Below are positions 1 through 64,000 of a DNA stretch of 64,000 nt, one piece after another. Source of the stretch: Rubrivivax sp. Lineage in GTDB: Bacteria > Pseudomonadota > Gammaproteobacteria > Burkholderiales > Burkholderiaceae_C. A program made the translations under genes and the position numbers. The DNA lies in assembly GCA_026125665.1 (NCBI GenBank), contig JAHCKS010000009.1:35778-99777 (forward strand), in the 5' to 3' direction. The first letter of the stretch is position 1. Each line of letters starts with the position of its first letter. Under the pieces are notes generated by a model. It was not told where the DNA came from. It did no database searches and worked only from the letters and a program-made list of their open reading frames with translations.

Positions 1-1
1 C

Positions 2-634
2 GGCAGCCCGGGACTTGATCACCTGCGCCGGCGTCCGCTGCTGGACCGCATCGCGCTTGAGGAGGCACTCGGCGCGACGCTCGGCGCGGTCAATCTCCTC
101 GTCACCTTCCACCCCGTGACGCTGGCGCCCGACGAAGGCGTCGGCGAGCTCGACGAGATGCTGGCCGCGCTGGCCGAGGTGGACGCGGGCACAGCGATCT
201 GGCTCACGCGGCCCAACGCCGACATGGGAAGCCGCATGTTCGCCCGCCGCGTCGACGAGTTCGCCGCCGCGCGCCCGGGGCAAGTGCATGTCTACGCCTC
301 GCTCGGCCAGCTGCGCTATCTGAGCCTGATGGCGCTCGCCGACGCGGTGGTGGGCAACTCGTCCAGTGGGCTGTACGAAGCGCCGTCGCTGAAGGTTCCC
401 ACCGTGAACATCGGCGACCGGCAGCGCGGCCGGCTGGCTGCGGCATCGGTGCTGCACTGTGCGCCCGAACGGCAGGCGATCCGGCGCTGCCTGTCCCAGG
501 CACTGGGTCTGGACTGCCGAGATGTCGTCAATCCCTACGGCGACGGCCACAGCAGCGAACGCATCGTAGCCGCGCTGCGCGCGCTGCCGCCCAGGCAGGC
601 GCTGCTGCGCAAGCCCTTCTTCGCAGCGGCTTGA
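2..634 (+). CDS. neuC: UDP-sugar 2-epimerase (hydrolysing), NeuC/LegG family, 3' part
   Basis: This is the C-terminal 210 codons of a hydrolysing UDP-sugar 2-epimerase; the gene begins before the window and is open from base 2. The family releases 2-epimerised N-acetyl hexosamines (ManNAc, or 6-deoxy-2,4-diacetamido-mannose in legionaminic acid synthesis) from nucleotide sugars. Visible family motifs are GSPGLDHL at the start, VTFHPVT, VGNSSSG and VNIGDRQRGR. A NeuB-type synthase begins 15 bases downstream with its own AGGA site at 637-640, so both belong to one operon. Substrate cannot be told from sequence; the PtmE-like gene downstream favours legionaminic-type rather than sialic acid. Confidence 0.9.
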   Translation, partial: GSPGLDHLRRRPLLDRIALEEALGATLGAVNLLVTFHPVTLAPDEGVGELDEMLAALAEVDAGTAIWLTRPNADMGSRMFARRVDEFAAARPGQVHVYASLGQLRYLSLMALADAVVGNSSSGLYEAPSLKVPTVNIGDRQRGRLAAASVLHCAPERQAIRRCLSQALGLDCRDVVNPYGDGHSSERIVAALRALPPRQALLRKPFFAAA

Positions 635-649
635 CGAGGAACGATCCCG

Positions 650-1726
650 ATGGGCGAGCGCTGCCTCTTCATCGCCGAAGCCGGCGTCAATCACAACGGC
701 TCGCTCGAACTGGCGCTGCAGCTGGTCGATGCCGCTGCCGACGCGGGCGCGGACATCGTCAAGTTCCAGACCTTCCGTGCCGACCGGCTCGTCACCGCCG
801 ACGCCCGCAAGGCCGACTACCAGGTGGCCAACACCGGCGAAGCCGGCGCGCAGCTCGAGATGCTGCGCCGCCTCGAGCTCTCGCCGGATGCACACCACCG
901 AGTCTTGGCGCGCTGTCGCGAGCGCGGCATCCGCTTCATGTCCACCGCCTTCGACGCCGAAAGCCTGGCCTTCCTGGCCACGCTGGAGATGCCGGCCGTG
1001 AAGATCCCTTCGGGCGACATCACGCACGGGCCGCTGCTGCTGCAGGCCGCGCGCCTCGAGCTGCCGCTCATCGTCTCCACGGGGATGTGCACGCTGGCCG
1101 ATGTCGAGGCCGCGCTCGGGGTCATCGCCTACGCGCTCACGCAGCCCGGCGAGCCCCGCGACCGCGCCGCCTGCGAACGGGCCCGCCGCTCCCCACGCGG
1201 CGCCTCGGCGCTTGCGGCACGCGTGACGCTGCTGCATTGCGTGACGCAGTACCCGGCTCCACCCGAAGCCATCAACCTGCGCGCCATGGACACGCTCGCG
1301 CGGGCGTTCGGGCTGCCGGTCGGCTACTCCGACCACACCATGGGCATCGAGGTCGCCCTGGCCGCCGCGGCGCGCGGGGCGCGCGTGATCGAGAAGCACT
1401 TCACGCTGGACCGCGAGCTCCCCGGCCCGGACCACGCGGCCTCGCTGGAACCGCAGGAGCTGCGCCAGCTCGTCGCCGGCGTGCGCAGGGTGGAGACGGC
1501 GCTCGGCAGCCCCGTCAAGGCGGCTTCCGAGGCAGAACTGGGCAACCTCGCGACCGCCCGGCGCAGCATCGTGGCGGCACGCCCCATCCGACGCGGCGAG
1601 GCCTTCACCCTCGACGATCTGGCGTTCAAGCGGCCTGGCGAGGGCCGCTCGCCGCTGGACACCTGGGCCCTGCTCGGCCAGGCGGCCAAGCGCGACTACC
1701 GAGCCGACGAGGCGATCGACGAGTGA
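650..1726 (+). CDS. neuB: N-acetylneuraminate/legionaminate synthase (NeuB family)
   Basis: This 358-residue enzyme would condense a 2-epimerised N-acetyl sugar with phosphoenolpyruvate to a nine-carbon nonulosonic acid in the cytoplasm. The TIM-barrel motifs are clear: AGVNHNG at residues 11-17, KFQTF near 38, KIPSGD, STGM, YSDHT and EKHFTLDR, followed by GPDHAAS. The C-terminal antifreeze-like (SAF) domain starts near ARRSIVA. Start ATG 650 follows AGGA at 637-640. The stop overlaps the next start (TGATG). Neu, Leg and Pse synthases are close relatives, so the exact product is an inference. Confidence 0.93.
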   Translation: MGERCLFIAEAGVNHNGSLELALQLVDAAADAGADIVKFQTFRADRLVTADARKADYQVANTGEAGAQLEMLRRLELSPDAHHRVLARCRERGIRFMSTAFDAESLAFLATLEMPAVKIPSGDITHGPLLLQAARLELPLIVSTGMCTLADVEAALGVIAYALTQPGEPRDRAACERARRSPRGASALAARVTLLHCVTQYPAPPEAINLRAMDTLARAFGLPVGYSDHTMGIEVALAAAARGARVIEKHFTLDRELPGPDHAASLEPQELRQLVAGVRRVETALGSPVKAASEAELGNLATARRSIVAARPIRRGEAFTLDDLAFKRPGEGRSPLDTWALLGQAAKRDYRADEAIDE

Positions 1727-2382
1727 TGAGCCCATCCGTCATCGTCGTCGGTGCCGGCGGGCACGGCGTCGTCGTCGCCGACGCGCTGCTTGCCGCGGGC
1801 GTGCCCGTGCTCGGGTTCACCGACGATGACAGCCATCGGCATGGGCAGCGCGTTCTCGGCCTGCCGGTGCTGGGCGGGGACGAGGCGCTCGCCGCGCCCG
1901 ATGCGCCGGGCCTGCAACTCGCCAACGGCATCGGCGGCACGGGGCTGGCGCGGACTGCACGGCGGGGCCTGCGCGCCGAGCTGCAGCGGCGCCTCGAGGC
2001 CATCGGCTTCCGCTTCTGCACGGTCGTGCATCCGGCAGCGATCGTCTCGCGCCATGCCGAGGTCGGCGCCAGCGCGCAGCTGCTGGCCGGCAGCGTCGTG
2101 CAGCCGCGCGCGCGCATCGGCGCGGGAGCGATCGTCAATACGCGTGCGATCGTCGAACACGACGTGATGCTCGGCGAGTTCGTGCATGTCGCGCCGGGCG
2201 CCGTCCTGTGCGGTGGCGTCAGCGTCGGCGAACAGGCCCACGTGGGCGTCGGCGCGGTCGTGCGCCAGGGCCTGCGCATCGGGCCGGGCACCATGATCGG
2301 TGCGGGAGCCGCGGTGGTGTGCGACTGCGACGGTGGCGTGTGGGCGGGCGTGCCCGCTCGGCAAATCGGAGGCGCGGCGTGA
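1726..2382 (+). CDS. NeuD/PglD-type sugar acetyltransferase
   Basis: A 218-residue NeuD/PglD-family protein. The N-terminal Rossmann-like part begins with VIVVGAGGHG. The C-terminal left-handed beta-helix is built of hexapeptide repeats with typical HPAAIVS and NTRAIVEHD segments (catalytic His in EHD). The family acetylates 4-amino sugars on UDP or O-acetylates sialic acids using acetyl-CoA. ATG 1726 overlaps the synthase stop, and the protein is only the distal third of a much longer open frame. Sitting between the synthase and the nucleotidyltransferase, it may be the LegH-type N-acetyltransferase or an O-acetyltransferase of the finished acid. A second family member lies at 30834-31499. 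Confidence 0.85.
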   Translation: MSPSVIVVGAGGHGVVVADALLAAGVPVLGFTDDDSHRHGQRVLGLPVLGGDEALAAPDAPGLQLANGIGGTGLARTARRGLRAELQRRLEAIGFRFCTVVHPAAIVSRHAEVGASAQLLAGSVVQPRARIGAGAIVNTRAIVEHDVMLGEFVHVAPGAVLCGGVSVGEQAHVGVGAVVRQGLRIGPGTMIGAGAAVVCDCDGGVWAGVPARQIGGAA

Positions 2383-3428
2383 AACGCTGGGAACAAGTCC
2401 TGATCGGCCCGCACTGCAGCCTGCGCGACGCCTTGGCCGTGATCGATCGCACCGGCGGCCAGATGGCGCTCGTGGTCGACGACGATCGCCGGCTGCTCGG
2501 CACGCTGAGCGACGGGGACGTGCGGCGCGCGTTGCTCAAGGGAATGGTCCTTGCGGACGGCGTCGCCGGCGCGATGCATCGCTCGCCGGTGTGCGCCCGT
2601 TCCGGCGAGGACCGCGAGAGCATCGTCGGGACGATGCGGCGTCGCGGCCTGCACCAGATGCCGGTGCTCGATGAGCAGGGGCGCGTCGTCGGCCTGCAGA
2701 CCTATGTCGACTTCTTCGACACGCCGCGGCGGGCGAACTGGGTCGTCATCATGGCCGGCGGCCTCGGCACGCGGCTGGGCGAGCTGACGCGCGAGACGCC
2801 GAAGCCGATGCTGCCGATCGGCTCGCGCCCGCTGCTGGAGACCATCGTGCGCGGCATCGCCGAGCATGGCTTCGAGCGCATCTACCTCGCCGTGCACTAC
2901 AAGGCGGAGCAGATCGAGGCGCACTTCGGCGACGGCAGCGCGCTCGGCCTGGACATCCGCTACCTGCGCGAGGATCAGCGCCTGGGCACCGCGGGGGCGC
3001 TCAGCCTGCTTCCGGAACGACCGGCGCTGCCGCTGGTGGTCACGAACGCCGACCTGCTGACCAAGGAGGACCTGGGCCTGATGGTGGAACGCCACGTCGA
3101 GTCGGGTGCCGACGCGACGATGGCCGTGCGCCCCTACGAGATGCAGGTTCCCTTCGGCGTCGTGCGCGAACGCGACGGGCAGATCGCCGGCATCGAGGAA
3201 AAGCCTCTGCAGCGCTTCGTCGTCAGTGCCGGCATCTACGTGCTCTCGCCGCAGGTGATCGAGCTGGTCCCGCGTGGGCAGTGCTTCGATATGCCTGCGC
3301 TGTTCGAGGCGCTCATCGCCGGGGGTGGGCGCGCGCGCTGCCACCACGTGCGCAGCTACTGGCTGGACATCGGGCAGCCCCCCGACTACGAACGCGCCAA
3401 GCGCGAGTACCGCGAGGTCTTCCCGTGA
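2379..3428 (+). CDS. CBS-domain sugar-phosphate nucleotidyltransferase (PtmE-like)
   Basis: This 349-residue protein has a pair of CBS domains at about residues 1-115 (LLGTLSDGDVRR and VVGLQTYVDFF) and a nucleotidyltransferase domain from about 120. The latter carries GGLGTRLGELT, ETPKPMLPI and VTNADLL. Campylobacter PtmE has this architecture and makes GDP-glucosamine for the GDP route to legionaminic acid. That, with NeuB/NeuC/NeuA homologues on both sides, is the main reason to read the module as legionaminic-type. It starts at GTG 2379 inside the previous stop (GTGA). The substrate nucleotide is inferred, not visible. Confidence 0.85.
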   Translation: MKRWEQVLIGPHCSLRDALAVIDRTGGQMALVVDDDRRLLGTLSDGDVRRALLKGMVLADGVAGAMHRSPVCARSGEDRESIVGTMRRRGLHQMPVLDEQGRVVGLQTYVDFFDTPRRANWVVIMAGGLGTRLGELTRETPKPMLPIGSRPLLETIVRGIAEHGFERIYLAVHYKAEQIEAHFGDGSALGLDIRYLREDQRLGTAGALSLLPERPALPLVVTNADLLTKEDLGLMVERHVESGADATMAVRPYEMQVPFGVVRERDGQIAGIEEKPLQRFVVSAGIYVLSPQVIELVPRGQCFDMPALFEALIAGGGRARCHHVRSYWLDIGQPPDYERAKREYREVFP

Positions 3429-4162
3429 TCGAGGGCCGCCGGGTACTGGCACTGGTGCCGGCGCGGCGAGGCTCCAAGGGCCTGCCGCTGAAGAACATTC
3501 GGCCCCTGCACGGCAAGCCGCTGCTTGCCTGGCCGATCGCGGCGGCGCGAGCGTCGCGCCATGTCGATCGCGTGGTCCTCAGCACCGACGACGCCGGGTT
3601 TGCCGAGTTGGGGCGCCAGGCCGGCGCCGACGTGCCCTTCCTTCGCCCGGCCGAACTCGCCAGCGACGACGCGCCGAGCATCGGCTTCATCCTGCACGCC
3701 CTGGATGCGCTCGACGCCGCCGGCGATCGCTTCGACTACCTGGTGCTGCTGGAGCCCACGTCGCCGCTGACCGAGGGCAGCGACATCGACGCTGCGCTGG
3801 CGGCGCTGCATGCCGCCTCGCCGCGGGCGCAGGCGCTGGTGGGCGTGAGTCCGATCGTGAACGCACATCCGGCCTTCGCTGTCCGCCTCTCGGCCGATGG
3901 GCTGCTGCGACCGTACGCGGCCGGCGCCTTCGATCAGCTGCCGCGGCGGCAGGACATCGAGCCGCTGTACGCGCTGGACGGCAGCCTGTACATCTCCACT
4001 GTCGCCTCGCTGCGGGCGCGGCGCGCCTTCTGCCACGGCGGCACGCTGCCCCACGTGATGCCCAGGTACAAATCCTTCGAGATCGACGACCTCGTCGACT
4101 TCATCTGCGTCGAGGCCCTGCTCGCCCACCGCGCGCTGCTCGACGAAGCGCCCAGCCAATGA
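3425..4162 (+). CDS. neuA: CMP-nonulosonate cytidylyltransferase (NeuA/LegF/PtmB family)
   Basis: This 245-residue enzyme activates a nonulosonic acid with CTP to the CMP-sugar used by transferases. The N-terminal nucleotide-binding motif is LVPARRGSKGLPLKN, followed by LSTDD, FLRPAELASDDAP and LLEPTSPL; ALDGSLYI lies in the C-terminal part. Its start is GTG 3425, overlapping the previous stop as GTGA, which indicates translational coupling. It completes the 2-epimerase/synthase/activation set at the head of the locus. Confidence 0.9.
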   Translation: MIEGRRVLALVPARRGSKGLPLKNIRPLHGKPLLAWPIAAARASRHVDRVVLSTDDAGFAELGRQAGADVPFLRPAELASDDAPSIGFILHALDALDAAGDRFDYLVLLEPTSPLTEGSDIDAALAALHAASPRAQALVGVSPIVNAHPAFAVRLSADGLLRPYAAGAFDQLPRRQDIEPLYALDGSLYISTVASLRARRAFCHGGTLPHVMPRYKSFEIDDLVDFICVEALLAHRALLDEAPSQ

Positions 4163-4190
4163 GCCGCCCCCGTTTCCCGGAGACCCATCC

Positions 4191-5381
4191 ATGAAGCGAT
4201 GCACGAAGTGCCTGACCAAGGAGACCGTCGACACGATCACGTTCGACGAGTTCGGGGTCTGCAGCGTCTGCCGCCAGGTCGAGTTCAAGAAGGAGAAGAT
4301 CGACTGGGCGGAGCGCGGTCGCCAGCTGCAGGCCATCGTCGAGCGGCACAAGGGCCGCGGCCTGTACGACTGCATCGTGCCCTACAGCGGCGGCAAGGAC
4401 AGCACTTTCCAGCTCTGGTACATCGTCAGGCAGCTCGGGCTCAAGCCTCTGGTCGTGCGCTACAACCACTGGGGCTACCGGCCGCTGGTGGACGAGAACA
4501 ACACCAGCGTCTTCAAGCAGCTGGGCGTCGACGTCGTCGAGTTCACGACCAGCTTCCAGGTCGTGCGCGAGCTGATGCTCGAGTCGCTGAAGCGGCGCGG
4601 CGACTTCTGCTGGCACTGCCACACCGGCATCTATGCGGGCGTCATGCACATGGCGGTGCGCTTCGACACGCCGCTGATCTTCTGGGGCGAATCCACGGCG
4701 GAGTACCACAGCTGGTACACGTTCGAGGAGATGGAGGAGGTCGACGAGAAACGTTTCAACCGCGTCATGAACCAGGGCATCACCGCCGACGACATGTTCG
4801 AGTTCCTGCAGGGGCGCGTGGCCCGCCGCGACCTGTGGATGTTCGACTACCCGAAGCGGCAGGACCTGATCCGCCTGAAGGTCGAGTCGATCTGCCTGGG
4901 CAACTACATCGAGTGGAACACCAAGCGCCAGGTCGAGATCATCAAGCGCGAACTCGGCTGGAAGGGACAGGCGGTCGAGGGCGTGCCGCCCGAGTACGAC
5001 TACGAGAAGATCGAGTGCACCTTCCAAGGCATGCGCGACTACGCCAAGTACGTCAAGCGCGGGTACGGCCGCACGAACCACCTGGCCTCGATCGACATCC
5101 GCAACGGCGTGCTCGACCGCGACAGCGCGCTGCAACTGGAGGCGCGCTACGACGGCAAGCGGCCGGCCTCGCTCGACTGGTTCCTGAGGATCCTGCAGAT
5201 CAGCGAGGCCGAGTTCTACGAGATCCTGGCCAAGCACCAGGTCCATCCCTGGAAGTTCGACCCCGCCGCGGTCCAGACCGGGCCGCCGCTGCCCGACATG
5301 CCACGCTGGGACGCGACCCCGCTCGAAGGCCCCGTCGGTCCGCCGCGCGACGACCAGGGGCGCATGAAGAAGTACGTGTGA
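4191..5381 (+). CDS. N-acetyl sugar amidotransferase (WbuX/WbpG/PtmG type), copy 1
   Basis: A 396-residue PP-loop ATPase that should turn an N-acetyl group into an acetamidino group with ATP and ammonia delivered by HisH/HisF homologues. Four N-terminal cysteines (4, 7, 24, 27) form a zinc-ribbon-like pattern. The PP-loop SGGKDST lies at about residues 66-72. A GGAG site at 4179-4182 precedes ATG 4191. HisH and HisF homologues follow within 8 and 13 bases. Adjacent to the nonulosonic acid genes, it most likely forms a 5-acetamidino-legionaminic-type sugar; that target is inference from position. Confidence 0.92.
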   Translation: MKRCTKCLTKETVDTITFDEFGVCSVCRQVEFKKEKIDWAERGRQLQAIVERHKGRGLYDCIVPYSGGKDSTFQLWYIVRQLGLKPLVVRYNHWGYRPLVDENNTSVFKQLGVDVVEFTTSFQVVRELMLESLKRRGDFCWHCHTGIYAGVMHMAVRFDTPLIFWGESTAEYHSWYTFEEMEEVDEKRFNRVMNQGITADDMFEFLQGRVARRDLWMFDYPKRQDLIRLKVESICLGNYIEWNTKRQVEIIKRELGWKGQAVEGVPPEYDYEKIECTFQGMRDYAKYVKRGYGRTNHLASIDIRNGVLDRDSALQLEARYDGKRPASLDWFLRILQISEAEFYEILAKHQVHPWKFDPAAVQTGPPLPDMPRWDATPLEGPVGPPRDDQGRMKKYV

Positions 5382-5388
5382 GCCCGTC

Positions 5389-6033
5389 GTGAACCCCGCA
5401 GATCGCCACGCCGGCCCGGTCGCCATCGTCGACTACGGCATGGGCAACGTGCGCTCGCTGCGCAATGCGCTCGAGTACATCGGCGCCGAGGTCGTCATCA
5501 CGGCCGACGACGCCGAGCTCGACCGTGCCGCGCGCATCGTGCTGCCCGGCGTCGGCGCATTCGGCGACGCGATGCAGGCGATCCGCGAGCGTGGCCTGGA
5601 CCGGGCGCTCACGCACCAGGCGCTCGAGCGGCACAAGCCCGTGCTTGGCATCTGCCTGGGCATGCAGCTGTTCGCGCGCAGCAGCAACGAACACGGAGAG
5701 CATGCCGGGCTCGGGTGGATCGACGCCGACGTGCGCCGGCTGCAGGTCGAGCGCCCGCTGACCGTGCCGCATGTGGGCTGGAACAACGTCGAGTTCGATG
5801 CCGGCGAGGGGCTCTTCGCCGGCATCCGGCCGCCGGAGTCGAACTTCTACTTCGTGCACAGCTACCACATGGTGTGCCACGAGCCCGGCGACTGCGTCGC
5901 GACGACGCGCCACGGGTCGGCGGTCACGGCCGCCGTGCGCCGCGGCAACCTGGTGGCCACGCAGTTCCACCCGGAGAAGAGCCAGGACAACGGGCTCAGG
6001 CTGCTCGCCAACTGGCTGGCGGCCACGCCGTAG
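5389..6033 (+). CDS. hisH: HisH-type glutaminase subunit for sugar amidation, copy 1
   Basis: A 214-residue class I glutamine amidotransferase that hydrolyses glutamine and passes ammonia to its HisF partner. The catalytic triad is visible: Cys in GICLGMQ, and His and Glu in QFHPEKS. Further HisH features are VDYGMGN, LPGVGAFG and FVHSYH. The start is GTG 5389, eight bases after the amidotransferase stop. No histidine-pathway gene lies nearby, so the role is sugar amidation and not imidazole glycerol phosphate synthesis. Confidence 0.9.
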   Translation: MNPADRHAGPVAIVDYGMGNVRSLRNALEYIGAEVVITADDAELDRAARIVLPGVGAFGDAMQAIRERGLDRALTHQALERHKPVLGICLGMQLFARSSNEHGEHAGLGWIDADVRRLQVERPLTVPHVGWNNVEFDAGEGLFAGIRPPESNFYFVHSYHMVCHEPGDCVATTRHGSAVTAAVRRGNLVATQFHPEKSQDNGLRLLANWLAATP

Positions 6034-6046
6034 CGGTCTCAAGCAC

Positions 6047-6823
6047 ATGCTCAAGAAGCGCATCATCCCGAAGTTCCTGGTACGCGACGGCCGGCTCGTG
6101 AAGGGCGTGCGGTTCCACGAGGACTTCCGCGAGGCCGGCAATCCGGTGTCGACGGCCAAGGTCTACGACGCCTACGGGGTCGACGAGCTGATGTTCGTCG
6201 ACATCGAGGCCACGCCGAAGGGCCGGCCGGCCAGCGGCACGATCGTCGAGCGCGTATCCGAGGAGGTGTTCATGCCCTTCACGGTGGGCGGGGGCATCCG
6301 CACGCTGGCGCACATCGAGTCGCTGCTGGCCAGCGGCGCCGACAAGGTGTGCATCAACTCCGCGGCGGTGGAGGACCCCTCGTTCGTGCGGCGGGCAGCC
6401 GCTCGCTTCGGCGACCAGTGCATCGTCGTGGGCGTCGACTACAAGCGCCTGGAAGACGGGTCCCTGCGCGTGGTCGCGCACTGCGGGCAGCGCCTGACGG
6501 AGCACGAGCCGCTCGACTGGTGCCTGCGCATGCAGGACCACCACGCCGGCGAGGTGCTGCTGGTGTCGATCGACCGCGACGGCACGATGAGCGGCTTTGA
6601 TGTCGAGCTGATCGCGCGCGCGAGCGAGCGACTGCAGATCCCGCTCATCGCCTCCAGCGGTGCCGGCACCTTGCAGCATTGCCGCGAGGCGCTCGAGGCC
6701 GGCGCCTCGGCAATCACGATCAGCAGCATGTTCCTGTTCTCGGACCACAGCCCGATCAAGGTGCGCACGTTCCTCGCCACCAACGGTGTCGCCGTGCGTT
6801 CGCAGCGGGGCAGCCACAGCTGA
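6047..6823 (+). CDS. hisF: HisF-type ammonia-channel subunit for sugar amidation, copy 1
   Basis: A 258-residue (beta/alpha)8 barrel of the HisF family. In true HisF the N-terminal motif IIPCLDV supplies catalytic Asp11; here it reads IIPKFLV, so that Asp is a Leu. The second catalytic Asp (GVDYKR) and the barrel motifs VGGGIRT and SIDRDGTMSG remain. The pattern fits a barrel kept as ammonia channel but not as cyclase. ATG 6047 follows the HisH stop by 13 bases. It should pair with the HisH and WbuX-type proteins just upstream. Confidence 0.9.
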   Translation: MLKKRIIPKFLVRDGRLVKGVRFHEDFREAGNPVSTAKVYDAYGVDELMFVDIEATPKGRPASGTIVERVSEEVFMPFTVGGGIRTLAHIESLLASGADKVCINSAAVEDPSFVRRAAARFGDQCIVVGVDYKRLEDGSLRVVAHCGQRLTEHEPLDWCLRMQDHHAGEVLLVSIDRDGTMSGFDVELIARASERLQIPLIASSGAGTLQHCREALEAGASAITISSMFLFSDHSPIKVRTFLATNGVAVRSQRGSHS

Positions 6824-6847
6824 ACGCGCGGGCTTGCGGGAGCGCAC

Positions 6848-7525
6848 ATGGGCTTGAAGGTCAGCAGCACCCTCACGGCAGCCGAGCTTGCGGCGCTCGC
6901 CGCCGCGCAGGCCAACGCCTTCTTCCCCGACCGGGACCCGGTCGCCGCGGCCGGCTTGGCCGCCGCCGCCGAGGGCGCGCTGGCGCGCCTGGAACACTGC
7001 TTCGTGCACATCGACAGCAAGTACTTCTTCGACGGCCGCCGGGCCGTCTTCGACCACCTGCACGGCGACCAGTACACGATGTGGCTGTACTGGCTGGCCA
7101 GCGAGCACCACCGCCGCGGCGGCGACCCAGGCGAGTGCAAGAAGCTGTTCCTGCTGAACAAGGCGCTGCACGGCTGCGACCTGTTCTACGAGGTCGAGCT
7201 GCCGCGCATCTTCCTGCTCGTGCATCCGCTGGGCACCGTGCTCGGCCGCGCCCGTTACGGCGACTACCTGATCGCCTACCAGCGGGTCGGCGTGGGCAGC
7301 AACCACGACGTCTATCCCACCCTCGGCGAGCACCTGACGCTGCGGCCGGGCAGCTCGGTGCTCGGACGCTGCCAGGTTGGCAGGCAGTGCACCATCGCCG
7401 CCGAGTCGCTGCTGCTCGATCGCGACCTCGGGCCGGGCAGCGTTTACATCGGCAACCCGCGCGCCTGCGTCATCCGCGCGCAGGCGGAGCCCCAACCGCT
7501 GTGGCGCACTTCACCGCAACCATGA
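6848..7525 (+). CDS. Serine-acetyltransferase-like hexapeptide transferase
   Basis: A 225-residue protein with an alpha-helical N-terminal half and a short left-handed beta-helix at the C-terminus (VGVGSNHDVYPTLGEHLTL, then GNPRACVIRAQ), resembling CysE-type acyltransferases. HPLGTVLGRARYG corresponds to the region before the first coil. In this setting an amino-sugar acyltransferase is more likely than a serine acetyltransferase. Its stop overlaps the next gene's ATG (ATGA), linking it to the class III aminotransferase. The acceptor is not known. Confidence 0.7.
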   Translation: MGLKVSSTLTAAELAALAAAQANAFFPDRDPVAAAGLAAAAEGALARLEHCFVHIDSKYFFDGRRAVFDHLHGDQYTMWLYWLASEHHRRGGDPGECKKLFLLNKALHGCDLFYEVELPRIFLLVHPLGTVLGRARYGDYLIAYQRVGVGSNHDVYPTLGEHLTLRPGSSVLGRCQVGRQCTIAAESLLLDRDLGPGSVYIGNPRACVIRAQAEPQPLWRTSPQP

Positions 7526-8904
7526 ACCCATCCGACGACGAGACGACGCAGCTGCGTGCGCGGCTGCACCGCGCGATTCCCGGGGGCGCGCACACCTACT
7601 CGCGCGGCGACGACCAGTTCCCCGGCAACGCGCCGCCGCTGCTGGTGCGCGGCGAGGGCGCCCATGTCTGGGACCACGCCGGCCGTCGTTACCTCGACTA
7701 CGGCATGGCGCTGCGCGCGGTGACCCTCGGCTACGCCGATGCCCGCGTCAACGCCGCCGCCGCCGCCGAGATGGCCAAGGGCGTCAACCTGACCCGCGCC
7801 TCGCTCACCGAGCTCGAGGCGGCCGAGGCGCTGATCGCCACGGTGCCTTCGGTGGAGATGGTCAAGTTCGGCAAGAACGGCTCGAACGTCACGACGGCGG
7901 CGGTGAAGATCGCGCGCGCCTACACCGGCCGGCGCTTCGTCTGCATCCCCCGCCAGCACCCCTTCTTCTCGTTCGACGACTGGTTCATCGGCACTACCGT
8001 CATGCGCCGCGGCGTCGTGCGCGAGCATGCGGCGACGACCCTCGTCTTCGACTACGGGAACGTCGCCTCGCTCGAGGCGCTGTTCGAGGCGCACCCGGGC
8101 GAGATCGCGGCGGTCATGCTCGAGCCCGCGACGACCCTCACGCCCTGCCCCGCCACGTGCGCCGGCCCGGCCGCGTGGCCCGCGACGCCCTGCGCCGGGT
8201 GCCCGCACAACGCGGGCAGCTTCCTGCACCGCGTGCAGCAGCTGTGCCGCCGCCACGGCACGGTCTTCATCCTCGACGAGATGATCACCGGCTTCCGGTG
8301 GCACCTGGCGGGCGCGCAGCGCTTCTTCGGCGTCGAGCCCGACCTGACGACCTTCGGCAAGGGCATGGCCAATGGGTTCTCGGTCGCCGCGGTTGGCGGG
8401 CGGCGCGAGCTGATGGCCGTCGGCGCCATCGACCGCGCGGGCATGGAACGCACCTTCCTGCTGTCGACTACGCACGGCGCCGAGATGCCCGGCCTCGGCG
8501 CCTTCCTGGCGACGCTGCGCATCTACCGCGACGAGGACGTCGTCGGCCACCTCTGGCGCTACGGCGCCGCGCTGCGCGACGGCATCCGCGAAGTCGCCGC
8601 GAGGCACGGGCTGTCCGCGCACGTCGCCACCGATGGACCGGCGATCAGCCTCAACGTCGTGACCCGCGGCAGCGACAGCCAACCCTCGCTCGAGCTGCGC
8701 ACGCTGCTGGCGCAGGAGTTGCTCGAACGCGGGGTGATGATGCCCTGGATCGCGATCTCGCAGTCCCACGGCGAGACGGAGCTGCGGCAGACGCTGGATG
8801 CCCTGGACGGCGCGCTCGGCGTGTACCGGCAGGCGCTGGACGGTGGTGTGCAGCGCTTCCTGCGCGGCCCGGCCATCCGGCCAGTGTTCCGCGCCACGAA
8901 CTGA
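7522..8904 (+). CDS. Class III (GSA-aminomutase-like) PLP aminotransferase with Cys-rich insertion
   Basis: A 460-residue fold-type I PLP enzyme most like glutamate-1-semialdehyde aminomutase. Features are IPGGAHTYSRG near the N-terminus, FGKNGSN, LDEMITGFRW and the PLP lysine in TFGKGMANG. Between the EPATT segment and the LDEM motif is an insertion with four cysteines (CPATC and CAGC, about ten residues apart), which suggests a metal site. Context (acetyltransferase before, SDR after) argues for an amino-sugar or amino-acid substituent rather than tetrapyrrole synthesis. ATG 7522 overlaps the previous stop. Confidence 0.8.
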   Translation: MNPSDDETTQLRARLHRAIPGGAHTYSRGDDQFPGNAPPLLVRGEGAHVWDHAGRRYLDYGMALRAVTLGYADARVNAAAAAEMAKGVNLTRASLTELEAAEALIATVPSVEMVKFGKNGSNVTTAAVKIARAYTGRRFVCIPRQHPFFSFDDWFIGTTVMRRGVVREHAATTLVFDYGNVASLEALFEAHPGEIAAVMLEPATTLTPCPATCAGPAAWPATPCAGCPHNAGSFLHRVQQLCRRHGTVFILDEMITGFRWHLAGAQRFFGVEPDLTTFGKGMANGFSVAAVGGRRELMAVGAIDRAGMERTFLLSTTHGAEMPGLGAFLATLRIYRDEDVVGHLWRYGAALRDGIREVAARHGLSAHVATDGPAISLNVVTRGSDSQPSLELRTLLAQELLERGVMMPWIAISQSHGETELRQTLDALDGALGVYRQALDGGVQRFLRGPAIRPVFRATN

Positions 8905-8920
8905 GGCCCGGCCCGCGACG

Positions 8921-9724
8921 ATGGACGCACTGCAACGCTTCCGCCTCGACGGCAAGGTGGCGCTGCTCACCGGCGGCTGCGGCATTCTCGGGCGGCACTT
9001 CGCCCAGGGCCTGGCCGCCGCCGGCGCCCACGTGGCCGTGGTCGACGTCGACGCGGCCGCGGCGCAGGCGCTGGCCGCGCAGCTGCCTACGCGCTCGATC
9101 GGGTTCGCCTGCGATGTCGCCGACGCCGAGGCGGTCGAGCGCTGCGTGCAGGCCGTGGTCGACCACTTTGGTCGCCTCGACGTGCTGCACAACAACGCCG
9201 CCAGCAAGTCGCGCGACCTGCACGCCTTCTTCGCGCCCTTCGAGGAGTATTCGTTGGCCACCTGGCGCGAAGTGATGTCCGTCAACATCGACGGCATGTT
9301 CCTGATGGCGCAGGCCGCCGGCAAGCGCATGGCCGCCGCCGGCAGCGGCTCCATCATCCAGACCTCGTCGATCTACGGGCTCGTCGGGCCCGACAACCGC
9401 ATCTACGAGGGCTCCGAGTACCTCGGCGGCCCGATCAACACGCCGGCGGTCTACGCCGCCTCCAAGGCGGCGGTGATCGGCCTGACGAAGTGGCTCGCCA
9501 CCTACTGGGCGGCGCGCGGCGTGCGCGCCAACTGCCTGGTGCCCGGCGGCGTGTCGAGCGGCCAGAACAGCACCTTCTCGGAGCGCTACGCCGAGCGCGT
9601 ACCGATGGGTCGCATGGCCCGGGCCGACGAACTCGTGCCGGCGCTGCTGTACCTGGCCTCGGACGCGTCGAGCTACGTCAACGGCCAGGTGCTGGCCATC
9701 GACGGCGGCTGGACCGCCTGGTAG
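8921..9724 (+). CDS. SDR-family oxidoreductase (PtmA-like)
   Basis: A 267-residue short-chain dehydrogenase. The cofactor motif is TGGCGILG, followed by DVDAAAAQ, NNAA and the catalytic set Ser (QTSS) and Tyr-x3-Lys (YAASK); the end is NGQVLAIDGGW. The loop GPDNRIYEG and the tail MGRMARADELV resemble flagellin-modification PtmA proteins, which accompany legionaminic acid genes in Campylobacter. It lies 16 bases after the aminotransferase and 3 bases before the flippase. The reaction is not assignable from sequence. Confidence 0.82.
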   Translation: MDALQRFRLDGKVALLTGGCGILGRHFAQGLAAAGAHVAVVDVDAAAAQALAAQLPTRSIGFACDVADAEAVERCVQAVVDHFGRLDVLHNNAASKSRDLHAFFAPFEEYSLATWREVMSVNIDGMFLMAQAAGKRMAAAGSGSIIQTSSIYGLVGPDNRIYEGSEYLGGPINTPAVYAASKAAVIGLTKWLATYWAARGVRANCLVPGGVSSGQNSTFSERYAERVPMGRMARADELVPALLYLASDASSYVNGQVLAIDGGWTAW

Positions 9725-9727
9725 CCC

Positions 9728-11245
9728 ATGGAGCTGATCCGCAAGCTGGGCAGCGGCTCGGCCATCTACGCCGGCACGAACCTGCTGCAGAAGGGCACGG
9801 CCCTGCTGCTGCTGCCGCTGTATACGACCTTCCTCGAGCCGTCGGCCTACGGCGTGCTGGCCATCGTGACGGCGACGAACGGGCTGCTCACGATCGTCTT
9901 CACGCTCGGCCTGACCGGGGCGGTGACCCGCTTCTACATGGAGTACCGCGGCGACGCCGAGCGCCTGGCGCGGTTCTGGGGCTCCATCCTGACCTTCGTG
10001 CTGCTGCTGTCGGCGCTGCTGGCCGCGGCCTTGCTGGTCGTGGGCGATGTCGTGCTCAAGCCGCTCATCGGCGACGTGCCCTTCTGGCCCTACGTGGCGC
10101 TGGGCGTGATGGCCACGTTCTTCCAGCCCTTCTTCACCACCTTCCTCGTCGTGCTGCAGACGCGCAACGAAGCGGCGCGCTACGCACGCATCTCGCTCGC
10201 CCACTTCGCGCTGACGACCGGCCTGACGGTGGCGCTGATCGTCTTCCTGGGGTGGGGGGTCACGGGCGCGCTGGCGGCCACTCTGAGCGGCGCGGTCGTG
10301 TTCTTCGCGCTGTCGTTCTGGCTCCTGCGCGGCGAGCTGCGCTTCGGCCTGCGGCGCGCCGACCTGCGCATCGCGTTCGGCTACAGCCTGCCGCAGGTCC
10401 CGCACGCGGTGGCCAGCCAGGCCAGCGCCATCACCGACCGCATCGTCATCAACGGCCACATCGGCACCGCCGCCGCGGGCGTCTACGCGCTCGGCGCCAT
10501 GGTCGCGCTCGGCGTCGACATCGTCGCGCAGAGCATGAACCGCGCCTACGTGCCACTCGGCATGGCGGCCCTGAAGGGTGGCTCGCCCGACGATCTCGAG
10601 CAGCTGCGCGCCGTCGGTGCGGTGGTGGTTGCGTCGTTCTGCCTGCTCGGCGCGGCAGTGGGCGCCTTTGCCGCCGACCTCGTGTGGCTGCTCGCGACGC
10701 CCCGCTACGCCGACGCGGCCCAGGTCGTGCCGTTGCTCGCCTTTGCCGGGGTCGCCAGCGCCGTCTACTACCTGCTCGTCAACGTCATGTACTTCGACTT
10801 CCGGGCCAATCGGCTGCTGCCGCTGGCGGCCTTCGCCGGCGCGGGGCTGAACGTGGGGCTGGCATTGGCCATCGTGCCGTGGCTGGGGCTGATGGGCGCC
10901 GCGCTGTCCGCGCTGCTCGCGCAGTGCCTCAGCACGCTGCTGATCGCGGCGATGGCCTACCGGTTCGAGAAGGTGCGCTGGCAGTACGGCCGCTATGCCG
11001 TCGCCTTCGTGCTGGCGCTGGCCACGGCATTGCTGCTGTCGCGCCTGCCCGCGGGCAGCGGCGTCGTGGCCGGCACGATCGGCATGGGCGCCAAAGCCAT
11101 CGGCGTGGCCCTGCTCGCAGCGGCCCTCGGCCAGCTGTTCTGGGGCCAGGGAACGATCCTCGGGCGGGCCCTGCTGCTCGGCGTGCGCCGGCGGCCGGCG
11201 GAAGCGGCGGCGCTTTTCGTCGCGCCGCGCCGGATCGGCGCATGA
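9728..11245 (+). CDS. wzx: Oligosaccharide flippase, Wzx family, copy 1
   Basis: A 505-residue integral membrane protein with about 12-14 hydrophobic segments and the N-terminal pattern of the polysaccharide transporter/MOP family (AIYAGTNLLQKGTALLLLPLYTTFL region). It should flip undecaprenyl-pyrophosphate-linked repeat units across the inner membrane. Its stop overlaps the following ATG as ATGA. The locus contains a second flippase (36946-38283) but only one polymerase candidate. The partner glycan of each flippase is unknown. Confidence 0.9.
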   Translation: MELIRKLGSGSAIYAGTNLLQKGTALLLLPLYTTFLEPSAYGVLAIVTATNGLLTIVFTLGLTGAVTRFYMEYRGDAERLARFWGSILTFVLLLSALLAAALLVVGDVVLKPLIGDVPFWPYVALGVMATFFQPFFTTFLVVLQTRNEAARYARISLAHFALTTGLTVALIVFLGWGVTGALAATLSGAVVFFALSFWLLRGELRFGLRRADLRIAFGYSLPQVPHAVASQASAITDRIVINGHIGTAAAGVYALGAMVALGVDIVAQSMNRAYVPLGMAALKGGSPDDLEQLRAVGAVVVASFCLLGAAVGAFAADLVWLLATPRYADAAQVVPLLAFAGVASAVYYLLVNVMYFDFRANRLLPLAAFAGAGLNVGLALAIVPWLGLMGAALSALLAQCLSTLLIAAMAYRFEKVRWQYGRYAVAFVLALATALLLSRLPAGSGVVAGTIGMGAKAIGVALLAAALGQLFWGQGTILGRALLLGVRRRPAEAAALFVAPRRIGA

Positions 11246-12762
11246 AGAACTCCGCCGAGGTCCTCGCGGCGATCCATGCGCTGGAAGAGGCCTTTCCGGT
11301 CGACACCTGGCACTGTGGCGACCTGCCCCTGTGGCCCTGGTATCGCGTGCGCCTGTACGTCGACGCGGTCAACGACATGCTGGCGGCGAGCCCCTCGTTG
11401 AAGCCGTTGGCACGCCTTCGGCACCTGGCCGGCCGCGCCGCACGTGCCGTCGGCCGCGTGCCCCTGGCCAGCTGGCGTGACCGCCGCAGCAATGCCCCCG
11501 TCCGGTCGGGCGCCACGGCCGTGCTGCTCAGCGACGGCATGTCGTTCACCCGGCTGGGTGAGGCCTGGTACGACCGTGTGATGGACCCGGTCCTGCAGGG
11601 GCTGGCGGCGCAGGGACACGCCGGCCTGAAGCTGACGCCCCTGGCCGAGGCCCATGTGCCGCGGATGGTGCCCTCGCGCTTCGTGCAGCCGCGGATCGAC
11701 CTGATCAAGCTGCTGGCCACGCGGCGTCCGGTGCGGCTTCACGCGCCGGGACTGGACGCGTTACGGCTGGCCGCCGCCGAGCGCTTCCGCGTCGCGGCAC
11801 CGGACGAGGCCTGGCTGCGTTTGCAGGCCGCGCGCTTGCAGGCGCTGGCGAGCTGGTTCGACAAGCCGCTGCGCGCCACGGGCGCATCGCTGGCTTTCGT
11901 GAACACCTACTACTCGCTCGAGGGTCAGGCGTTTGTCCTCGCCGCGCGGCGCCTGGGGCTGCGCACGATCGACCTGCAGCATGGCATGCAGGGACCCCAG
12001 CACGTGGCCTACGCCGGCTGGAGCCGCGTTCCGGCGGGAGGCTACGCGACGCTGCCCGACGAGTTCTGGGTCTGGAGCGAGGAGGATGCCGATGTCATCC
12101 GCGCCTGGGGCGCGCGGGCCGAGGTTCCGCATCGGCCGCGCGTGACCGGCAACTACTGGCTGGACCGCTGGCGCGACGAGAGCGAGCCCCTGGTCGCGCG
12201 CTTCCTGGCCGAAGCCGCCGCCCAGCGCGGCGGCGCCGAACGGCAGGTGCTGGTCAGCCTGATCTGGGGCGTGAGCGAGGACGAAGAGATCAACCGCCTG
12301 ATCGAGGCCGCCCGCCGGTGCCCACCCTCGTTCGGCTGGTGGTGGCGGCTGCATCCGGTCGAGGCGCATCGGCGCGCAGAACTGGCGGCAAGGCTGCAGC
12401 GGCACGGGCTGGACGGCAGCCGGGTTGGCGCCGCCACCGATCTGCCGCTGTATGCGCTCGTGCGCCGCGCCGACATTGTCGTCTCGCACTCGTCGACCGT
12501 GCTGGCCGAAGCGGCACAGCTCGGTGTGCCCTGCGTCGTCACGAGCGACTACGGTGCAGGGTTGCACGAGCGGCTCGTGCGCGACGGCCTGGCGACCCAT
12601 GCCAACGATGCCGCCGGCATCGCTCGCGCCATCGTCGCCGCGGCCGCCCGCACCAGGCCGGCGGCCCGTGCTGGCGGCAGCGCCGCGGGAAGCCTCGCGC
12701 AGGCCCTGCGGGACGTCACCTGCCAGGCACACGGTCTCGTGCCCGCGGAGGCACCAGCATGA
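11242..12762 (+). CDS. Possible GT-B-type glycosyltransferase of unknown family
   Basis: A 506-residue soluble protein. No named family is recognised with certainty. The C-terminal half has the look of a GT-B nucleotide-sugar binding domain: LQHGMQGPQH, VTGNYW, RLHPVE and VVSHSSTVLAEAAQLG, which resembles capsule and teichoic acid transferases of the KpsS/TagF type. The last part of a longer open frame is the real gene; ATG 11242 overlaps the flippase stop. Position beside flippase and nonulosonic acid genes makes it a candidate transferase for the CMP-activated acid; this is inference. Confidence 0.6.
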   Translation: MKNSAEVLAAIHALEEAFPVDTWHCGDLPLWPWYRVRLYVDAVNDMLAASPSLKPLARLRHLAGRAARAVGRVPLASWRDRRSNAPVRSGATAVLLSDGMSFTRLGEAWYDRVMDPVLQGLAAQGHAGLKLTPLAEAHVPRMVPSRFVQPRIDLIKLLATRRPVRLHAPGLDALRLAAAERFRVAAPDEAWLRLQAARLQALASWFDKPLRATGASLAFVNTYYSLEGQAFVLAARRLGLRTIDLQHGMQGPQHVAYAGWSRVPAGGYATLPDEFWVWSEEDADVIRAWGARAEVPHRPRVTGNYWLDRWRDESEPLVARFLAEAAAQRGGAERQVLVSLIWGVSEDEEINRLIEAARRCPPSFGWWWRLHPVEAHRRAELAARLQRHGLDGSRVGAATDLPLYALVRRADIVVSHSSTVLAEAAQLGVPCVVTSDYGAGLHERLVRDGLATHANDAAGIARAIVAAAARTRPAARAGGSAAGSLAQALRDVTCQAHGLVPAEAPA

Positions 12763-13379
12763 TCGCCATCATCGACTACAAGGTCGGCAACCTCGGCTCG
12801 ATCCGCAACATGTTCAAGAAGATCGGGATCGACAGCGCGATCACAGACGATGCCGCCACGATCGCCGCCGCGCCGCGCCTGGTGCTGCCGGGCGTGGGCG
12901 CCTTCGATCGCGGCATGGAGGCGCTGCACGACAGCGGCCTGATCCCGCTGCTCGAGCGCCGCGTGCTCGCCGAACGCGTGCCGATCCTCGGCATCTGCCT
13001 GGGCATGCAGCTGATGGCCCGCCGCAGCGAGGAAGGGGCGCGCCCGGGCCTGGGCTGGATCGACGCCGAGGTGGTGCGCTTCCGCCCGGCCGATGCTGCG
13101 CTGAAGGTGCCGCACATGGGCTGGAACCGCATCGTGCCGACGCGCGAATGCGCGCTCATGCGCAACCTGCCGGAGCAGCCGCGGTTCTACTTCGTGCACT
13201 CCTACCACGTGCGCTGCCGCGATGACGACGACGTCATCGCCACCACGCCCTACGGCGAGACGTTCCACTCGGCCTTCCACCGCGCCAACGTCTGGGGTGT
13301 GCAGTTCCACCCCGAGAAGAGCCACAAGTTCGGCATGGGCCTGCTGCGCAACTTCGCGGCCTGGAGCCCCGCATGCTGA
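12759..13379 (+). CDS. hisH: HisH-type glutaminase subunit for sugar amidation, copy 2
   Basis: A 206-residue class I glutamine amidotransferase with VDYGMGN-like IDYKVGN at the start, LPGVGAF, the nucleophile in GICLGMQ, and His/Glu in QFHPEKS. It differs throughout from copy 1 and so is not a recent duplicate. ATG 12759 overlaps the preceding stop, and its 3' end overlaps hisF copy 2 by seven bases. It should feed ammonia through that barrel to the amidotransferase at 15424-16560. Confidence 0.9.
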   Translation: MIAIIDYKVGNLGSIRNMFKKIGIDSAITDDAATIAAAPRLVLPGVGAFDRGMEALHDSGLIPLLERRVLAERVPILGICLGMQLMARRSEEGARPGLGWIDAEVVRFRPADAALKVPHMGWNRIVPTRECALMRNLPEQPRFYFVHSYHVRCRDDDDVIATTPYGETFHSAFHRANVWGVQFHPEKSHKFGMGLLRNFAAWSPAC

Positions 13380-14131
13380 GCCTGCGTGTCATCCCCTGCC
13401 TGCTGCTGCGCGGCAGCGGCCTCGTGAAGACCGAGAAGTTCAAGGGCGGCAAGTACATCGGCGACCCAGTCAATGCCATCCGCATCTTCAACGAGAAGGA
13501 GGTCGACGAGCTGGTACTGCTCGACATCGCCGCCTCGCGCGAAGGCCGCGCGCCTTCGTTCGCCAAGATCGAGGAGGTGGCGAGCGAGTGCTTCATGCCC
13601 CTGGCCTACGGCGGCGGCATCCGCACCGTGCAGGAGGCGGCTCGCATCCTCAAGCTTGGCGTCGAGAAGGTCATCTTCAACACCACGGCCTGGCGCTCGC
13701 CGCAGGTTCTGACGGATGCGGCGCGCGAGTTCGGTGCGCAGGCCGTGGTAGCGTCGATCGACGTGCGCCGCAGGATGTTCGGCCGCTTCGAGGTGATGGT
13801 CGAGGCCGGCACGCGCGCCACGGGCATCGACCCCGTCGAGTACGCCAGGCGCATGGAGACGGCCGGTGCCGGCGAGATCCTGCTCACGTCGATCGACCGC
13901 GACGGCACGATGAGCGGCTACGACCTGGAGCTGGTCAGCGCCGTCTCGGGCGCGGTGGGCATCCCCGTCATCGCCTCTGGCGGCGCCGGCAGCGTGCAGG
14001 ACTTCGCGGCCGCCAGGCGCAGCGGCGCCGCCGCCGTGGCCGCGGGCGCGATGTTCGTCTTCCAGGGACCGCATCGCGCCGTGCTGATCACCTATCCGGG
14101 TCCGGGTGAGCTGGCGCGTGCCCTCGGCTGA
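13373..14131 (+). CDS. hisF: HisF-type ammonia-channel subunit for sugar amidation, copy 2
   Basis: A 252-residue HisF-family barrel. The cyclase Asp11 position is Leu here as well (VIPCLLL in place of IPCLDV), while the later Asp (SIDVRR) and SIDRDGTMSG are kept. YGGGIRTV is the central phosphate-binding motif. Overlap with hisH copy 2 indicates coupled synthesis of the pair. It resembles the HisF2 of the Pseudomonas aeruginosa O5 locus, which works with WbpG on a diacetamido-mannuronate. Confidence 0.9.
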   Translation: MLSLRVIPCLLLRGSGLVKTEKFKGGKYIGDPVNAIRIFNEKEVDELVLLDIAASREGRAPSFAKIEEVASECFMPLAYGGGIRTVQEAARILKLGVEKVIFNTTAWRSPQVLTDAAREFGAQAVVASIDVRRRMFGRFEVMVEAGTRATGIDPVEYARRMETAGAGEILLTSIDRDGTMSGYDLELVSAVSGAVGIPVIASGGAGSVQDFAAARRSGAAAVAAGAMFVFQGPHRAVLITYPGPGELARALG

Positions 14132-14140
14132 TCGAACGCC

Positions 14141-15427
14141 ATGCCGCTGCGCCTGATGCTCCTGTTCGTGCTGCTCACGCCGCTGGCCGGGGTGGTGCAG
14201 ATGGAGCTGGGCAACTACGGCCCCAGCACGGGCCTGGTGGGTGACCGCAACGGCGCCTCGTGGGCCTTCCTGGCCTATGCCCTGCTCGTGCTGCTCGCGG
14301 CCTGGGCCGTCGCCGGCAACGCGCTGATGCTCGAGCGCGGCGACGCCGCCGGCCTCCGCCGGCGCCTGGACCCGGCAACCGCCCGCCGTGTCGCGCGCTG
14401 GGTGCTCGCCTTCAACCTGGGCTTCATGCTGCTCACGCTCTACCTCTTCGGCGGATTCGACGTGCTCACCGGCGATGTCGGCAAGGGCGAGTTCCGCACC
14501 ACACTCGGCGGGCTGGGCGCGTTCGCGTATCTGACGCTGAAGTGGTTCGCCCCCTCGCTGTTCGCGCTCGCGTGCACCACGCACCTGCTGGCCGGGCGGC
14601 CGTCCGAGAACCGGCGCCGGCTGTTCGCCGGGGCGGCGGTCACTTTCGTGACCGGGCTCGCCTGGGGCTTCAAGACGAGCGGCCTGTTCATCATCCTGCC
14701 GGGCATGTTCGTGCTGCTGTGGTCCGCCAGCCCGCTGCGCACGATGGGTTACTTCTTGCTGGCGCTGGGGCTGATGGTCGCGTCTTTCGCCCTGTTCGAC
14801 ACGCTGGAAGGCACGGTCTACGGCAGCGTCTTCGAGTTCCTGCTCGCCAGGTTCACTGTATTCCAGGGCGAGGTGTCCTGGTACCTGTGGGACCTGTGGG
14901 TGTCGGGCACGCCGATGCCCGACTACGCCGTGACGCTGCTCGCGGCGATCGGCGACCGCCTGTTCTCGCTGCTCAGCGGCATCACGCGCGCCGACTCCGA
15001 GCAGTGGATCCTCGCCCACTACGGCAGCCTGCTCACCTACACGATTGGCCACCCCATCGAAGGCATTGAGGGCGGCCACAGCGTCACGGGCACGCCATTT
15101 TCAGAAGGCCTGATCGCTGGCGGCCTGGCCGGCGCACTGCTGTTCGGCGTGCTGGCGGGCGTGATCTTCGGTTTCGTCTTCCGGCGTCTGCGCTCAGCCC
15201 TTCGGCGCGGGCGCCCGGTGGCTGTCGCGCTGTGGAGCAACTACTCGGTGTGGTTCCTCTTCGCATGGCTGAACAGTGGGGAGATCGTGCAGCTCTTCCA
15301 CATCTCGGTCTTCTTCGGCGCGGCCTTCTGCTGGGGCATGCTGCACGCCGTGCTGTGGCTGGCGAAGCCGCAGGGAAGACTCCGCCGCGCCGCGCGCGCC
15401 ACGACCCTGACCCCTTCGACACCATGA
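14141..15427 (+). CDS. wzy: O-antigen polymerase-like membrane protein (Wzy candidate)
   Basis: A 428-residue protein made mostly of hydrophobic helices (about ten), with a longer polar loop in the second half (around residues 260-320), the usual layout of Wzy polymerases. Wzy proteins have little sequence conservation, so the call rests on topology and on location between a sugar-amidation HisF and a WbuX-type gene. It should join flipped repeat units in the periplasm. Its stop overlaps the next ATG as ATGA. No second polymerase was recognised in the window. Confidence 0.7.
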   Translation: MPLRLMLLFVLLTPLAGVVQMELGNYGPSTGLVGDRNGASWAFLAYALLVLLAAWAVAGNALMLERGDAAGLRRRLDPATARRVARWVLAFNLGFMLLTLYLFGGFDVLTGDVGKGEFRTTLGGLGAFAYLTLKWFAPSLFALACTTHLLAGRPSENRRRLFAGAAVTFVTGLAWGFKTSGLFIILPGMFVLLWSASPLRTMGYFLLALGLMVASFALFDTLEGTVYGSVFEFLLARFTVFQGEVSWYLWDLWVSGTPMPDYAVTLLAAIGDRLFSLLSGITRADSEQWILAHYGSLLTYTIGHPIEGIEGGHSVTGTPFSEGLIAGGLAGALLFGVLAGVIFGFVFRRLRSALRRGRPVAVALWSNYSVWFLFAWLNSGEIVQLFHISVFFGAAFCWGMLHAVLWLAKPQGRLRRAARATTLTPSTP

Positions 15428-16560
15428 ACGCGAACACTTCTCATCGCCACCTCCACCAGGTCTGCACGCGCTGCGTGATGGACACCACCGACGTCGATAT
15501 CACCTTCGACGCGGCGGGCGTGTGCAGCCACTGCCACCGCTACGACCGAGTCGCCCGAGAGCGGCTCATCCCCCCGGCCGAGCGGCCGGCGCGGCTGGCC
15601 GCCCTGGTCGCCGACATCAAGGCGGACGGTCGAGGCAAGCCCTACGACTGCATCATCGGCGTCAGCGGCGGCGTCGACAGCACCTATGTCGCCTGGCTCG
15701 TGAAGGACCTCGGCCTGAGGCCGCTGGCGGTGCATCTGGACAACGGCTGGGACTCCGAACTGGCCGTGGCCAACATCGAGAAGACACTGAAGACGCTGGG
15801 CTTCGACCTGTACACGCACGTCATCGACTGGGACGAGTTCCGCGACCTGCAGGTGGCATTCCTGAAGGCGGCCACACCCGACGGGGAGGTACCCACCGAC
15901 CACGCCATCGCTGCGCTGCTGTACGAACAGGCGGCGCGGCACGGTTTGCGGCACGTGATCTCGGGAACCAACGTCGCCACCGAGGCGGTGCTGCCCGAGA
16001 AGTGGGGCTACGGCTACTTCGACTGGCGCTACGTGCGCGACGTGCACCGTCGTTTCGGCAAGCGCCGGCTAACCACCTATCCGCACTTCTCGCTGCTGAA
16101 GCTGGCCTATTTCATCTTCGTGCGCCGTATCCGCATGGTCTCGCTGCTCAACCACGTCGAGTACGACAAGGCGCAGGCGATGCAGCTGCTGCAGGACAAG
16201 CTCGGCTGGGTGTACTACGGCGGCAAGCACTACGAGTCCGTCTACACGCGCTTCTACCAGGCCTATGTGCTGCCGCGCAAGTTCGCCATCGACAAGCGCA
16301 GGGCGCACCTGTCGAGCCTGATCCTGTCGCGCCAGATGACGCGCGAGCAGGCGCTCGCCGCGCTGCAGGAGCCGGTGCACCCGGAGCGCGCGCTGCTCGA
16401 GGATCGCGACTACAGCATCAAGAAGCTCGGCCTCGATGTCGAGGAGTTCGAGCGCATCATGGCCAGTCCGAACCGGACCTTCCACGACTACCGCACGAGC
16501 CGGGGCTGGTTCGCGATCGCGAAGCGCGTGCTCAATTCCGGCCGCCGCCTCATCGGATGA
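15424..16560 (+). CDS. N-acetyl sugar amidotransferase (WbpG type), copy 2
   Basis: A 378-residue PP-loop ATPase related to copy 1 and to Pseudomonas WbpG. Zinc-ribbon cysteines lie at 14, 17, 34 and 37, and the PP-loop SGGVDST at about residues 82-88. It lies one gene downstream of the second HisH/HisF pair, separated from it by the wzy candidate. With WbpB/WbpD/WbpE homologues and a UDP-GlcNAc 2-epimerase elsewhere in the locus, a plausible substrate is a UDP-diacetamido-mannuronate. That assignment is inference. Confidence 0.9.
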   Translation: MNANTSHRHLHQVCTRCVMDTTDVDITFDAAGVCSHCHRYDRVARERLIPPAERPARLAALVADIKADGRGKPYDCIIGVSGGVDSTYVAWLVKDLGLRPLAVHLDNGWDSELAVANIEKTLKTLGFDLYTHVIDWDEFRDLQVAFLKAATPDGEVPTDHAIAALLYEQAARHGLRHVISGTNVATEAVLPEKWGYGYFDWRYVRDVHRRFGKRRLTTYPHFSLLKLAYFIFVRRIRMVSLLNHVEYDKAQAMQLLQDKLGWVYYGGKHYESVYTRFYQAYVLPRKFAIDKRRAHLSSLILSRQMTREQALAALQEPVHPERALLEDRDYSIKKLGLDVEEFERIMASPNRTFHDYRTSRGWFAIAKRVLNSGRRLIG

Positions 16561-17789
16561 AACCCCTGCGCGTGCTCTACCTGCACATGATCGGACCATT
16601 CGGTGGCTCCTCGCGCAGCCTGTTCGAGGTCGTGCGGGCGTTCCCGGCCGGCGCGGTGCAGGCCCACTTCCTGACGCAGCGAGGCACCGCGACGCCGTTC
16701 TTCGCGCAGCTCGGCGAAGTCGAGGAAGTATGGGGAATGGCGCGGCTCGACCACACTCGTGCCGGCCACTACCGGGGCCTGCGCTGGCTGGTGGCACTGC
16801 GCGAGCTGGCCTATCTGCCGGTCACGCTGGCGGGACTGCTGCGCGCCCGGCGTCGCTTCGGCGAAGTGGACGTCGTGCATGTCAACGACATCACCGGCGG
16901 CATCGTGCTCTGGCTGGCACGGCGCATCTTTGCCGCCCCGGTCCTGCTGCACGTGCGTGCCGTCGTGAACGAGGACCGCACGCTCGCGCGCACACGCTGG
17001 CTGCACCGGCTGCTCGAGAAGCAGGCCGCCTGCGTCGTGGCGATCGACGAGACCGTGCGCGCCAGCCTGCCATCGAACCTCGCGGTCCAGGTCATCCACA
17101 ACACCTTCGCGCCGGCGCGCGCGGCCGGCAGCGACCCGGCATTCGAAGTGCGCCTCGGCCAGCTGCGACCCGGGTCGTTCAAGGTCGGCTTCGTCGGCAA
17201 CCTGCTCAGGGTCAAAGGCATCCTCGACCTGCTGGAGGCGACGCGGCTGCTGCGCTCGCGCGGCGTCGACGTCGAGGTGCTGATCGTCGGCGACGATGCA
17301 CGCGACTCGCGCGGCCTGCGCGCCCGGATCCTGCGCACGCTGTCGCTGGCCCAGGACGTACGCGCCGAAGCCGAGGCCTTCCTGCGCCGGCACGACCTGC
17401 AGGACTGCGTGCACCTGCTCGGCTTCACGAGGGAGATCGCGCTCGCTTACCGCAAGATGGACGTGCTGTGTTTCCCGTCGCACCTCGACGCACCGGGCCG
17501 GCCCGTCTTCGAGGCCGCCTTCTTCGGCGTGCCGAGCATCGTCGCGCTGCGCGAGCCGCGGGCCGACACGCTGGTGCACGACGTCACCGGCCTGGCCGTG
17601 GCGGCCCACGCGCCTCAGGCGCTGGCCGAGGCGATCGAGCGCCTCGCTCGCGACCCCGCCGCGCGCCAGCGCATGGGCGAGGCCGCGCGCCGACTCGCCG
17701 AGAGGAACTTCGACGCCCAGCACAATGCCGGGCGGCTGCTGGCGCTGTACGAGCGGATCAGGCCCGAGGGCGCCACGCACGGCCCTTGA
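16557..17789 (+). CDS. Glycosyltransferase family 4
   Basis: A 410-residue GT-B enzyme. The N-terminal domain begins LYLHMIGPFGGSSRSL (acceptor-side glycine-rich loop). The C-terminal Glycos_transf_1 domain has VGFVGNLLRVKG, VLIVGDD, HLLGFTRE and the donor-binding segment PVFEAAFFGVPSI, with a Glu of the EX7E type. ATG 16557 overlaps the amidotransferase stop. It would add one sugar of the repeat unit on the cytoplasmic side; donor and linkage are unknown. Confidence 0.88.
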   Translation: MKPLRVLYLHMIGPFGGSSRSLFEVVRAFPAGAVQAHFLTQRGTATPFFAQLGEVEEVWGMARLDHTRAGHYRGLRWLVALRELAYLPVTLAGLLRARRRFGEVDVVHVNDITGGIVLWLARRIFAAPVLLHVRAVVNEDRTLARTRWLHRLLEKQAACVVAIDETVRASLPSNLAVQVIHNTFAPARAAGSDPAFEVRLGQLRPGSFKVGFVGNLLRVKGILDLLEATRLLRSRGVDVEVLIVGDDARDSRGLRARILRTLSLAQDVRAEAEAFLRRHDLQDCVHLLGFTREIALAYRKMDVLCFPSHLDAPGRPVFEAAFFGVPSIVALREPRADTLVHDVTGLAVAAHAPQALAEAIERLARDPAARQRMGEAARRLAERNFDAQHNAGRLLALYERIRPEGATHGP

Positions 17790-17947
17790 TGCCCGCAGCC
17801 GGCTGCGGCCGCGCGCTGGCCCGCGCAAGGGGGCGCGACGGCGTCGCGCTCGTCGAGCGGCTCCCGGCGCCCCCACAGCAGCCTGCAGCGCCCGCCCCCG
17901 CTTCGACCGGCCCTCACCGCACAGCAGTCAAGAACGCAGAGCAACCG
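17790..17947. repeat. Gene-free gap with strong inverted repeats
   Basis: This 158-base gap breaks an otherwise overlapping gene row. An 8-base arm at 17829-17836 (GGGGGCGC) is matched by its complement at 17867-17874. Nested in it, 17833-17849 is a 17-base palindrome about a central G. There is no T-run, so a classical intrinsic terminator is unlikely; an mRNA-processing or attenuation structure, or a small interspersed repeat, are alternatives. Confidence 0.4.
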
Positions 17948-19081
17948 ATGGACTACACCACGCAGCGGCTTGGATTCAAGATTCGCAAGGCCGTGCGCTA
18001 CGTGCGCCTCTACGGCGTCAGGCGGACCCTCGTCAAGATCAAGGGCCAGTACCACATGAAGAAGCGGTACGGCTCGCTCCCGGCACTACCGTCAACCCCT
18101 CGTCCCGGCGGCCACATCGGCATCATCGGCTGCGGCAACCATGCGTTCAGCAACATTGCGGTTCATCTGCACAAGAGGCATGCCGGCGCGATGCGGGGCG
18201 CCATGGACATCGACGTTCACAAGGCGGCCTCGTTCTACGAGAACTACGGCTTGCGCTACTACACTGACGATGCGCAGGCGATCGTCGCCGACCCGGCCAT
18301 CGACCTCGTGTTCATCGCGTCGAACCATGCATCGCATGCGGAGTATGCGATCCGGTGCATCGAGGCGGGCAAACGTGTACACATCGAGAAGCCGCACGTA
18401 GTGTCCGAGGACCAGCTCGGCCGGCTGGCATCGGCCATGCGGTCGCATCCGGACTCCAAGGTGTTTCTGGGGTTCAACCGCCCGCACAGCGTCCTGTTCC
18501 GCAAGCTTCAGACGCTGCTCTCTGAGCAGCGCGGGCCGCTGATGGTCAACTGGTTTGTCGCGGGCCACGAGATCCCCGACGATCACTGGTACTTTGACGA
18601 GAGGGAAGGAGGACGGGTCCTGGGCAACCTGTGTCACTGGACCGACCTGAGCCTGCACATGGTGGGCATGAAGAATGCGTTTCCATGCACCATCGTTCCG
18701 GCCACGCCTCCCGGATCGAAGTCGGACTACGTCGTGTCGATGATGTTCGCCGACCGTTCCTGCGCTTCGATCACGTTTTCCGCGAAGGGCCACACCTTCG
18801 AAGGCGTCAGAGAGGTCCTGAACGTGCACAAGGGGGACCTGCTGGCCAACCTGACGGACTTCGAGTCCCTGACGGCCGAGATCGTGGCCAGGAAGTACCG
18901 CAAGCGCCTGTTCCATCGCGACCACGGCCAGGGACTGAACGTCCTCAACTCCGTGAGCAGCACGACCGGCGAGGATCCGGCGTACGTGGTGGCTACGGCA
19001 AAATTGTTCCTTGCGGTGAGGCAGGCGATCGACGGCGGTCGACCCGTGACCCTGACTCCCGAACAGGCCCTGACTCCGTGA
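17948..19081 (+). CDS. Gfo/Idh/MocA-family NAD(P)-dependent oxidoreductase
   Basis: A 377-residue sugar dehydrogenase-type protein with an unusual basic N-terminal extension of about 55 residues before the Rossmann motif IGIIGCGNHA. The family signature EKPH (catalytic Lys) lies near residue 150, followed by GFNRPHS; the C-terminal domain contains NLCHWTDLSLH. Family members oxidise or reduce ring hydroxyls of (nucleotide) sugars. Third codon positions are visibly less G/C-rich than in neighbours, and it follows the only sizeable gap in this gene row, so it may have been acquired separately. Confidence 0.82.
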   Translation: MDYTTQRLGFKIRKAVRYVRLYGVRRTLVKIKGQYHMKKRYGSLPALPSTPRPGGHIGIIGCGNHAFSNIAVHLHKRHAGAMRGAMDIDVHKAASFYENYGLRYYTDDAQAIVADPAIDLVFIASNHASHAEYAIRCIEAGKRVHIEKPHVVSEDQLGRLASAMRSHPDSKVFLGFNRPHSVLFRKLQTLLSEQRGPLMVNWFVAGHEIPDDHWYFDEREGGRVLGNLCHWTDLSLHMVGMKNAFPCTIVPATPPGSKSDYVVSMMFADRSCASITFSAKGHTFEGVREVLNVHKGDLLANLTDFESLTAEIVARKYRKRLFHRDHGQGLNVLNSVSSTTGEDPAYVVATAKLFLAVRQAIDGGRPVTLTPEQALTP

Positions 19082-19183
19082 AGCCGCCTCGCGTCGCCCG
19101 CACGCGGCGCGGGGCGTCGTGCTTCACGCGGGTGTCGACGGGCCGCATTGCCGATGCCGGCATGGAAGTGCGAGACTGAATCG

Positions 19184-19903
19184 ATGCAACGTACCTTGTC
19201 CACCAAGCAGGTCGAAGCCTTCCATCACGACAACTTCGTCGAGGACCAGGTGCGGCACTTCGTCCAGATGCTGCCCGCCGCCGCAGCCGGCACGCAGGTA
19301 CTCGACCTGGGCGGCGGCTGCGGCTTCTTCGCGCGCCGGCTGCAGCAGGTGGCGCAATGCCCGGTGCGCGTAGTCGACCTCGACGAGGCATCGGTGCGTG
19401 CCTGTCGCGAGGCAGGAATCGACGCAGTCCTGGGCGACGCGCTCGAGCCGGCGCTGCGCGGCAACGAGACGGTGGCGACGTTCAACCTGATCCTTCATCA
19501 CCTCGTCGCCGACAGCGAGGCCAGGACGCGGGCGCTGCAGGTGCGGGCGTTGGCGAACCTGCGCGGCCGGGTCGGGCGTCTCTTCGTCAACGAGTACATC
19601 TACGAGTCCTTCGTCGGCCATCTGTCGGGCCGGCTCATCTTCCAGATCACGAAGAGTCGGCTGCTTTCTGCGATCGGCCGCGTCGTCGCCACCGTGGTGC
19701 CCGCGTTCAGGGCCAACACGTTCGGTGTCGGCGTGCGGTTTCGCGCGCACGCGGAGTGGCGGTCCCTTTTCGAGCAGGCGGGCTACCACGTGCGCGACGC
19801 CCGCATCGGCTCGCCCGAGGTCGTGGCCTTGCCGCTTCGAGCGCTGCTGATCCGCACGATCCGGCGCGACAGCTTCCTGCTCGAGCCCGCGGAGTCTGCA
19901 TGA
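19184..19903 (+). CDS. Class I SAM-dependent methyltransferase
   Basis: A protein of about 239 residues with the SAM-binding motif LDLGGGCGFF (motif I), VVDLDE (motif II acid) and NLILHHLV (motif IV-like), then a hydrophobic C-terminal region. It probably methylates a sugar or a glycan end group. ATG 19184 (MQRTLSTKQ) was chosen because the alternative in-frame ATG 19148 adds only twelve non-conserved-looking residues; neither has a good ribosome site. Its stop overlaps the next ATG. Acceptor unknown. Confidence 0.8.
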   Translation: MQRTLSTKQVEAFHHDNFVEDQVRHFVQMLPAAAAGTQVLDLGGGCGFFARRLQQVAQCPVRVVDLDEASVRACREAGIDAVLGDALEPALRGNETVATFNLILHHLVADSEARTRALQVRALANLRGRVGRLFVNEYIYESFVGHLSGRLIFQITKSRLLSAIGRVVATVVPAFRANTFGVGVRFRAHAEWRSLFEQAGYHVRDARIGSPEVVALPLRALLIRTIRRDSFLLEPAESA

Positions 19904-22050
19904 AGCAAGTTCTGCAGCACCTGCGCCACGGCACCACCGAAGTCGCCGACATCCCCTGCCCCCGCGCCGCCCGCGGCCAGTTGCTGATCCGCACCTCGCG
20001 CACCCTCGTCTCTGCCGGCACCGAGCGCATGCTGGTCGACTTCGGCAAGGCCGGCTTCGTCGACAAGGCCCGCCAGCAGCCCGACAAGGTGCGCCAGGTG
20101 CTCGACAAGATCCGCACCGACGGCCTGGTGCCCACCCTGCAGGCCGTGCGAAACAAGCTCGACCAGCCGCTGCCGATGGGCTACTGCAACGTCGGCGAGG
20201 TCGTCGAGGTCGGCGCCGGAGTCGCCGGCTTCGCCGTGGGCGACCGCGTCGCCTCCAACGGCAGGCATGCCGAGATGGTGGCCGTGCCGGTGAACCTCTG
20301 CGCGCGCGTGCCCGATGCGGTGGATGACGACGACGCCGCGTTCACCGTGCTCGGCGCCATCGCGCTGCAGGGCATCCGCCTCGTGCAGCCCACGCTGGGC
20401 GAAGCGGTCGTCGTCACCGGCCTCGGTCTCATCGGCCTCGTCACCGTGCAGCTGCTCAGGGCCCAGGGCTGCCGCGTGCTGGGCCTGGACTTCGACGCCG
20501 ACAAGCTGGCGCTGGCCCGGCGCTTCGGCGCCGACGTCGTCGACCTGAAGAGCGGCGCCGACCCGGTGGCGGCGGCAGTGGCCTTCTCGCGCGGGCGCGG
20601 GGTGGACGCCGTGATCATCACCGCCAGCACGAAGAGCAGCGAGCCCGTGCACCAGGCGGCGCGGATGTGCCGCAAGCGCGGGCGCATCGTGCTCGTCGGC
20701 GTCACGGGGCTGGAGCTCTCGCGCGCCGACTTCTACGAGAAGGAGCTGAGCTTCCAGGTCAGCTGCTCCTACGGCCCGGGCCGCTACGACCCGGCCTACG
20801 AGGAGAAGGGCCAGGACTACCCGGTCGCTTTCGTGCGCTGGACCGAGCAGCGCAACTTCGAAGCCGTGCTGGACATGCTGGCCGAGCAGAAGCTCGACGT
20901 GGCGCCGCTCGTCTCGCACCGCTTCGGTATCGACGAGGCGGCGCGCGCCTACGAGGTGGTCGCGGGCAGCGAACCCTCGCTCGGCATCCTGCTGCAGTAC
21001 CCGCCGGCCGCGCCTGTCGGTTCGGGCCGCGACTCACGCGCCGCGCGCACGGTGGCCGTGTCGGCCGCCCCCGGTGCACGTGCAACAGGTGCGCGGGACG
21101 TGCGGCCCGCAACGGCCGGCCGCATCAGCGTCATCGGCGCCGGTAACTACGCCGGCGCGGTGCTCGTGCCAGCCTTCAAGGCCGCCGGGGCTCAACTCGT
21201 GCGTGTCGCCTCCGCCGGCGGCGTGAGCAGCCTGCACGTGGCGCGCAAGTTCGGGTTCGCCGAGGCCACGACCGATGTCGACGCGCTCCTCGCCGATGCC
21301 GCCTGCGACGCCGTCGTCGTGAGCACGCGACACGACACGCACGCCGACTACGTGGTGCGCGCACTGGCCGCGGGCAAGCACGTCTTCGTGGAGAAGCCGC
21401 TGGCGCTGTCCACGGCCGAACTCGATCGCATCGAGGCCGCCGCGCACGCCGCGCCGGGGCGCATCGTCATGGTCGGCTTCAATCGCCGCTTCGCCCCGCA
21501 GGTCGTGCGCCTGCGCGAGCTGCTCGGCGCCGCGCCCGGCCCGAAGAGCTTCGTGATGACGGTCAACGCGGGCGCCATCCCGCGCGAGCACTGGACGCAG
21601 GACCCCGCGGTCGGCGGCGGCCGCCTGCTCGGCGAAGGCTGTCATTTCGTCGACCTGCTGCGCTTCCTGGCCGGCGCCCCGGTCGAGTCGCACACCGCCG
21701 TACGCATGGCGGCTGCAACGCCGGACACCGCCACCGTGACGCTGTGCTTCGCCGAGGGTTCGATCGGCACGATCCACTACTTCGCCAACGGCTCGAAGGC
21801 CTTCCCGAAGGAGCGGCTGGAGGTCTTTGCGGCCGGCCGCGTGCTGCAGTTGGACAACTTCCGGCGGCTCGCCGGCTTCGGCTGGCCGGGCTTCGCGAAA
21901 ATGAACCTTTGGCGGCAGGACAAGGGCCAGGCCGCCTGCGCGGCGGCGTTCGTGCAGGCCGTGCGCACCGCGGGGCCTTCGCCCATCCCGCTGCCCGAGC
22001 TGCTGGAGGTCGGGCGCCTCAGCATCGCCATCGAGGAAGGCTTGCGATGA
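19900..22050 (+). CDS. Two-domain oxidoreductase: zinc-type (MDR) dehydrogenase fused to Gfo/Idh/MocA
   Basis: A 716-residue fusion. Residues 1 to about 375 form a medium-chain dehydrogenase (TLVSAGTERM, GVAGFAVGDRV, VTGLGLIG for the cofactor). After a low-complexity linker, residues from about 408 form a Gfo/Idh/MocA domain (ISVIGAGNYA, FVEKPLAL, GFNRRFAP). This fused architecture recurs in bacterial exopolysaccharide loci beside 2-epimerase and heparinase-like genes, as here. The reaction has not been assigned to my knowledge; it may be oxidation followed by reduction at a sugar carbon. Both ends overlap neighbouring genes by four bases. Confidence 0.88.
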   Translation: MKQVLQHLRHGTTEVADIPCPRAARGQLLIRTSRTLVSAGTERMLVDFGKAGFVDKARQQPDKVRQVLDKIRTDGLVPTLQAVRNKLDQPLPMGYCNVGEVVEVGAGVAGFAVGDRVASNGRHAEMVAVPVNLCARVPDAVDDDDAAFTVLGAIALQGIRLVQPTLGEAVVVTGLGLIGLVTVQLLRAQGCRVLGLDFDADKLALARRFGADVVDLKSGADPVAAAVAFSRGRGVDAVIITASTKSSEPVHQAARMCRKRGRIVLVGVTGLELSRADFYEKELSFQVSCSYGPGRYDPAYEEKGQDYPVAFVRWTEQRNFEAVLDMLAEQKLDVAPLVSHRFGIDEAARAYEVVAGSEPSLGILLQYPPAAPVGSGRDSRAARTVAVSAAPGARATGARDVRPATAGRISVIGAGNYAGAVLVPAFKAAGAQLVRVASAGGVSSLHVARKFGFAEATTDVDALLADAACDAVVVSTRHDTHADYVVRALAAGKHVFVEKPLALSTAELDRIEAAAHAAPGRIVMVGFNRRFAPQVVRLRELLGAAPGPKSFVMTVNAGAIPREHWTQDPAVGGGRLLGEGCHFVDLLRFLAGAPVESHTAVRMAAATPDTATVTLCFAEGSIGTIHYFANGSKAFPKERLEVFAAGRVLQLDNFRRLAGFGWPGFAKMNLWRQDKGQAACAAAFVQAVRTAGPSPIPLPELLEVGRLSIAIEEGLR

Positions 22051-23162
22051 ATGCTCCGAAGACCGCGCTCGTCGACGTCATCGCCGGCGCGCGGCCGAAC
22101 TTCATGAAGATCGCGCCGATCCTGCGCGCCATCCGTGCGCGGCAAGGCGAGCACGGCAGCGGCCTGCGCTACCGCCTCGTGCACACCGGCCAGCACTACG
22201 ACGCGCGCATGTCGGGCGACTTCTTTACGCAGCTCGGCATTCCCGAGCCGGACGTCAACCTCGAGGTCGGCTCGGGCACGCAGGCCGAGCAGACGGCCGG
22301 CATCATGACGCGCTACGAGCGGCTGCTGCTCGACGCACGCAGCGACCTGTGCCTCGTGGTGGGCGACGTCACCTCGACGATGGCCTGCGCCATCGCGGCG
22401 CAGAAGCTGAAGGTGCCGGTGGCGCATGTCGAGGCCGGTATCCGTTCGGGCGACTGGAGCATGCCCGAGGAGATCAACCGCCTCGTCACCGACTCGATCA
22501 CGAACTGGTTCTTCACGACGAGCGAAGTCGCCAACCGCAACCTTCGCGCGGCCGGGGCACGCGACGCGCAGATCTTCTTCGTCGGCAACACGATGATCGA
22601 CACGCTGCTCGCGAACCTCGAACGGCTGCGCCCGCCGCCGTTCTGGGCCGAAGCGCAGCTGCAGCCCGGCGGCTACTTCGTGATGACGCTGCACCGGCCG
22701 GCCAACGTCGACGACCCTGCGGGCTTCGCGCGCCTGATCGAAGCCGTGGGCCGCGCCACACGCGGGCTGCCGGTGGTGTTCCCCGTGCACCCGCGCACCG
22801 CGAAGACGCTGGCCAACCTGCCGAACCGGCCGGCCGCGCTGCTGACGGTGGAGCCGCAGCCGTACCTCGAGTTCAACCACCTCGTGCGCCACGCCAAGGG
22901 CGTGATCACCGACAGCGGCGGCGTCACCGAGGAGACCACGGTGCTCGGCATCCCCTGCGTGACCTTGCGCAACACGACCGAGCGCCCGGAGACCGTGACC
23001 GTGGGCACCAACGAGCTGATCGGCACCGACCCCGCGGCGCTCGAGCCGGCGCTGGCGAAGCTCTTCGCCGGGGAGTGGAAGAAGGGTGGCATTCCCGAGC
23101 TCTGGGACGGCCGCACGGGCGAGCGCATCGCCGAGGCGCTAGACAGTCTGCTCCTCGGCTGA
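22047..23162 (+). CDS. wecB: UDP-N-acetylglucosamine 2-epimerase (non-hydrolysing), WecB/WbpI family
   Basis: A 371-residue enzyme that interconverts C-2 epimers of UDP-N-acetyl hexosamines. Motifs are AGARPNFMK at the N-terminus, VHTGQHYD, VVGDVTSTMA, VAHVEAGIRSGD, MPEEINR, VTLHRP-like MTLHRPANV and ITDSGGVTEET. ATG 22047 overlaps the previous stop. Given WbpB/D/E homologues at 39408-42241 it could act as WbpI on UDP-diacetamido-glucuronate; equally it may make UDP-ManNAc. Sequence alone does not decide. Confidence 0.92.
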   Translation: MNAPKTALVDVIAGARPNFMKIAPILRAIRARQGEHGSGLRYRLVHTGQHYDARMSGDFFTQLGIPEPDVNLEVGSGTQAEQTAGIMTRYERLLLDARSDLCLVVGDVTSTMACAIAAQKLKVPVAHVEAGIRSGDWSMPEEINRLVTDSITNWFFTTSEVANRNLRAAGARDAQIFFVGNTMIDTLLANLERLRPPPFWAEAQLQPGGYFVMTLHRPANVDDPAGFARLIEAVGRATRGLPVVFPVHPRTAKTLANLPNRPAALLTVEPQPYLEFNHLVRHAKGVITDSGGVTEETTVLGIPCVTLRNTTERPETVTVGTNELIGTDPAALEPALAKLFAGEWKKGGIPELWDGRTGERIAEALDSLLLG

Positions 23163-23227
23163 GGCCGCGCGGGCCTCCAGGCTGGGAAGTCGCCCGCCCG
23201 CGGTCCCACTAGGACTTCTTGTCACGG

Positions 23228-24901
23228 ATGCAGGTCGGTCGCTTCTGGCGCACCATTCGCTGGCTGAAGCCGGCGCAGGTCATCGGCCGTGCGCGCTTCA
23301 AGCTCCACCGGCCCCGGCCCGACCTGCGCCCGCCGCCGCCGGCGCTCGAGCTTCCCGCTGCGGCGCGTGCCGGCGCCTGGGCGGCACCACCGCGCCGCGA
23401 ACGCAGCCTCTTGTCGCCGACGCGCCTGCGCTTCCTCGGCGTCGAACACGACCTGGAAGAGGTCGGCTGGGACGACGAGACGCTACCCTTGCTGTGGCGC
23501 TACAACCAGCACTACTTCGACGACCTCAACGCCGAGGGCGCAGAAGGGCGCCGCGAGTGGCATCGGGCGCTCGTGGCGCGCTGGATCACCGAGAACCCGC
23601 CCGGCCGAGGCACCGCGTGGGCACCGTACCCGGTGAGCCTGCGCATCGTGAACTGGATCAAGTGGTTCTGCGCCGGCCAGCCGCCGGCCGGGCCCTGGCT
23701 GGCGAGCCTGGCCGTGCAGGCCCGCTGGCTGACGCGGACACTCGAGTGGCACCTGCTCGGCAACCACCTCTTCATCAATGCCAAGGCGCTCGTCTTCGCC
23801 GGCCTGTGCTTCCAGGGCGAGGAGGCCGGCGCCTGGCTCACCACTGGCCTGCGCATCCTCGAGCGCGAGCTGCCCCGGCAGATCCTGGCCGACGGCGCGC
23901 AGTTCGAACGCTCGCCGATGTACCACGCCCTGGCGCTGGAGGACCTGCTCGACCTGCTGAACATCGTCGAGGCCCTGGCGCCCGCGGCCTCCCCGGTGCG
24001 GCGGATCGGACCCGACCTGCGGCAGCGGGCGAGCGCGATGCTGCACTGGCTGCGCTGCCTTCGTCACCCGGGCGGGGCGCTGGCCCGCTTTAACGACACG
24101 GCCGAGGGCATCGCACCGCCGATCGACGCCATCGAGGCGTACGCAGCCGGCCTGGGTGTCACCGCGCCGCCGCCCCTCGGTGAAGGTGTGCAGGTGCTGC
24201 GGCCCAGCGGATATGTGCGCGCCGTGCGCGGCCCGCTGGTGCTGTTGATCGACGTTGCGCCGATCGGCCCGGACTACCAGCCGGGTCATGCACACGCCGA
24301 CACGCTGTCGTTCGAACTGTCGCTCGGAGACCGGGAGCTCGTCGTCAACCGGGGCACCTCGGTGTACGGCGACGGCGCGCGCCGCCAGCTCGAGCGCAGC
24401 ACCGCGGCGCACAGCACGGTGCAGATCGGCACGCACGACTCGTCGGAGGTGTGGGCCGGGTTCCGCGTGGGTCGGCGCGCGCGGCCGCTGGACGTCGCCG
24501 TCGATGGGTGGCGGGTCCATGGCGCGCACGACGGCTACGCGCATCTGACGGGCCGACCGGTGCACCGGCGCGAGTGGCTGCTCGACGGCGAGGCGCTGCT
24601 CGTTCGCGATCGCGTCGCGCCGACACCCGGCCAGCCCTGCATCGCCCGCTACCATCTCGCGCCCGGCCTCAGCTGCGAGCCCCGCGGACGCGCCGAGTGG
24701 CTGGTCCACCGGGATGGCGAGGCGCTGGCCACGGCCAAGGTACTCCACGGCAGCGGCGCGCTCGAACCATGGCAACATGCGCGCCGCTTCGGCGAGCTCG
24801 TCCCCGCGCAGACACTCGCCGTTCGACTCGACGATGGGGCAGCCGACGTGCTCTGGACCCCGGTGCCGGGGCCACCACTACATGCTGGGAGTGACGCATG
24901 A
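23228..24901 (+). CDS. Heparinase II/III-family protein
   Basis: A protein of about 557 residues with an N-terminal alpha-toroid domain (RYNQHYFDDLNA, WAPYPVSLRIVNWIKWF, HLLGNHLFINAKAL, ERSPMYHA) and a C-terminal beta-sandwich from about residue 340 (HAHADTLSFELS, NRGTSVYGDG, STAAHSTVQIG). Family members cleave uronate-containing polysaccharides; cluster-encoded homologues lack a clear exporter signal and may act as epimerases or lyases. ATG 23228 was preferred over TTG 23219, although AGGA at 23211-23214 would also suit the TTG. The stop overlaps the next ATG. Confidence 0.85.
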   Translation: MQVGRFWRTIRWLKPAQVIGRARFKLHRPRPDLRPPPPALELPAAARAGAWAAPPRRERSLLSPTRLRFLGVEHDLEEVGWDDETLPLLWRYNQHYFDDLNAEGAEGRREWHRALVARWITENPPGRGTAWAPYPVSLRIVNWIKWFCAGQPPAGPWLASLAVQARWLTRTLEWHLLGNHLFINAKALVFAGLCFQGEEAGAWLTTGLRILERELPRQILADGAQFERSPMYHALALEDLLDLLNIVEALAPAASPVRRIGPDLRQRASAMLHWLRCLRHPGGALARFNDTAEGIAPPIDAIEAYAAGLGVTAPPPLGEGVQVLRPSGYVRAVRGPLVLLIDVAPIGPDYQPGHAHADTLSFELSLGDRELVVNRGTSVYGDGARRQLERSTAAHSTVQIGTHDSSEVWAGFRVGRRARPLDVAVDGWRVHGAHDGYAHLTGRPVHRREWLLDGEALLVRDRVAPTPGQPCIARYHLAPGLSCEPRGRAEWLVHRDGEALATAKVLHGSGALEPWQHARRFGELVPAQTLAVRLDDGAADVLWTPVPGPPLHAGSDA

Positions 24902-26295
24902 CACGAATCGGCCCCACGCGACGAGCAGTGCTGCTGGCGGGTGCCGCGATGGCAGCTTGCGGCGGGGGCGGCGACGACGACACGCCCGATGTGCGCTCGG
25001 TCGTCGTCAACGATCACGGGCCGATCTTCCGCAGCCTGACGATCGAACTCACCGGGCCGGCGGACGTCGAGGTGGAGTACGGGACGACCTCCGGGGAGCG
25101 ACTGCGCATACAGACCTCGGCGCCCGCGCAGTCGCGCCACGACATTCCGCTGCCGCGACTGCGCGCGCAGAGCACGTACTCCTACCGCCTGCGCATCCGC
25201 CCCAGAGCGCGCCAGCCATGGAGTGCCGTGGTCGGCGAGTTCACGACGGCCGCCCTGCCCGCGGACCTGGCGGCTCTCACCTTCGTGCGCACGGGAACCC
25301 TGTCGACGCCGCTTCTCTTCCTCTCGGTCCGCTCGGCGTTCACCGGCGGCGTCATCGTCGACCGCGAGGGCCAGATCGTCTGGTACGGGCGGTCGAACGG
25401 CGCACCGCAAGGCGCGTTCGGGCGCGCCAACGGCCACTGGGTGATGGTGAACGGCCCAGGCGGCCTCGAGGAGTTCGACATCCACGGCCGCGTGGCGGCA
25501 TCGCTGGCCCACACCGACCTCGCCGCGCAGAGCGGCATCATCCACCACGGGCTTGCCGAGACGCACGACGGCAAGATCCTGCTGCTGGCGTTCGATCCCC
25601 GCACGATCAACGGTCTGACGCGATACGGCGAGAACCTGTGGTTGTGGAGCGGCGACTCGACGCCGCCCGTCAAGGTCTGGAGTGCCTTCGACCACCTCGA
25701 CCCCGCCGTCTACTTCGGCCCGCGCTCGGTCCCGACCGACTGGTTCCACGCCAACCACGTCTCGATCGGGCCGCAGGGCGATGTCTACGTCTCGTTCCAC
25801 TTCCTCGACAAGGTCATCTCGATCGCCCCGGACTTCGGCTCCATCCGATGGCAGCTGGGCGGGCTGAACAGCACTTTCGCGCTCGACGCGGACCAGGTCT
25901 TCTCCGGCCAGCACTCCGCACGCGAAGTCGGACCGAACCGCGTTCTGCTGTTCGACAACGGGTTTGCGCGCGCCGACGCCTCGCGCTGGTCGCGCCTGAT
26001 CGAGTTCGAGGTGAATGTCGCCATGGGACGAGCCCGCATTGCCTGGCAGTACCGGCCCGAACCGGACATCTGGGCATCGATCATCAGTTCGGTCCGGCGC
26101 CTGGCCAACGGCAACACGCTCGGCACGTTCGGCACCCCGGCCGGCCTGCAGGGATCGACCGGACCGATCAGCGTGCACGAGGTTTCACCCGCGGGTCAGC
26201 TGCTCGCCCGCATCGACATCAGCGGACCCGGCGTGACTTCGGTGTTCCAGGGTGATGCCGTCGCGTCGATCGGCGGTGAGTCCGCGGTCGCGTAG
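24898..26295 (+). CDS. Arylsulfotransferase (ASST)-like lipoprotein
   Basis: A 465-residue protein with an N-terminal signal (TRRAVLLAGAAMAAC) whose Cys20 could be lipidated. A beta-domain follows, then a six-bladed propeller typical of ASST. Likely active-site elements are WFHANHVSIG, QHSAREV, LFDNG and HHGLAETHDG; family members transfer sulfate between phenols through a histidine. Located in a glycan cluster and translationally coupled to the heparinase-like gene, it may modify the polymer in the periplasm, though some ASST-fold proteins have lost sulfotransfer. The family call is firm, the activity is not. Confidence 0.75.
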   Translation: MTRIGPTRRAVLLAGAAMAACGGGGDDDTPDVRSVVVNDHGPIFRSLTIELTGPADVEVEYGTTSGERLRIQTSAPAQSRHDIPLPRLRAQSTYSYRLRIRPRARQPWSAVVGEFTTAALPADLAALTFVRTGTLSTPLLFLSVRSAFTGGVIVDREGQIVWYGRSNGAPQGAFGRANGHWVMVNGPGGLEEFDIHGRVAASLAHTDLAAQSGIIHHGLAETHDGKILLLAFDPRTINGLTRYGENLWLWSGDSTPPVKVWSAFDHLDPAVYFGPRSVPTDWFHANHVSIGPQGDVYVSFHFLDKVISIAPDFGSIRWQLGGLNSTFALDADQVFSGQHSAREVGPNRVLLFDNGFARADASRWSRLIEFEVNVAMGRARIAWQYRPEPDIWASIISSVRRLANGNTLGTFGTPAGLQGSTGPISVHEVSPAGQLLARIDISGPGVTSVFQGDAVASIGGESAVA

Positions 26296-26457
26296 CGGCG
26301 GCCGGTTGCCTTGCCGGTGGCGCGTTGCGCGCCGCGGCATCGATGTGACCGGCGGCCCCGCGCGCGACGCGGCCGCAGGCAACGCCCGCCGCGCCGGACG
26401 CCCGCCCGTGAGTCGCCCGTGCGTTCCGACACTCGAGACTCTGCCGCGGCGCCACCG

Positions 26458-27699
26458 ATGCACATCCTGTTCCTCACCGACAACTTCCCACCCGAGGTCA
26501 ACGCCCCGGCGAGCCGTACGCACGACCACACGCGCCAGTGGGCGGCAGCCGGCGAGCAGGTGACCGTGATCACCTGCGCCCCGAACTTCCCCACCGGCCG
26601 CGTGCTGCCCGGCTACCGAAACCGCCTGTGGCAGCAGGAGCAGGTCGACGGCGTTCGCGTCATCCGCGTGTGGAGCTACATCACCGCCAATGAAGGCTTC
26701 GCGCGGCGCGTGCTCGACTACCTGAGCTACATGCTGATGGCCTTCGTCGCGGCGCTCTTCGTGCGGCGGGTGGACATCGTCGTCGCCACGTCGCCGCAGT
26801 TCTTCACGGCCGTGGCCGGCTGGGCCGTCGGTGCCGTGAAGCGCGTGCCGTTCGTCTTCGAGCTTCGCGACCTGTGGCCGGAGTCGATCAAGGCCGTCGG
26901 CGCGATGAAGGAGTCGGCTGTCATCCGCTGGCTCGAGCGGCTGGAGCTGTTCCTCTACCGTCGCGCCGCGCTCATCGTCTCGGTCACGCACGCCTTCCGC
27001 GAGACGCTGGCGCGGCGCGGCATCGACGTCGCGAAGATCGAAGTCGTCACGAACGGCGTGGACATCGGCCGCTTCTCGCCGCGGCCGAAGGACGCCGCCC
27101 TCGAGGCCGAGCTCGGCCTGCAGGGCTGCTTCGTTGCCGGCTACATCGGCACACACGGCATGGCGCATGCGCTCGAGACGCTGCTCGCGGCGATGCGGCG
27201 GCTGCGCGAGCATCCTGACCACCCGGAAGGGCGCGATATCCGGCTCGTGCTGCTGGGTGACGGCGCCCGCAAGGCGGCGCTGCGCGAGGAGGCGAAGCGG
27301 CTGGGCGTGATGGACGCCGTGCGCTTCATCGACACCGTGCCGAAGGAACAGGTGGCACGCTACTGGTCGCTGCTGGACGTGTCGATCATCCATCTGCGGC
27401 GCACCGAGCTCTTCACGACCGTGATTCCGAGCAAGCTCTTCGAGTGCATGGGCATGGGCATCCCGGTGCTGCACGGCGTGGCCGGCGAATCGGCCGGCAT
27501 CGTCGAGCGCGAGGGCTGCGGCGTCGTGTTCGAGCCGGAGAGCGTGGATCAGCTGGTCGAAGGCCTGCTGCGGCTGCAGGCCGACGCCGCGCTGCGCGGG
27601 CAGATGCGGTCGGCGGGCTTGCGAGCCGCACGCGGCTATGACCGCACGGCGCTCGCGTCGCGCATGCTCGAGGCGCTGCGCAGGGTGGCCGGCGCGTAG
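26458..27699 (+). CDS. Glycosyltransferase family 4 (WbuB-like)
   Basis: A 413-residue GT-B enzyme. It starts with FLTDNFPPEVNAPASR, followed by VTVITCAPNFPTG and ELRDLWPESI, the hallmark of WbuB/WcaI-like transferases. The donor domain has NGVDIGRFSPR, GYIGTHGM, LLGDGARK and KLFECMGMGIPV. It is preceded by 162 bases without a gene. Its last 64 bases overlap, tail to tail, the 3' end of the reverse-strand dehydratase gene. It is the last forward gene of the locus. Confidence 0.9.
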   Translation: MHILFLTDNFPPEVNAPASRTHDHTRQWAAAGEQVTVITCAPNFPTGRVLPGYRNRLWQQEQVDGVRVIRVWSYITANEGFARRVLDYLSYMLMAFVAALFVRRVDIVVATSPQFFTAVAGWAVGAVKRVPFVFELRDLWPESIKAVGAMKESAVIRWLERLELFLYRRAALIVSVTHAFRETLARRGIDVAKIEVVTNGVDIGRFSPRPKDAALEAELGLQGCFVAGYIGTHGMAHALETLLAAMRRLREHPDHPEGRDIRLVLLGDGARKAALREEAKRLGVMDAVRFIDTVPKEQVARYWSLLDVSIIHLRRTELFTTVIPSKLFECMGMGIPVLHGVAGESAGIVEREGCGVVFEPESVDQLVEGLLRLQADAALRGQMRSAGLRAARGYDRTALASRMLEALRRVAGA

Positions 27700-29627
27700 C
27701 CCTGCACCAGCTCCTGAAGCAGCGCCAGCACGCCGTCCGCATCACCCGCCGCGCTGGCCACCTCGAACTCGCGCAACCTGCGCTCCAGCTCCGCCCACGG
27801 CAAGAACCCCTCGCGCGCCTTCATGATGCGCGGGTGATCGGTCGGTTGCGGGTTGTCGCCGATCAGCAGCTCCTCGTAGAGCTTCTCGCCGGGCCGCAGG
27901 CCCGTGACGACGATCTCGATGTCGCCGCCGGGGTGCTCGGTGTCGCGCACGGCCAGGCCCTGCAGCTCGATCATGCGCCGCGCCAGGTCCATGATGCGCA
28001 CGGGCTGCCCCATGTCGAGCACGAAGACCTCGCCGCCACGCGCCATCGCGCCGGCCTGCACGACGAGCTGCGCCGCTTCGGGGATGGTCATGAAGAAGCG
28101 TGTCACCTCGGGGTGCGTCACCGTCACCGGGCCGCCGTTCCTGATCTGCTGGCGGAAGAGCGGCACCACCGAGCCCGACGAGCCGAGCACGTTGCCGAAG
28201 CGCACGGCCGAGAAGCGTGTCGGCGTGCCTGTGCTCGGCGCGCCGCGGCCCGACGCCGCGTCCACGACAGCCGGGGCGCCGGCCCCGCCCGGCCCGGCCA
28301 GCGCCTGCAGCACCATCTCCGCCAGCCGTTTGCTCGCGCCCATCACGTTCGTCGGCCGCACCGCCTTGTCGGTGCTGACGAGCACGAACTCGCGCACGCC
28401 GGCGGCGAGCGCGCAGCGTGCGGCGATCCACGTGCCGAGCACGTTGTTGCTCGCGCCTTCGACGACGTTGCGCTCCACCAGCGGCACGTGCTTGTACGCC
28501 GCGGCGTGGTAGACGATGTGCGGCCGCCAGGCCGTGAACACCTCCGCCAGCCGCGTCTCGTCGCGCACCGAGGCGAGCAGCGGCACGAGCTGCACCGGCG
28601 GCAGCACGCCCTGCTCGATGCGCGTGGCCAGCTCGTGGTGGATGGTGTACAGCGCGAACTCGCTCTGGTCCACCAGCACCAGCGCCTTCGGCTGCAAGGC
28701 GCACAGCTGGCGGCTCAGCTCGCTGCCGATCGAGCCGCCGGCGCCGGTGACCAGCACCACCTTGCCGGCGGTGTGGCGCGTCATCAGGTCCAGGCGCGGC
28801 TGCACCGGGTCGCGGCCGAGCAGATCCTCGATGTCGAGCTCGCGCACGTCGCTCGCCTGCACCTTGCCCAGCGCGATGTCCTGCAGCCCGGGCAGCGTGC
28901 GCACGTGCACGCCGGTCTCGCGCAGCGCCTCGAGGATCTGGTTGCGCCGCGTGCGGCCGAGCGACGGGATGGCCAGCAGCACCGCCGCCACGCCGCGGCG
29001 CCGCACGAGCTCGGGCACGTCGGCCAGCGCGTGGATGGCCACGCCGTTGATCTCACGGCCCTGCAGGCGCAAGTCGTCATCGATGAAGCCGAGCACCTGC
29101 ATCTCGTGGCTGTGCTGCAGGCTGGCGAGCAGCCGCGTGCCGGCCGAACCGGCGCCGTAGATCAGCACGCGCTGGTAGGGCTGCCGCGCGCGACGCGCGC
29201 CGCGCGTGAACCAGGCGCGTACCGCGGCACGCTGGCCGGCCAGCAGCAGCAGCGCCAGCATCGGCTGCAGGATGCCCACCGTGCGCGGCACGTCGTCGAA
29301 GCGGAAGGCGAGCAGCACGGCGAGGTACATCGCGCCGTACACCGCCACCGCCTTGGCCAGCGTCAACAGCGCCGGCAGCCCGGTGTGGCGGTGGATCGCG
29401 CGATAGAGCCCGAAGGCGATGAACACCGGCATCGCGATCAGCGGCGCGAGGGCGTAGCCCAGCCATTGCAGCGCGAACGGCCAGTGCAGCGTCTCGTAGC
29501 GCAGCGAGAAGGCCATCCAGGTGGCGAGCACGAGCAGCAGCAGGTCCGCCGCCGCGGCCATCGGCCAGCGCAGGGCCGGCGCGAGTCGCGCCCAGGCGCT
29601 CGTTCGCTTGGTCGTGCCTCGGTCCAT
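27636..29627 (-). CDS. UDP-sugar 4,6-dehydratase (WbpM/PglF/CapD family)
   Basis: A 663-residue membrane dehydratase that converts UDP-GlcNAc to its 4-keto-6-deoxy form. Four membrane helices occupy about residues 20-140, followed by a first Rossmann domain (VLIYGAGSAGTRLL) and a second SDR domain (VLVTGAGGSIGSE). The catalytic segment STDKAVRPTNVMGASK has Met instead of Tyr, as usual in this family. It is the last gene of the reverse row. With the PglE/PglD/PglC-like genes just upstream it should supply the UDP-diacetamido-trideoxyhexose pathway. Its 3' end runs 64 bases into the converging glycosyltransferase gene. Confidence 0.93.
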   Translation of the reverse strand: MDRGTTKRTSAWARLAPALRWPMAAAADLLLLVLATWMAFSLRYETLHWPFALQWLGYALAPLIAMPVFIAFGLYRAIHRHTGLPALLTLAKAVAVYGAMYLAVLLAFRFDDVPRTVGILQPMLALLLLAGQRAAVRAWFTRGARRARQPYQRVLIYGAGSAGTRLLASLQHSHEMQVLGFIDDDLRLQGREINGVAIHALADVPELVRRRGVAAVLLAIPSLGRTRRNQILEALRETGVHVRTLPGLQDIALGKVQASDVRELDIEDLLGRDPVQPRLDLMTRHTAGKVVLVTGAGGSIGSELSRQLCALQPKALVLVDQSEFALYTIHHELATRIEQGVLPPVQLVPLLASVRDETRLAEVFTAWRPHIVYHAAAYKHVPLVERNVVEGASNNVLGTWIAARCALAAGVREFVLVSTDKAVRPTNVMGASKRLAEMVLQALAGPGGAGAPAVVDAASGRGAPSTGTPTRFSAVRFGNVLGSSGSVVPLFRQQIRNGGPVTVTHPEVTRFFMTIPEAAQLVVQAGAMARGGEVFVLDMGQPVRIMDLARRMIELQGLAVRDTEHPGGDIEIVVTGLRPGEKLYEELLIGDNPQPTDHPRIMKAREGFLPWAELERRLREFEVASAAGDADGVLALLQELVQGYAPATLRSASSMRDASAVRS

Positions 29628-29647
29628 CGCCTTGCCGCCTGGCTGCC

Positions 29648-30841
29648 CTAGCGGCTGGCCGCCGTCATCACCTTCGTGACGGCGGCGCAGGTCCGATCGA
29701 CTTCCTCGTCGGTGAGCGTGGGATGCACGAGGAACATCAGGCTCGTCTCGCCGAGCTCGCGCGCCACCGGCAGCCGTTCGGCCGGGCGCCAGCCGGTGCC
29801 GTCGAAGGCCTTCTCGAGGTAGATCTCCGAACACGAGCCGTGGTACAGCGGCACGCGCTCGGCCAGCACGGCCTCGACGACGCGGTCGCGGCTCCAGCCG
29901 GCCTCGAGCCGCTCGGGGCGCACGTAGGCGTAGAAGCGGTAGTACGCATGCTCCAGATGGGCCGGCACGCCGGGCACGCGCAGCGCGTCGAAGGCCCGGC
30001 AGGCGGCGGCGATGCGCCCGGCGATGGCGCGCCGGCGTGCGCTCCACGCCGCCATCCGCGCGAGCTGGAGCCTGCCGATGGCGGCCTGCACTTCGATCAT
30101 GCGCCAGTTGTGGCCGAAGGACTCGTGCAGCCAGCGGAAGCCCGGCGCGTGCGCTCGCTCGTGCACGGCCTCGAAGCTCTTGCCGTGGTCCTTCAGGCTC
30201 CAGATGCGCGACCACAGCGCCCGGTCGCGCGTCGTCACCATGCCGCCTTCGCCACCGGTGGTGATGATCTTGTCCTGGCAGAAGCTCCACGCGCCGATGT
30301 CGCCGAAGGTGCCGACGCTCGTGCCGCGGCAGCGCGCGCCGTGCGCCTGCGCGCAGTCCTCGATCAGCTTCAGGCCGCGTTCGCGCGCCAGCGCCACGAG
30401 GCCGCCCTGTCCATCCGGGCCCTCCATCTCGCACGGCCAGCCCGCCAGGTGCACGAGCAGCACCGCCTTCGTCGCCGGCGTCAGCGCCGCGCGCACCGTG
30501 TCGGCCGTGAGGTTGCCCGAGTCGCGGTCGACGTCGGCGAAGACCGGCCGCGCGCCGGCATTGACGACGCACGAGGCCGAGGCCATGAAGCTGCGCGGCG
30601 TGACGATGACGTCGTCACCCGGGCCGATGTCCAGCGCCCGCAGCGCCGCATCCAGCGCCAGCGTGCCGTTGGCCAGCGCCACCGCGTGCGGCACGCCGCA
30701 CCACGCGGCGAACTCGCGCTCGAACGCGCGGCACTCCTGGCCGGTCCAGTAGTTGACGCGGCCCGACGCGAGCACACGCGCCACCGCGTGGATCTCCTCG
30801 GCCGTGTAGGCCGGCCAGGGCGAAAACGGCGTGTCAAGCAT
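29648..30841 (-). CDS. DegT/DnrJ/EryC1 sugar aminotransferase (PglE-like)
   Basis: A 397-residue PLP aminotransferase that should aminate the 4-keto sugar made by the WbpM/PglF-like enzyme. It begins TPFSPWPAYTAEEI; the substrate region is NYWTGQECRAFEREFA, the pyridine-binding Asp is in LIEDCAQAHGA, and the PLP lysine is in CQDKIITTGGEGG. ATG 30841 lies inside the end of the upstream acetyltransferase (8-base overlap). Order PglC-PglD-PglE-PglF on this strand matches the bacillosamine logic of Campylobacter pgl genes. Confidence 0.9.
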   Translation of the reverse strand: MLDTPFSPWPAYTAEEIHAVARVLASGRVNYWTGQECRAFEREFAAWCGVPHAVALANGTLALDAALRALDIGPGDDVIVTPRSFMASASCVVNAGARPVFADVDRDSGNLTADTVRAALTPATKAVLLVHLAGWPCEMEGPDGQGGLVALARERGLKLIEDCAQAHGARCRGTSVGTFGDIGAWSFCQDKIITTGGEGGMVTTRDRALWSRIWSLKDHGKSFEAVHERAHAPGFRWLHESFGHNWRMIEVQAAIGRLQLARMAAWSARRRAIAGRIAAACRAFDALRVPGVPAHLEHAYYRFYAYVRPERLEAGWSRDRVVEAVLAERVPLYHGSCSEIYLEKAFDGTGWRPAERLPVARELGETSLMFLVHPTLTDEEVDRTCAAVTKVMTAASR

Positions 30842-31499
30842 GCGGCCTCCCCTGCGCCGACGCGGGCCCGGCGGGCAGTGGCCTGGCCGGGTTGCCAACG
30901 ACACAGGCGCCGCCGGGAACATCGGCCACGACGACCGCGCCCGCGCCGACCACCGCCCCAGGGCCGATGGCCTGGCCATGGCGCACGACGGCGCCGATGC
31001 CGATCCAGGCTTCGTCGCCCACCGTGACACCGCCACCGAGCCGCGCGCCGGGCCCCACGTGCACGGCGCGGCCGAGGTGCACGTCGTGGTCGACGCTGGC
31101 GCCGTGGTTGACGATGCAGGCCGCGCCGAGCGCCGCACCGGGCGCCACGACGGCGCCGGCAGCGACGAAGCAGCCGCCGGCCAGTTCGGCCTCCGCGCTC
31201 ACCACCGCGGCGGGGTGCACGACGGTGGCAAGGCGCAGGCCCTGCAGCTCGCAGCGCTGCACGAAGGCGGCGCGGCGCGCGTTGTCGCCGATGGCGACAT
31301 GGCGCGCGACATCGGCCGCACCCGCCGCCAGGAAGGCCTCGGCATCGCCCCGCACGGGCCAGCGCCCCACACGCGGCGGCAGGCTCCCATCGTCGTCGAA
31401 GAAGGCGATCTCGTCGTAGCGGCCGGCGGGCGCCGCCGCCGCGGCGTCGGCCACCACGCGCCCGTGGCCGCCCGCGCCGAGGATCCACAACACGCTCAC
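30834..31499 (-). CDS. UDP-4-amino sugar acetyltransferase (PglD/NeuD family)
   Basis: A 221-residue PglD-type enzyme: Rossmann-like start WILGAGGHGRVV, then hexapeptide-repeat helix with HPAAVVS, NHGASVDHDVHLG (catalytic His in DHD) and GNPARPLP at the end. It would use acetyl-CoA to acetylate the 4-amino group. GTG 31499 overlaps the sugar transferase stop as GTGA; GTG 31493 is a possible alternative. It is a distant relative of the copy at 1726-2382, which serves the nonulosonic acid module. Confidence 0.88.
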   Translation of the reverse strand: MSVLWILGAGGHGRVVADAAAAAPAGRYDEIAFFDDDGSLPPRVGRWPVRGDAEAFLAAGAADVARHVAIGDNARRAAFVQRCELQGLRLATVVHPAAVVSAEAELAGGCFVAAGAVVAPGAALGAACIVNHGASVDHDVHLGRAVHVGPGARLGGGVTVGDEAWIGIGAVVRHGQAIGPGAVVGAGAVVVADVPGGACVVGNPARPLPAGPASAQGRPHA

Positions 31500-32170
31500 C
31501 GCACCGGCCCCTTGGCTGCCTGCGCAGCCACGGGCGCCTGTCCCTTCGCCGTCTGCACCCCCGCCGGTGGAGGGCCGGCCACGACCGAGCCGCGGAACGG
31601 CTCCATCGTCGCGTGCCCCGGCGCGGCGATGCCTTCGCGCTGCAGCACCTTGGCCAGCGTCAGCGCCAGGATGCGCAGGTCGAGCGCGAAGCCGCGATGG
31701 TCCACGTACCACACGTCGTGCTCGAAGCGCTCCTCCCAGCTCAGCGCGTTGCGGCCGTTCACCTGCGCCCAGCCGGTGACGCCGGGGCGCACCTCGTGGC
31801 GCCGTGCCTGGCGCGGCGTGTACAGCGGCAGGTACTGCACGAGCAGCGGCCGCGGGCCCACGAGGCTCATCTCGCCGCGCAGCACGTTCACGAGGCTCGG
31901 GACCTCGTCCAGGCTCGTGGCGCGCAGCCAGCGGCCGAACGGCGTCAGGCGCTCGGCGTCGGGCAGCAGCTGGCCGCTCGCGCCGCGCGCATCGGTCATG
32001 CTGCGCAGCTTCCAGAGACGGAAGATGCGCCCCTGCCAGCCCACGCGCGGCTGGCGAAAGAAGACCGGGCTGCCGAGCTTGACGCGCACGGCGAGCGCCA
32101 GCACTGCCAGCAGCGGCAGCGTGATCGGCAGCGTGGCCAGCACGACGAGCAGGTCGAAGGCGCGTTTCAT
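31496..32170 (-). CDS. Initiating sugar-1-phosphate transferase (PglC/WcaJ family)
   Basis: A 224-residue monotopic phosphoglycosyltransferase that starts repeat-unit synthesis on undecaprenyl phosphate. It has one N-terminal re-entrant hydrophobic segment (MKRAFDLLVV), then SPVFFRQPRVGW, FRLWKLRSM, the catalytic Asp-Glu in TSLDEVPSL, GPRPLL and VRPGVTGWAQVNG. ATG 32170 was chosen because family members begin here. An in-frame ATG at 32314, overlapping the upstream stop, would add 48 residues, but that stretch has clearly fewer G/C-ending codons and looks unlike the protein. Confidence 0.88.
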   Translation of the reverse strand: MKRAFDLLVVLATLPITLPLLAVLALAVRVKLGSPVFFRQPRVGWQGRIFRLWKLRSMTDARGASGQLLPDAERLTPFGRWLRATSLDEVPSLVNVLRGEMSLVGPRPLLVQYLPLYTPRQARRHEVRPGVTGWAQVNGRNALSWEERFEHDVWYVDHRGFALDLRILALTLAKVLQREGIAAPGHATMEPFRGSVVAGPPPAGVQTAKGQAPVAAQAAKGPVR

Positions 32171-32295
32171 CGGCGGACACGCCGCTGCAGCGAAAGGACC
32201 GGGCCGCCCCGCGCGTGCCGCGACGAAAGCGCGCAAGTCGCTCGCGTCGAGGCTTGCGTCCAGGGGTGCATCGAGGCCGGCGCGAATGAGCGTGG

Positions 32296-32301
32296 ATTCT
32301 A
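32296..32301 (-). promoter_or_regulatory. Possible -10 element before the sugar transferase
   Basis: On the reverse strand this hexamer reads TAGAAT, about 125 bases before ATG 32170 and just after the start of the upstream gene's stop region. It stands out in very GC-rich sequence and matches similar hexamers before lysS and ctaB. No good -35 is visible. Confidence 0.25.
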
Positions 32302-32310
32302 GGTGGCCGT

Positions 32311-34749
32311 TCATCGCCTCGCCGCCGGCGGCACCGGGCCGCAGAGGCGCTGCAACGAGGCATGCCGCACGCGCAGGCGCGAGGCGGCGCGGTGCTCGAG
32401 CCGCAGCTCCACGCGCTGCGCGGCGGCGTCGACGCGCAGCCGCCGCTGCAGCACCTGCACGCCTTCGCCGGCACCGAGCGGCCGGTCGGCCACGAGCTGC
32501 TGCGCCGCGCCGGCCCCGCGCGGCTGCACGAGCGCCTGCACGTAGCCATCGCCCTCCAGCTCCAGGCGCAGGCGCCACTCGTGCACCGCGTGCGGCGCGT
32601 CGTGCGCCGGCAGCCGCGGCGCCGCCCCCGGCAGGGCGACCTCGGCGTGCAGCACGGTGTTCGTCTCGCGCAGGAACAACGGGGACGTGTTCCACGCGCG
32701 CGACTCGTCCCCGGCCCGCCAGGGCGTCGTGCCGAGCCGGATGCGGCGCAGGTTCTTGCGCCCGCCGAGCACGAACTCGCGCGTGCGCCCCCAGCCGTCG
32801 AAGGGCAGCACGTCGCCGCACGCCTCGGCTGGCCGCGCACCCGGGGTCGCGTCGCGCAGCCGGTAGATCTGGTAGCCGTGGGCTTCGAAGGCGAGCTCGG
32901 CCAGCTCGGGCGATGCGAGGAGCGGCCCGAGCATCGAGTGGTACACCGGCGGCAGCCAGTAGTCCGGCAGGTGCACGTGCGTCACGCCGAGCGCGCGCAG
33001 CCGCGCCGCGGCGGCGGCCGGATCGCGCTCGGCGTAGAACGGCACGAGGCGCGGGTCGAGATAGCTCAGCATCGCGCGGCCGGCATAGAACATGTCGGCC
33101 GGCTTCATCGAGAACACCAGGCTCGCGGGCGGCGTGTCGCGCCGCAGGTACTGGGTGGCCGCGTACGGGCCCCAGCGCTGCAGGCGTTCACCCTCGGCAC
33201 CACGTTCGGCGTTGAGCTGCGAGAGGCGGTAGAAGACGAGCACCGCGAGCTGCAGCCCGATCAGAGCGACGAGCGCGCCGCGCCAGCGCGGCCAAGTCAG
33301 CGCGCCGGCGGCGACGATGGCCGCCGGCGGCAGCAGGATCAGCATGTAGCGCTCGTTGCGCACCATCAGGTCGATGCCGAGCGCCACCGACAGCACCGCG
33401 CCGGCAAGGTAGAGGCCGACGACCGCCAGCGCAAGCGTTCGCACCTGCTGCGCCTCGTCGGCCAGCACCGGCAGCGGCTCGCGACGGTGCACGAAGGCCA
33501 GCAGGGCGAGCCAGAAGACGAGCGCGTACGCCTCGACCGCGAACCAGGGCTTCAGCAGGCCGTACTGCACGAGCTCGCCGGGGCTGGCCAGGCCCCGCTG
33601 CTGGCGGAAGTAGCCCGGCCAGTCGAGCGAAGGCAGCGCAAAGATCACCGGGTTGTCGCTGATCGGCGCACCGAAGAGCACGATGTTGCGCAGGTACGGG
33701 GCGGCGCCGACGAGCAGCGCCACGGCCAGCGCCAGCGCACCGCACTTCACGGCGGCACCGAGCCGCTCGCGCCGGCGCCCCGCACCCTGCAGCAGCAACA
33801 GCGGCAGCGTCAGCAGTGGCACGAGCACGGCCTGCGAATGCGTCCACAGGGCCAGCCCGAGCATGACGCCGATGCCGATCGAGCGCGGCCACCAGCGCCC
33901 GCCCGGCGGCACGACGAGCCCGGCCACCGCCGTCAGGGCGAGCGTGAGCCCGAGCACCGGCAGCGTGTCGATGAGCGCCGACGCGGCGCCGAGGAAGAGC
34001 ATCGGCGCGCTGACGAGCAGCAGCGCCGCCAGCGCGCCGGAGCCGGGTCGGGCCGGGTTGGCCCACTGCGCCAGCGCCGCCACGCACGCGGCCGAGCCGG
34101 CCAGGCACCACGGCGCGACGAAGCGCATCAGCAGCGGCACCTCGCTGCCGCCCTGCATCTCGAAGCCGAGCGCGAGCAGCGCCACGTACAGCGGCGGGTG
34201 CGTCCACGGCCCGTAGAAGCCCGAAGGGTGGCGCTGCGGCTGCAGCGCCGGGTAGGCCGCGAGGTCGCGGGTGTCGTGAACGATGCGAGCCGCCGTCGCG
34301 TACTCGAGCGCGTCGTTCTGGATCAGCGGCACGACGAGGCTGTCGAACAGGAGCGCGGCGAAGAAGACCCAGGTCAGGACCGCCGCCGGGCCGCGTGGCA
34401 CGAGATCGGCGCCCGGCGCCCCGGCCACGCCGGCCGCACCCACCGGGACCGCCACGCGCAGGCTGCCGGTGAACCAGCCCGCGACCGCCACCGCGCCCAG
34501 CAGCGCGAAGACGACGCCGACCTGCGTGCGTGCCGCGGCGCCGGGCAGCGCCCACAAGGTGGCGACGGCCGCCAGCCCCGCAAGCAGCGGCGCAGCGGCC
34601 AGGCCGGCGGCGAGGGCCACGCCGGCGGCTCGCGCACGCGGCGCCCACGGCCAGGCGCCGACGAGCGCCAGGCCGGCGGCGCTGGCCAGCCCCATCAGCA
34701 CCAGCCACGACGCGAGCGGCAGCAGCATCGGCACGAGCGCCTCGATCAT
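32311..34749 (-). CDS. Large GT-C-like membrane glycosyltransferase
   Basis: An 812-residue protein: about 12-13 hydrophobic helices fill residues 1-520, followed by a soluble C-terminal domain of nearly 300 residues. The first periplasmic loop carries LIQNDALEYATAARI, where an acidic residue is expected in GT-C enzymes, and FYGPWTHPPLYV resembles ArnT/PMT-type loops. Such enzymes use polyprenyl-phosphate sugars in the periplasm. The GT2 enzyme at 38324-39322 could supply that donor. Function is inferred from topology and context; the soluble domain is not recognised. Confidence 0.7.
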   Translation of the reverse strand: MIEALVPMLLPLASWLVLMGLASAAGLALVGAWPWAPRARAAGVALAAGLAAAPLLAGLAAVATLWALPGAAARTQVGVVFALLGAVAVAGWFTGSLRVAVPVGAAGVAGAPGADLVPRGPAAVLTWVFFAALLFDSLVVPLIQNDALEYATAARIVHDTRDLAAYPALQPQRHPSGFYGPWTHPPLYVALLALGFEMQGGSEVPLLMRFVAPWCLAGSAACVAALAQWANPARPGSGALAALLLVSAPMLFLGAASALIDTLPVLGLTLALTAVAGLVVPPGGRWWPRSIGIGVMLGLALWTHSQAVLVPLLTLPLLLLQGAGRRRERLGAAVKCGALALAVALLVGAAPYLRNIVLFGAPISDNPVIFALPSLDWPGYFRQQRGLASPGELVQYGLLKPWFAVEAYALVFWLALLAFVHRREPLPVLADEAQQVRTLALAVVGLYLAGAVLSVALGIDLMVRNERYMLILLPPAAIVAAGALTWPRWRGALVALIGLQLAVLVFYRLSQLNAERGAEGERLQRWGPYAATQYLRRDTPPASLVFSMKPADMFYAGRAMLSYLDPRLVPFYAERDPAAAAARLRALGVTHVHLPDYWLPPVYHSMLGPLLASPELAELAFEAHGYQIYRLRDATPGARPAEACGDVLPFDGWGRTREFVLGGRKNLRRIRLGTTPWRAGDESRAWNTSPLFLRETNTVLHAEVALPGAAPRLPAHDAPHAVHEWRLRLELEGDGYVQALVQPRGAGAAQQLVADRPLGAGEGVQVLQRRLRVDAAAQRVELRLEHRAASRLRVRHASLQRLCGPVPPAARR

Positions 34750-34780
34750 CGCCCTCGCTCCTGACCGCCCGGCTCGCGTT

Positions 34781-36931
34781 TCAACGGTGCAGCCCGAGCG
34801 TGTCGAGCTCGTTCACGCGCCGCACCACGTCGTTGAACGGCAGGCCGATCGTCTCCAGGTACCAGCGCAGCGTCTGCGCGCGCGGCCGGTTCTCCACCAG
34901 CACGGCCTCGAGCGCCTGCGCTCGCGTGAGGTGGCCCTCGCGCACCTGGTTGCTGCGGAAGGTGTCGAACTCGGTGAAGCCGCGCGCCGTGCAGTAGATG
35001 TAGTTGTAGAACGGCGCCGTGCCGTCGCCGATGCGCCAGGTGCTCGGCGAGTCGGGCGCGAGCTCCCAGTCGTACTCGTCGCGCAGGCAGCGGTTCACCT
35101 CGTCCTCGTGCCAGGGGAAGTGGTCGAAGATGAAGAAGAAGTCGCGCCGCGGCTCGACGTAGTAGGCCATGAACGCGCCGAAGGTGTCGGCGAGCGAGCG
35201 GTTCAGGTAGCCGGGGTTGCGCAGGAAGTGCCAGCCGTAGTGCGAGGCCAGGCGCACCTTGCGGCCGAACGACAGGTGGTCGACGCGCTTCTTGCCGAAG
35301 TCCGGCGGCACGCCGCAGAAGCCGCTCTTGAAGTCGGTGTTCTCGAGCGGGTTCGCGCACCAGAGGTCCAGCGCGATGCCGGTCTGGCGCTTGAGCTGGT
35401 TGACGACGCGAAAGAAGTGCTTGTCGCCGGCCATGAAGAGCGGAACCATGCCGAGGTCGGGCTTCCTCAGCCACGCCGCGACGTTGAGGCGGATGTTCTC
35501 GCGCTTGCGGGCGATGTCGGCCGAGACGAGGATGTTCTGGATGCCGAGCTGGCCGCAGATGCGCGCCACGTTGCGCCGCGCGAGGTCGGTGACCATGCCC
35601 CAGTCGTAGGTGAAGGTCACCGGCTCGAGCCCGAACTCCTTCTTGATGAGGTGCAGGCCGTAGCTCGAGTCGCGTCCGCCGCTGAAGGCCACGATGACGT
35701 CGGGCTCGTCGCCGGCGCGGCGGTACTTCTCGAGCGAGCGGATGAAGTCCCGCTTCGACTCCTCCGGGTGCATGCCGGCGTAGCGGGGGCGGTAGCCGGC
35801 GCAGTAGTTGCATACGCCGGCCGCGTCGTAGGCGATGAACGGGAAAGTCTCGGGCAGGATGCAGCGGGTGCAGCGGCGCAGCGCGCGCAGGCGTGATTCG
35901 CCGTAGCGCAGCAGCGACTCGACGGCCGACGGCGCCGCGACGGCGGGCGCGCGCGGCGGGCCACCGAAGGTGTCGTGGTGCTCGGTGGCGGCGCGCGGCA
36001 GCGGCGTGAAGGCCTGGTCGGCCACTCGCTGCGGCACCGGGCCCGGCAGCGCGAGGTCGAAGCGCTCGAGCGCGCCCTCGGCGAGCAGATCCAGCACGAT
36101 GCCCTGGCCCGGCGGCAGCCACTGCACGGGCGGCACGGCGGCCGCCCCTTTCGCCAGGCGCGCAGCGCCGGCCGCAACCCCGTTCTCGCCGAGCGCCTCG
36201 CGCAGCGCCGTTTCCAGGATGTAGCGCTCGGAGGCGAAGACGACAAAACCCTCGTCCAGCCGGTCGCTGACGTAGAGGTCGCCGGTGTTGGTGGCCAGCG
36301 TCACCGCCCCGGCGCCGTCGTGCACCCAGGCCACCGACGCGGCCCCCCTCAGCTCGGCAAACATCGCGCGTGTCGCGTCGGCGGCGGTGGCGCCACGCGC
36401 CTGGGCCGCATCGACGAGCGCGGCCATCACCTCGGTGTCCACCTCCGCCTCGCGACGCAGCCACGGGTGGTTCTGCCACAGCGCGTCGACGTTGACGCAG
36501 ATGCCGTTGTGGATCATCGACACCCGGCCCGAGCGGACCGGCTGGTTGTTCTGCGGCAGCTCGGCAGTGCCGTTGGTGACGAGGCGCGAGTGCGCGAGCA
36601 GCGCCAGGGCCTGCGCCCGCCCGCCGCGCAGGTCACGCCGGGCCGCGTCGCCGCCTCCACCGGGCCGGGCCGTCGCGCCGCTCGTGCCGAAGGCCTCGTC
36701 CACCGGGCCGTCGACGAGCCGCCGGTAGTCGGCCGAAGCGAGCAGCTCGGTGGCACGTTGCGCCCCCTTGAGCGTCCACGCGCGGCCGGCCTCGGGCAGG
36801 TAGGCGTGCAGGCCGGCCGACTCCTTGCCGCGGCTTTCGGAGAGCTGAAACAGCCGCGCGAGCAGCGCCCGCGCGCGCGCCGCCGGCAGCGCGTGGCCCG
36901 GGCGCAGCAGGATGCCGAAGATGCCGCACAT
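34781..36931 (-). CDS. Fusion of class II glutaminase with N-acetyl sugar amidotransferase (WbuX-like)
   Basis: A 716-residue two-part protein. The N-terminal class II glutamine amidotransferase (about residues 1-285) starts MCGIFGI with nucleophile Cys2 and has SRGKESAG, VTNG, IHNGICVN and DTEVMAAL, as in GlmS and asparagine synthetase. After a linker, a zinc-ribbon CTRC/CNYC (from about 353) and a PP-loop SGGRDSS (about 417-423) form a WbuX/WbpG-like amidotransferase. It should therefore make its own ammonia and amidate an N-acetyl sugar without HisH/HisF. No phosphosugar isomerase domain is present. It is the third amidation system of the locus. Confidence 0.85.
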   Translation of the reverse strand: MCGIFGILLRPGHALPAARARALLARLFQLSESRGKESAGLHAYLPEAGRAWTLKGAQRATELLASADYRRLVDGPVDEAFGTSGATARPGGGGDAARRDLRGGRAQALALLAHSRLVTNGTAELPQNNQPVRSGRVSMIHNGICVNVDALWQNHPWLRREAEVDTEVMAALVDAAQARGATAADATRAMFAELRGAASVAWVHDGAGAVTLATNTGDLYVSDRLDEGFVVFASERYILETALREALGENGVAAGAARLAKGAAAVPPVQWLPPGQGIVLDLLAEGALERFDLALPGPVPQRVADQAFTPLPRAATEHHDTFGGPPRAPAVAAPSAVESLLRYGESRLRALRRCTRCILPETFPFIAYDAAGVCNYCAGYRPRYAGMHPEESKRDFIRSLEKYRRAGDEPDVIVAFSGGRDSSYGLHLIKKEFGLEPVTFTYDWGMVTDLARRNVARICGQLGIQNILVSADIARKRENIRLNVAAWLRKPDLGMVPLFMAGDKHFFRVVNQLKRQTGIALDLWCANPLENTDFKSGFCGVPPDFGKKRVDHLSFGRKVRLASHYGWHFLRNPGYLNRSLADTFGAFMAYYVEPRRDFFFIFDHFPWHEDEVNRCLRDEYDWELAPDSPSTWRIGDGTAPFYNYIYCTARGFTEFDTFRSNQVREGHLTRAQALEAVLVENRPRAQTLRWYLETIGLPFNDVVRRVNELDTLGLHR

Positions 36932-36945
36932 GCTGGGTCGTGTCC

Positions 36946-38283
36946 TCAGGCCTTCTCGAGGCGGTTGTCGAGACGATGCTCGAAACGGTTGGCGAGCAGG
37001 TTCCAGCCGACGATCCGCCGGCTGAAGACGAGCAGCGCGGTGGCACCGGCCACGTAGCTGGCCGCCGTACCGCAGGCCGCGCCGACGATGCCCAGGAAGG
37101 GCAGCAGCGCCACCGCCACCCCGGCGTTGACGACCACGGTGATCACCTGCTGCAGCGTCTGGTAGCCCGGATGGCCGCTCACCATCAGGAGGTTGTCGAA
37201 AGGCACCAGCACCGAGACGAGCACGAGGCCGCCCATCAGCACCAGCAGCGACGGCAGGCCCTCGTGCAGGTCCTTGTGCGGCACGACCCAGGTCGCGATC
37301 AGCCACAACGCGACGATGGCCGCGACGCCCATCGCGACGGTGGCCGGCAGCACCAGGCGCGCCGACTGCCGGCGCAGGCCGACGGCCTGCGCGTGGTCGC
37401 GGTCGCGCAGCGAGCCCACCAGCACCGGGTTGAAGTTGATGCGCACCATGGCCAGCACGTGATAGACGCCGTCCACCATCATCGCCGCGAAGCTGTAGAT
37501 GCCGACCTCGCGGTCGGGCAGGAAGACGCCGATCAGCAGCACGTCGATGCGGGAGTTGAACTCGGCGAACATGCCCGCGGCGAGTCCCTTGGCGCCGAAC
37601 CGCACGTGCGTGCGCAGCCAGTCACGATCGAAGCGCAGGTGGCGCACCACGCCACGGCGCGCGATGTAGGCCGCGCAGGCGAGCGCGGTGGCGATCTCGG
37701 CGACGAGGAAGGCGACGGGGGCCACCTCGATCGGCCACGGCCCCGCGGCCACCGTGCAGACTACGGCCATGACGAGCAGGTAGCGCAGGCCCTGCAGGAC
37801 GGAGAAGGCCTTCATGCGCCGCAGGCCGTTGAGATAGGCCAGCAGCACCTTGTTCAGCGAGAAGAGCAGGAGCCCGCTCGACGCCCAGGCGATGGCGCGG
37901 CCGGTGGTGGCGCTGTCGAACAGCGCGCCGAGCCGGCCGGCCGAGAGCGCCAGGAGGCCCGCCCCCCCGGCGCCGAGCGCCAGCGCACAGGCCACCGCCG
38001 TGCCGAACATGCGCCCGCGCGCGTCCTCGTCGGCCTCGTGCAGCGCGGCATGCCGCAGCACGGAGTAGTGCAGGCCGAGTGTCGCCAGCTGCGAAGCGAT
38101 GATGTAGACGGCGTAGGTCTGGTTGAAGACGCCGAGCGCCGCGGCGTCGCGCGCGCCGGCGACGACGAGGTTGATGACCATGCCCGACAGCGCCAGCAGC
38201 ACGAAGCTGCCGAGCGTCCAGCCGATGTCGCGCGCCAGCTTGTGCGAGTGCCAGCGCGCAGCCAGGGGGCCGATCAGCGACAT
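36946..38283 (-). CDS. Polysaccharide flippase-like membrane protein, copy 2
   Basis: A 445-residue protein with about 12 membrane segments and the general shape of MOP-superfamily flippases (TLGSFVLLALSGMVINLVVA at the start, then FAAMMVDGVYHVLAMV and NRIDVLLIG-type segments). It is not closely similar to the flippase at 9728. ATG 38283 was chosen; GTG 38298 in frame is possible. Lying 14 bases upstream of the fusion amidotransferase and downstream of the GT2 enzyme, it may export a different lipid-linked intermediate. Confidence 0.8.
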   Translation of the reverse strand: MSLIGPLAARWHSHKLARDIGWTLGSFVLLALSGMVINLVVAGARDAAALGVFNQTYAVYIIASQLATLGLHYSVLRHAALHEADEDARGRMFGTAVACALALGAGGAGLLALSAGRLGALFDSATTGRAIAWASSGLLLFSLNKVLLAYLNGLRRMKAFSVLQGLRYLLVMAVVCTVAAGPWPIEVAPVAFLVAEIATALACAAYIARRGVVRHLRFDRDWLRTHVRFGAKGLAAGMFAEFNSRIDVLLIGVFLPDREVGIYSFAAMMVDGVYHVLAMVRINFNPVLVGSLRDRDHAQAVGLRRQSARLVLPATVAMGVAAIVALWLIATWVVPHKDLHEGLPSLLVLMGGLVLVSVLVPFDNLLMVSGHPGYQTLQQVITVVVNAGVAVALLPFLGIVGAACGTAASYVAGATALLVFSRRIVGWNLLANRFEHRLDNRLEKA

Positions 38284-38323
38284 GGGGTTCGGAGCCACGG
38301 CGGGCGCGGGCCGCGCACCGGGC

Positions 38324-39322
<999 letters not shown>

Positions 39323-39407
39323 GGTGCGGGATCTCGTGGCTCTTCTCGTGTCGTTCGGCGGGCCGCCGCGTACCACGCGGGTGCGCGGCCGCACGATGCA
39401 CCGCCGC

Positions 39408-39998
39408 TCAGCGCGCGAGCAGCTCCAGGCGCCGGCCGCGGAGACGGTACCGATCACCCGTGTGCGGGCAGGTGGTCTCGACAGGCTCGTCGCTGTGCAG
39501 CGGCAGCGGCAGGCGCTCGCCGTGGCGGCTCATCCAGCCGGCGTGGCGCGCCGGCACGCCGAGCATCAGCGCGAAGGCCGGCACGTCGCGGTTGACCACC
39601 GCCCCGGCACCGACGAAGGCGTGTTCGCCCACCGTGATGCCGCAGACGACGGTGCAGTTGGCGCCGAGCGTGGCGCCGCGCTTCACCAGGGTGCGGCGGT
39701 ACTCGTCCTTGCGCGCCACGGCCGAGCGCGGGTTGTAGACGTTCGTGAACACCATGCTCGGCCCGCAGAAGACGTCGTCCTCCAGCGTCACCGCGTCGTA
39801 GACCGACACGTTGTTCTGCACCTTCACGTTGTCGCCGATCGTCACGTCGTTGCCGACGAAGACGTTCTGGCCGAAGGAGCAACCGCGGCCGATGCGGGCG
39901 CCGGCGCAGATGTGCACGAAGTGCCAGACGCGGCAGCCTTCGCCCAGCTGCGCGCCTTCGTCGACGATGGCGCTGGGATGGATGGTGGTGGCGGCCAC
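39408..39998 (-). CDS. wbpD: UDP-2-acetamido-3-amino-glucuronate N-acetyltransferase (WbpD)
   Basis: A protein of about 196 residues, a left-handed beta-helix acetyltransferase close to Pseudomonas Wbp[49 protein letters not shown] and [13 protein letters not shown]. It acetylates the 3-amino group of the uronic acid on UDP. The start was set at GTG 39998, which gives the N-terminal length known for WbpD; TTG 40016 overlapping the previous stop (TTGA) is an alternative. It closes a wbpE-wbpB-wbpD trio. Confidence 0.9.
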
Positions 39999-40012
39999 GG
40001 GCGCGGCGGCGG

Positions 40013-41086
40013 TCAATACGCCAACGGCAGGTTGATGCGCTTGCCGTCGCGCGCCGACAGGTACATCGCGATCAGCAGCTCGAGCGACTTCAGCCCCTCG
40101 CGGCCGTCGGTGTCGGGCTGCGCCTCGCCGCGCAGCACGCGGATGACGTTGTCGTAGTACAGCGGGTGGCCGAAGCCGTAGACCGAGGTCGTCTGGTAGC
40201 TCGCGTCCTCGATGCCGGCGTCCATCTCGTGCGGCGTGTCGAACTGCCAGTGCTGGATCTGGTTCACCGCCACGCCGCCGACGCGCACGCTGCCGCGCTC
40301 GCCGAGGATGGTGATCGAGCCCTCCATGTTCTTCGGCCAGGTGAGCATCGTCACGTTGATGCTGCCCATGGCGCCGTTGCGCCACTTCAGCGCCGCCACG
40401 CCGGTGTCCTCGACCTCGATGTTGCGCGCCAGCGTGCCGGTGTAGGCCATGACGCTCTCCACCGGGCCGATCAGCCAGTCGAGCAGGTCGACGTAGTGGC
40501 TCGCCTGGTTCATCAGCGCGCCGCCGTCGAACTCCCAGGTGCCACGCCATTCGGCGCTGTCGTAGTACGACTGCGGCCGCGTCCAGAAGACGTTGACGTT
40601 GACCATGTAGATGCGGCCGAAGCGGCCGAGCTGCATGCACTGCTTGAGCAGCTGCAGCGTGCGGTTGCGGCGGTTCTGCTTGACGACGAACAGGCGCACG
40701 CCGGCGTCGTCGCAGGCACGCACCATCGCCAGCCCGTCGGCCCAGCGCGTGGCCATCGGCTTCTCGGTCATCACGTCGATGCCGGCACCGGCGACCTCCA
40801 TCGCCTGCTGCGGATGCAGGCCGCTCGGCGTGGCGAGCACGACGCAGTCCGGTCGCGTCGCCGGCGTCGCCGCGGCGAGCAGCGCCGACAGGCTGGCGAA
40901 GCCTGGCGCGCCGGTGCGCTGCTTCGCGGCGGCAAGCGCGGCCGGGTCGTTGTCGCAGACGGCGACGAGCTCGGCGCGCTCGGCGTGGCGCCCGATGGCC
41001 TCGAAGTGGTTGGCGGCGATGCGGCCACAGCCGACGAGCGCAAAGCGCAGCTTGCGCTCGGTGATGGGGGGGCGCTGCAGATGCAT
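40013..41086 (-). CDS. wbpB: UDP-N-acetylglucosaminuronate 3-dehydrogenase (WbpB), Gfo/Idh/MocA family
   Basis: A 357-residue dehydrogenase with Rossmann motif [22 protein letters not shown], the family signature TEKPMA (catalytic Lys) and the substrate-side [10 protein letters not shown]. WbpB oxidises C-3 of UDP-GlcNAcA, coupled to alpha-ketoglutarate as oxidant, before WbpE aminates it. Gene order next to WbpE and WbpD homologues supports this. The 6-dehydrogenase WbpA that would make the uronate was not found in the window. Confidence 0.9.
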
Positions 41087-41104
41087 GGTCGATGGGGTCG
41101 CGCG

Positions 41105-42241
41105 TCAGTGCGCCGGGGCGGCGGCTCGCGGCGCCGCTTTCGCGCCGCCGGCGACGGCCGCCGAAAGAGCCTGCACGACGCGGTCCTGGTCCGCTTCGGC
41201 GAGGTCGGCGCTCATCGGCAGGCTCAACACGCGCTCGGCGACACGTTCGCTCACCGGGCAGGGGTCGGCGCCGGCGTACTGCGCGTAGGCCGGCTGCCGG
41301 TGCAGCGGCCTCGGGTAGTGCACCGCCGTGGGCACGCCCGCGGTCTGCAGTGCGGCCTGGACATCGGCACGGTCGTCGACCATCACCGTGTACTGCGCGT
41401 ACACCGAGTTGCGGTCGCCGCGCACGGCGACGCGCTGCACGCCGGGAATGCCGGCCAGCAGCCGCTCGTAGCGCACGCCGATCGCGGCGCGGCGCTCGAG
41501 CTCCCACTCGAAGCGCTCGAGCTTGCCCAGCAGCACCGCCGCCTGGATCGTGTCCAGCCGCCCGCCGACGCCCACGCGCGTGTGCAGGTAACGGCCACTC
41601 TGGCCATGCACGCGGATCTCGCGCGCCGCCTGCGCGAGGCGGTCGTCGTCGGTGAAGAGCGCGCCGCCGTCGCCGTAGCAGCCGAGCGGCTTGCTCGGGA
41701 AGAAGCTCGTCGCGCCCCAGGTCGACAACGCACAAGAGCGCCGGCCCTTGTAGAGCGCACCGAAGCTCTGCGCGGCGTCCTCGATGACCGCCAGGCCGTG
41801 GCGCGCCGCCACCGCGTTGATCTCGTCCAGGTCGGCCACCTGGCCGTACAGGCTCACCGGCATGATCGCCTTCGTGCGCGGCGTCACGGCCGCGGCGATG
41901 CGCGAGGCGTCGATGTTGCAGGTGTCGGGCTCGATGTCGACGAAGACCGGCTTCAGGCCGGCCAGCACGATCATCTCCGCCGTCGCCGCGAAGGTGAACG
42001 GCGTGGTGATGACCTCGTCGCCGGGGTCGAGATCCAGCGCCATCAGCGCGATCAGCAGCGCCTCGGTGCCGCTGGCCACCGTGATGCAGTGGCGCGAGCC
42101 GGTGAACTTCGCGAGCGCCTCCTCGAGCTCCTTCACCTCGGGGCCGAGGATGTACTGGCCGTGGTCGAGCACGCGCTGGATGCGGGTGTCGATGCTGGCC
42201 TTGAGCGCCGCGTACTGGGCCTTGAGGTCGGTGAACTGCAT
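41105..42241 (-). CDS. wbpE: UDP-3-keto-glucuronate aminotransferase (WbpE), DegT family
   Basis: A 378-residue PLP enzyme, very like Wbp[35 protein letters not shown] and the PLP lysine in [14 protein letters not shown], then [10 protein letters not shown] and [10 protein letters not shown]. It transfers an amino group from glutamate to C-3 of the keto-uronic acid. It is the first gene of the reverse-strand row, and a TACAAT hexamer about 28 bases upstream may be its promoter. Confidence 0.93.
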
Positions 42242-42269
42242 GGGCTGCCGGCCGGGTCGAAGGGCCGCG

Positions 42270-42275
42270 ATTGTA
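42270..42275 (-). promoter_or_regulatory. Possible -10 element for wbpE and the reverse-strand glycan genes
   Basis: The reverse strand reads TACAAT, followed by CGC, 28 bases before the wbpE ATG. It lies in the 131-base divergent region shared with lysS. No clear -35 box is seen, so the call rests on the hexamer and its position. Confidence 0.4.
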
Positions 42276-42298
42276 AGTGCGGCGCACCGGCGGCCACC

Positions 42299-42304
42299 TA
42301 GAAT
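42299..42304 (+). promoter_or_regulatory. Possible -10 element for lysS
   Basis: The forward strand reads TAGAAT followed by CGC, 68 bases before the lysS ATG. It mirrors the reverse-strand TACAATCGC in the same divergent region. No convincing -35 was found. Confidence 0.4.
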
Positions 42305-42372
42305 CGCAAGCAAATTCAACAGCTTGCTGGCACCGCCGGGTCCACCTCCGCGGCGCGGCGACACCCTCTCCC

Positions 42373-43917
42373 ATGTCCGACGACAACCAGCTCATCGCCG
42401 AACGCCGCGAGAAGCTCGCCGCGCTGCGGCGTGCCGGCGTCGCCTTCCCCAACGACTTCAAGCCGGGCCACCACGCCGCGGACCTGCACCATCGGCACGG
42501 CCGGGTGCCGAACGAGGAGCTGGAGCCGCAGGCGATTCGCGTCAGCGTGGGCGGTCGCATGATGCTCAAGCGCGTCATGGGCAAGGCCTGCTTCGCCACG
42601 TTGCAGGACGCCTCGGGCCGCATCCAGCTCTACGTCACGCAGGACGCCGTCGGCGCCGAGGCGCTGGCCGCCTTCAAGCACTGGGACCTCGGTGACATCC
42701 TCGGCTGCGAGGGCACCCTCTTCCGCACGAAGACCGGCGAGCTGTCGGTGAAGGCGACCGCAATTCGCCTTGTCACGAAGAGCCTCAGGCCGCTGCCGGA
42801 CAAGTTCCACGGCCTGGCCGACCAGGAGCAGAAGTACCGCCAGCGCTACGTCGACCTGATGACCGACGAGGCGGCGCGCGCGCGTTTCGTGGCGCGCAGC
42901 AAGGCGGTGGCGTCGCTCCGCGGCTTCATGGTCGAGCATGGCTTCCTCGAGGTCGAGACGCCGATGCTGCACCCCATCCCCGGAGGCGCGAACGCCAGGC
43001 CCTTCGTCACGCACCACAACGCGCTCGACCAGCAGATGTTCCTGCGCATCGCGCCCGAGCTCTACCTGAAGCGGCTGCTCGTCGGCGGCTTCGAACGCCT
43101 GTTCGAGATCAACCGCAACTTCCGCAACGAGGGGCTCTCGGTCCGCCACAACCCCGAGTTCACGATGATGGAGTTCTACGCGGCGTGGTGGACGCACCAC
43201 GACCTGATGGACTTCACCGAGCAGCTGCTGCGCCACGCGGCGCGCGCGGCCAGCGGCTCGTCGCGCCTGAGCTACGGCGGCCGTGAAGTGGACCTCGAGC
43301 AGCCGTTCGCACGGCTGACGGTGCGCGCCGCGCTCGTCGCGCACGCCGGGCTGAGCGACGCCGAGGCCGGCGACGCGGCCGTGCTGCACGCGCGGCTGAA
43401 GGCGCTGGGCGAGGAGCCGCCGGCGCACTGGACGCTGGCCGAGCTGCAGTTCGGCCTCTTCGAGGCCGTGGTCGAGGACAAGCTCTGGCAGCCGACCTAC
43501 ATCGTCGACTACCCGGTGGAGGTGTCGCCGCTGGCGCGCGCCTCGGACAAGGACCCGACGGTCACCGAGCGCTTCGAGCTGTTCATCACCGGGCGCGAGA
43601 TCGCCAACGGCTTCTCCGAGCTCAACGACGCCGAGGACCAGGCGGCGCGCTTCGCCGCGCAGGCGGCGAACAAGGAGGCCGGCGACGAGGAGGCGATGTA
43701 CTACGACGCCGACTTCATCCGCGCGCTGGAGTACGGCATGCCGCCGGCCGGCGGTTGTGGTGTCGGCATCGACCGCCTGGTGATGCTGCTCACCGACAGC
43801 CCGAGCATCCGCGACGTCATCCTCTTCCCGGCGCTGCGGCGGGAAGACCCCGAGGCGGCGGCATCGCGGCACGAGGGTGCCGAAGCGCAGGCGCCGCGGC
43901 CCACGCCGCCGAGGTGA
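42373..43917 (+). CDS. lysS: Lysyl-tRNA synthetase, class II
   Basis: A 514-residue enzyme charging tRNA-Lys. An N-terminal OB-fold ([19 protein letters not shown]) precedes the class II core: motif 1 region [12 protein letters not shown], motif 2 [11 protein letters not shown] and motif 3 [13 protein letters not shown]. Length is normal. A short alanine/proline-rich tail after motif 3 is not conserved. It marks the return to housekeeping chromosome after the glycan locus, in the opposite direction to wbpE. Confidence 0.98.
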
Positions 43918-43919
43918 CG

Positions 43920-44474
43920 ATGCCCGACGCGCGGCCCGAGACCCTGGCCGCCATCGAGGCCGCGGTCTGGCGCGAGCTTGCGGCCGCCACGCACGACAGC
44001 GCGCACGGCTGGCGCCGCCAGGTGCTGGCGACGCGGGCCGGCGACGGCGCCGATGCGCGCACGCTGGTGCTGCGCGAGCTCGACGCCGAAGCGCGGACGT
44101 TGTTCTTCTACACGGATGCGCGCAGCCACAAGGCCGCGCAGGTGGCGCAGCACCCGGCGGGCACGATCGTGGCGTGGTGCCCGGCGCTGTCGTGGCAGCT
44201 GCGCATGCGCGTGCGGCTCGAGCTGGAGGTCGAGGGCCTCTCGGTCTCGTCGCGCTGGGCGCGGCTGGCGCTGACGCCGGCGGCGCGCGACTACATGGCG
44301 CCGAGCGCGCCGGGTACGCCGCTGGACACCCCGGCGGTGCCGGCGCGCGCCGGGCGCACGCACTTCGCTCTTCTCAGCGCGAGAGTCGGGTCGATCGACT
44401 GGCTGGAGCTCGGCGACAGCGGCCACCGGCGCGCGTCGTTCGACGCGGCCGGGGCGCGCTGGCTGGTGCCCTGA
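43920..44474 (+). CDS. Pyridoxamine 5'-phosphate oxidase-like FMN protein
   Basis: A 184-residue split-barrel flavin protein. Visible are the strand RTLVLRELD, FFYTDARSHKAAQV (phosphate-binding region of FMN) and AWCPALSWQLRMR, like the Pyridox_oxase_2 family rather than true PdxH. Substrate unknown. ATG 43920 is three bases after lysS; GTG 43914, overlapping the lysS stop, is also possible. A stable hairpin begins right at its stop codon. Confidence 0.75.
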   Translation: MPDARPETLAAIEAAVWRELAAATHDSAHGWRRQVLATRAGDGADARTLVLRELDAEARTLFFYTDARSHKAAQVAQHPAGTIVAWCPALSWQLRMRVRLELEVEGLSVSSRWARLALTPAARDYMAPSAPGTPLDTPAVPARAGRTHFALLSARVGSIDWLELGDSGHRRASFDAAGARWLVP

Positions 44475-44491
44475 GCCGGCGCGAGCCGGCT
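44474..44491. terminator. Hairpin between converging genes, terminator candidate
   Basis: AGCCGGC and its complement are separated by GCGA, a GNRA-type tetraloop, starting in the stop codon of the flavin gene. There is no T-run after it. It lies between converging genes and could act in either direction or protect mRNA 3' ends. Confidence 0.35.
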
Positions 44492-44554
44492 TGTGCCGTC
44501 AGCCGGCGCGGGCCGTAACGGGGCGGCCGGCGCCGGCCTGATCGGCGCGCCGAT

Positions 44555-44929
44555 TCAGCGCGAAGCGAACAGCGTCCCGCGCGCCGGCTGCGACGTGCGG
44601 GCCAGCTCGAACGAGCCGCTGTCCTCGCCGTACCAGGCGCTGTCGGTGCCGTTCAGGTTGGCGGCCACGGCCTCGGCCTGCACGTCGGCGCGCGCACGCA
44701 CCGACTTGGCGGCGGCCATGTGGTTGTACGACGTCGACCAGCGCTTCATGTAGCCGTCGGCGCGGGCCTGGAACAGCTCGGCCTGCACCTGGGCGCGCGT
44801 CTTCGGCTGCGCGTAGGTGAAGTTGAACTGGTCTTCGGGCATCGGGCTCTCGGCGCGCGCGCCGGTGGCCGCTGCGGCCATCGAGAGCATGACGACGGTG
44901 GGGAAGACGAAGGACTTGATGGACTTCAT
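44555..44929 (-). CDS. DUF4148-family secreted protein
   Basis: A 124-residue protein with a typical signal peptide (positively charged MKSIK, hydrophobic core, cleavage likely after ATGARA). The mature part contains the DUF4148 pattern KTRAQVQAELFQARADG, a short helical hairpin common in Burkholderiales. Function unknown; probably periplasmic. A good AGGAG site (44937-44941) lies seven bases before ATG 44929. The 249 bases upstream hold no other gene. Confidence 0.85.
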   Translation of the reverse strand: MKSIKSFVFPTVVMLSMAAAATGARAESPMPEDQFNFTYAQPKTRAQVQAELFQARADGYMKRWSTSYNHMAAAKSVRARADVQAEAVAANLNGTDSAWYGEDSGSFELARTSQPARGTLFASR

Positions 44930-45178
44930 GGAAAGGCTCCTGGGTGGTGGGCTCGGCATCCTGGTTGGCTTGGGGCCGCGATCGGTGGATGCCCGACCGG
45001 CGCTGCCCATGCCCTGCAGTCTGCTTTCGAGGCGGGCATGGAAAAACCGCCCGCCGCTCAACACCGCATTGACGCCAGCGAAAGAATTGCAGTCGCAACG
45101 AAGGGCACCGTGGCCCTCGGCGCCCGAGGACGGCGGCAGCGCCGCAGGACGCCGGCGCTCCCCTCGGCGCAGGAGCCC

Positions 45179-45967
45179 TCAGCTACCGATGAAACGCGGC
45201 GCGCGCTTCTCGAGGAAGGCGGCCATGCCTTCCTTCTGGTCGTCGGTGGCGAAGAGCGAGTGGAAGATGCGCCGCTCGAAGCCGACCCCCTCGGCGAGGC
45301 CACCTTCGAACGCGCGATTCACGCACGCCTTGGCCAGCTCGACGCTGGGCCCGGAGAGGGCGTTGATGGCCTCGGCCGCCGCCAGCGCCTCTTCGAGCAG
45401 CTTGTCGGCGGGCACGATGCGCGAGACGAGCCCGGCGCGCTCGGCCTCGGCGGCGTCCATCATGCGTGCGGTGAGCACCATGTCCATCGCCTTGCTCTTG
45501 CCCACCGCGCGCGGCAGGCGCTGCGTGCCGCCGGCGCCGGGGATGATGCCGATCTTGATCTCGGGCTGGCCGAACTTCGCCGTGTCGGCGGCGATGATGA
45601 AGTCGCACATCATCGCCAGCTCGCAGCCGCCGCCGAGGGCGAAGCCCGCGACCGCGGCGATGACGGGCTTGCGCACGGCGAGGATCGTCTCCCAGTTGCG
45701 CGTGATGAACGGCTCGGCCAGCGCCTCGGCGTAGGTCTTCTTCGCCATCGCGGCGATGTCGGCCCCGGCGGCGAAGGCTTTCTCGCTGCCCGTGATCACG
45801 ATGCAGCCGATGCCGGCGTCGGCATCGGCTTGCAGCAGCGCGCGGCCGAGCTCGTCCATCAGATCGCCGTTCAGCGCGTTGAGCTGCTTGGGCCGGTTCA
45901 GCCGCAGCAGGGCCGTGCGCCGGGACCCTTCGCCCCGCTGTTCCACCAGCACCAGCGCTTCGCTCAT
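45179..45967 (-). CDS. Enoyl-CoA hydratase (crotonase family)
   Basis: A 262-residue crotonase-fold enzyme hydrating 2-enoyl-CoA in fatty acid or phenylacetate-type degradation. Oxyanion-hole segments are AFAAGADI and ALGGGCELA. The first catalytic Glu is in GQPEIKIG, next to [10 protein letters not shown]. The second catalytic Glu position (AMEM in mammalian enzymes) is Asp here (AMDM), which also occurs in bacterial homologues. A full-strength GGAGGTGA ribosome site (45974-45981) precedes ATG 45967, suggesting high expression. Confidence 0.92.
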
Positions 45968-45996
45968 CGTCCATCACCTCCGAGGTTTGGCGGGAA

Positions 45997-46002
45997 ATTA
46001 TC
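45997..46002 (-). promoter_or_regulatory. Possible -10 element for the enoyl-CoA hydratase
   Basis: The reverse strand reads GATAAT, about 30 bases before ATG 45967 and ahead of the strong ribosome site. Further upstream (46051-46067) TCAC and GTGA arms nine bases apart could form an operator. The -35 is not clear. Confidence 0.35.
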
Positions 46003-46152
46003 CCAACGTGCGGCAATCGATCGCCCGCGGCAGGCCGTGCAAGCGTAAGCTCACGGTAAGCTTGTGAATTGGCAGGCGGAACCGGCCTTTCCGAGGCGAC
46101 TGGTCCCTGCGGGGCGGGCCAAGATCATCCGCCCCGAGCACCTGCTCACCCT

Positions 46153-46632
46153 ATGCCGACCATCTACCGCAAGACCGCCAAGGGCCTGGCCGAGATCGAG
46201 ACGCGTGTGTACCGGCTCTCGCCGCGGCTGCGCAGCGTGCTCATCATGATCGACGGCAAGCGGACCGACGCCGAGATCGTGCAGATGCTTCCGCAGGGGG
46301 CCGAGGTGCTGGCGGCGCTCCTGCAGGACGACTTCATCGCCGAGTTCACGCGCGTCAGCGCGGCGCCGACCCCCGCGCCCACGCCGCCCCCGGCGCCCGA
46401 GCGCACCGTCATTCGCGGCCCACAGCCCAGCTTCGAGGCGATGCGGCGCGACCTGTTGCGCGCGTTCAACGACCGCCTCGGGCCGGCCGGCGAGGGCATG
46501 GCGCTGAGGCTCGAGAAGGCGCGCAACGAAACCGAGTTTCGTGCGCTGCTGCCGGCGGCCGTGCAGCTCATGGCGACCCTGCAGGGGCGGGAAGCGGCCG
46601 AAGCCTTCACGGCCCGCATCAACGCCTGGTAG
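46153..46632 (+). CDS. Hypothetical protein, Ala/Pro-rich linker
   Basis: A 159-residue protein of unknown function. Residues 1-70 are predicted to form a compact helical unit with the look of a small winged-helix (RLSPRLRSVLIMIDGKRT, then EIVQML), followed by a proline/alanine linker (PTPAPTPPPAP). A second helical unit (residues 95-159) starts FEAMRRDLLRAF. There is no signal peptide. It is transcribed away from the enoyl-CoA hydratase and converges on the DUF3108 gene. Cytoplasmic location is likely. Confidence 0.7.
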   Translation: MPTIYRKTAKGLAEIETRVYRLSPRLRSVLIMIDGKRTDAEIVQMLPQGAEVLAALLQDDFIAEFTRVSAAPTPAPTPPPAPERTVIRGPQPSFEAMRRDLLRAFNDRLGPAGEGMALRLEKARNETEFRALLPAAVQLMATLQGREAAEAFTARINAW

Positions 46633-46662
46633 CGGCCTGCGCCGGGCCGCCTGCCCGAGCGC

Positions 46663-47790
46663 TCACCGGGCCGCCGGCACGGCCTGCTGCGGCAGGCGCT
46701 CCAGCAGCAGGTCCACGTAGGTCTGTTCGTCCTGGCGGATGAGGATGCGCACGGGCAGGTACTGCAACGTCGGCGCGACCCAGAACTCGGCGGTCAGGTC
46801 GGCCGCAGGGCGGCCCGGCGGCTGCGGTGGCCTTCGCGGCCGCACGTGCACCGCGTCGATGGCGCCCACCGGCGTGGACAGCGCCTCTTCGCCGACGACT
46901 TCGTAGGTCCAGACCTCCATGTGCCGCGGCAGGGCGAGCGGGAACTGCAGCGCCGTGCCGGGCCGCAGCGGTGCACGCTGTGTCGTGAAGAGCCACGTCA
47001 TCTGCACGAACTGGCTCGCGCTGTCCTGCACGCCGGGCAGGCGCGGCAGCTCGCGGCCCGAAGGCAGCCGCACGCGCTCGGCGCCGAGCACGATGTCCAG
47101 GCGCCGCGGCGCACGCAGCGCCACGCGCGTCTCCTCCTCGTAGCGGCGCGGCTCGAGCCCGGCCGCGGTGACAACGCCCTCGCTGAGCAGCGATCGCGTG
47201 ACGACCGGCGCGAACGGCGGACCGATCCCCACCTCGAGCGAGACCTGGTAGCGCTCGCCGGCCATGCGCCACTCGACGCGCGCCTGGCCTTCGACCGGGC
47301 CGCGATAGTTGCCGGTGAGCAGGTAGGACAGGCGCGTCGATGGGGGCCACTCGAAGGCCGCAGTCGGCTCTGGCGCCGAAGCCGCGGGCGCCGCCGCCGC
47401 CGCAGCCGCGGCCTCGGCGGTCGGCACAAGGGCAGCGGCGAGCTCCGGTGCCGGGGCCACCTCGGGCAGCGGGGCCCAGGCGAGCGGCACTTCGCGCGTC
47501 GCCGCGTCGAGCGTCAGCGGCGGCTCGTTCGCCAGGGCTTCGGCGGCCGCCGCGGCCGAAGCGGCAGACGCAGCCGAAGGGGGCCGCGGCATACGCAGCA
47601 CGCGCGTGCGCGGCGGCGGCGTCACCGGCACGGCCGCCGGCGGGGCCGCCGGCTTCAGCTCGTGCACGAAGGCGACGTCGATCCGCGCGATGCGCGACGC
47701 GGCATCGCCGAAGCCGATGCGATCGGCCGGCCACCAGGCCGCTAGCAGCCAGTGAGCCGCCAGCACCGCGGGGACGAGCAGCCACGGCAT
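46663..47790 (-). CDS. DUF3108-family envelope protein
   Basis: A protein of about 375 residues with an uncleaved-looking N-terminal membrane anchor (LLVPAVLAAHWLLAAWW). A long Ala/Pro-rich region follows to about residue 150, then a beta-rich domain (TRLSYLLTGNYRGPVEGQARVEW to the end) matching DUF3108. Such proteins are thought to sit in the periplasm; their role is unknown. ATG 47790 was used; GTG 47796 is two codons earlier. Confidence 0.75.
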   Translation of the reverse strand: MPWLLVPAVLAAHWLLAAWWPADRIGFGDAASRIARIDVAFVHELKPAAPPAAVPVTPPPRTRVLRMPRPPSAASAASAAAAAEALANEPPLTLDAATREVPLAWAPLPEVAPAPELAAALVPTAEAAAAAAAAPAASAPEPTAAFEWPPSTRLSYLLTGNYRGPVEGQARVEWRMAGERYQVSLEVGIGPPFAPVVTRSLLSEGVVTAAGLEPRRYEEETRVALRAPRRLDIVLGAERVRLPSGRELPRLPGVQDSASQFVQMTWLFTTQRAPLRPGTALQFPLALPRHMEVWTYEVVGEEALSTPVGAIDAVHVRPRRPPQPPGRPAADLTAEFWVAPTLQYLPVRILIRQDEQTYVDLLLERLPQQAVPAAR

Positions 47791-47877
47791 CCGCACCCGG
47801 CGGCGCCCCTGCGCCGGCGCCTCGTGCCACCGTGCGGCCGTGGTGTCCAGGGCAGGCCCGCGCCGCGGGAGGCGACC

Positions 47878-48690
47878 TCAGGACTTGCGCGAGGCCTGCG
47901 CCAGCAGCTTCTCAAGCACCTCGCCGGGCAGGGCGCCGGGCTTGCGCGTGCCGTCCTCGAACAGCACCGCCGGCGTGCCGTTGATGCGGTGCTTGCGTCC
48001 GAACGCGAGCGTGCGCTCGATGGCGCCGGTGTCGCAGCCGGCCCTGGCCGGCTCGGGCACGACGCCGTCGAGCATCCAGGCGCGCCAGGCCTTCGCGCCG
48101 TCCTTGGCGCACCAGATCGCCTGCGACTTCGCGGTGGAGTCGGGGCCGAGGATCGGCAGCAGGAAGGTGTAGACGGTGAGGTCCTTCACCGCCGCGAGGT
48201 CGCGTTCGAAGCGCTTGCAGTAGCCGCAGTTCGGGTCGACGAACACCGCCAGCTTGCGCGTGCCGGCGCCCTGCCGGATGACGATGGCGTCCTTCAGCGG
48301 CAGCTGCTTGAAATCGATCGCCAGCAGCTTCTCCATGCGCTGCTCGGTGAGGTCGGTGCGGGTCTTGGTCTCGATGATCGAGCCCTGCACGATGACGTGG
48401 TCGCCGGTGGCGTCGGCGTACAGCAGCTCGGTGCCGGCATAACGCACCTCGTACAGGCCGGCGATCGGCGCCGGCCGGATCTCGTCGATCGGCGGCATGT
48501 TGGGAATGCGCTCGGCCAGCGCCTTGCGGATCGCGGCCTGCACGGTGGCGTCGGCGGCGGCGCGCGAAGCACCCGCCGGGGCCGCCTGCGCGTCGGGTTT
48601 GCCCGCCCCTTCCTTCGGCGCCGATGCCCCGCCGCAGGCGGCCGCGCTCACGGCGAAAAGCAGGGCGGCAGCCAGGCGCGGGGCGGTCAT
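47878..48690 (-). CDS. dsbC: Thiol:disulfide interchange protein DsbC
   Basis: A 270-residue periplasmic disulfide isomerase. The signal region ends in AAAC, so the protein may be a lipoprotein rather than fully soluble. The N-terminal dimerisation domain includes GLYEVRYAG and YADATGDHVIVQG. The thioredoxin domain has the active site CGYC (in VDPNCGYCKRFE) and the cis-proline loop INGTPAV. It corrects wrong disulfides and is kept reduced by DsbD. It is followed on the same strand by the DUF3108 gene. Confidence 0.93.
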   Translation of the reverse strand: MTAPRLAAALLFAVSAAACGGASAPKEGAGKPDAQAAPAGASRAAADATVQAAIRKALAERIPNMPPIDEIRPAPIAGLYEVRYAGTELLYADATGDHVIVQGSIIETKTRTDLTEQRMEKLLAIDFKQLPLKDAIVIRQGAGTRKLAVFVDPNCGYCKRFERDLAAVKDLTVYTFLLPILGPDSTAKSQAIWCAKDGAKAWRAWMLDGVVPEPARAGCDTGAIERTLAFGRKHRINGTPAVLFEDGTRKPGALPGEVLEKLLAQASRKS

Positions 48691-48716
48691 GTCCAGGATC
48701 CTCGGTGGGCGGGCAC

Positions 48717-49838
48717 TCAGTGCCCGATGGCGGCGCGCGTGAGCACGCGCTTCAGCGGCGGCAGGTGGTTGACGAGACTCAGCCCGCGGTTGCGCAGTTC
48801 CTTCACCCACGGCGAAGGATGCGCAAAAAGATGCAGCAGGCCGTCGGTGACGGCGCCCATCGCCAGCGTGTCGGCGGCACGCGCGCGGGCGTGCCGGGCC
48901 AGCAGGCGCACGTCGCCCGGGCTGCGCCAGGGCTCGCGCTCGGCGAGCACGCGCGCCAGGCAGGCGATGTCCGCCAGCCCGAGGTTCAAGCCCTGGCCGG
49001 CGAGCGGGTGCACGACATGCGCGGCGTCGCCGACGAGCAGCCAGCCCGGGCCGTGCAGCGGCTCGGCGCGACCGATCGCGAGCGGCCACGCCGCGCGTGG
49101 CCCGCGCAGGTGCAGCTCGCCGGCCGCGCCGGCCGTGGCCTGCATCAGCTCGGCCTCGAAGGCGGCATCGGGCAGCGCCAGCAGCTGCACGGCGCGCTCC
49201 TCGGGAACGGACCAGACGAGCGCGAGGCCGTGGTCGGGCCGCGGCTGGTCCATCGGCAGCAGCGCCAGCACGTCGGGCGCACGGAACCACTGGCGCGCCA
49301 GGCCGGCGTGCGGCCGCGTCGTCTCCAGCCGCGCGGCGATGGCCCGGTGACCATAAGGCCGGCGATCCATGCGCGCACCGAGCGCGGCGCGGGTCGCCGA
49401 GTCCTTGCCCTCGGCGAGCAGCGTCAGGGCCGCCGCCACCGGCGCGGCCACGCGCTCGACGTGCGGAGCGAAGCGCACGGCCTCGTGCAGCGCCGCATCG
49501 AGCGCCGCGGCGTCGACGATCCAGGCCAGCTCGGCGATCGCCGCCTTCCAGGCCGAGAACTCGAGCACCGCGGTGCCGTCGTCGCCCTCGATGCGCATCT
49601 CGTGCACCTGCGTGCGCGCCGCGGCGGGCAGCGCCTCCCACACCTTGAGCTCGGCGAGCAGGGCCACGGAGGCGCGGTTCAGCGCGTAGGCGCGGATGTC
49701 GGGCGTCTTCGGCGGCTCGGACGCACCGAGCAAGGCCACGCGCAGGCCCTGGCGGGCCAGCGCCAGCGCGCCGGCCAGGCCGACCGGGCCGGTGCCGCGC
49801 ACCAGCACGTCAGGCGCCACGGCGACGGCGCGGGTCAT
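48717..49838 (-). CDS. FAD-dependent monooxygenase of the UbiH/VisC family
   Basis: A 373-residue flavoprotein, probably a ring hydroxylase of ubiquinone synthesis. The FAD motif VLVRGTGPVG has an Arg before the GxGxxG-like loop; the second FAD motif is GDAAHVVHPLAGQGLNLG. The central part is shorter and more divergent than in E. coli UbiH. ATG 49838 was chosen; ATG 49880 would add fourteen residues. It shares a 288-base divergent region with the MOSC gene, and dsbC follows. Confidence 0.82.
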   Translation of the reverse strand: MTRAVAVAPDVLVRGTGPVGLAGALALARQGLRVALLGASEPPKTPDIRAYALNRASVALLAELKVWEALPAAARTQVHEMRIEGDDGTAVLEFSAWKAAIAELAWIVDAAALDAALHEAVRFAPHVERVAAPVAAALTLLAEGKDSATRAALGARMDRRPYGHRAIAARLETTRPHAGLARQWFRAPDVLALLPMDQPRPDHGLALVWSVPEERAVQLLALPDAAFEAELMQATAGAAGELHLRGPRAAWPLAIGRAEPLHGPGWLLVGDAAHVVHPLAGQGLNLGLADIACLARVLAEREPWRSPGDVRLLARHARARAADTLAMGAVTDGLLHLFAHPSPWVKELRNRGLSLVNHLPPLKRVLTRAAIGH

Positions 49839-49887
49839 GGCCGGCCTGGCGTCGTGTGAGGCTGCGGGCGAGGGCACCATGCGGGGC

Positions 49888-49893
49888 ATTGTA
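49888..49893 (-). promoter_or_regulatory. Possible -10 element for the UbiH-type gene
   Basis: The reverse strand reads TACAAT followed by GCC, 49 bases before ATG 49838. If used, it excludes most of the alternative ATG 49880 leader. No good -35 is visible. Confidence 0.35.
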
Positions 49894-50057
49894 GGTAGCG
49901 CCCCCCGCGGAGGGCGGCGCGCCCTCCGCACCCTCTGCGCCGCGCTGCACGTGCGCGGCGCCGCCGTGCGCCGTCCGGCGCGGGCCACCAGGCCTGCGTG
50001 CCGTCTTGCCGGCTGGGCGGGCCGGGATCGCGAGGCGGCCGTGCGTGCGGCCGCGGG

Positions 50058-50063
50058 CACAAT
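50058..50063 (+). promoter_or_regulatory. Possible -10 element for the MOSC gene
   Basis: The hexamer CACAAT followed by GCCC lies 63 bases before the TTG start. It resembles the other -10 candidates of this window. The remaining part of the 288-base divergent region is GC-rich sequence in which nothing else was recognised. Confidence 0.3.
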
Positions 50064-50126
50064 GCCCGCCCCGCGCGGCCGGCCGAACCACCGACGCCCC
50101 GACCCGCCGCCGATCTGGAGCCAGCC

Positions 50127-50981
50127 TTGTCCGACCTCGCCTGCCGCATTGCCAGCCTGCATCTCCACCCGGTGAAGTCGTTCGCCGGCATCGCCGTGCC
50201 CGAGGCGCTGCTCATCGAGACGGGACTCGAGTTCGACCGCGCGTGGATGGTGGTCGACGCGGCCGGCGAGATGCTGACGCAGCGCGACGAACCGCGCATG
50301 GCGCTCGTCAGGACGCAGCTGCGCGCCGACGACCTCGTGCTGCGCGCGCCGGGCATGCTGGCGTTGCACCTGCGGCTGGACGCGGTCGAGGAGCCGACCC
50401 GCGCCCTCGTCTGGGACGACGAGGTCAAGGCCTACGACATGGGCGCGCTGGCCGCGCAGTGGGTCAGCGACTTCCTGGGCCGCGGCCCGCTGCGCATCGT
50501 TCGCTTCGACCCGGGGCAGAAACGCCTGGCAGACCGCCAGTGGACCGGTGAGTTCGAAGCCGAGGCCGCGTTCTCCGACGGCTTTCCGCTGCTGGTGGCG
50601 GGCACGGCATCGCTCGCCGAGCTCAACCAGCGCCTGGTGGCGCGCGGCGAGGCGGCCGTGGGCATCGAGCGCTTCCGACCCAACGTCGTGCTCGACGGCC
50701 TCGCCGCCTTCGAGGAGGATCACATCGACGAGCTGGCCATCAGCACCGACGAAGGGTGCGTGCGGCTCAAGCTCGTCAAGCCGTGCGTGCGCTGCACGAT
50801 CCCCGACGTGGACCCGGCCACCGGCGAGCGCGGCACGGCCGTGGGCGACACGCTGGCCGGCTTTCGCGCCGACGCGCGCATGGGCGGCGGGCTCACGTTC
50901 GGCATGAACGCCATCGTGCTGGAGGGCATCGAGCACCTGTTGCGCGTCGGCCAGCCGGTGCAGGCGAGCGTGCGCTTCTAG
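50127..50981 (+). CDS. MOSC-domain protein (YcbX-like)
   Basis: A 284-residue protein with an MOSC_N barrel ([23 protein letters not shown]) and an MOSC domain ([23 protein letters not shown]). The conserved cysteine in [12 protein letters not shown] is the likely sulfur or molybdenum-cofactor ligand. YcbX-type proteins detoxify N-hydroxylated bases with molybdenum cofactor. The start is TTG 50127, supported by GGAG at 50117-50120 six bases before it and by the family start LHLHPVKS; no ATG or GTG fits. Confidence 0.88.
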
Positions 50982-51013
50982 TCCTTCGCCGGCGCGCGCC
51001 GCCCCGGCTCTGG

Positions 51014-51019
51014 GACAAT
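51014..51019 (+). promoter_or_regulatory. Possible -10 element for ychF
   Basis: GACAAT followed by CGCC lies 38 bases before the ychF ATG in a 76-base gap after the MOSC gene. No -35 is recognisable. Confidence 0.3.
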
Positions 51020-51057
51020 CGCCGGCCCATCTCCCTGCGCCACGCCCCACTGCTTCC

Positions 51058-52152
51058 ATGAGTCTCAAATGCGGCATCGTCGGCCTGCCCAACGTCGGCA
51101 AGTCGACGCTGTTCAACGCCCTCACCAAGGCCGGCATCGCGGCCGAGAACTACCCTTTCTGCACGATCGAGCCGAACGTCGGCATCGTCGAGCTGCCCGA
51201 TGAGCGGCTGGCCCGGCTGGCCGCGATCGCCAGGCCCGAGCGCGTCGTGCCGGCGATCGTCGAGTTCGTCGACATCGCCGGCCTGGTGGCCGGTGCCAGC
51301 CAGGGCGAGGGGTTGGGCAACCAGTTTCTCAGCCACATCCGCGAGACCGACTCCATCGTCAATGTCGTGCGCTGCTTCGAGGACGACAACGTCGTGCACG
51401 TCGCGGGCAAGGTCGACCCGATCGCCGACATCGAGGTCATCCAGACCGAGCTGTGCCTGGCCGACCTGGCCACGGTCGAGAAGAGCCTCGCACGCTGGTC
51501 CAAGCAGGCCAGGGCCGGCGGCGACAAGGAGGCGCAGCGCCTGGTGGACGTGCTGAAGAAGTGCGAGGCGGCGCTGAACGAAGCGAAGCCCGTGCGGAGC
51601 ATCGACTTCAGCCGCGAGGAGCGCGTGGTGCTGAAGCCGCTTTGCCTCATCACGGCGAAGCCGGCGATGTATGTCGGCAACGTGGCCGAGAACGGCTTCA
51701 CCGGCAACCCGCTGCTGGAGCGGCTGAACGAGTACGCGGCGAAGCAGGGCGCGCCGGTGGTGGCGATCTGCGCCAAGACCGAGGCCGAGCTCGCCGACAT
51801 GGGCGACGAGGACCGCGCGATGTTCCTGGCCGAGATGGGGCAGAGCGAACCGGGGCTGAACCGGCTGATCCGCGCCGCCTTCAAGCTGCTCGGCCTGCAG
51901 ACCTACTTCACTGCCGGGCCGAAGGAAGTGCGCGCCTGGACGATCCACGTCGGCGACACGGCGCCGCAGGCCGCCGGCGTCATCCACACCGACTTCGAGC
52001 GCGGCTTCATCCGCGCGCAGACGATCGCCTACGACGACTTCATCGCCTGCGGCGGCGAGCAGGGCGCCAAGGACGCGGGCAAGATGCGCGCCGAGGGCAA
52101 GGAGTACGTCGTGCGCGACGGCGACGTCATGAACTTCCTGTTCAACGTGTAG
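51058..52152 (+). CDS. ychF: Redox-regulated ATPase YchF (Obg-like)
   Basis: A 364-residue TRAFAC P-loop protein. G1 is GLPNVGKST, and G3 is [10 protein letters not shown]. The G4 position is NVAE instead of NKxD, the change that gives YchF ATP preference. A coiled-coil insert (residues about 130-200) and a C-terminal TGS domain ([16 protein letters not shown]) complete the family layout. It binds ribosomes and acts in stress responses. Confidence 0.97.
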
Positions 52153-52215
52153 CCGGCAAGACCCGGTGGCGCCCCCGGCGAAGGGCTGGCCGCCGCGGCG
52201 GTGGCGAGGAATAGA

Positions 52216-55200
52216 GTGCGCGCCGTGACTGCCGCTACCGGCACCCAGCGCAGGGCGCGACAGGCCGCCGGCACGGCCGTGTTCACGGCCGTCGCGTACG
52301 CGGCAGTGGGCTGGGTGGCACTGCTGCTGGCCGGGCCGCCGAGCTACGCCGCGCCGCTGTATCCGCCGGCCGGGGTGGCGCTCGCGGCGGTGCTGGCCTG
52401 GGGGCGGCCGGCAGTGCTCGGCGCCTTCCTCGGTGCCTTCGCCGTCAACGCCAGCCTCGGCTGGCTGCGCGGGCAGACCGGGCTCGCGCTGCTCGGGCTG
52501 CCGCTCGTCATCGGCGCCGGCGCGGCGCTGCAGGCCTGGTTCGGCGCCTGGCTCGTGCACCGTCACGTCGGCAAGCCGCTGCTGCTGAACGAGCCGCGCG
52601 ACATCGCGCTGGCCGGCGCGCTAGGGGCTGGCCTGGCCTGCATCACGAGCCCGAGCGTGGCGACGCTGGCGCTCGGCGCCACCGGGGCCGTGCGCGGGCC
52701 GGCGCTGTTCGACACGTGGCTCACGTGGTGGGCCGGCGACACCCTGGGGGCGCTCATCGCCGCGCCGCTGGTGCTGGCCTTCATCGGGCGGCCCGCGGCG
52801 GCGTGGCGGCCGCGCAGGCGCAGCCTCGGCGTGCCGCTGCTGGCGGCGCTGGCCCTGCTGGGCGGCGCGATGTGGGTGATCGCCGAGCGCGAACGCGAGC
52901 ATGAACGTGCGGCGTTCGAGCAGCAGGCGGAACGGCTGGCCGCCAACGTCCAGCAGCGCCTGCAGGTTCCGGTGCATGCCCTGCAGACGCTGCTGGCCGC
53001 GGTGCGGGCCAGCGGCCGCCCCGATGGGCCGACGTTGCGTGCCGCCGGCAGCTGGTGGCTCGAGCGCGACTCGCCGCTGCAGGCCATGGGCTACAGCGAA
53101 CGTGTCGCGGCGGCGGATCTCGCGGCCTTCGTCGCGGCCGCGCGGGCCGACGGGCTGCCGCAGTTCCGCGTGCTGCAGCGCGATGACGGGCGGGCCCTTG
53201 CCGCCGACGGCGAAGCCGTGGTGCTGCGGCGCATCGAGCCGATGGAGGGCAACGCCGAGGCGCTGGGCGTCAACGCGATGTCGATCCCGGCGGCACGGGC
53301 GGCGATCGACGCGTCGCGCCGCAGCGGCAGCATCGCCGCGACGGCCGGGTTCCGCCTCACCCAGTCGGCAACGGACGAGACCGGGATGGTGCTCTACCAG
53401 GCGCTGTTCGACGCCCACGGGCCGGCCGACGGTGCGGCCCCGCCGTCGGCCCCGGGAGCGTTCCGCGGCGTGCTCTTCGTCTCGCTGCGCACCGGGCCGC
53501 TGCTGGCCGGCCTGACGGAGCAGTCGTCGGCGGGGTTCGAGTGGTGCGTCGTCGATCCGGACCCGGGCACGTCGCGGCCGCTGCTGGCCGGCCATGGCGG
53601 CTGCTCGTCGGCGGCCGGCGTGGGGCAGCTCACGACGACCCGGCGCGTGCAGCTCGCCGACCGGCCGCTGGAGCTGCGCCTCGTTCGCCAGGCCGAGCCG
53701 GTGGGCGGCCCGGGCATCCATTGGCTGCTCACGGTCGCCGGCTTTGCCGCCGCGGCGATGCTCGGCGCCTGGCTGCTCACCGTCACCGGCCAGGCGCTGC
53801 GCACGCAGCGCGCCGTCGACGCAGCCACGGCCGACCTGCGCCGCGAAGTGGCCGAGCGCCGGCGCGCCGAGCAGGAGCGTGCCGGCAGCGAGGCGCGGCT
53901 GCGCAGCATCCTCGACCACGCGCCGCTCGGCATCGCCTTCCTCGACCCACACGGCAAGCTGCTGCAGGGCAACCCGCACCTGTTCGAGATGCTCGGGCGG
54001 CCGCCGGAGAAGCTGCTGGCGCAGACGGTCGCCAGCGTGACGCTGGCCGAGGACCTGCCGGGACTGCAGCGCGACCATCAGGACCTGCTGGCCGGGCGCA
54101 CCGAGGTCGTCCGGCGCCAGATTCGCCTGCTGCGCCACGACGGCGAACCGCTCACCGTGCGCATGGCCGGCACGGCGTTGCGCGCTCCCGGCAACGGCCG
54201 CGTGCAGCACATGGTGGCGGTGATCGAGGACCTGACCGAGCACCTGCAGCTGGAGCAGGCCGAGGGCGCCCGCCAGCGCGCCGAGGCCGCCAGCCGCGCC
54301 AAGAGCGAGTTCGTCTCGCGCATGAGCCACGAGCTGCGCACGCCGCTGAACGCGATGCTCGGCTTCGCGCAGCTGCTCGGGCTGGACCGCGAGCCGGCGC
54401 TGGCCGAGCACCAGCGCAACTGGGTGCAGCAGATCCAGCGCGCCGGCTGGCACCTGCTGGAGCTGGTCAACGACACGCTCGACCTGGCGCGCATCGAGTC
54501 CGGCGCGGTGCAGCTGCACACGCAGCCGGTGGACCTGGCGGAGCTCGTCGCCGCCTGCGCCGACCTCGTCAGCGCCGCGGCCACGGCACGCGGCATCGAG
54601 CTGCGCCTGGAGCTGCCCACCGGCCTGCCGCCGGTGGCCGCCGACGCGACACGGCTGAAGCAGGTGGTGACGAACCTGCTGTCGAACGCCGTCAAGTACA
54701 ACCGCGAGAAGGGCCGCGTCGCCGTGCGCGTGCGCGTGCACGAGTCCGCCACGATGCCGCAGCGGCTGACGCTGGAAGTGGTGGACACCGGCCTCGGCAT
54801 GACGCCGGGGCAGCTGCAGCAGCTGTTCGAGCCCTACAACCGGCTGGGCCGGGAGGGCAGCGGCGTCGAGGGCACCGGCATCGGCCTGGTCATCGCCCGC
54901 CGGCTGACGGAGATGATGGGCGGCGCGCTGAAGGCTGCCAGCCGGGCCGGCAGCGGCTCGACCTTTTCGCTCGACCTGCCGCTGGCCGGCGGGGCGGCGG
55001 CGACCACCGACGAACCCGTGCTCACCGCCCCCGTGCCCTACCGGCAGCGGCTCGTGCTCTACATCGAGGACAACGAGACGAACGTCGAGGTGATGCGCGG
55101 CATGCTGCTGCAGCGGCCGCAGATCCACCTCGAGGTGTCGGCACTGGGGCTGGACGGCCTCGCTGCCGCCCGCCGGCTGCACCCCGACCTGATTCTCCTG

Positions 55201-55431
55201 GACATGCAGCTGCCGGACATCACCGGCGCCGAGCTGCTGCGCCATCTGATGGACGACGACGAGACGGCGACGATCCCGGTGATCGTCGTCTCCGCGGACG
55301 CCACTCCGGCGAGAGTGGAGCAAGCGCTCACCTTGGGGGCGGCGCACTACATCACGAAGCCAGTGTCAATCAAGCCGTTCCTCCAGGTGCTGGACGAGGT
55401 GCTGGACGCCGTGGACACGCGTTTCGGCTGA
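52216..55431 (+). CDS. Hybrid sensor histidine kinase with MASE1, CHASE, PAS and receiver domains
   Basis: About 1071 residues, inner-membrane sensor. An N-terminal MASE1-like region with several membrane helices (1-210) precedes a CHASE-type periplasmic domain (about 230-430; SPLQAMGYSERV), another helix near 510 and a PAS domain (about 560-670). Then follow HisKA with His705 in MSHELRTP, HATPase (LLSNAVKYN, GTGIGLVIARRL) and a receiver domain with Asp996 (LLDMQLPD) and Lys in TKPV. GTG 52216 has AGGA five bases upstream; GTG 52201 and 52225 are alternatives. No separate response regulator lies nearby. The signal is unknown. Confidence 0.92.
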   Translation: MRAVTAATGTQRRARQAAGTAVFTAVAYAAVGWVALLLAGPPSYAAPLYPPAGVALAAVLAWGRPAVLGAFLGAFAVNASLGWLRGQTGLALLGLPLVIGAGAALQAWFGAWLVHRHVGKPLLLNEPRDIALAGALGAGLACITSPSVATLALGATGAVRGPALFDTWLTWWAGDTLGALIAAPLVLAFIGRPAAAWRPRRRSLGVPLLAALALLGGAMWVIAEREREHERAAFEQQAERLAANVQQRLQVPVHALQTLLAAVRASGRPDGPTLRAAGSWWLERDSPLQAMGYSERVAAADLAAFVAAARADGLPQFRVLQRDDGRALAADGEAVVLRRIEPMEGNAEALGVNAMSIPAARAAIDASRRSGSIAATAGFRLTQSATDETGMVLYQALFDAHGPADGAAPPSAPGAFRGVLFVSLRTGPLLAGLTEQSSAGFEWCVVDPDPGTSRPLLAGHGGCSSAAGVGQLTTTRRVQLADRPLELRLVRQAEPVGGPGIHWLLTVAGFAAAAMLGAWLLTVTGQALRTQRAVDAATADLRREVAERRRAEQERAGSEARLRSILDHAPLGIAFLDPHGKLLQGNPHLFEMLGRPPEKLLAQTVASVTLAEDLPGLQRDHQDLLAGRTEVVRRQIRLLRHDGEPLTVRMAGTALRAPGNGRVQHMVAVIEDLTEHLQLEQAEGARQRAEAASRAKSEFVSRMSHELRTPLNAMLGFAQLLGLDREPALAEHQRNWVQQIQRAGWHLLELVNDTLDLARIESGAVQLHTQPVDLAELVAACADLVSAAATARGIELRLELPTGLPPVAADATRLKQVVTNLLSNAVKYNREKGRVAVRVRVHESATMPQRLTLEVVDTGLGMTPGQLQQLFEPYNRLGREGSGVEGTGIGLVIARRLTEMMGGALKAASRAGSGSTFSLDLPLAGGAAATTDEPVLTAPVPYRQRLVLYIEDNETNVEVMRGMLLQRPQIHLEVSALGLDGLAAARRLHPDLILLDMQLPDITGAELLRHLMDDDETATIPVIVVSADATPARVEQALTLGAAHYITKPVSIKPFLQVLDEVLDAVDTRFG

Positions 55432-55498
55432 AGGTGCATCGCGAAAGTATGCAGCCACTTTTGTTGCACACTGCGCAGAGGAACGGCCGGCGGCCCGA

Positions 55499-55525
55499 TC
55501 AGCACTCTTCCTGGGGGAGTGCTAA
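55499..55525. promoter_or_regulatory. CIRCE operator (HrcA binding site) upstream of rpoH
   Basis: TCAGCACTC and GAGTGCTAA are separated by exactly nine bases. This matches the CIRCE consensus TTAGCACTC-N9-GAGTGCTAA at 17 of 18 arm positions. It lies 40 bases before the rpoH ATG. HrcA bound here should repress rpoH until heat shock inactivates HrcA. Confidence 0.88.
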
Positions 55526-55528
55526 GAT
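55520..55528 (+). promoter_or_regulatory. Extended -10 promoter element for rpoH, inside the CIRCE right arm
   Basis: TGCTAAGAT fits an extended -10 (TGn followed by TAAGAT). Its first six bases belong to the CIRCE right arm, so HrcA would cover the promoter. Transcription would begin near 55535, giving a leader of about 30 bases. No -35 is needed or seen. Confidence 0.5.
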
Positions 55529-55565
55529 TTCGGAACCCGCCAGCCCATGGCGACTCACAGGCCGC

Positions 55566-56513
<948 letters not shown>

Positions 56514-56587
56514 GGCGGCGAGCGGGCGGGCGAGCCGAGGTCGCTTCAGGACAGGCGCGCGGTACGGCCGGCCCGCGGCCGCGCCGG

Positions 56588-57241
56588 TCAACCCTTCTCG
56601 TTCAGCAACTGTCGCACGTCGCTCGCCAGCGCATCGGCGCCGATGCCGTAGCGCGTGGCCAGGCGCAGCCGGCCCTTCGTGTCGTAGACGTACGAACGCG
56701 CCGTGTGGTCCACGGTGTAGCTCGATTCGGTCTTGCCCGGCACCTTGGCGTAGAAGATCTTGAAGGCGCGCGCCACGGCCTTGGTCTCCTCGGGCGTGCC
56801 GCGCAGCGCGACGAAGTCGGCGCCGAAGCTGCCGACATAGGCCTTCAGCACCGCCGGCGTGTCGCGCTCCGGGTCGACGGTCACGAACACCGGCACGACC
56901 CTCGCACCGTCGGCCCCCAGCTGCTGCTTGACAGTGGCGATCTCGGCCAGCGTCGTCGGGCAGACGTCGGGGCATTGCGTGAAGCCGAAGAAGAGCACCA
57001 CCACCTTGCCCTTGAACTCGGCCAGCGTGCGGCGCTTGCCGTCGGGGTCGCTCAGCTCCAGCCCCTGGGCGTAGTCGGCACCGGTGATGTCGATCGACTT
57101 GAACGGCGCAGACGCCCCGGGACCGCTCCGTTCGCACGCGGAGAGGGCGAGCACCACGGCCAGCCACAGCGCCGGCCACGCAGCGCCCCGTCTCGCCGCG
57201 GGCGCCATGCCGGGCAGCCAGCCCGAGACGCGCCACCTCAT
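56588..57241 (-). CDS. SCO1/SenC copper chaperone for cytochrome c oxidase
   Basis: A 217-residue membrane-anchored thioredoxin-fold protein that delivers copper to the CuA site of subunit II. A signal/anchor with ALSAC precedes the copper ligands CPDVC (in [12 protein letters not shown]) and the distal His in [11 protein letters not shown]. The Cys of ALSAC could carry lipid. ATG 57241 overlaps the ctaB stop as ATGA. It is the last gene of the oxidase assembly operon. Confidence 0.93.
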
Positions 57242-58155
57242 CCCAGCCGCTCCACGAGCCACGGCCATGCCCAGTGATCCGCCAGCAGCGCCGCGAACAG
57301 CAGCGACAGGTGCCAGATCGAGAAGCGGAACGTGCGGCGCGCCAGCGCGTCGCTGTACTCGCGCCACAGCTGCCAGGCGAGCTGCACGAAACGCGCACCG
57401 AGCAGCGCTGCCGCCACGAGGTAGAGGCCACCGCTCATGCCGGCGCTGAACGGCAGCAGCGTCGCCGCGAACAGCACCAGCGTGTACAGCAGCACCTGCA
57501 GCCGCGTGAACTCCGAGCCGTGCGTCACCGGCAGCATCGGCAGGCCGGCGCGCCGGTAGTCCTCGACGCGGTACAGCGCCAGCGCCCAGAAGTGCGGCGG
57601 CGTCCACAGGAAGATGACGAGCGCGAGGATGAGCGGCGGCAGCGTCACCTCGCCCGTCATCGCCGCCCAGCCGAGCACCGGCGGCATCGCACCCGAGGCG
57701 CCGCCGATGACGATGTTCTGCGGCGTCAGCGGCTTCAGCACCACCGTGTAGACGACCGCGTAGCCGACGAAGGTGGCGAGCGTCAGCCACATCGTCAGCG
57801 CGTTCACCCACAGCCAAAGCACGGCGCAGCCGGCCGCGCCGAGCAAGGCCGAGAAGGCGAGCGTGTGCACCGGACTCAGCTCGCCGCGCGCCGTCGGCCG
57901 CCAGGCGGTGCGCACCATGCGGCGGTCGATGTGCTCCTCGACGACGCAGTTGAAGGCGGCGGCCGCCGCGGCCACCAGCCAGATGCCGGCCACCGCCGGC
58001 AGCACCAGCGTCCACGGCGGCAGGCCCGGCTGGGCCAGCAGCATGCCGATGACGGCGCAGAAGACGATCAGCTGCACCACGCGCGGCTTGGTCAGCACGT
58101 AGAACTGCGCCAGGCGGCGGGTGCCGGCGCGCGGGGCGGTGAGGGTCTGGGCCAT
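57238..58155 (-). CDS. ctaB: Haem O synthase (protohaem IX farnesyltransferase)
   Basis: A 305-residue UbiA-type prenyltransferase with nine predicted membrane helices that adds the farnesyl group to haem B. The N-terminal TKPRVVQLI is typical. The first acidic motif is [13 protein letters not shown], with Glu where many homologues have Asp, and the second region is [11 protein letters not shown] with [21 protein letters not shown] hexamer overlapping the upstream ctaA stop may give it an internal promoter. It couples to sco by a 4-base overlap. Confidence 0.95.
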
Positions 58156-58175
58156 GGGAGCGGGCGCGAAGGCAA

Positions 58176-58181
58176 ATTCTA
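58176..58181 (-). promoter_or_regulatory. Possible internal -10 element before ctaB
   Basis: The reverse strand reads TAGAAT, with its TAG being the ctaA stop codon, 20 bases before the ctaB ATG. It resembles the other candidates in the window. Evidence is limited to the hexamer. Confidence 0.25.
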
Positions 58182-59345
58182 GGCAGCCGCCGCGTGCGCG
58201 TCGGCGGTTGCCGCCGGCCGCACCCCCTGGCGCGCCCGCAGCCACAGGAACGCGAGCAGCAGCACCATCGCCGCCGCGCCGGCAGAGTGCAGCAGCGCGG
58301 CCGTCAAGGGCCACTGCAGCACGACGTTGCCCACGCCGGTGGCCACCTGCAAGGCAGCCAGGCCCGCGAGCCCGGCGGCGAAGCGACGGTCGGTGCGCGA
58401 CCCGGCTCGCCACAGGCCCGCGGCCAGCACGAGCAGCGCCGCCACCGCCAGCACGGCGAACAGCCGGTGCGCCATGTGGATGGCGACCAGCGCCTCGAAG
58501 GGCAGGAAGCCGCCGCCGCCCGCCGCGCCCGTGCGGCCGAGCGGGCGCAGCACCTCGAAGCCGCGCACGAAGTCCATCGCCGGCCACCAGACGCCATTGC
58601 AGCGCGGGAAACCTTCGCAGGCCAGCACCGCGTAGTTCGTGCTGACCCAGCCGCCGAGCGTGACCTGCACCGCCAGCAGCGCCGATGCGAGCGCGAGCCA
58701 GCCCGCGAGGCCCGGGGCCAGGGCATGCGGACGCGGCCGGTAGCTCGCGTGCTGCGCCGCCAGCAGCACCAGCAGCACCAGGCCCCCCAGCAGGTGCAGC
58801 GTCACCACGGCGGGATACAGCTTCAGCGTCACCGTGTACTTGCCGGCCAGGCCCTGCAGGACGACCCACACCAGCGTGGCCGTCGGCCACCAGGGCGACA
58901 CGGGCATCGTCCGGCCTCGCCAGCGCTCGAACCATGCCGAGGCCGCCATCACGAGGATCAGCACCCCCACCGTCATTGCCAGGTAGCGGTGGATCATCTC
59001 GATCCATGCCTTCTTCCACGTCACCGGCCCGCCGGGCAGCGCGGTCTCGGCGGCGCGGATGTCGCTCACTGCACCGAAGGGGCTGGCCTGCCCGTAGCAG
59101 CCGGGCCAGTCCGGGCAGCCGAGGCCGGAGTCGCTGAGGCGCGTGAAGGCACCGAAGACCACCAGGTCGAAGGTGAGGAACAGCGTCAGCAAGGTGAGCG
59201 CCGCGGCGCGTGCGCGCCCGTCGGCACCGCGTTGCCGCAGCCACCACCAGGCCAGCGGCAGCAGCGCGACCACCAGCGCCAGCAGCGCCAGGCGCAGCGC
59301 GGGTGCGAAGTCCACCAGTGGGGTGGGGTCGGCAGCGGGCATCAT
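58179..59345 (-). CDS. ctaA: Haem A synthase (COX15/CtaA)
   Basis: A 388-residue protein with eight membrane helices that oxidises haem O to haem A. Four haem-ligand histidines can be placed in [27 protein letters not shown] and ALLHSAGA. Two cysteine pairs occur in extracellular loops (CPDWPGC and CEGFPRC). Start ATG 59345 is followed by a second ATG codon. It lies between the SCO-like gene and ctaB. Confidence 0.94.
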
Positions 59346-59373
59346 CGGTCCTCTTCGCAGCGTGCGGCGACCC

Positions 59374-60066
59374 TCATCGGCCGGGCCGGTCCCAGGAGGC
59401 CGAGGCACGCAGCAGCCGATCCAGGTCGCGTCGCACGCGAGCGGGGTCGGGCTCGGCCGGCATGCGCATGATCCAGTCACCGCGCGGGTCGACGAGGTAC
59501 AGGTGATCCTCGATCGCCCGCCCCTGCTCCGGCGCCAGCCACGCGGCCAGTGCCTCGCGCCGCACCCGCAGCACCGTCACCGCGGCCGGCGGCGCGTCGA
59601 GCGCGCGGCGCAGGTCGTCGCTCGGCGTGCCGTTGTCGGTGACGAGCCACAGCTTGTCGAGCCGGTCGCGCTCGCGCCCGAGCATCTCGCGCAGCTGGCG
59701 CTGCATGAACAGGCGCCGCTCGCAGGCCGCGTCGCACGCCGCCGGGCCGACGGCGACGAGCAGCCACTGCCCGTGCAGCACCGCCGGCGCGACCTCGGCG
59801 CCGTCGAGCGAGCGCACCACGAGCGCCGGCGGCCAAGGCCGCGGCGGCTCGATCAGCGCCCCGTAGTTCGTGCGCCCCTGCGGCTGGAACACGTAGTAGG
59901 CCAGGTAAGACGCGACGACCGGCGCCGCGCACACGGCCAGCACGAGCAGCATGCGCAGGCGCCCGGCGCGGGTGCGCCGGCGCGCCGCCACGTCGGGGTC
60001 GGCGAGGTCCGGAGCTTCGACGGAGTGCACCGTCAGGACGAGCGGCTGCGGGGAAGGGTCGTTCAT
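59374..60066 (-). CDS. Membrane-anchored SCO-like protein of the oxidase operon
   Basis: A 230-residue protein with one membrane helix (residues about 38-58) and a periplasmic domain. That domain looks like a divergent thioredoxin/SCO fold: a CDAAC pair sits where SCO proteins bind copper, and EDHLYLVDP resembles their distal His strand. It is conserved beside surf1 and ctaA in betaproteobacteria, usually as a hypothetical protein. A role in copper or thiol handling for oxidase assembly is inferred. ATG 60066 overlaps the surf1 stop. Confidence 0.78.
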   Translation of the reverse strand: MNDPSPQPLVLTVHSVEAPDLADPDVAARRRTRAGRLRMLLVLAVCAAPVVASYLAYYVFQPQGRTNYGALIEPPRPWPPALVVRSLDGAEVAPAVLHGQWLLVAVGPAACDAACERRLFMQRQLREMLGRERDRLDKLWLVTDNGTPSDDLRRALDAPPAAVTVLRVRREALAAWLAPEQGRAIEDHLYLVDPRGDWIMRMPAEPDPARVRRDLDRLLRASASWDRPGR

Positions 60067-60824
60067 GGTGTCCGTCGGCGGCGCCAGGGCTGCAGCACGC
60101 CGAACCACAGCAGCAGCGCGGCAACCAGCGCGCACATCGCAAACCACTGCACGGCGTAGCCGTAGTGCTTGTGCACGTCGGGTGCAGGCTCGGGCCCCTG
60201 CCCGCGCAGCAGCCCGTCGTTCGTCGGGGCCGCAGGGTCGTCGCGCTGCACGAGCAGCCACGGCAGCAGCGGCAGCCGCGTCTCGCGCGCGAAGGCGTCG
60301 AGGTCGAGATTCTGGCGGATCGGCCCGGCGCCTTCCGCAGCCAGCTCGAACAGGCGTGCCGGCGCCAGGGCGACGCGGCCGGCCACCGACACGGCGCCCC
60401 CGGGCGGCGGCGGCGCATCGACACGCGTGCGGTCGTCGGCGCGCCGCGGCCACCAGCCGCGCAGCACCAGCAGCACGCGGCCGTCGTCGAGGGCGAGCGG
60501 CGTGAGCACGAGGAAGCCGACGCGGCCACCGGGGCCGCCCAGCGGCCGGTTGTCGAGGTACACGGTGTGCTCGGGCAACCAGCGGCCGGTCACCGCGGCC
60601 AGCCGCTGCTCGGCGGCGCGCGCGGCTTCGGCCGTGCCGGGCAGCTCGGCGAGCGTCAACGGCGGCGCGCGCAGGCGCTGCAGGCGCAGCTCGTGCAGCG
60701 CCACCTTCTGCGCCGCGCGGTCCAGCTGCCACAGGCCCAGGCGCGCCGTCAACGCAATCACCGCGAGCGCGGCGAGCCAGACGACCACCGTGCGCCGGGT
60801 CGCCGGGTCGAGGAACGCGCTCAT
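60063..60824 (-). CDS. SURF1-family cytochrome oxidase assembly protein
   Basis: A 253-residue protein with a membrane helix at each end and a periplasmic beta domain between. The N-terminal GLWQLDRAAQK and the C-terminal HYGYAVQWFAM are the SURF1 signatures. It helps insert haem A into subunit I. The stop overlaps the next gene by four bases. The DUF2909 gene is transcribed away from it on the other strand. Confidence 0.9.
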   Translation of the reverse strand: MSAFLDPATRRTVVVWLAALAVIALTARLGLWQLDRAAQKVALHELRLQRLRAPPLTLAELPGTAEAARAAEQRLAAVTGRWLPEHTVYLDNRPLGGPGGRVGFLVLTPLALDDGRVLLVLRGWWPRRADDRTRVDAPPPPGGAVSVAGRVALAPARLFELAAEGAGPIRQNLDLDAFARETRLPLLPWLLVQRDDPAAPTNDGLLRGQGPEPAPDVHKHYGYAVQWFAMCALVAALLLWFGVLQPWRRRRTP

Positions 60825-60906
60825 TCGGGTGCCTTCACGCGGACCGGTGCGCTGCGCGCCCGGCTCGCGCCCCTGTGCCGGCCAGGCCGGCCTGCACGGC
60901 GAATGG

Positions 60907-60912
60907 GACAAT
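60907..60912 (+). promoter_or_regulatory. Possible -10 element close to the DUF2909 start
   Basis: GACAAT followed by GCG lies only eight bases before ATG 60921. Transcription starting six to eight bases downstream would give an almost leaderless mRNA. There is no ribosome site between. Confidence 0.35.
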
Positions 60913-60920
60913 GCGGCGCC

Positions 60921-61148
60921 ATGAAGGTCGTCATCGTGCTCGCGCTCGCGGGCATCCTCGCGGCGCTGGCCAGTGCCGGCGCGCTGATGCTGCGGCGTCG
61001 CCCCGGCCCGGTCGGGCGCGAGCCCGACCGCCAGATGGCACGTGCACTCACGGTGCGCGTGGCGATCTCGGTGGCGCTGTTCCTCTTCATCCTGCTGGGC
61101 TGGGCGCTGGGCTGGGTGCGCCCGGGCGGCCTGCCGGTGGGCGGCTGA
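60921..61148 (+). CDS. DUF2909 twin-transmembrane protein
   Basis: A 75-residue protein with two membrane helices (about 4-24 and 46-66) joined by a basic loop (LRRRPGPVGREPDRQ). This is the DUF2909 pattern seen in oxidase clusters of betaproteobacteria. It is the only gene of the cluster on the forward strand. An assembly or stability role for the oxidase is inferred from location; nothing in the sequence shows a reaction. Confidence 0.85.
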   Translation: MKVVIVLALAGILAALASAGALMLRRRPGPVGREPDRQMARALTVRVAISVALFLFILLGWALGWVRPGGLPVGG

Positions 61149-61248
61149 GCGTCGGCGGCCGGGGCGGCAACACCACGGCCGGCGGGCGGGCCCGAAGCGC
61201 CGAAGGGCGCCGCAGCGCCCTTCGCGGGGTGGGCGTCGTGCTTCGCCG

Positions 61249-62130
61249 CTACAGCCAGTAGACGAGGAAATACAGGCCGAGCCACACCACGTCCACGAAG
61301 TGCCAGTACCAGGCCGCGCCCTCGAAGCCGAAGTGGCGCTCGGGCGTGAAGTGGCCGTTCATCAGCCGCAGCGTGATGAACAGCAGCATCAGCATGCCCA
61401 CGAAGACGTGGAAGCCGTGGAAGCCGGTGAGCATGAAGAAGGTGCTGCCGAAGATGCCGCTCGACAGCTTGAGGTTCAGGTCGCGGTAGGCGTGCATGTA
61501 CTCGTAGCCCTGCACGACCAGGAACGTCGCGCCCAACGCCACCGTGATCCACATCCAGAACACCGTCTTCGCGCGCTGCCCGGCGATGAGGGCGTGGTGG
61601 GCGATCGTGAGCGTCACGCCGGAGGTGAGCAGCAGGGCCGTGTTCACGGTGGGCAGCGGCCACGGACCGATGACCTGGAACGGCTCCACCGTCCCGGTCG
61701 GCGACGCCGTGCCGCCACCCTGGCTCGGCCAGATCGACTTGAAGTCGGGCCACAGCAGCTGGTGGTCGAGGTCGCCGAGCATCGGCACCGAGAACACGCG
61801 CGCCCAGTACAGCGCGCCGAAGAACGCGCCGAAGAACATCACCTCGCTGAAGATGAACCAGCTCATGCTCCAGCGGAAGCTGACGTCGACGCGGTCGGAG
61901 TACTGGCCGCGCTCGCTCTCGCCCACCGCGTCGCGGAACCAGAAGAACAGCGTCGCCAGCCAGATCACGAGGCCGAGCAGCAGCGACCAGGCACCGAGCC
62001 CGACGCCGTTGATCCACATGCCCGCGCCGGCGATGACGAAAAACATCCCGAGCGACACCATCGCCGGGTGACGAGACGGTGCGGGGATGAAGTAGTACGG
62101 TGTCTGCCCCACCGGGGTCGAAGCTGCCAT
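61249..62130 (-). CDS. ctaE: Cytochrome c oxidase subunit III
   Basis: A 293-residue subunit with seven membrane helices of the aa3-type oxidase. Characteristic stretches are YYFIPAPSRHP, FIFSEVMFFGAFF, LTSGVTLTIAHHAL, GYEYMHA, FHGFHVFVG and the end WYWHFVDVVWLGLYF. It lacks redox centres and stabilises subunit I. It lies downstream of ctaG and the DUF2970 gene and would share their transcript. Confidence 0.97.
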   Translation of the reverse strand: MAASTPVGQTPYYFIPAPSRHPAMVSLGMFFVIAGAGMWINGVGLGAWSLLLGLVIWLATLFFWFRDAVGESERGQYSDRVDVSFRWSMSWFIFSEVMFFGAFFGALYWARVFSVPMLGDLDHQLLWPDFKSIWPSQGGGTASPTGTVEPFQVIGPWPLPTVNTALLLTSGVTLTIAHHALIAGQRAKTVFWMWITVALGATFLVVQGYEYMHAYRDLNLKLSSGIFGSTFFMLTGFHGFHVFVGMLMLLFITLRLMNGHFTPERHFGFEGAAWYWHFVDVVWLGLYFLVYWL

Positions 62131-62195
62131 GGCTCGCTCTCTTGTCGCTCGTTCGTTGCTCTTGATCGTCGCTCGTCGTCTCGGGTGCCGACGTG

Positions 62196-62420
62196 TCAGC
62201 CGGCGGCGACGCCGCTGCCCACCACCCACCTCACCAGCACCACCAGCAGCAGCACGAACAGCGCTGCGGCGACGATGCCGGCCACCACGACGTGGCGCGG
62301 GTCGAGCCGCTGCACGTCGCGCTCGTACTCGGCGCGCCGGCGCACGCCGAAGAAGCTCCACAGCACGGCGCGCACCGTCTGCAACGCCGTGGAGCCGTGG
62401 TCCTGGCGCGGGGCGTTCAT
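62196..62420 (-). CDS. DUF2970 small membrane protein
   Basis: A 74-residue protein with one C-terminal membrane helix (VVVAGIVAAALFVLLLVVLV region) and an N-terminal motif AVLWSFFGVRRR typical of DUF2970. ATG 62420 overlaps the ctaG stop as ATGA. It occurs in this position of oxidase operons in betaproteobacteria; its function is unknown. Confidence 0.87.
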   Translation of the reverse strand: MNAPRQDHGSTALQTVRAVLWSFFGVRRRAEYERDVQRLDPRHVVVAGIVAAALFVLLLVVLVRWVVGSGVAAG

Positions 62421-63040
62421 GCGCCGGCACCTGCCGTGCGCGCCGTGCCCGGCGCGGGCACCTTGCCGCCCACCTCGAAGAAGGTGTACGAGAGGGTGAT
62501 CGTCGTCACGTCGCGCGGCAGCTTGGGGTCGATGACGAAGACCACCGGCCACTCGCGGCTCTCGCCCGGCGCCAGCTTGTACTCGTTGAAGCAGAAGCAC
62601 TCGATCTTGGTGAAGTGCCGGCCGGCCAGCATCGGCGCGTAGCTCGGGATCGCCTGCGCCGCCATGGTCCGCTTCTGCACGTTGCGGAATTCGTACATCA
62701 CGGTGGCCATCTCGCCGGGGTGCACCTGCAGCGAGCGGCGCGCCGGCTTGAAGTCCCACGGCCCGCGTGCGTTGGCGTCGAACTCCACCGTGATCGTGCG
62801 CGTGCGGTCGACCTGCGTGTTGAGCGTGCCCTGCGCCGCGGCGGCACGCTGGCCGCCGAGCCAGTCGCCGCTGCGCCGGTTCTGCTCGGCCAGGCTCAGC
62901 ACGTTGACGCCGAGCGCGTCGCAGATGGCGCGGTACAGCGGCACGAGGGCGTAGCCGAAGCCGAACATCAGCGCCGCCACGACGGCGAGCCGCCCGAGAA
63001 GGCGCCGGTTGCTCGCGGGCAGAGGGGCCGGGGTTGCCAT
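62417..63040 (-). CDS. ctaG: Cytochrome c oxidase assembly protein CtaG (COX11)
   Basis: A 207-residue protein with one N-terminal membrane helix and a periplasmic immunoglobulin-like domain. It inserts the CuB copper into subunit I. The copper ligands are in IECFCFNEY (CFC). FKPARRSLQVHPGE and FFEVGGKVP are further family stretches. It follows the small assembly protein gene after 30 bases. Confidence 0.95.
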   Translation of the reverse strand: MATPAPLPASNRRLLGRLAVVAALMFGFGYALVPLYRAICDALGVNVLSLAEQNRRSGDWLGGQRAAAAQGTLNTQVDRTRTITVEFDANARGPWDFKPARRSLQVHPGEMATVMYEFRNVQKRTMAAQAIPSYAPMLAGRHFTKIECFCFNEYKLAPGESREWPVVFVIDPKLPRDVTTITLSYTFFEVGGKVPAPGTARTAGAGA

Positions 63041-63070
63041 GGGAGAGGCCTGAAAGGGGGGCGGGCAGCC

Positions 63071-63184
63071 TCAGTGCCCGAACCAGACCATGCGCGCGAC
63101 GAACCCGAGCGCCAGCGCCAGCGAGATCGTCGCCAGGATCAGGCCCAGCCGCACGTTGGCCTTGCGCTGTCGCTCGTCGACCAT
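63071..63184 (-). CDS. Cytochrome oxidase small assembly protein
   Basis: A 37-residue protein with one membrane helix (LGLILATISLALALGFVARMV region) and a charged N-terminus (DERQRKAN). It matches the very short protein found between ctaD and ctaG in betaproteobacteria. It begins eight bases after the ctaD stop. It is too short for standard length cut-offs but fits frame, start and position. Confidence 0.8.
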   Translation of the reverse strand: MVDERQRKANVRLGLILATISLALALGFVARMVWFGH

Positions 63185-63192
63185 GGTGTCGC

Positions 63193-64000
63193 TCAGCCGA
63201 TGACCTTCGTCGCCGCGGCGTTCAGCTTCGGCGGCGTCTCGAAGGTGTGCCACGGGGCCGGCGACGGCACCTCCCACTCCAGGCCCTCGGCGCCTTCCCA
63301 CGGCTTCTGCGGCGCCGGCGCGCCCTTGCCTCGCATCATCGGCACGCAGACGAAGAGGAAGAAGTACACCTGCATCAGCCCGAAGCCGAAGGCGCCGACC
63401 GACGCGACGGCATTGAAGTCGGCGAACTGCAGCGGGTAGTCGGCGTAGCGGCGCGGCATGCCCGCCAGGCCCAGGAAGTGCATCGGGAAGAAGGTGAGGT
63501 TGAAGAAGATCAGGCTGCCCCAGAAGTGGATCTTGCCGCGCGTCTCGCTGTACATCACGCCGGTCCACTTCGGACCCCAGTAGTACACGCCGGCGAACAG
63601 CGCGTACAACGAGCCGGCGACGAGCACGTAGTGGAAGTGCGCCACGACGTAGTAGGTGTCCTGCAGCTGGATGTCGATCGGCGCCATCGCCAGGATGAGG
63701 CCGGTGAAGCCGCCCATCGAGAACACGAAGAGGAAGCCGACCGCGAAGAGCATCGGCGTCTCGAAGGTCATCGAGCCCTGCCACATCGTGGCCAGCCAGT
63801 TGAAGATCTTCACGCCGGTGGGCACGGCGATCAGCATCGTCGCGTACATGAAGAACAGCTGCCCGGTCACCGGCATGCCCGTCGTGTACATGTGGTGTGC
63901 CCAGACGATGAACGACAGGATCGCGATCGACGCCGTCGCGTACACCATCGACGCGTAGCCGAACAGCGGCTTGCGCGCGAACGCCGGGATGATGGCGCTG
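63193..64000 (-). CDS. ctaD: Cytochrome c oxidase subunit I, C-terminal part
   Basis: The last 268 codons of the catalytic haem-copper subunit; the 5' part lies beyond the window end. Diagnostic sequences are IVWAHHMYTTGM (CuB histidine pair), TGVKIFNWLATMW (K-channel Thr and Lys) and DTYYVVAHFHYVL, which holds the haem a3 and haem a histidines. The tail after the last helix is polar and ends in ATKVIG. It reduces oxygen to water and pumps protons. Subunit II is expected just outside the window. Confidence 0.97.
   Translation of the reverse strand, partial: SAIIPAFARKPLFGYASMVYATASIAILSFIVWAHHMYTTGMPVTGQLFFMYATMLIAVPTGVKIFNWLATMWQGSMTFETPMLFAVGFLFVFSMGGFTGLILAMAPIDIQLQDTYYVVAHFHYVLVAGSLYALFAGVYYWGPKWTGVMYSETRGKIHFWGSLIFFNLTFFPMHFLGLAGMPRRYADYPLQFADFNAVASVGAFGFGLMQVYFFLFVCVPMMRGKGAPAPQKPWEGAEGLEWEVPSPAPWHTFETPPKLNAAATKVIG

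Follow-up and report, generated by a model that had tools for sequence, protein, structure and literature searches.

A predicted glutamine-dependent sugar amidotransferase in one chain, with a class II glutaminase joined to a WbuX-like synthetase domain

Introduction

Bacteria carry acetamidino sugars on their surface glycans and flagella, and in the Pseudomonas aeruginosa O5 pathway Wlb-type steps build a 3-acetamido sugar upstream of WbpG. The canonical WbuX, HisH and HisF system, which we take to be WbpG/HisH2/HisF2 in P. aeruginosa, presumably moves ammonia from glutamine onto the N-acetyl group of a sugar with ATP, using a class I glutaminase and a HisF barrel that are encoded as separate genes. 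Asparagine synthetase (AsnB) and beta-lactam synthetase follow another plan, an Ntn glutaminase and then a PP-loop ATPase within one chain.

According to PMC10607449, WbpG carries out the acetyl to acetamidino conversion, and the NASAT enzyme family remains little known in structure and function. The same source gives the marks of the NASAT superfamily as an SGGXDS motif, a tetracysteine (CXXCXn[GN]XCXXC), zinc, and an acetamidino product, sugar-NC(=NH)CH3. Here we describe a gene in which a WbuX-like domain of this kind is joined in frame to a class II glutaminase. The window analysed is a stretch of 64,000 nucleotides from a Rubrivivax sp. contig.

Results and Discussion

Architecture of the fused protein

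The gene lies on the minus strand as one reading frame, from the ATG at 36931 to the stop at 34781, which confirms the initial annotation of a single 716-residue protein holding both parts; the motifs listed there (Cys2, IHNG, DTEVM, both CxxC pairs and SGGRDS) are all found in the translation. Its parts are the following:

34781..36931, minus strand: fused glutamine-dependent amidotransferase (predicted), single ORF, 716 aa
36044..36928, minus strand: class II (Ntn, GlmS-type) glutaminase domain, about residues 2-296
35885..36043, minus strand: linker, about residues 297-349, partly of low confidence
34784..35884, minus strand: WbuX/NASAT-like synthetase domain, residues 350-716

We searched the protein against two family libraries, Pfam and NCBIfam. 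The N-terminal half passes the Pfam cut-offs of GATase_6 (PF13522, 43.6 bits, cut-off 27) and GATase_7 (PF13537, 30.1 bits, cut-off 25), a cysteine directly follows the initial methionine, and Cys2 is invariant in 80 of 80 alignment rows, which together identify a class II glutamine amidotransferase domain of the GlmS/AsnB type, as first proposed. Arg116, Asn142-Gly143 and Asp165 are likewise invariant in this 80-row alignment, which omits L025 and L036 (contig ends) and L057 (broken). Neither a sugar isomerase (SIS) nor an Asn_synthase (PF00733) Pfam match was obtained for the whole fused protein at E 0.01, in keeping with the earlier view that it is devoid of phosphosugar isomerase and asparagine synthetase domains; unlike GlmS, it has a PP-loop synthetase where the isomerase would be. 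With the GlmS model TIGR01135 the fused protein scores 31.4 bits (cut-off 418) and with the AsnB model TIGR01536 23.5 bits (cut-off 267), and an identity as ordinary GlmS or AsnB was rejected because both models stay far under their cut-offs and the C-terminal half falls in another PP-loop family. No NCBIfam model reached its cut-off on the whole fused protein.

The C-terminal half matches the WbuX model TIGR03573 with an E-value of 4e-30, at 105.4 bits for the whole protein and 108.7 bits for the half alone against a curated cut-off of 203.2, the best-matching stretch being residues 353-478 only. Other fused members score between 90 and 156 bits, some of them matching end to end and still under the cut-off. 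Profile-profile comparison aligns the half with WbuX over 332 columns (Prob 100, E 2.7e-44), whereas asparagine synthetase reaches Prob 28.5 and E 6e-4 (hhalign), which disposes of the objection that the C-terminal part might be an asparagine synthetase. The PP-loop SGGXDS at S417-S422 is invariant in 80/80 rows, as are C354 and G372, and the other zinc-type cysteines (C357, C374 and C377) are each present in 79/80, so that the NASAT tetracysteine is there with its zinc ligands, the metal itself being predicted. The structural model of the fused protein (pLDDT 90.0, pTM 0.90), built from an alignment of 74 rows (71 of the 80 relative loci plus the window, L002 and L003), gives the C-terminal half a predicted fold that matches the solved NASAT member LpNASAT (PDB 8WEX). 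In the linker, block means of pLDDT go from 58 to 97, and residues 298-305 are below 50. The WbuX-like character claimed at the outset thus holds for the zinc motif, the PP-loop and the homology of this half, and does not extend to passing the TIGR03573 cut-off.

It is evident that this half is far from canonical WbuX, with a stem of 3.47 changes per column in the tree described below, and it has conserved residues specific to the fused clade (R453, K476, G502, the WRIGDG block at 632-637, and others). This distance, the score below cut-off and the clade's own residues mean that the chemistry or the substrate may differ from that of WbuX. Filtering by length and motif left a canonical set of 24 proteins, of which 19 of the 27 control loci supplied 20, the fused loci L076 and L163 two, and the window two; eight control loci contributed none, and the third WbuX of the window's own genome was not caught. 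Since the 24 were chosen by their zinc and PP-loop motifs, their 100% conservation at part of those residues is by construction. Mean pairwise identity is 0.34 in the N-terminal half of the fused proteins versus 0.56 in the C-terminal half.

Spread and coherence of the fusion

Searching genome contigs with a three-row alignment retrieved at least 302 relatives, of which we kept the best 80, selected partly by an N-terminal pattern and for full-length similarity, so the fusion is widespread but its frequency cannot be derived from these loci. Complete single ORFs make up 77 of them, two more run off a contig end yet keep both halves in frame, and one (L057) is broken. Among the hosts named in the records are Burkholderiales, Legionella, Rhodopseudomonas, Bacteroidetes, Planctomycetes, Acidobacteria, Geomonas, Mobilitalea, Patescibacteria and two archaeal groups; L033 comes from Rhodopseudomonas faecalis and L050 from Geomonas paludis.

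Two genome samples were searched with other queries, and in each the centre genome counts among the fused. Among 397 Pseudomonadota genomes there were five WbuX matches at 94-135 bits, four of them fused (G000 itself, G162, G506 and G628). The fifth, in G091 (L166), is a lone, unfused NASAT-like protein of 374 aa with 104.8 bits to TIGR03573, which in the tree stands outside the fused rows on a very long, weakly placed branch. Among 296 Bacteroidota genomes (the phylum of L042) six members of the C-half clade scored above 360 bits, and five were fused, namely G650, which is the sample centre and carries L042, and four others. In the sixth, G691 (L180), a stretch that by eye resembles a transposase gene breaks up the frame. 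Intact unfused members of the C-half clade were found in neither the 397 Pseudomonadota nor the 296 Bacteroidota genomes. The distribution is patchy, the fused gene occurring in 0/15 of the other same-family genomes shown in the Pseudomonadota survey.

In a quick tree built from 37 fused C-terminal halves (out of 80), the 24 canonical WbuX and L166, a single branch with support 100 separates all fused rows from the rest, and their stem is long. Being a quick tree with long branches, it can be trusted for the unity of the fused clade and not for its sister. Pairwise identities of the two halves co-vary (r 0.73, a value reached in none of 2000 permutations), which fits travel as one gene, although shared descent alone can also produce such a correlation. 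Both halves are of known kinds, and the combination is a WbuX sister clade with a glutaminase in cis. No match to the fused gene was obtained in a phage collection.

Operon context

The flippase gene ends 14 bases before the fused ATG and the next gene begins 31 bases past the fused end, gaps which put the fused gene inside an operon-like run. The order in the window is WlbC-WlbA-WlbB-GT2-Wzx-FUSED-812aa-PglC-PglD-PglE-PglF, and the neighbours are:

27636..29627, minus strand: PglF/WbpM-like dehydratase (PF02719, 384.9 bits)
29648..30841, minus strand: PglE-like DegT aminotransferase (PF01041, 298.8 bits)
30834..31499, minus strand: PglD/NeuD-like acetyltransferase (PF17836 PglD_N, 55.5 bits)
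31496..32170, minus strand: PglC-like sugar transferase (PF02397 Bac_transf, 201.4 bits)
32311..34749, minus strand: 812-aa protein, next gene downstream of the fused gene, with no Pfam match at E 1
36946..38298, minus strand: Wzx-type flippase (PF01943)
38324..39322, minus strand: GT2 glycosyltransferase, whose best NCBIfam matches lie below cut-off and are of the polyprenyl-phosphate type
39408..39998, minus strand: WlbB/WbpD-like acetyltransferase (PDB 3mqg, 'lipopolysaccharides biosynthesis acetyltransferase', E 4.1e-92)
40013..41086, minus strand: WlbA/WbpB-like oxidoreductase (PDB 3q2i, 'dehydrogenase', E 1.4e-182; Pfam GFO_IDH_MocA)
41105..42241, minus strand: WlbC/WbpE-like aminotransferase (PDB 3nyu, 'Aminotransferase WbpE', E 8.6e-128)

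We take 3q2i to be WlbA and 3mqg to be WlbB, and the names PglC (31496..32170), PglE (29648..30841) and PglF/WbpM (27636..29627) are likewise our presumed assignments. Read by eye only, the 812-aa protein might be a multi-pass membrane glycosyltransferase; its homologue in L033 has no Pfam match either. L030 and L033 repeat almost all of the window's order, PglF not being seen in the former nor WlbC in the latter, and both have an additional UDP-sugar dehydrogenase.

Across 84 fused and 27 canonical control loci, homologues of the flippase (37/84 vs 0/27), the GT2 (36/84 vs 1/27), the sugar transferase (39/84 vs 3/27) and the 812-aa protein (13/84 vs 0/27) are found mostly by the fused gene, counts which favour the window's own flippase and GT2 types because the queries come mostly from it. 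The 84 are at most 83 distinct loci (L165 is the L032 record, and L027 and L028 look like near copies) and are not independent, so that a Fisher value computed on them is descriptive. NeuB is commoner at canonical loci (14/27 vs 2/84), and AsnB relatives lie near 10/84 fused and 2/27 canonical loci, rough counts with queries taken by a longest-frame rule. Among the neighbours of the 80 relatives, the flippase cluster recurs at 32 loci, the sugar transferase cluster at 31, the GT4 cluster at 31 and the GT2 cluster at 29.

In the 12 loci closest to the window (L025-L036), several of which are short stretches, the flippase is found in 10, the GT2 in 9, the 812-aa protein in 10 and the sugar transferase in 9, with PglD-, PglE- and PglF-like genes near 4, 5 and 3; WlbA/B/C-like genes are near 7, 8 and 6, three of the 12 being cut on that side. 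Over all loci, WlbA/B/C-like genes appear in 19, 25 and 21 of 84 fused versus 5, 5 and 10 of 27 canonical loci, and we dropped them as a mark of the whole fused family on these counts. At least one is present in 34/84 fused loci, and 50/84 have none in the fetched flank. A UDP-sugar 6-dehydrogenase relative (Pfam UDPG_MGDP_dh; query from L033) occurs within the fetched flank of 10/84 fused versus 1/27 canonical loci, L030 and L033 among them, which makes uronic acids plausible substrates.

Separation from HisH and HisF

The same window holds two canonical WbuX genes for comparison, on the plus strand and outside the fused system, each with its own partners:

4191..5381, plus strand: canonical WbuX 1 (363.2 bits, over cut-off)
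5389-6033, plus strand: HisH after WbuX 1 (PF00117)
6047-6823, plus strand: HisF after WbuX 1 (from translation and coordinates)
12759-13379, plus strand: HisH of the WbuX 2 set (from translation and coordinates)
13373-14131, plus strand: HisF of the WbuX 2 set (PF00977)
15424..16560, plus strand: canonical WbuX 2 (292.1 bits, over cut-off)

The first set (4191-6823) adjoins NeuB-, NeuA- and PtmE-like genes, named by eye. The genome has three canonical WbuX in all, the third on contig C238, so that one genome contrasts canonical plus-strand sets with a fused gene in a separate minus-strand operon.

Searches with the window's own proteins placed HisH and HisF relatives within about 8 kb of canonical WbuX at 24/27 control loci (L156, L158 and L162 are those without them; L155 and L162 are shorter stretches) and of the fused gene at only 2/84. 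In both of these (L076 and L163) the HisH and HisF genes stand beside a separate canonical WbuX of their own. Short flanks do not account for this rarity: out of 80 loci, 66, 55 and 47 have more than 2, 4 and 6 kb on both sides, HisH is seen in 1, 0 and 0 of them, and all 55 with more than 4 kb lack both HisH and HisF. A canonical WbuX over cut-off is also absent from 5/7 genomes reached through fused loci. Compared with the WbuX/WbpG family, then, the fused protein shares the tetracysteine, SGGxDS, homology and predicted fold of its C-terminal half, and differs in its own clade, its score and its glutaminase, which is class II and in cis, with no barrel in the chain. As far as its sequence tells, the fused family may work like WbuX-HisH-HisF, though by the cut-off it is not TIGR03573.

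Two loci with a canonical WbuX show other arrangements. At L139 (G279) one frame encodes a HisF-type barrel (PF00977, 174.7 bits, residues 158-399) and then a canonical WbuX over cut-off, which supports direct HisF-WbuX coupling in the usual system; here too WbuX is joined in frame to an ammonia-handling partner, but that partner is the barrel and the WbuX half passes its model. At L137 (G502) a canonical WbuX over cut-off lies directly downstream of an AsnB-like gene (by eye), possibly another ammonia source.

Proposed function and its alternatives

The fused protein is probably a self-contained glutamine-dependent sugar amidotransferase, and the functional interpretation of the initial annotation finds support in this respect. 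Going by what the families do, removal of Met1 would expose Cys2, and the N-terminal Ntn glutaminase would split glutamine and free ammonia. The ammonia may then travel within the protein to the PP-loop site, a passage suggested by the fused architecture and the confidently predicted packing of the domains. There the WbuX-like domain would spend ATP on activating the N-acetyl carbonyl of the sugar, with an adenylate as the most likely intermediate; displacement of AMP by ammonia would then yield an acetamidino sugar, and AMP and pyrophosphate would be released. The cis glutaminase would stand in for the class I glutaminase HisH and the HisF barrel of the three-gene system.

For the window's subclade we propose, from the WlbA/B/C-like neighbours and the chemistry of the P. 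aeruginosa O5 pathway, that these genes supply a 2,3-diacetamido sugar or uronic acid whose 3-acetamido group is the probable substrate; the product may serve a glycan exported by the flippase. As Wlb-like genes are no clear mark of the family at large, other members may use other sugars.

PP-loop amidotransferases commonly target carboxylates, and the main rival is a sugar carboxamide synthase, in which the same glutamine and ATP chemistry would adenylate the carboxylate of a hexuronic acid and yield a primary uronamide. The UDP-sugar 6-dehydrogenase relatives (10/84 fused vs 1/27 canonical loci) and the C-terminal half's own conserved residues speak for it. Uronamide formation is, however, assigned to AsnB-type enzymes, a different PP-loop family, whereas the half studied here is homologous to WbuX over its length, with NASAT cysteines and fold; an N-acetyltransferase relative also sits within the operon and the dehydrogenase is seen in only 10/84 loci within the fetched flank, so we consider this reading unlikely. 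It is rather less probable again that a genuine glutaminase feeds a C-terminal half forming some other nitrogen product on a glycan or lipid intermediate. The long separate stem, the wide spread and the variable neighbourhoods, including the 50 loci devoid of WlbA/B/C-like genes in their fetched flanks, would agree with such an acceptor, but the glycan genes that recur around the 80 relatives (flippase, sugar transferase, GT4 and GT2) would not.

The lower identity of the N-terminal half could be taken to mean that the glutaminase is inactive or regulatory and that ammonia comes from solution or from another protein. We regard this as very improbable, given that the mappable catalytic residues are invariant in 80 rows and that both halves share one frame in every intact member examined. 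As a draft of 268 contigs at 88.6% completeness, the carrier genome left room for a frameshift or assembly error joining two genes; the same fusion in 79 of 80 other records rules this out and equally answers the worry that related genomes might lack it. Together with the GlmS and AsnB scores given above, the relatives thus already refute the notion of an artefact or of an ordinary GlmS or asparagine synthetase, whose chances are negligible.

Returning to the glutamine-fed sugar amidotransferase, its part order is that of AsnB and beta-lactam synthetase, but the PP-loop half comes from another family. Asparagine synthetase rows, including solved chains, can be aligned for some 190-200 residues, which is about the extent of the glutaminase half, and so lend the AsnB channel geometry no support here. 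It looks as if an Ntn glutaminase had been paired with a PP-loop enzyme a second time, independently. On balance we lean toward an unrecognised family, spread over bacterial and archaeal phyla, of single-chain enzymes that would convert glutamine nitrogen to sugar acetamidino groups, with a class II glutaminase and a WbuX-type ATPase paired independently of the asparagine synthetase lineage, an ammonia route of their own that dispenses with the HisF barrel, and a frequent place in export modules that have their own flippase and GT2 type and differ from those of canonical WbuX. If so, the family would show cleanly how one kind of synthetase can exchange its ammonia supplier, class I glutaminase plus barrel giving way to class II, and the acetamidino reaction would become testable with a single purified protein.

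Annotation of relatives

Among the matches listed in the open-licence PMC literature we found no description of the fusion. Two relatives are plasmid-borne, L185 in Agrobacterium sp. MA01 and L186 in Solidesulfovibrio carbinolicus, and plasmid records carry misleading or empty names, 'glucosamine 6-phosphate synthetase' for L185 and '7-cyano-7-deazaguanine synthase' for L186, which recognition of the fused family would correct. Both of these relatives lie near glycosyltransferase and asnB genes.
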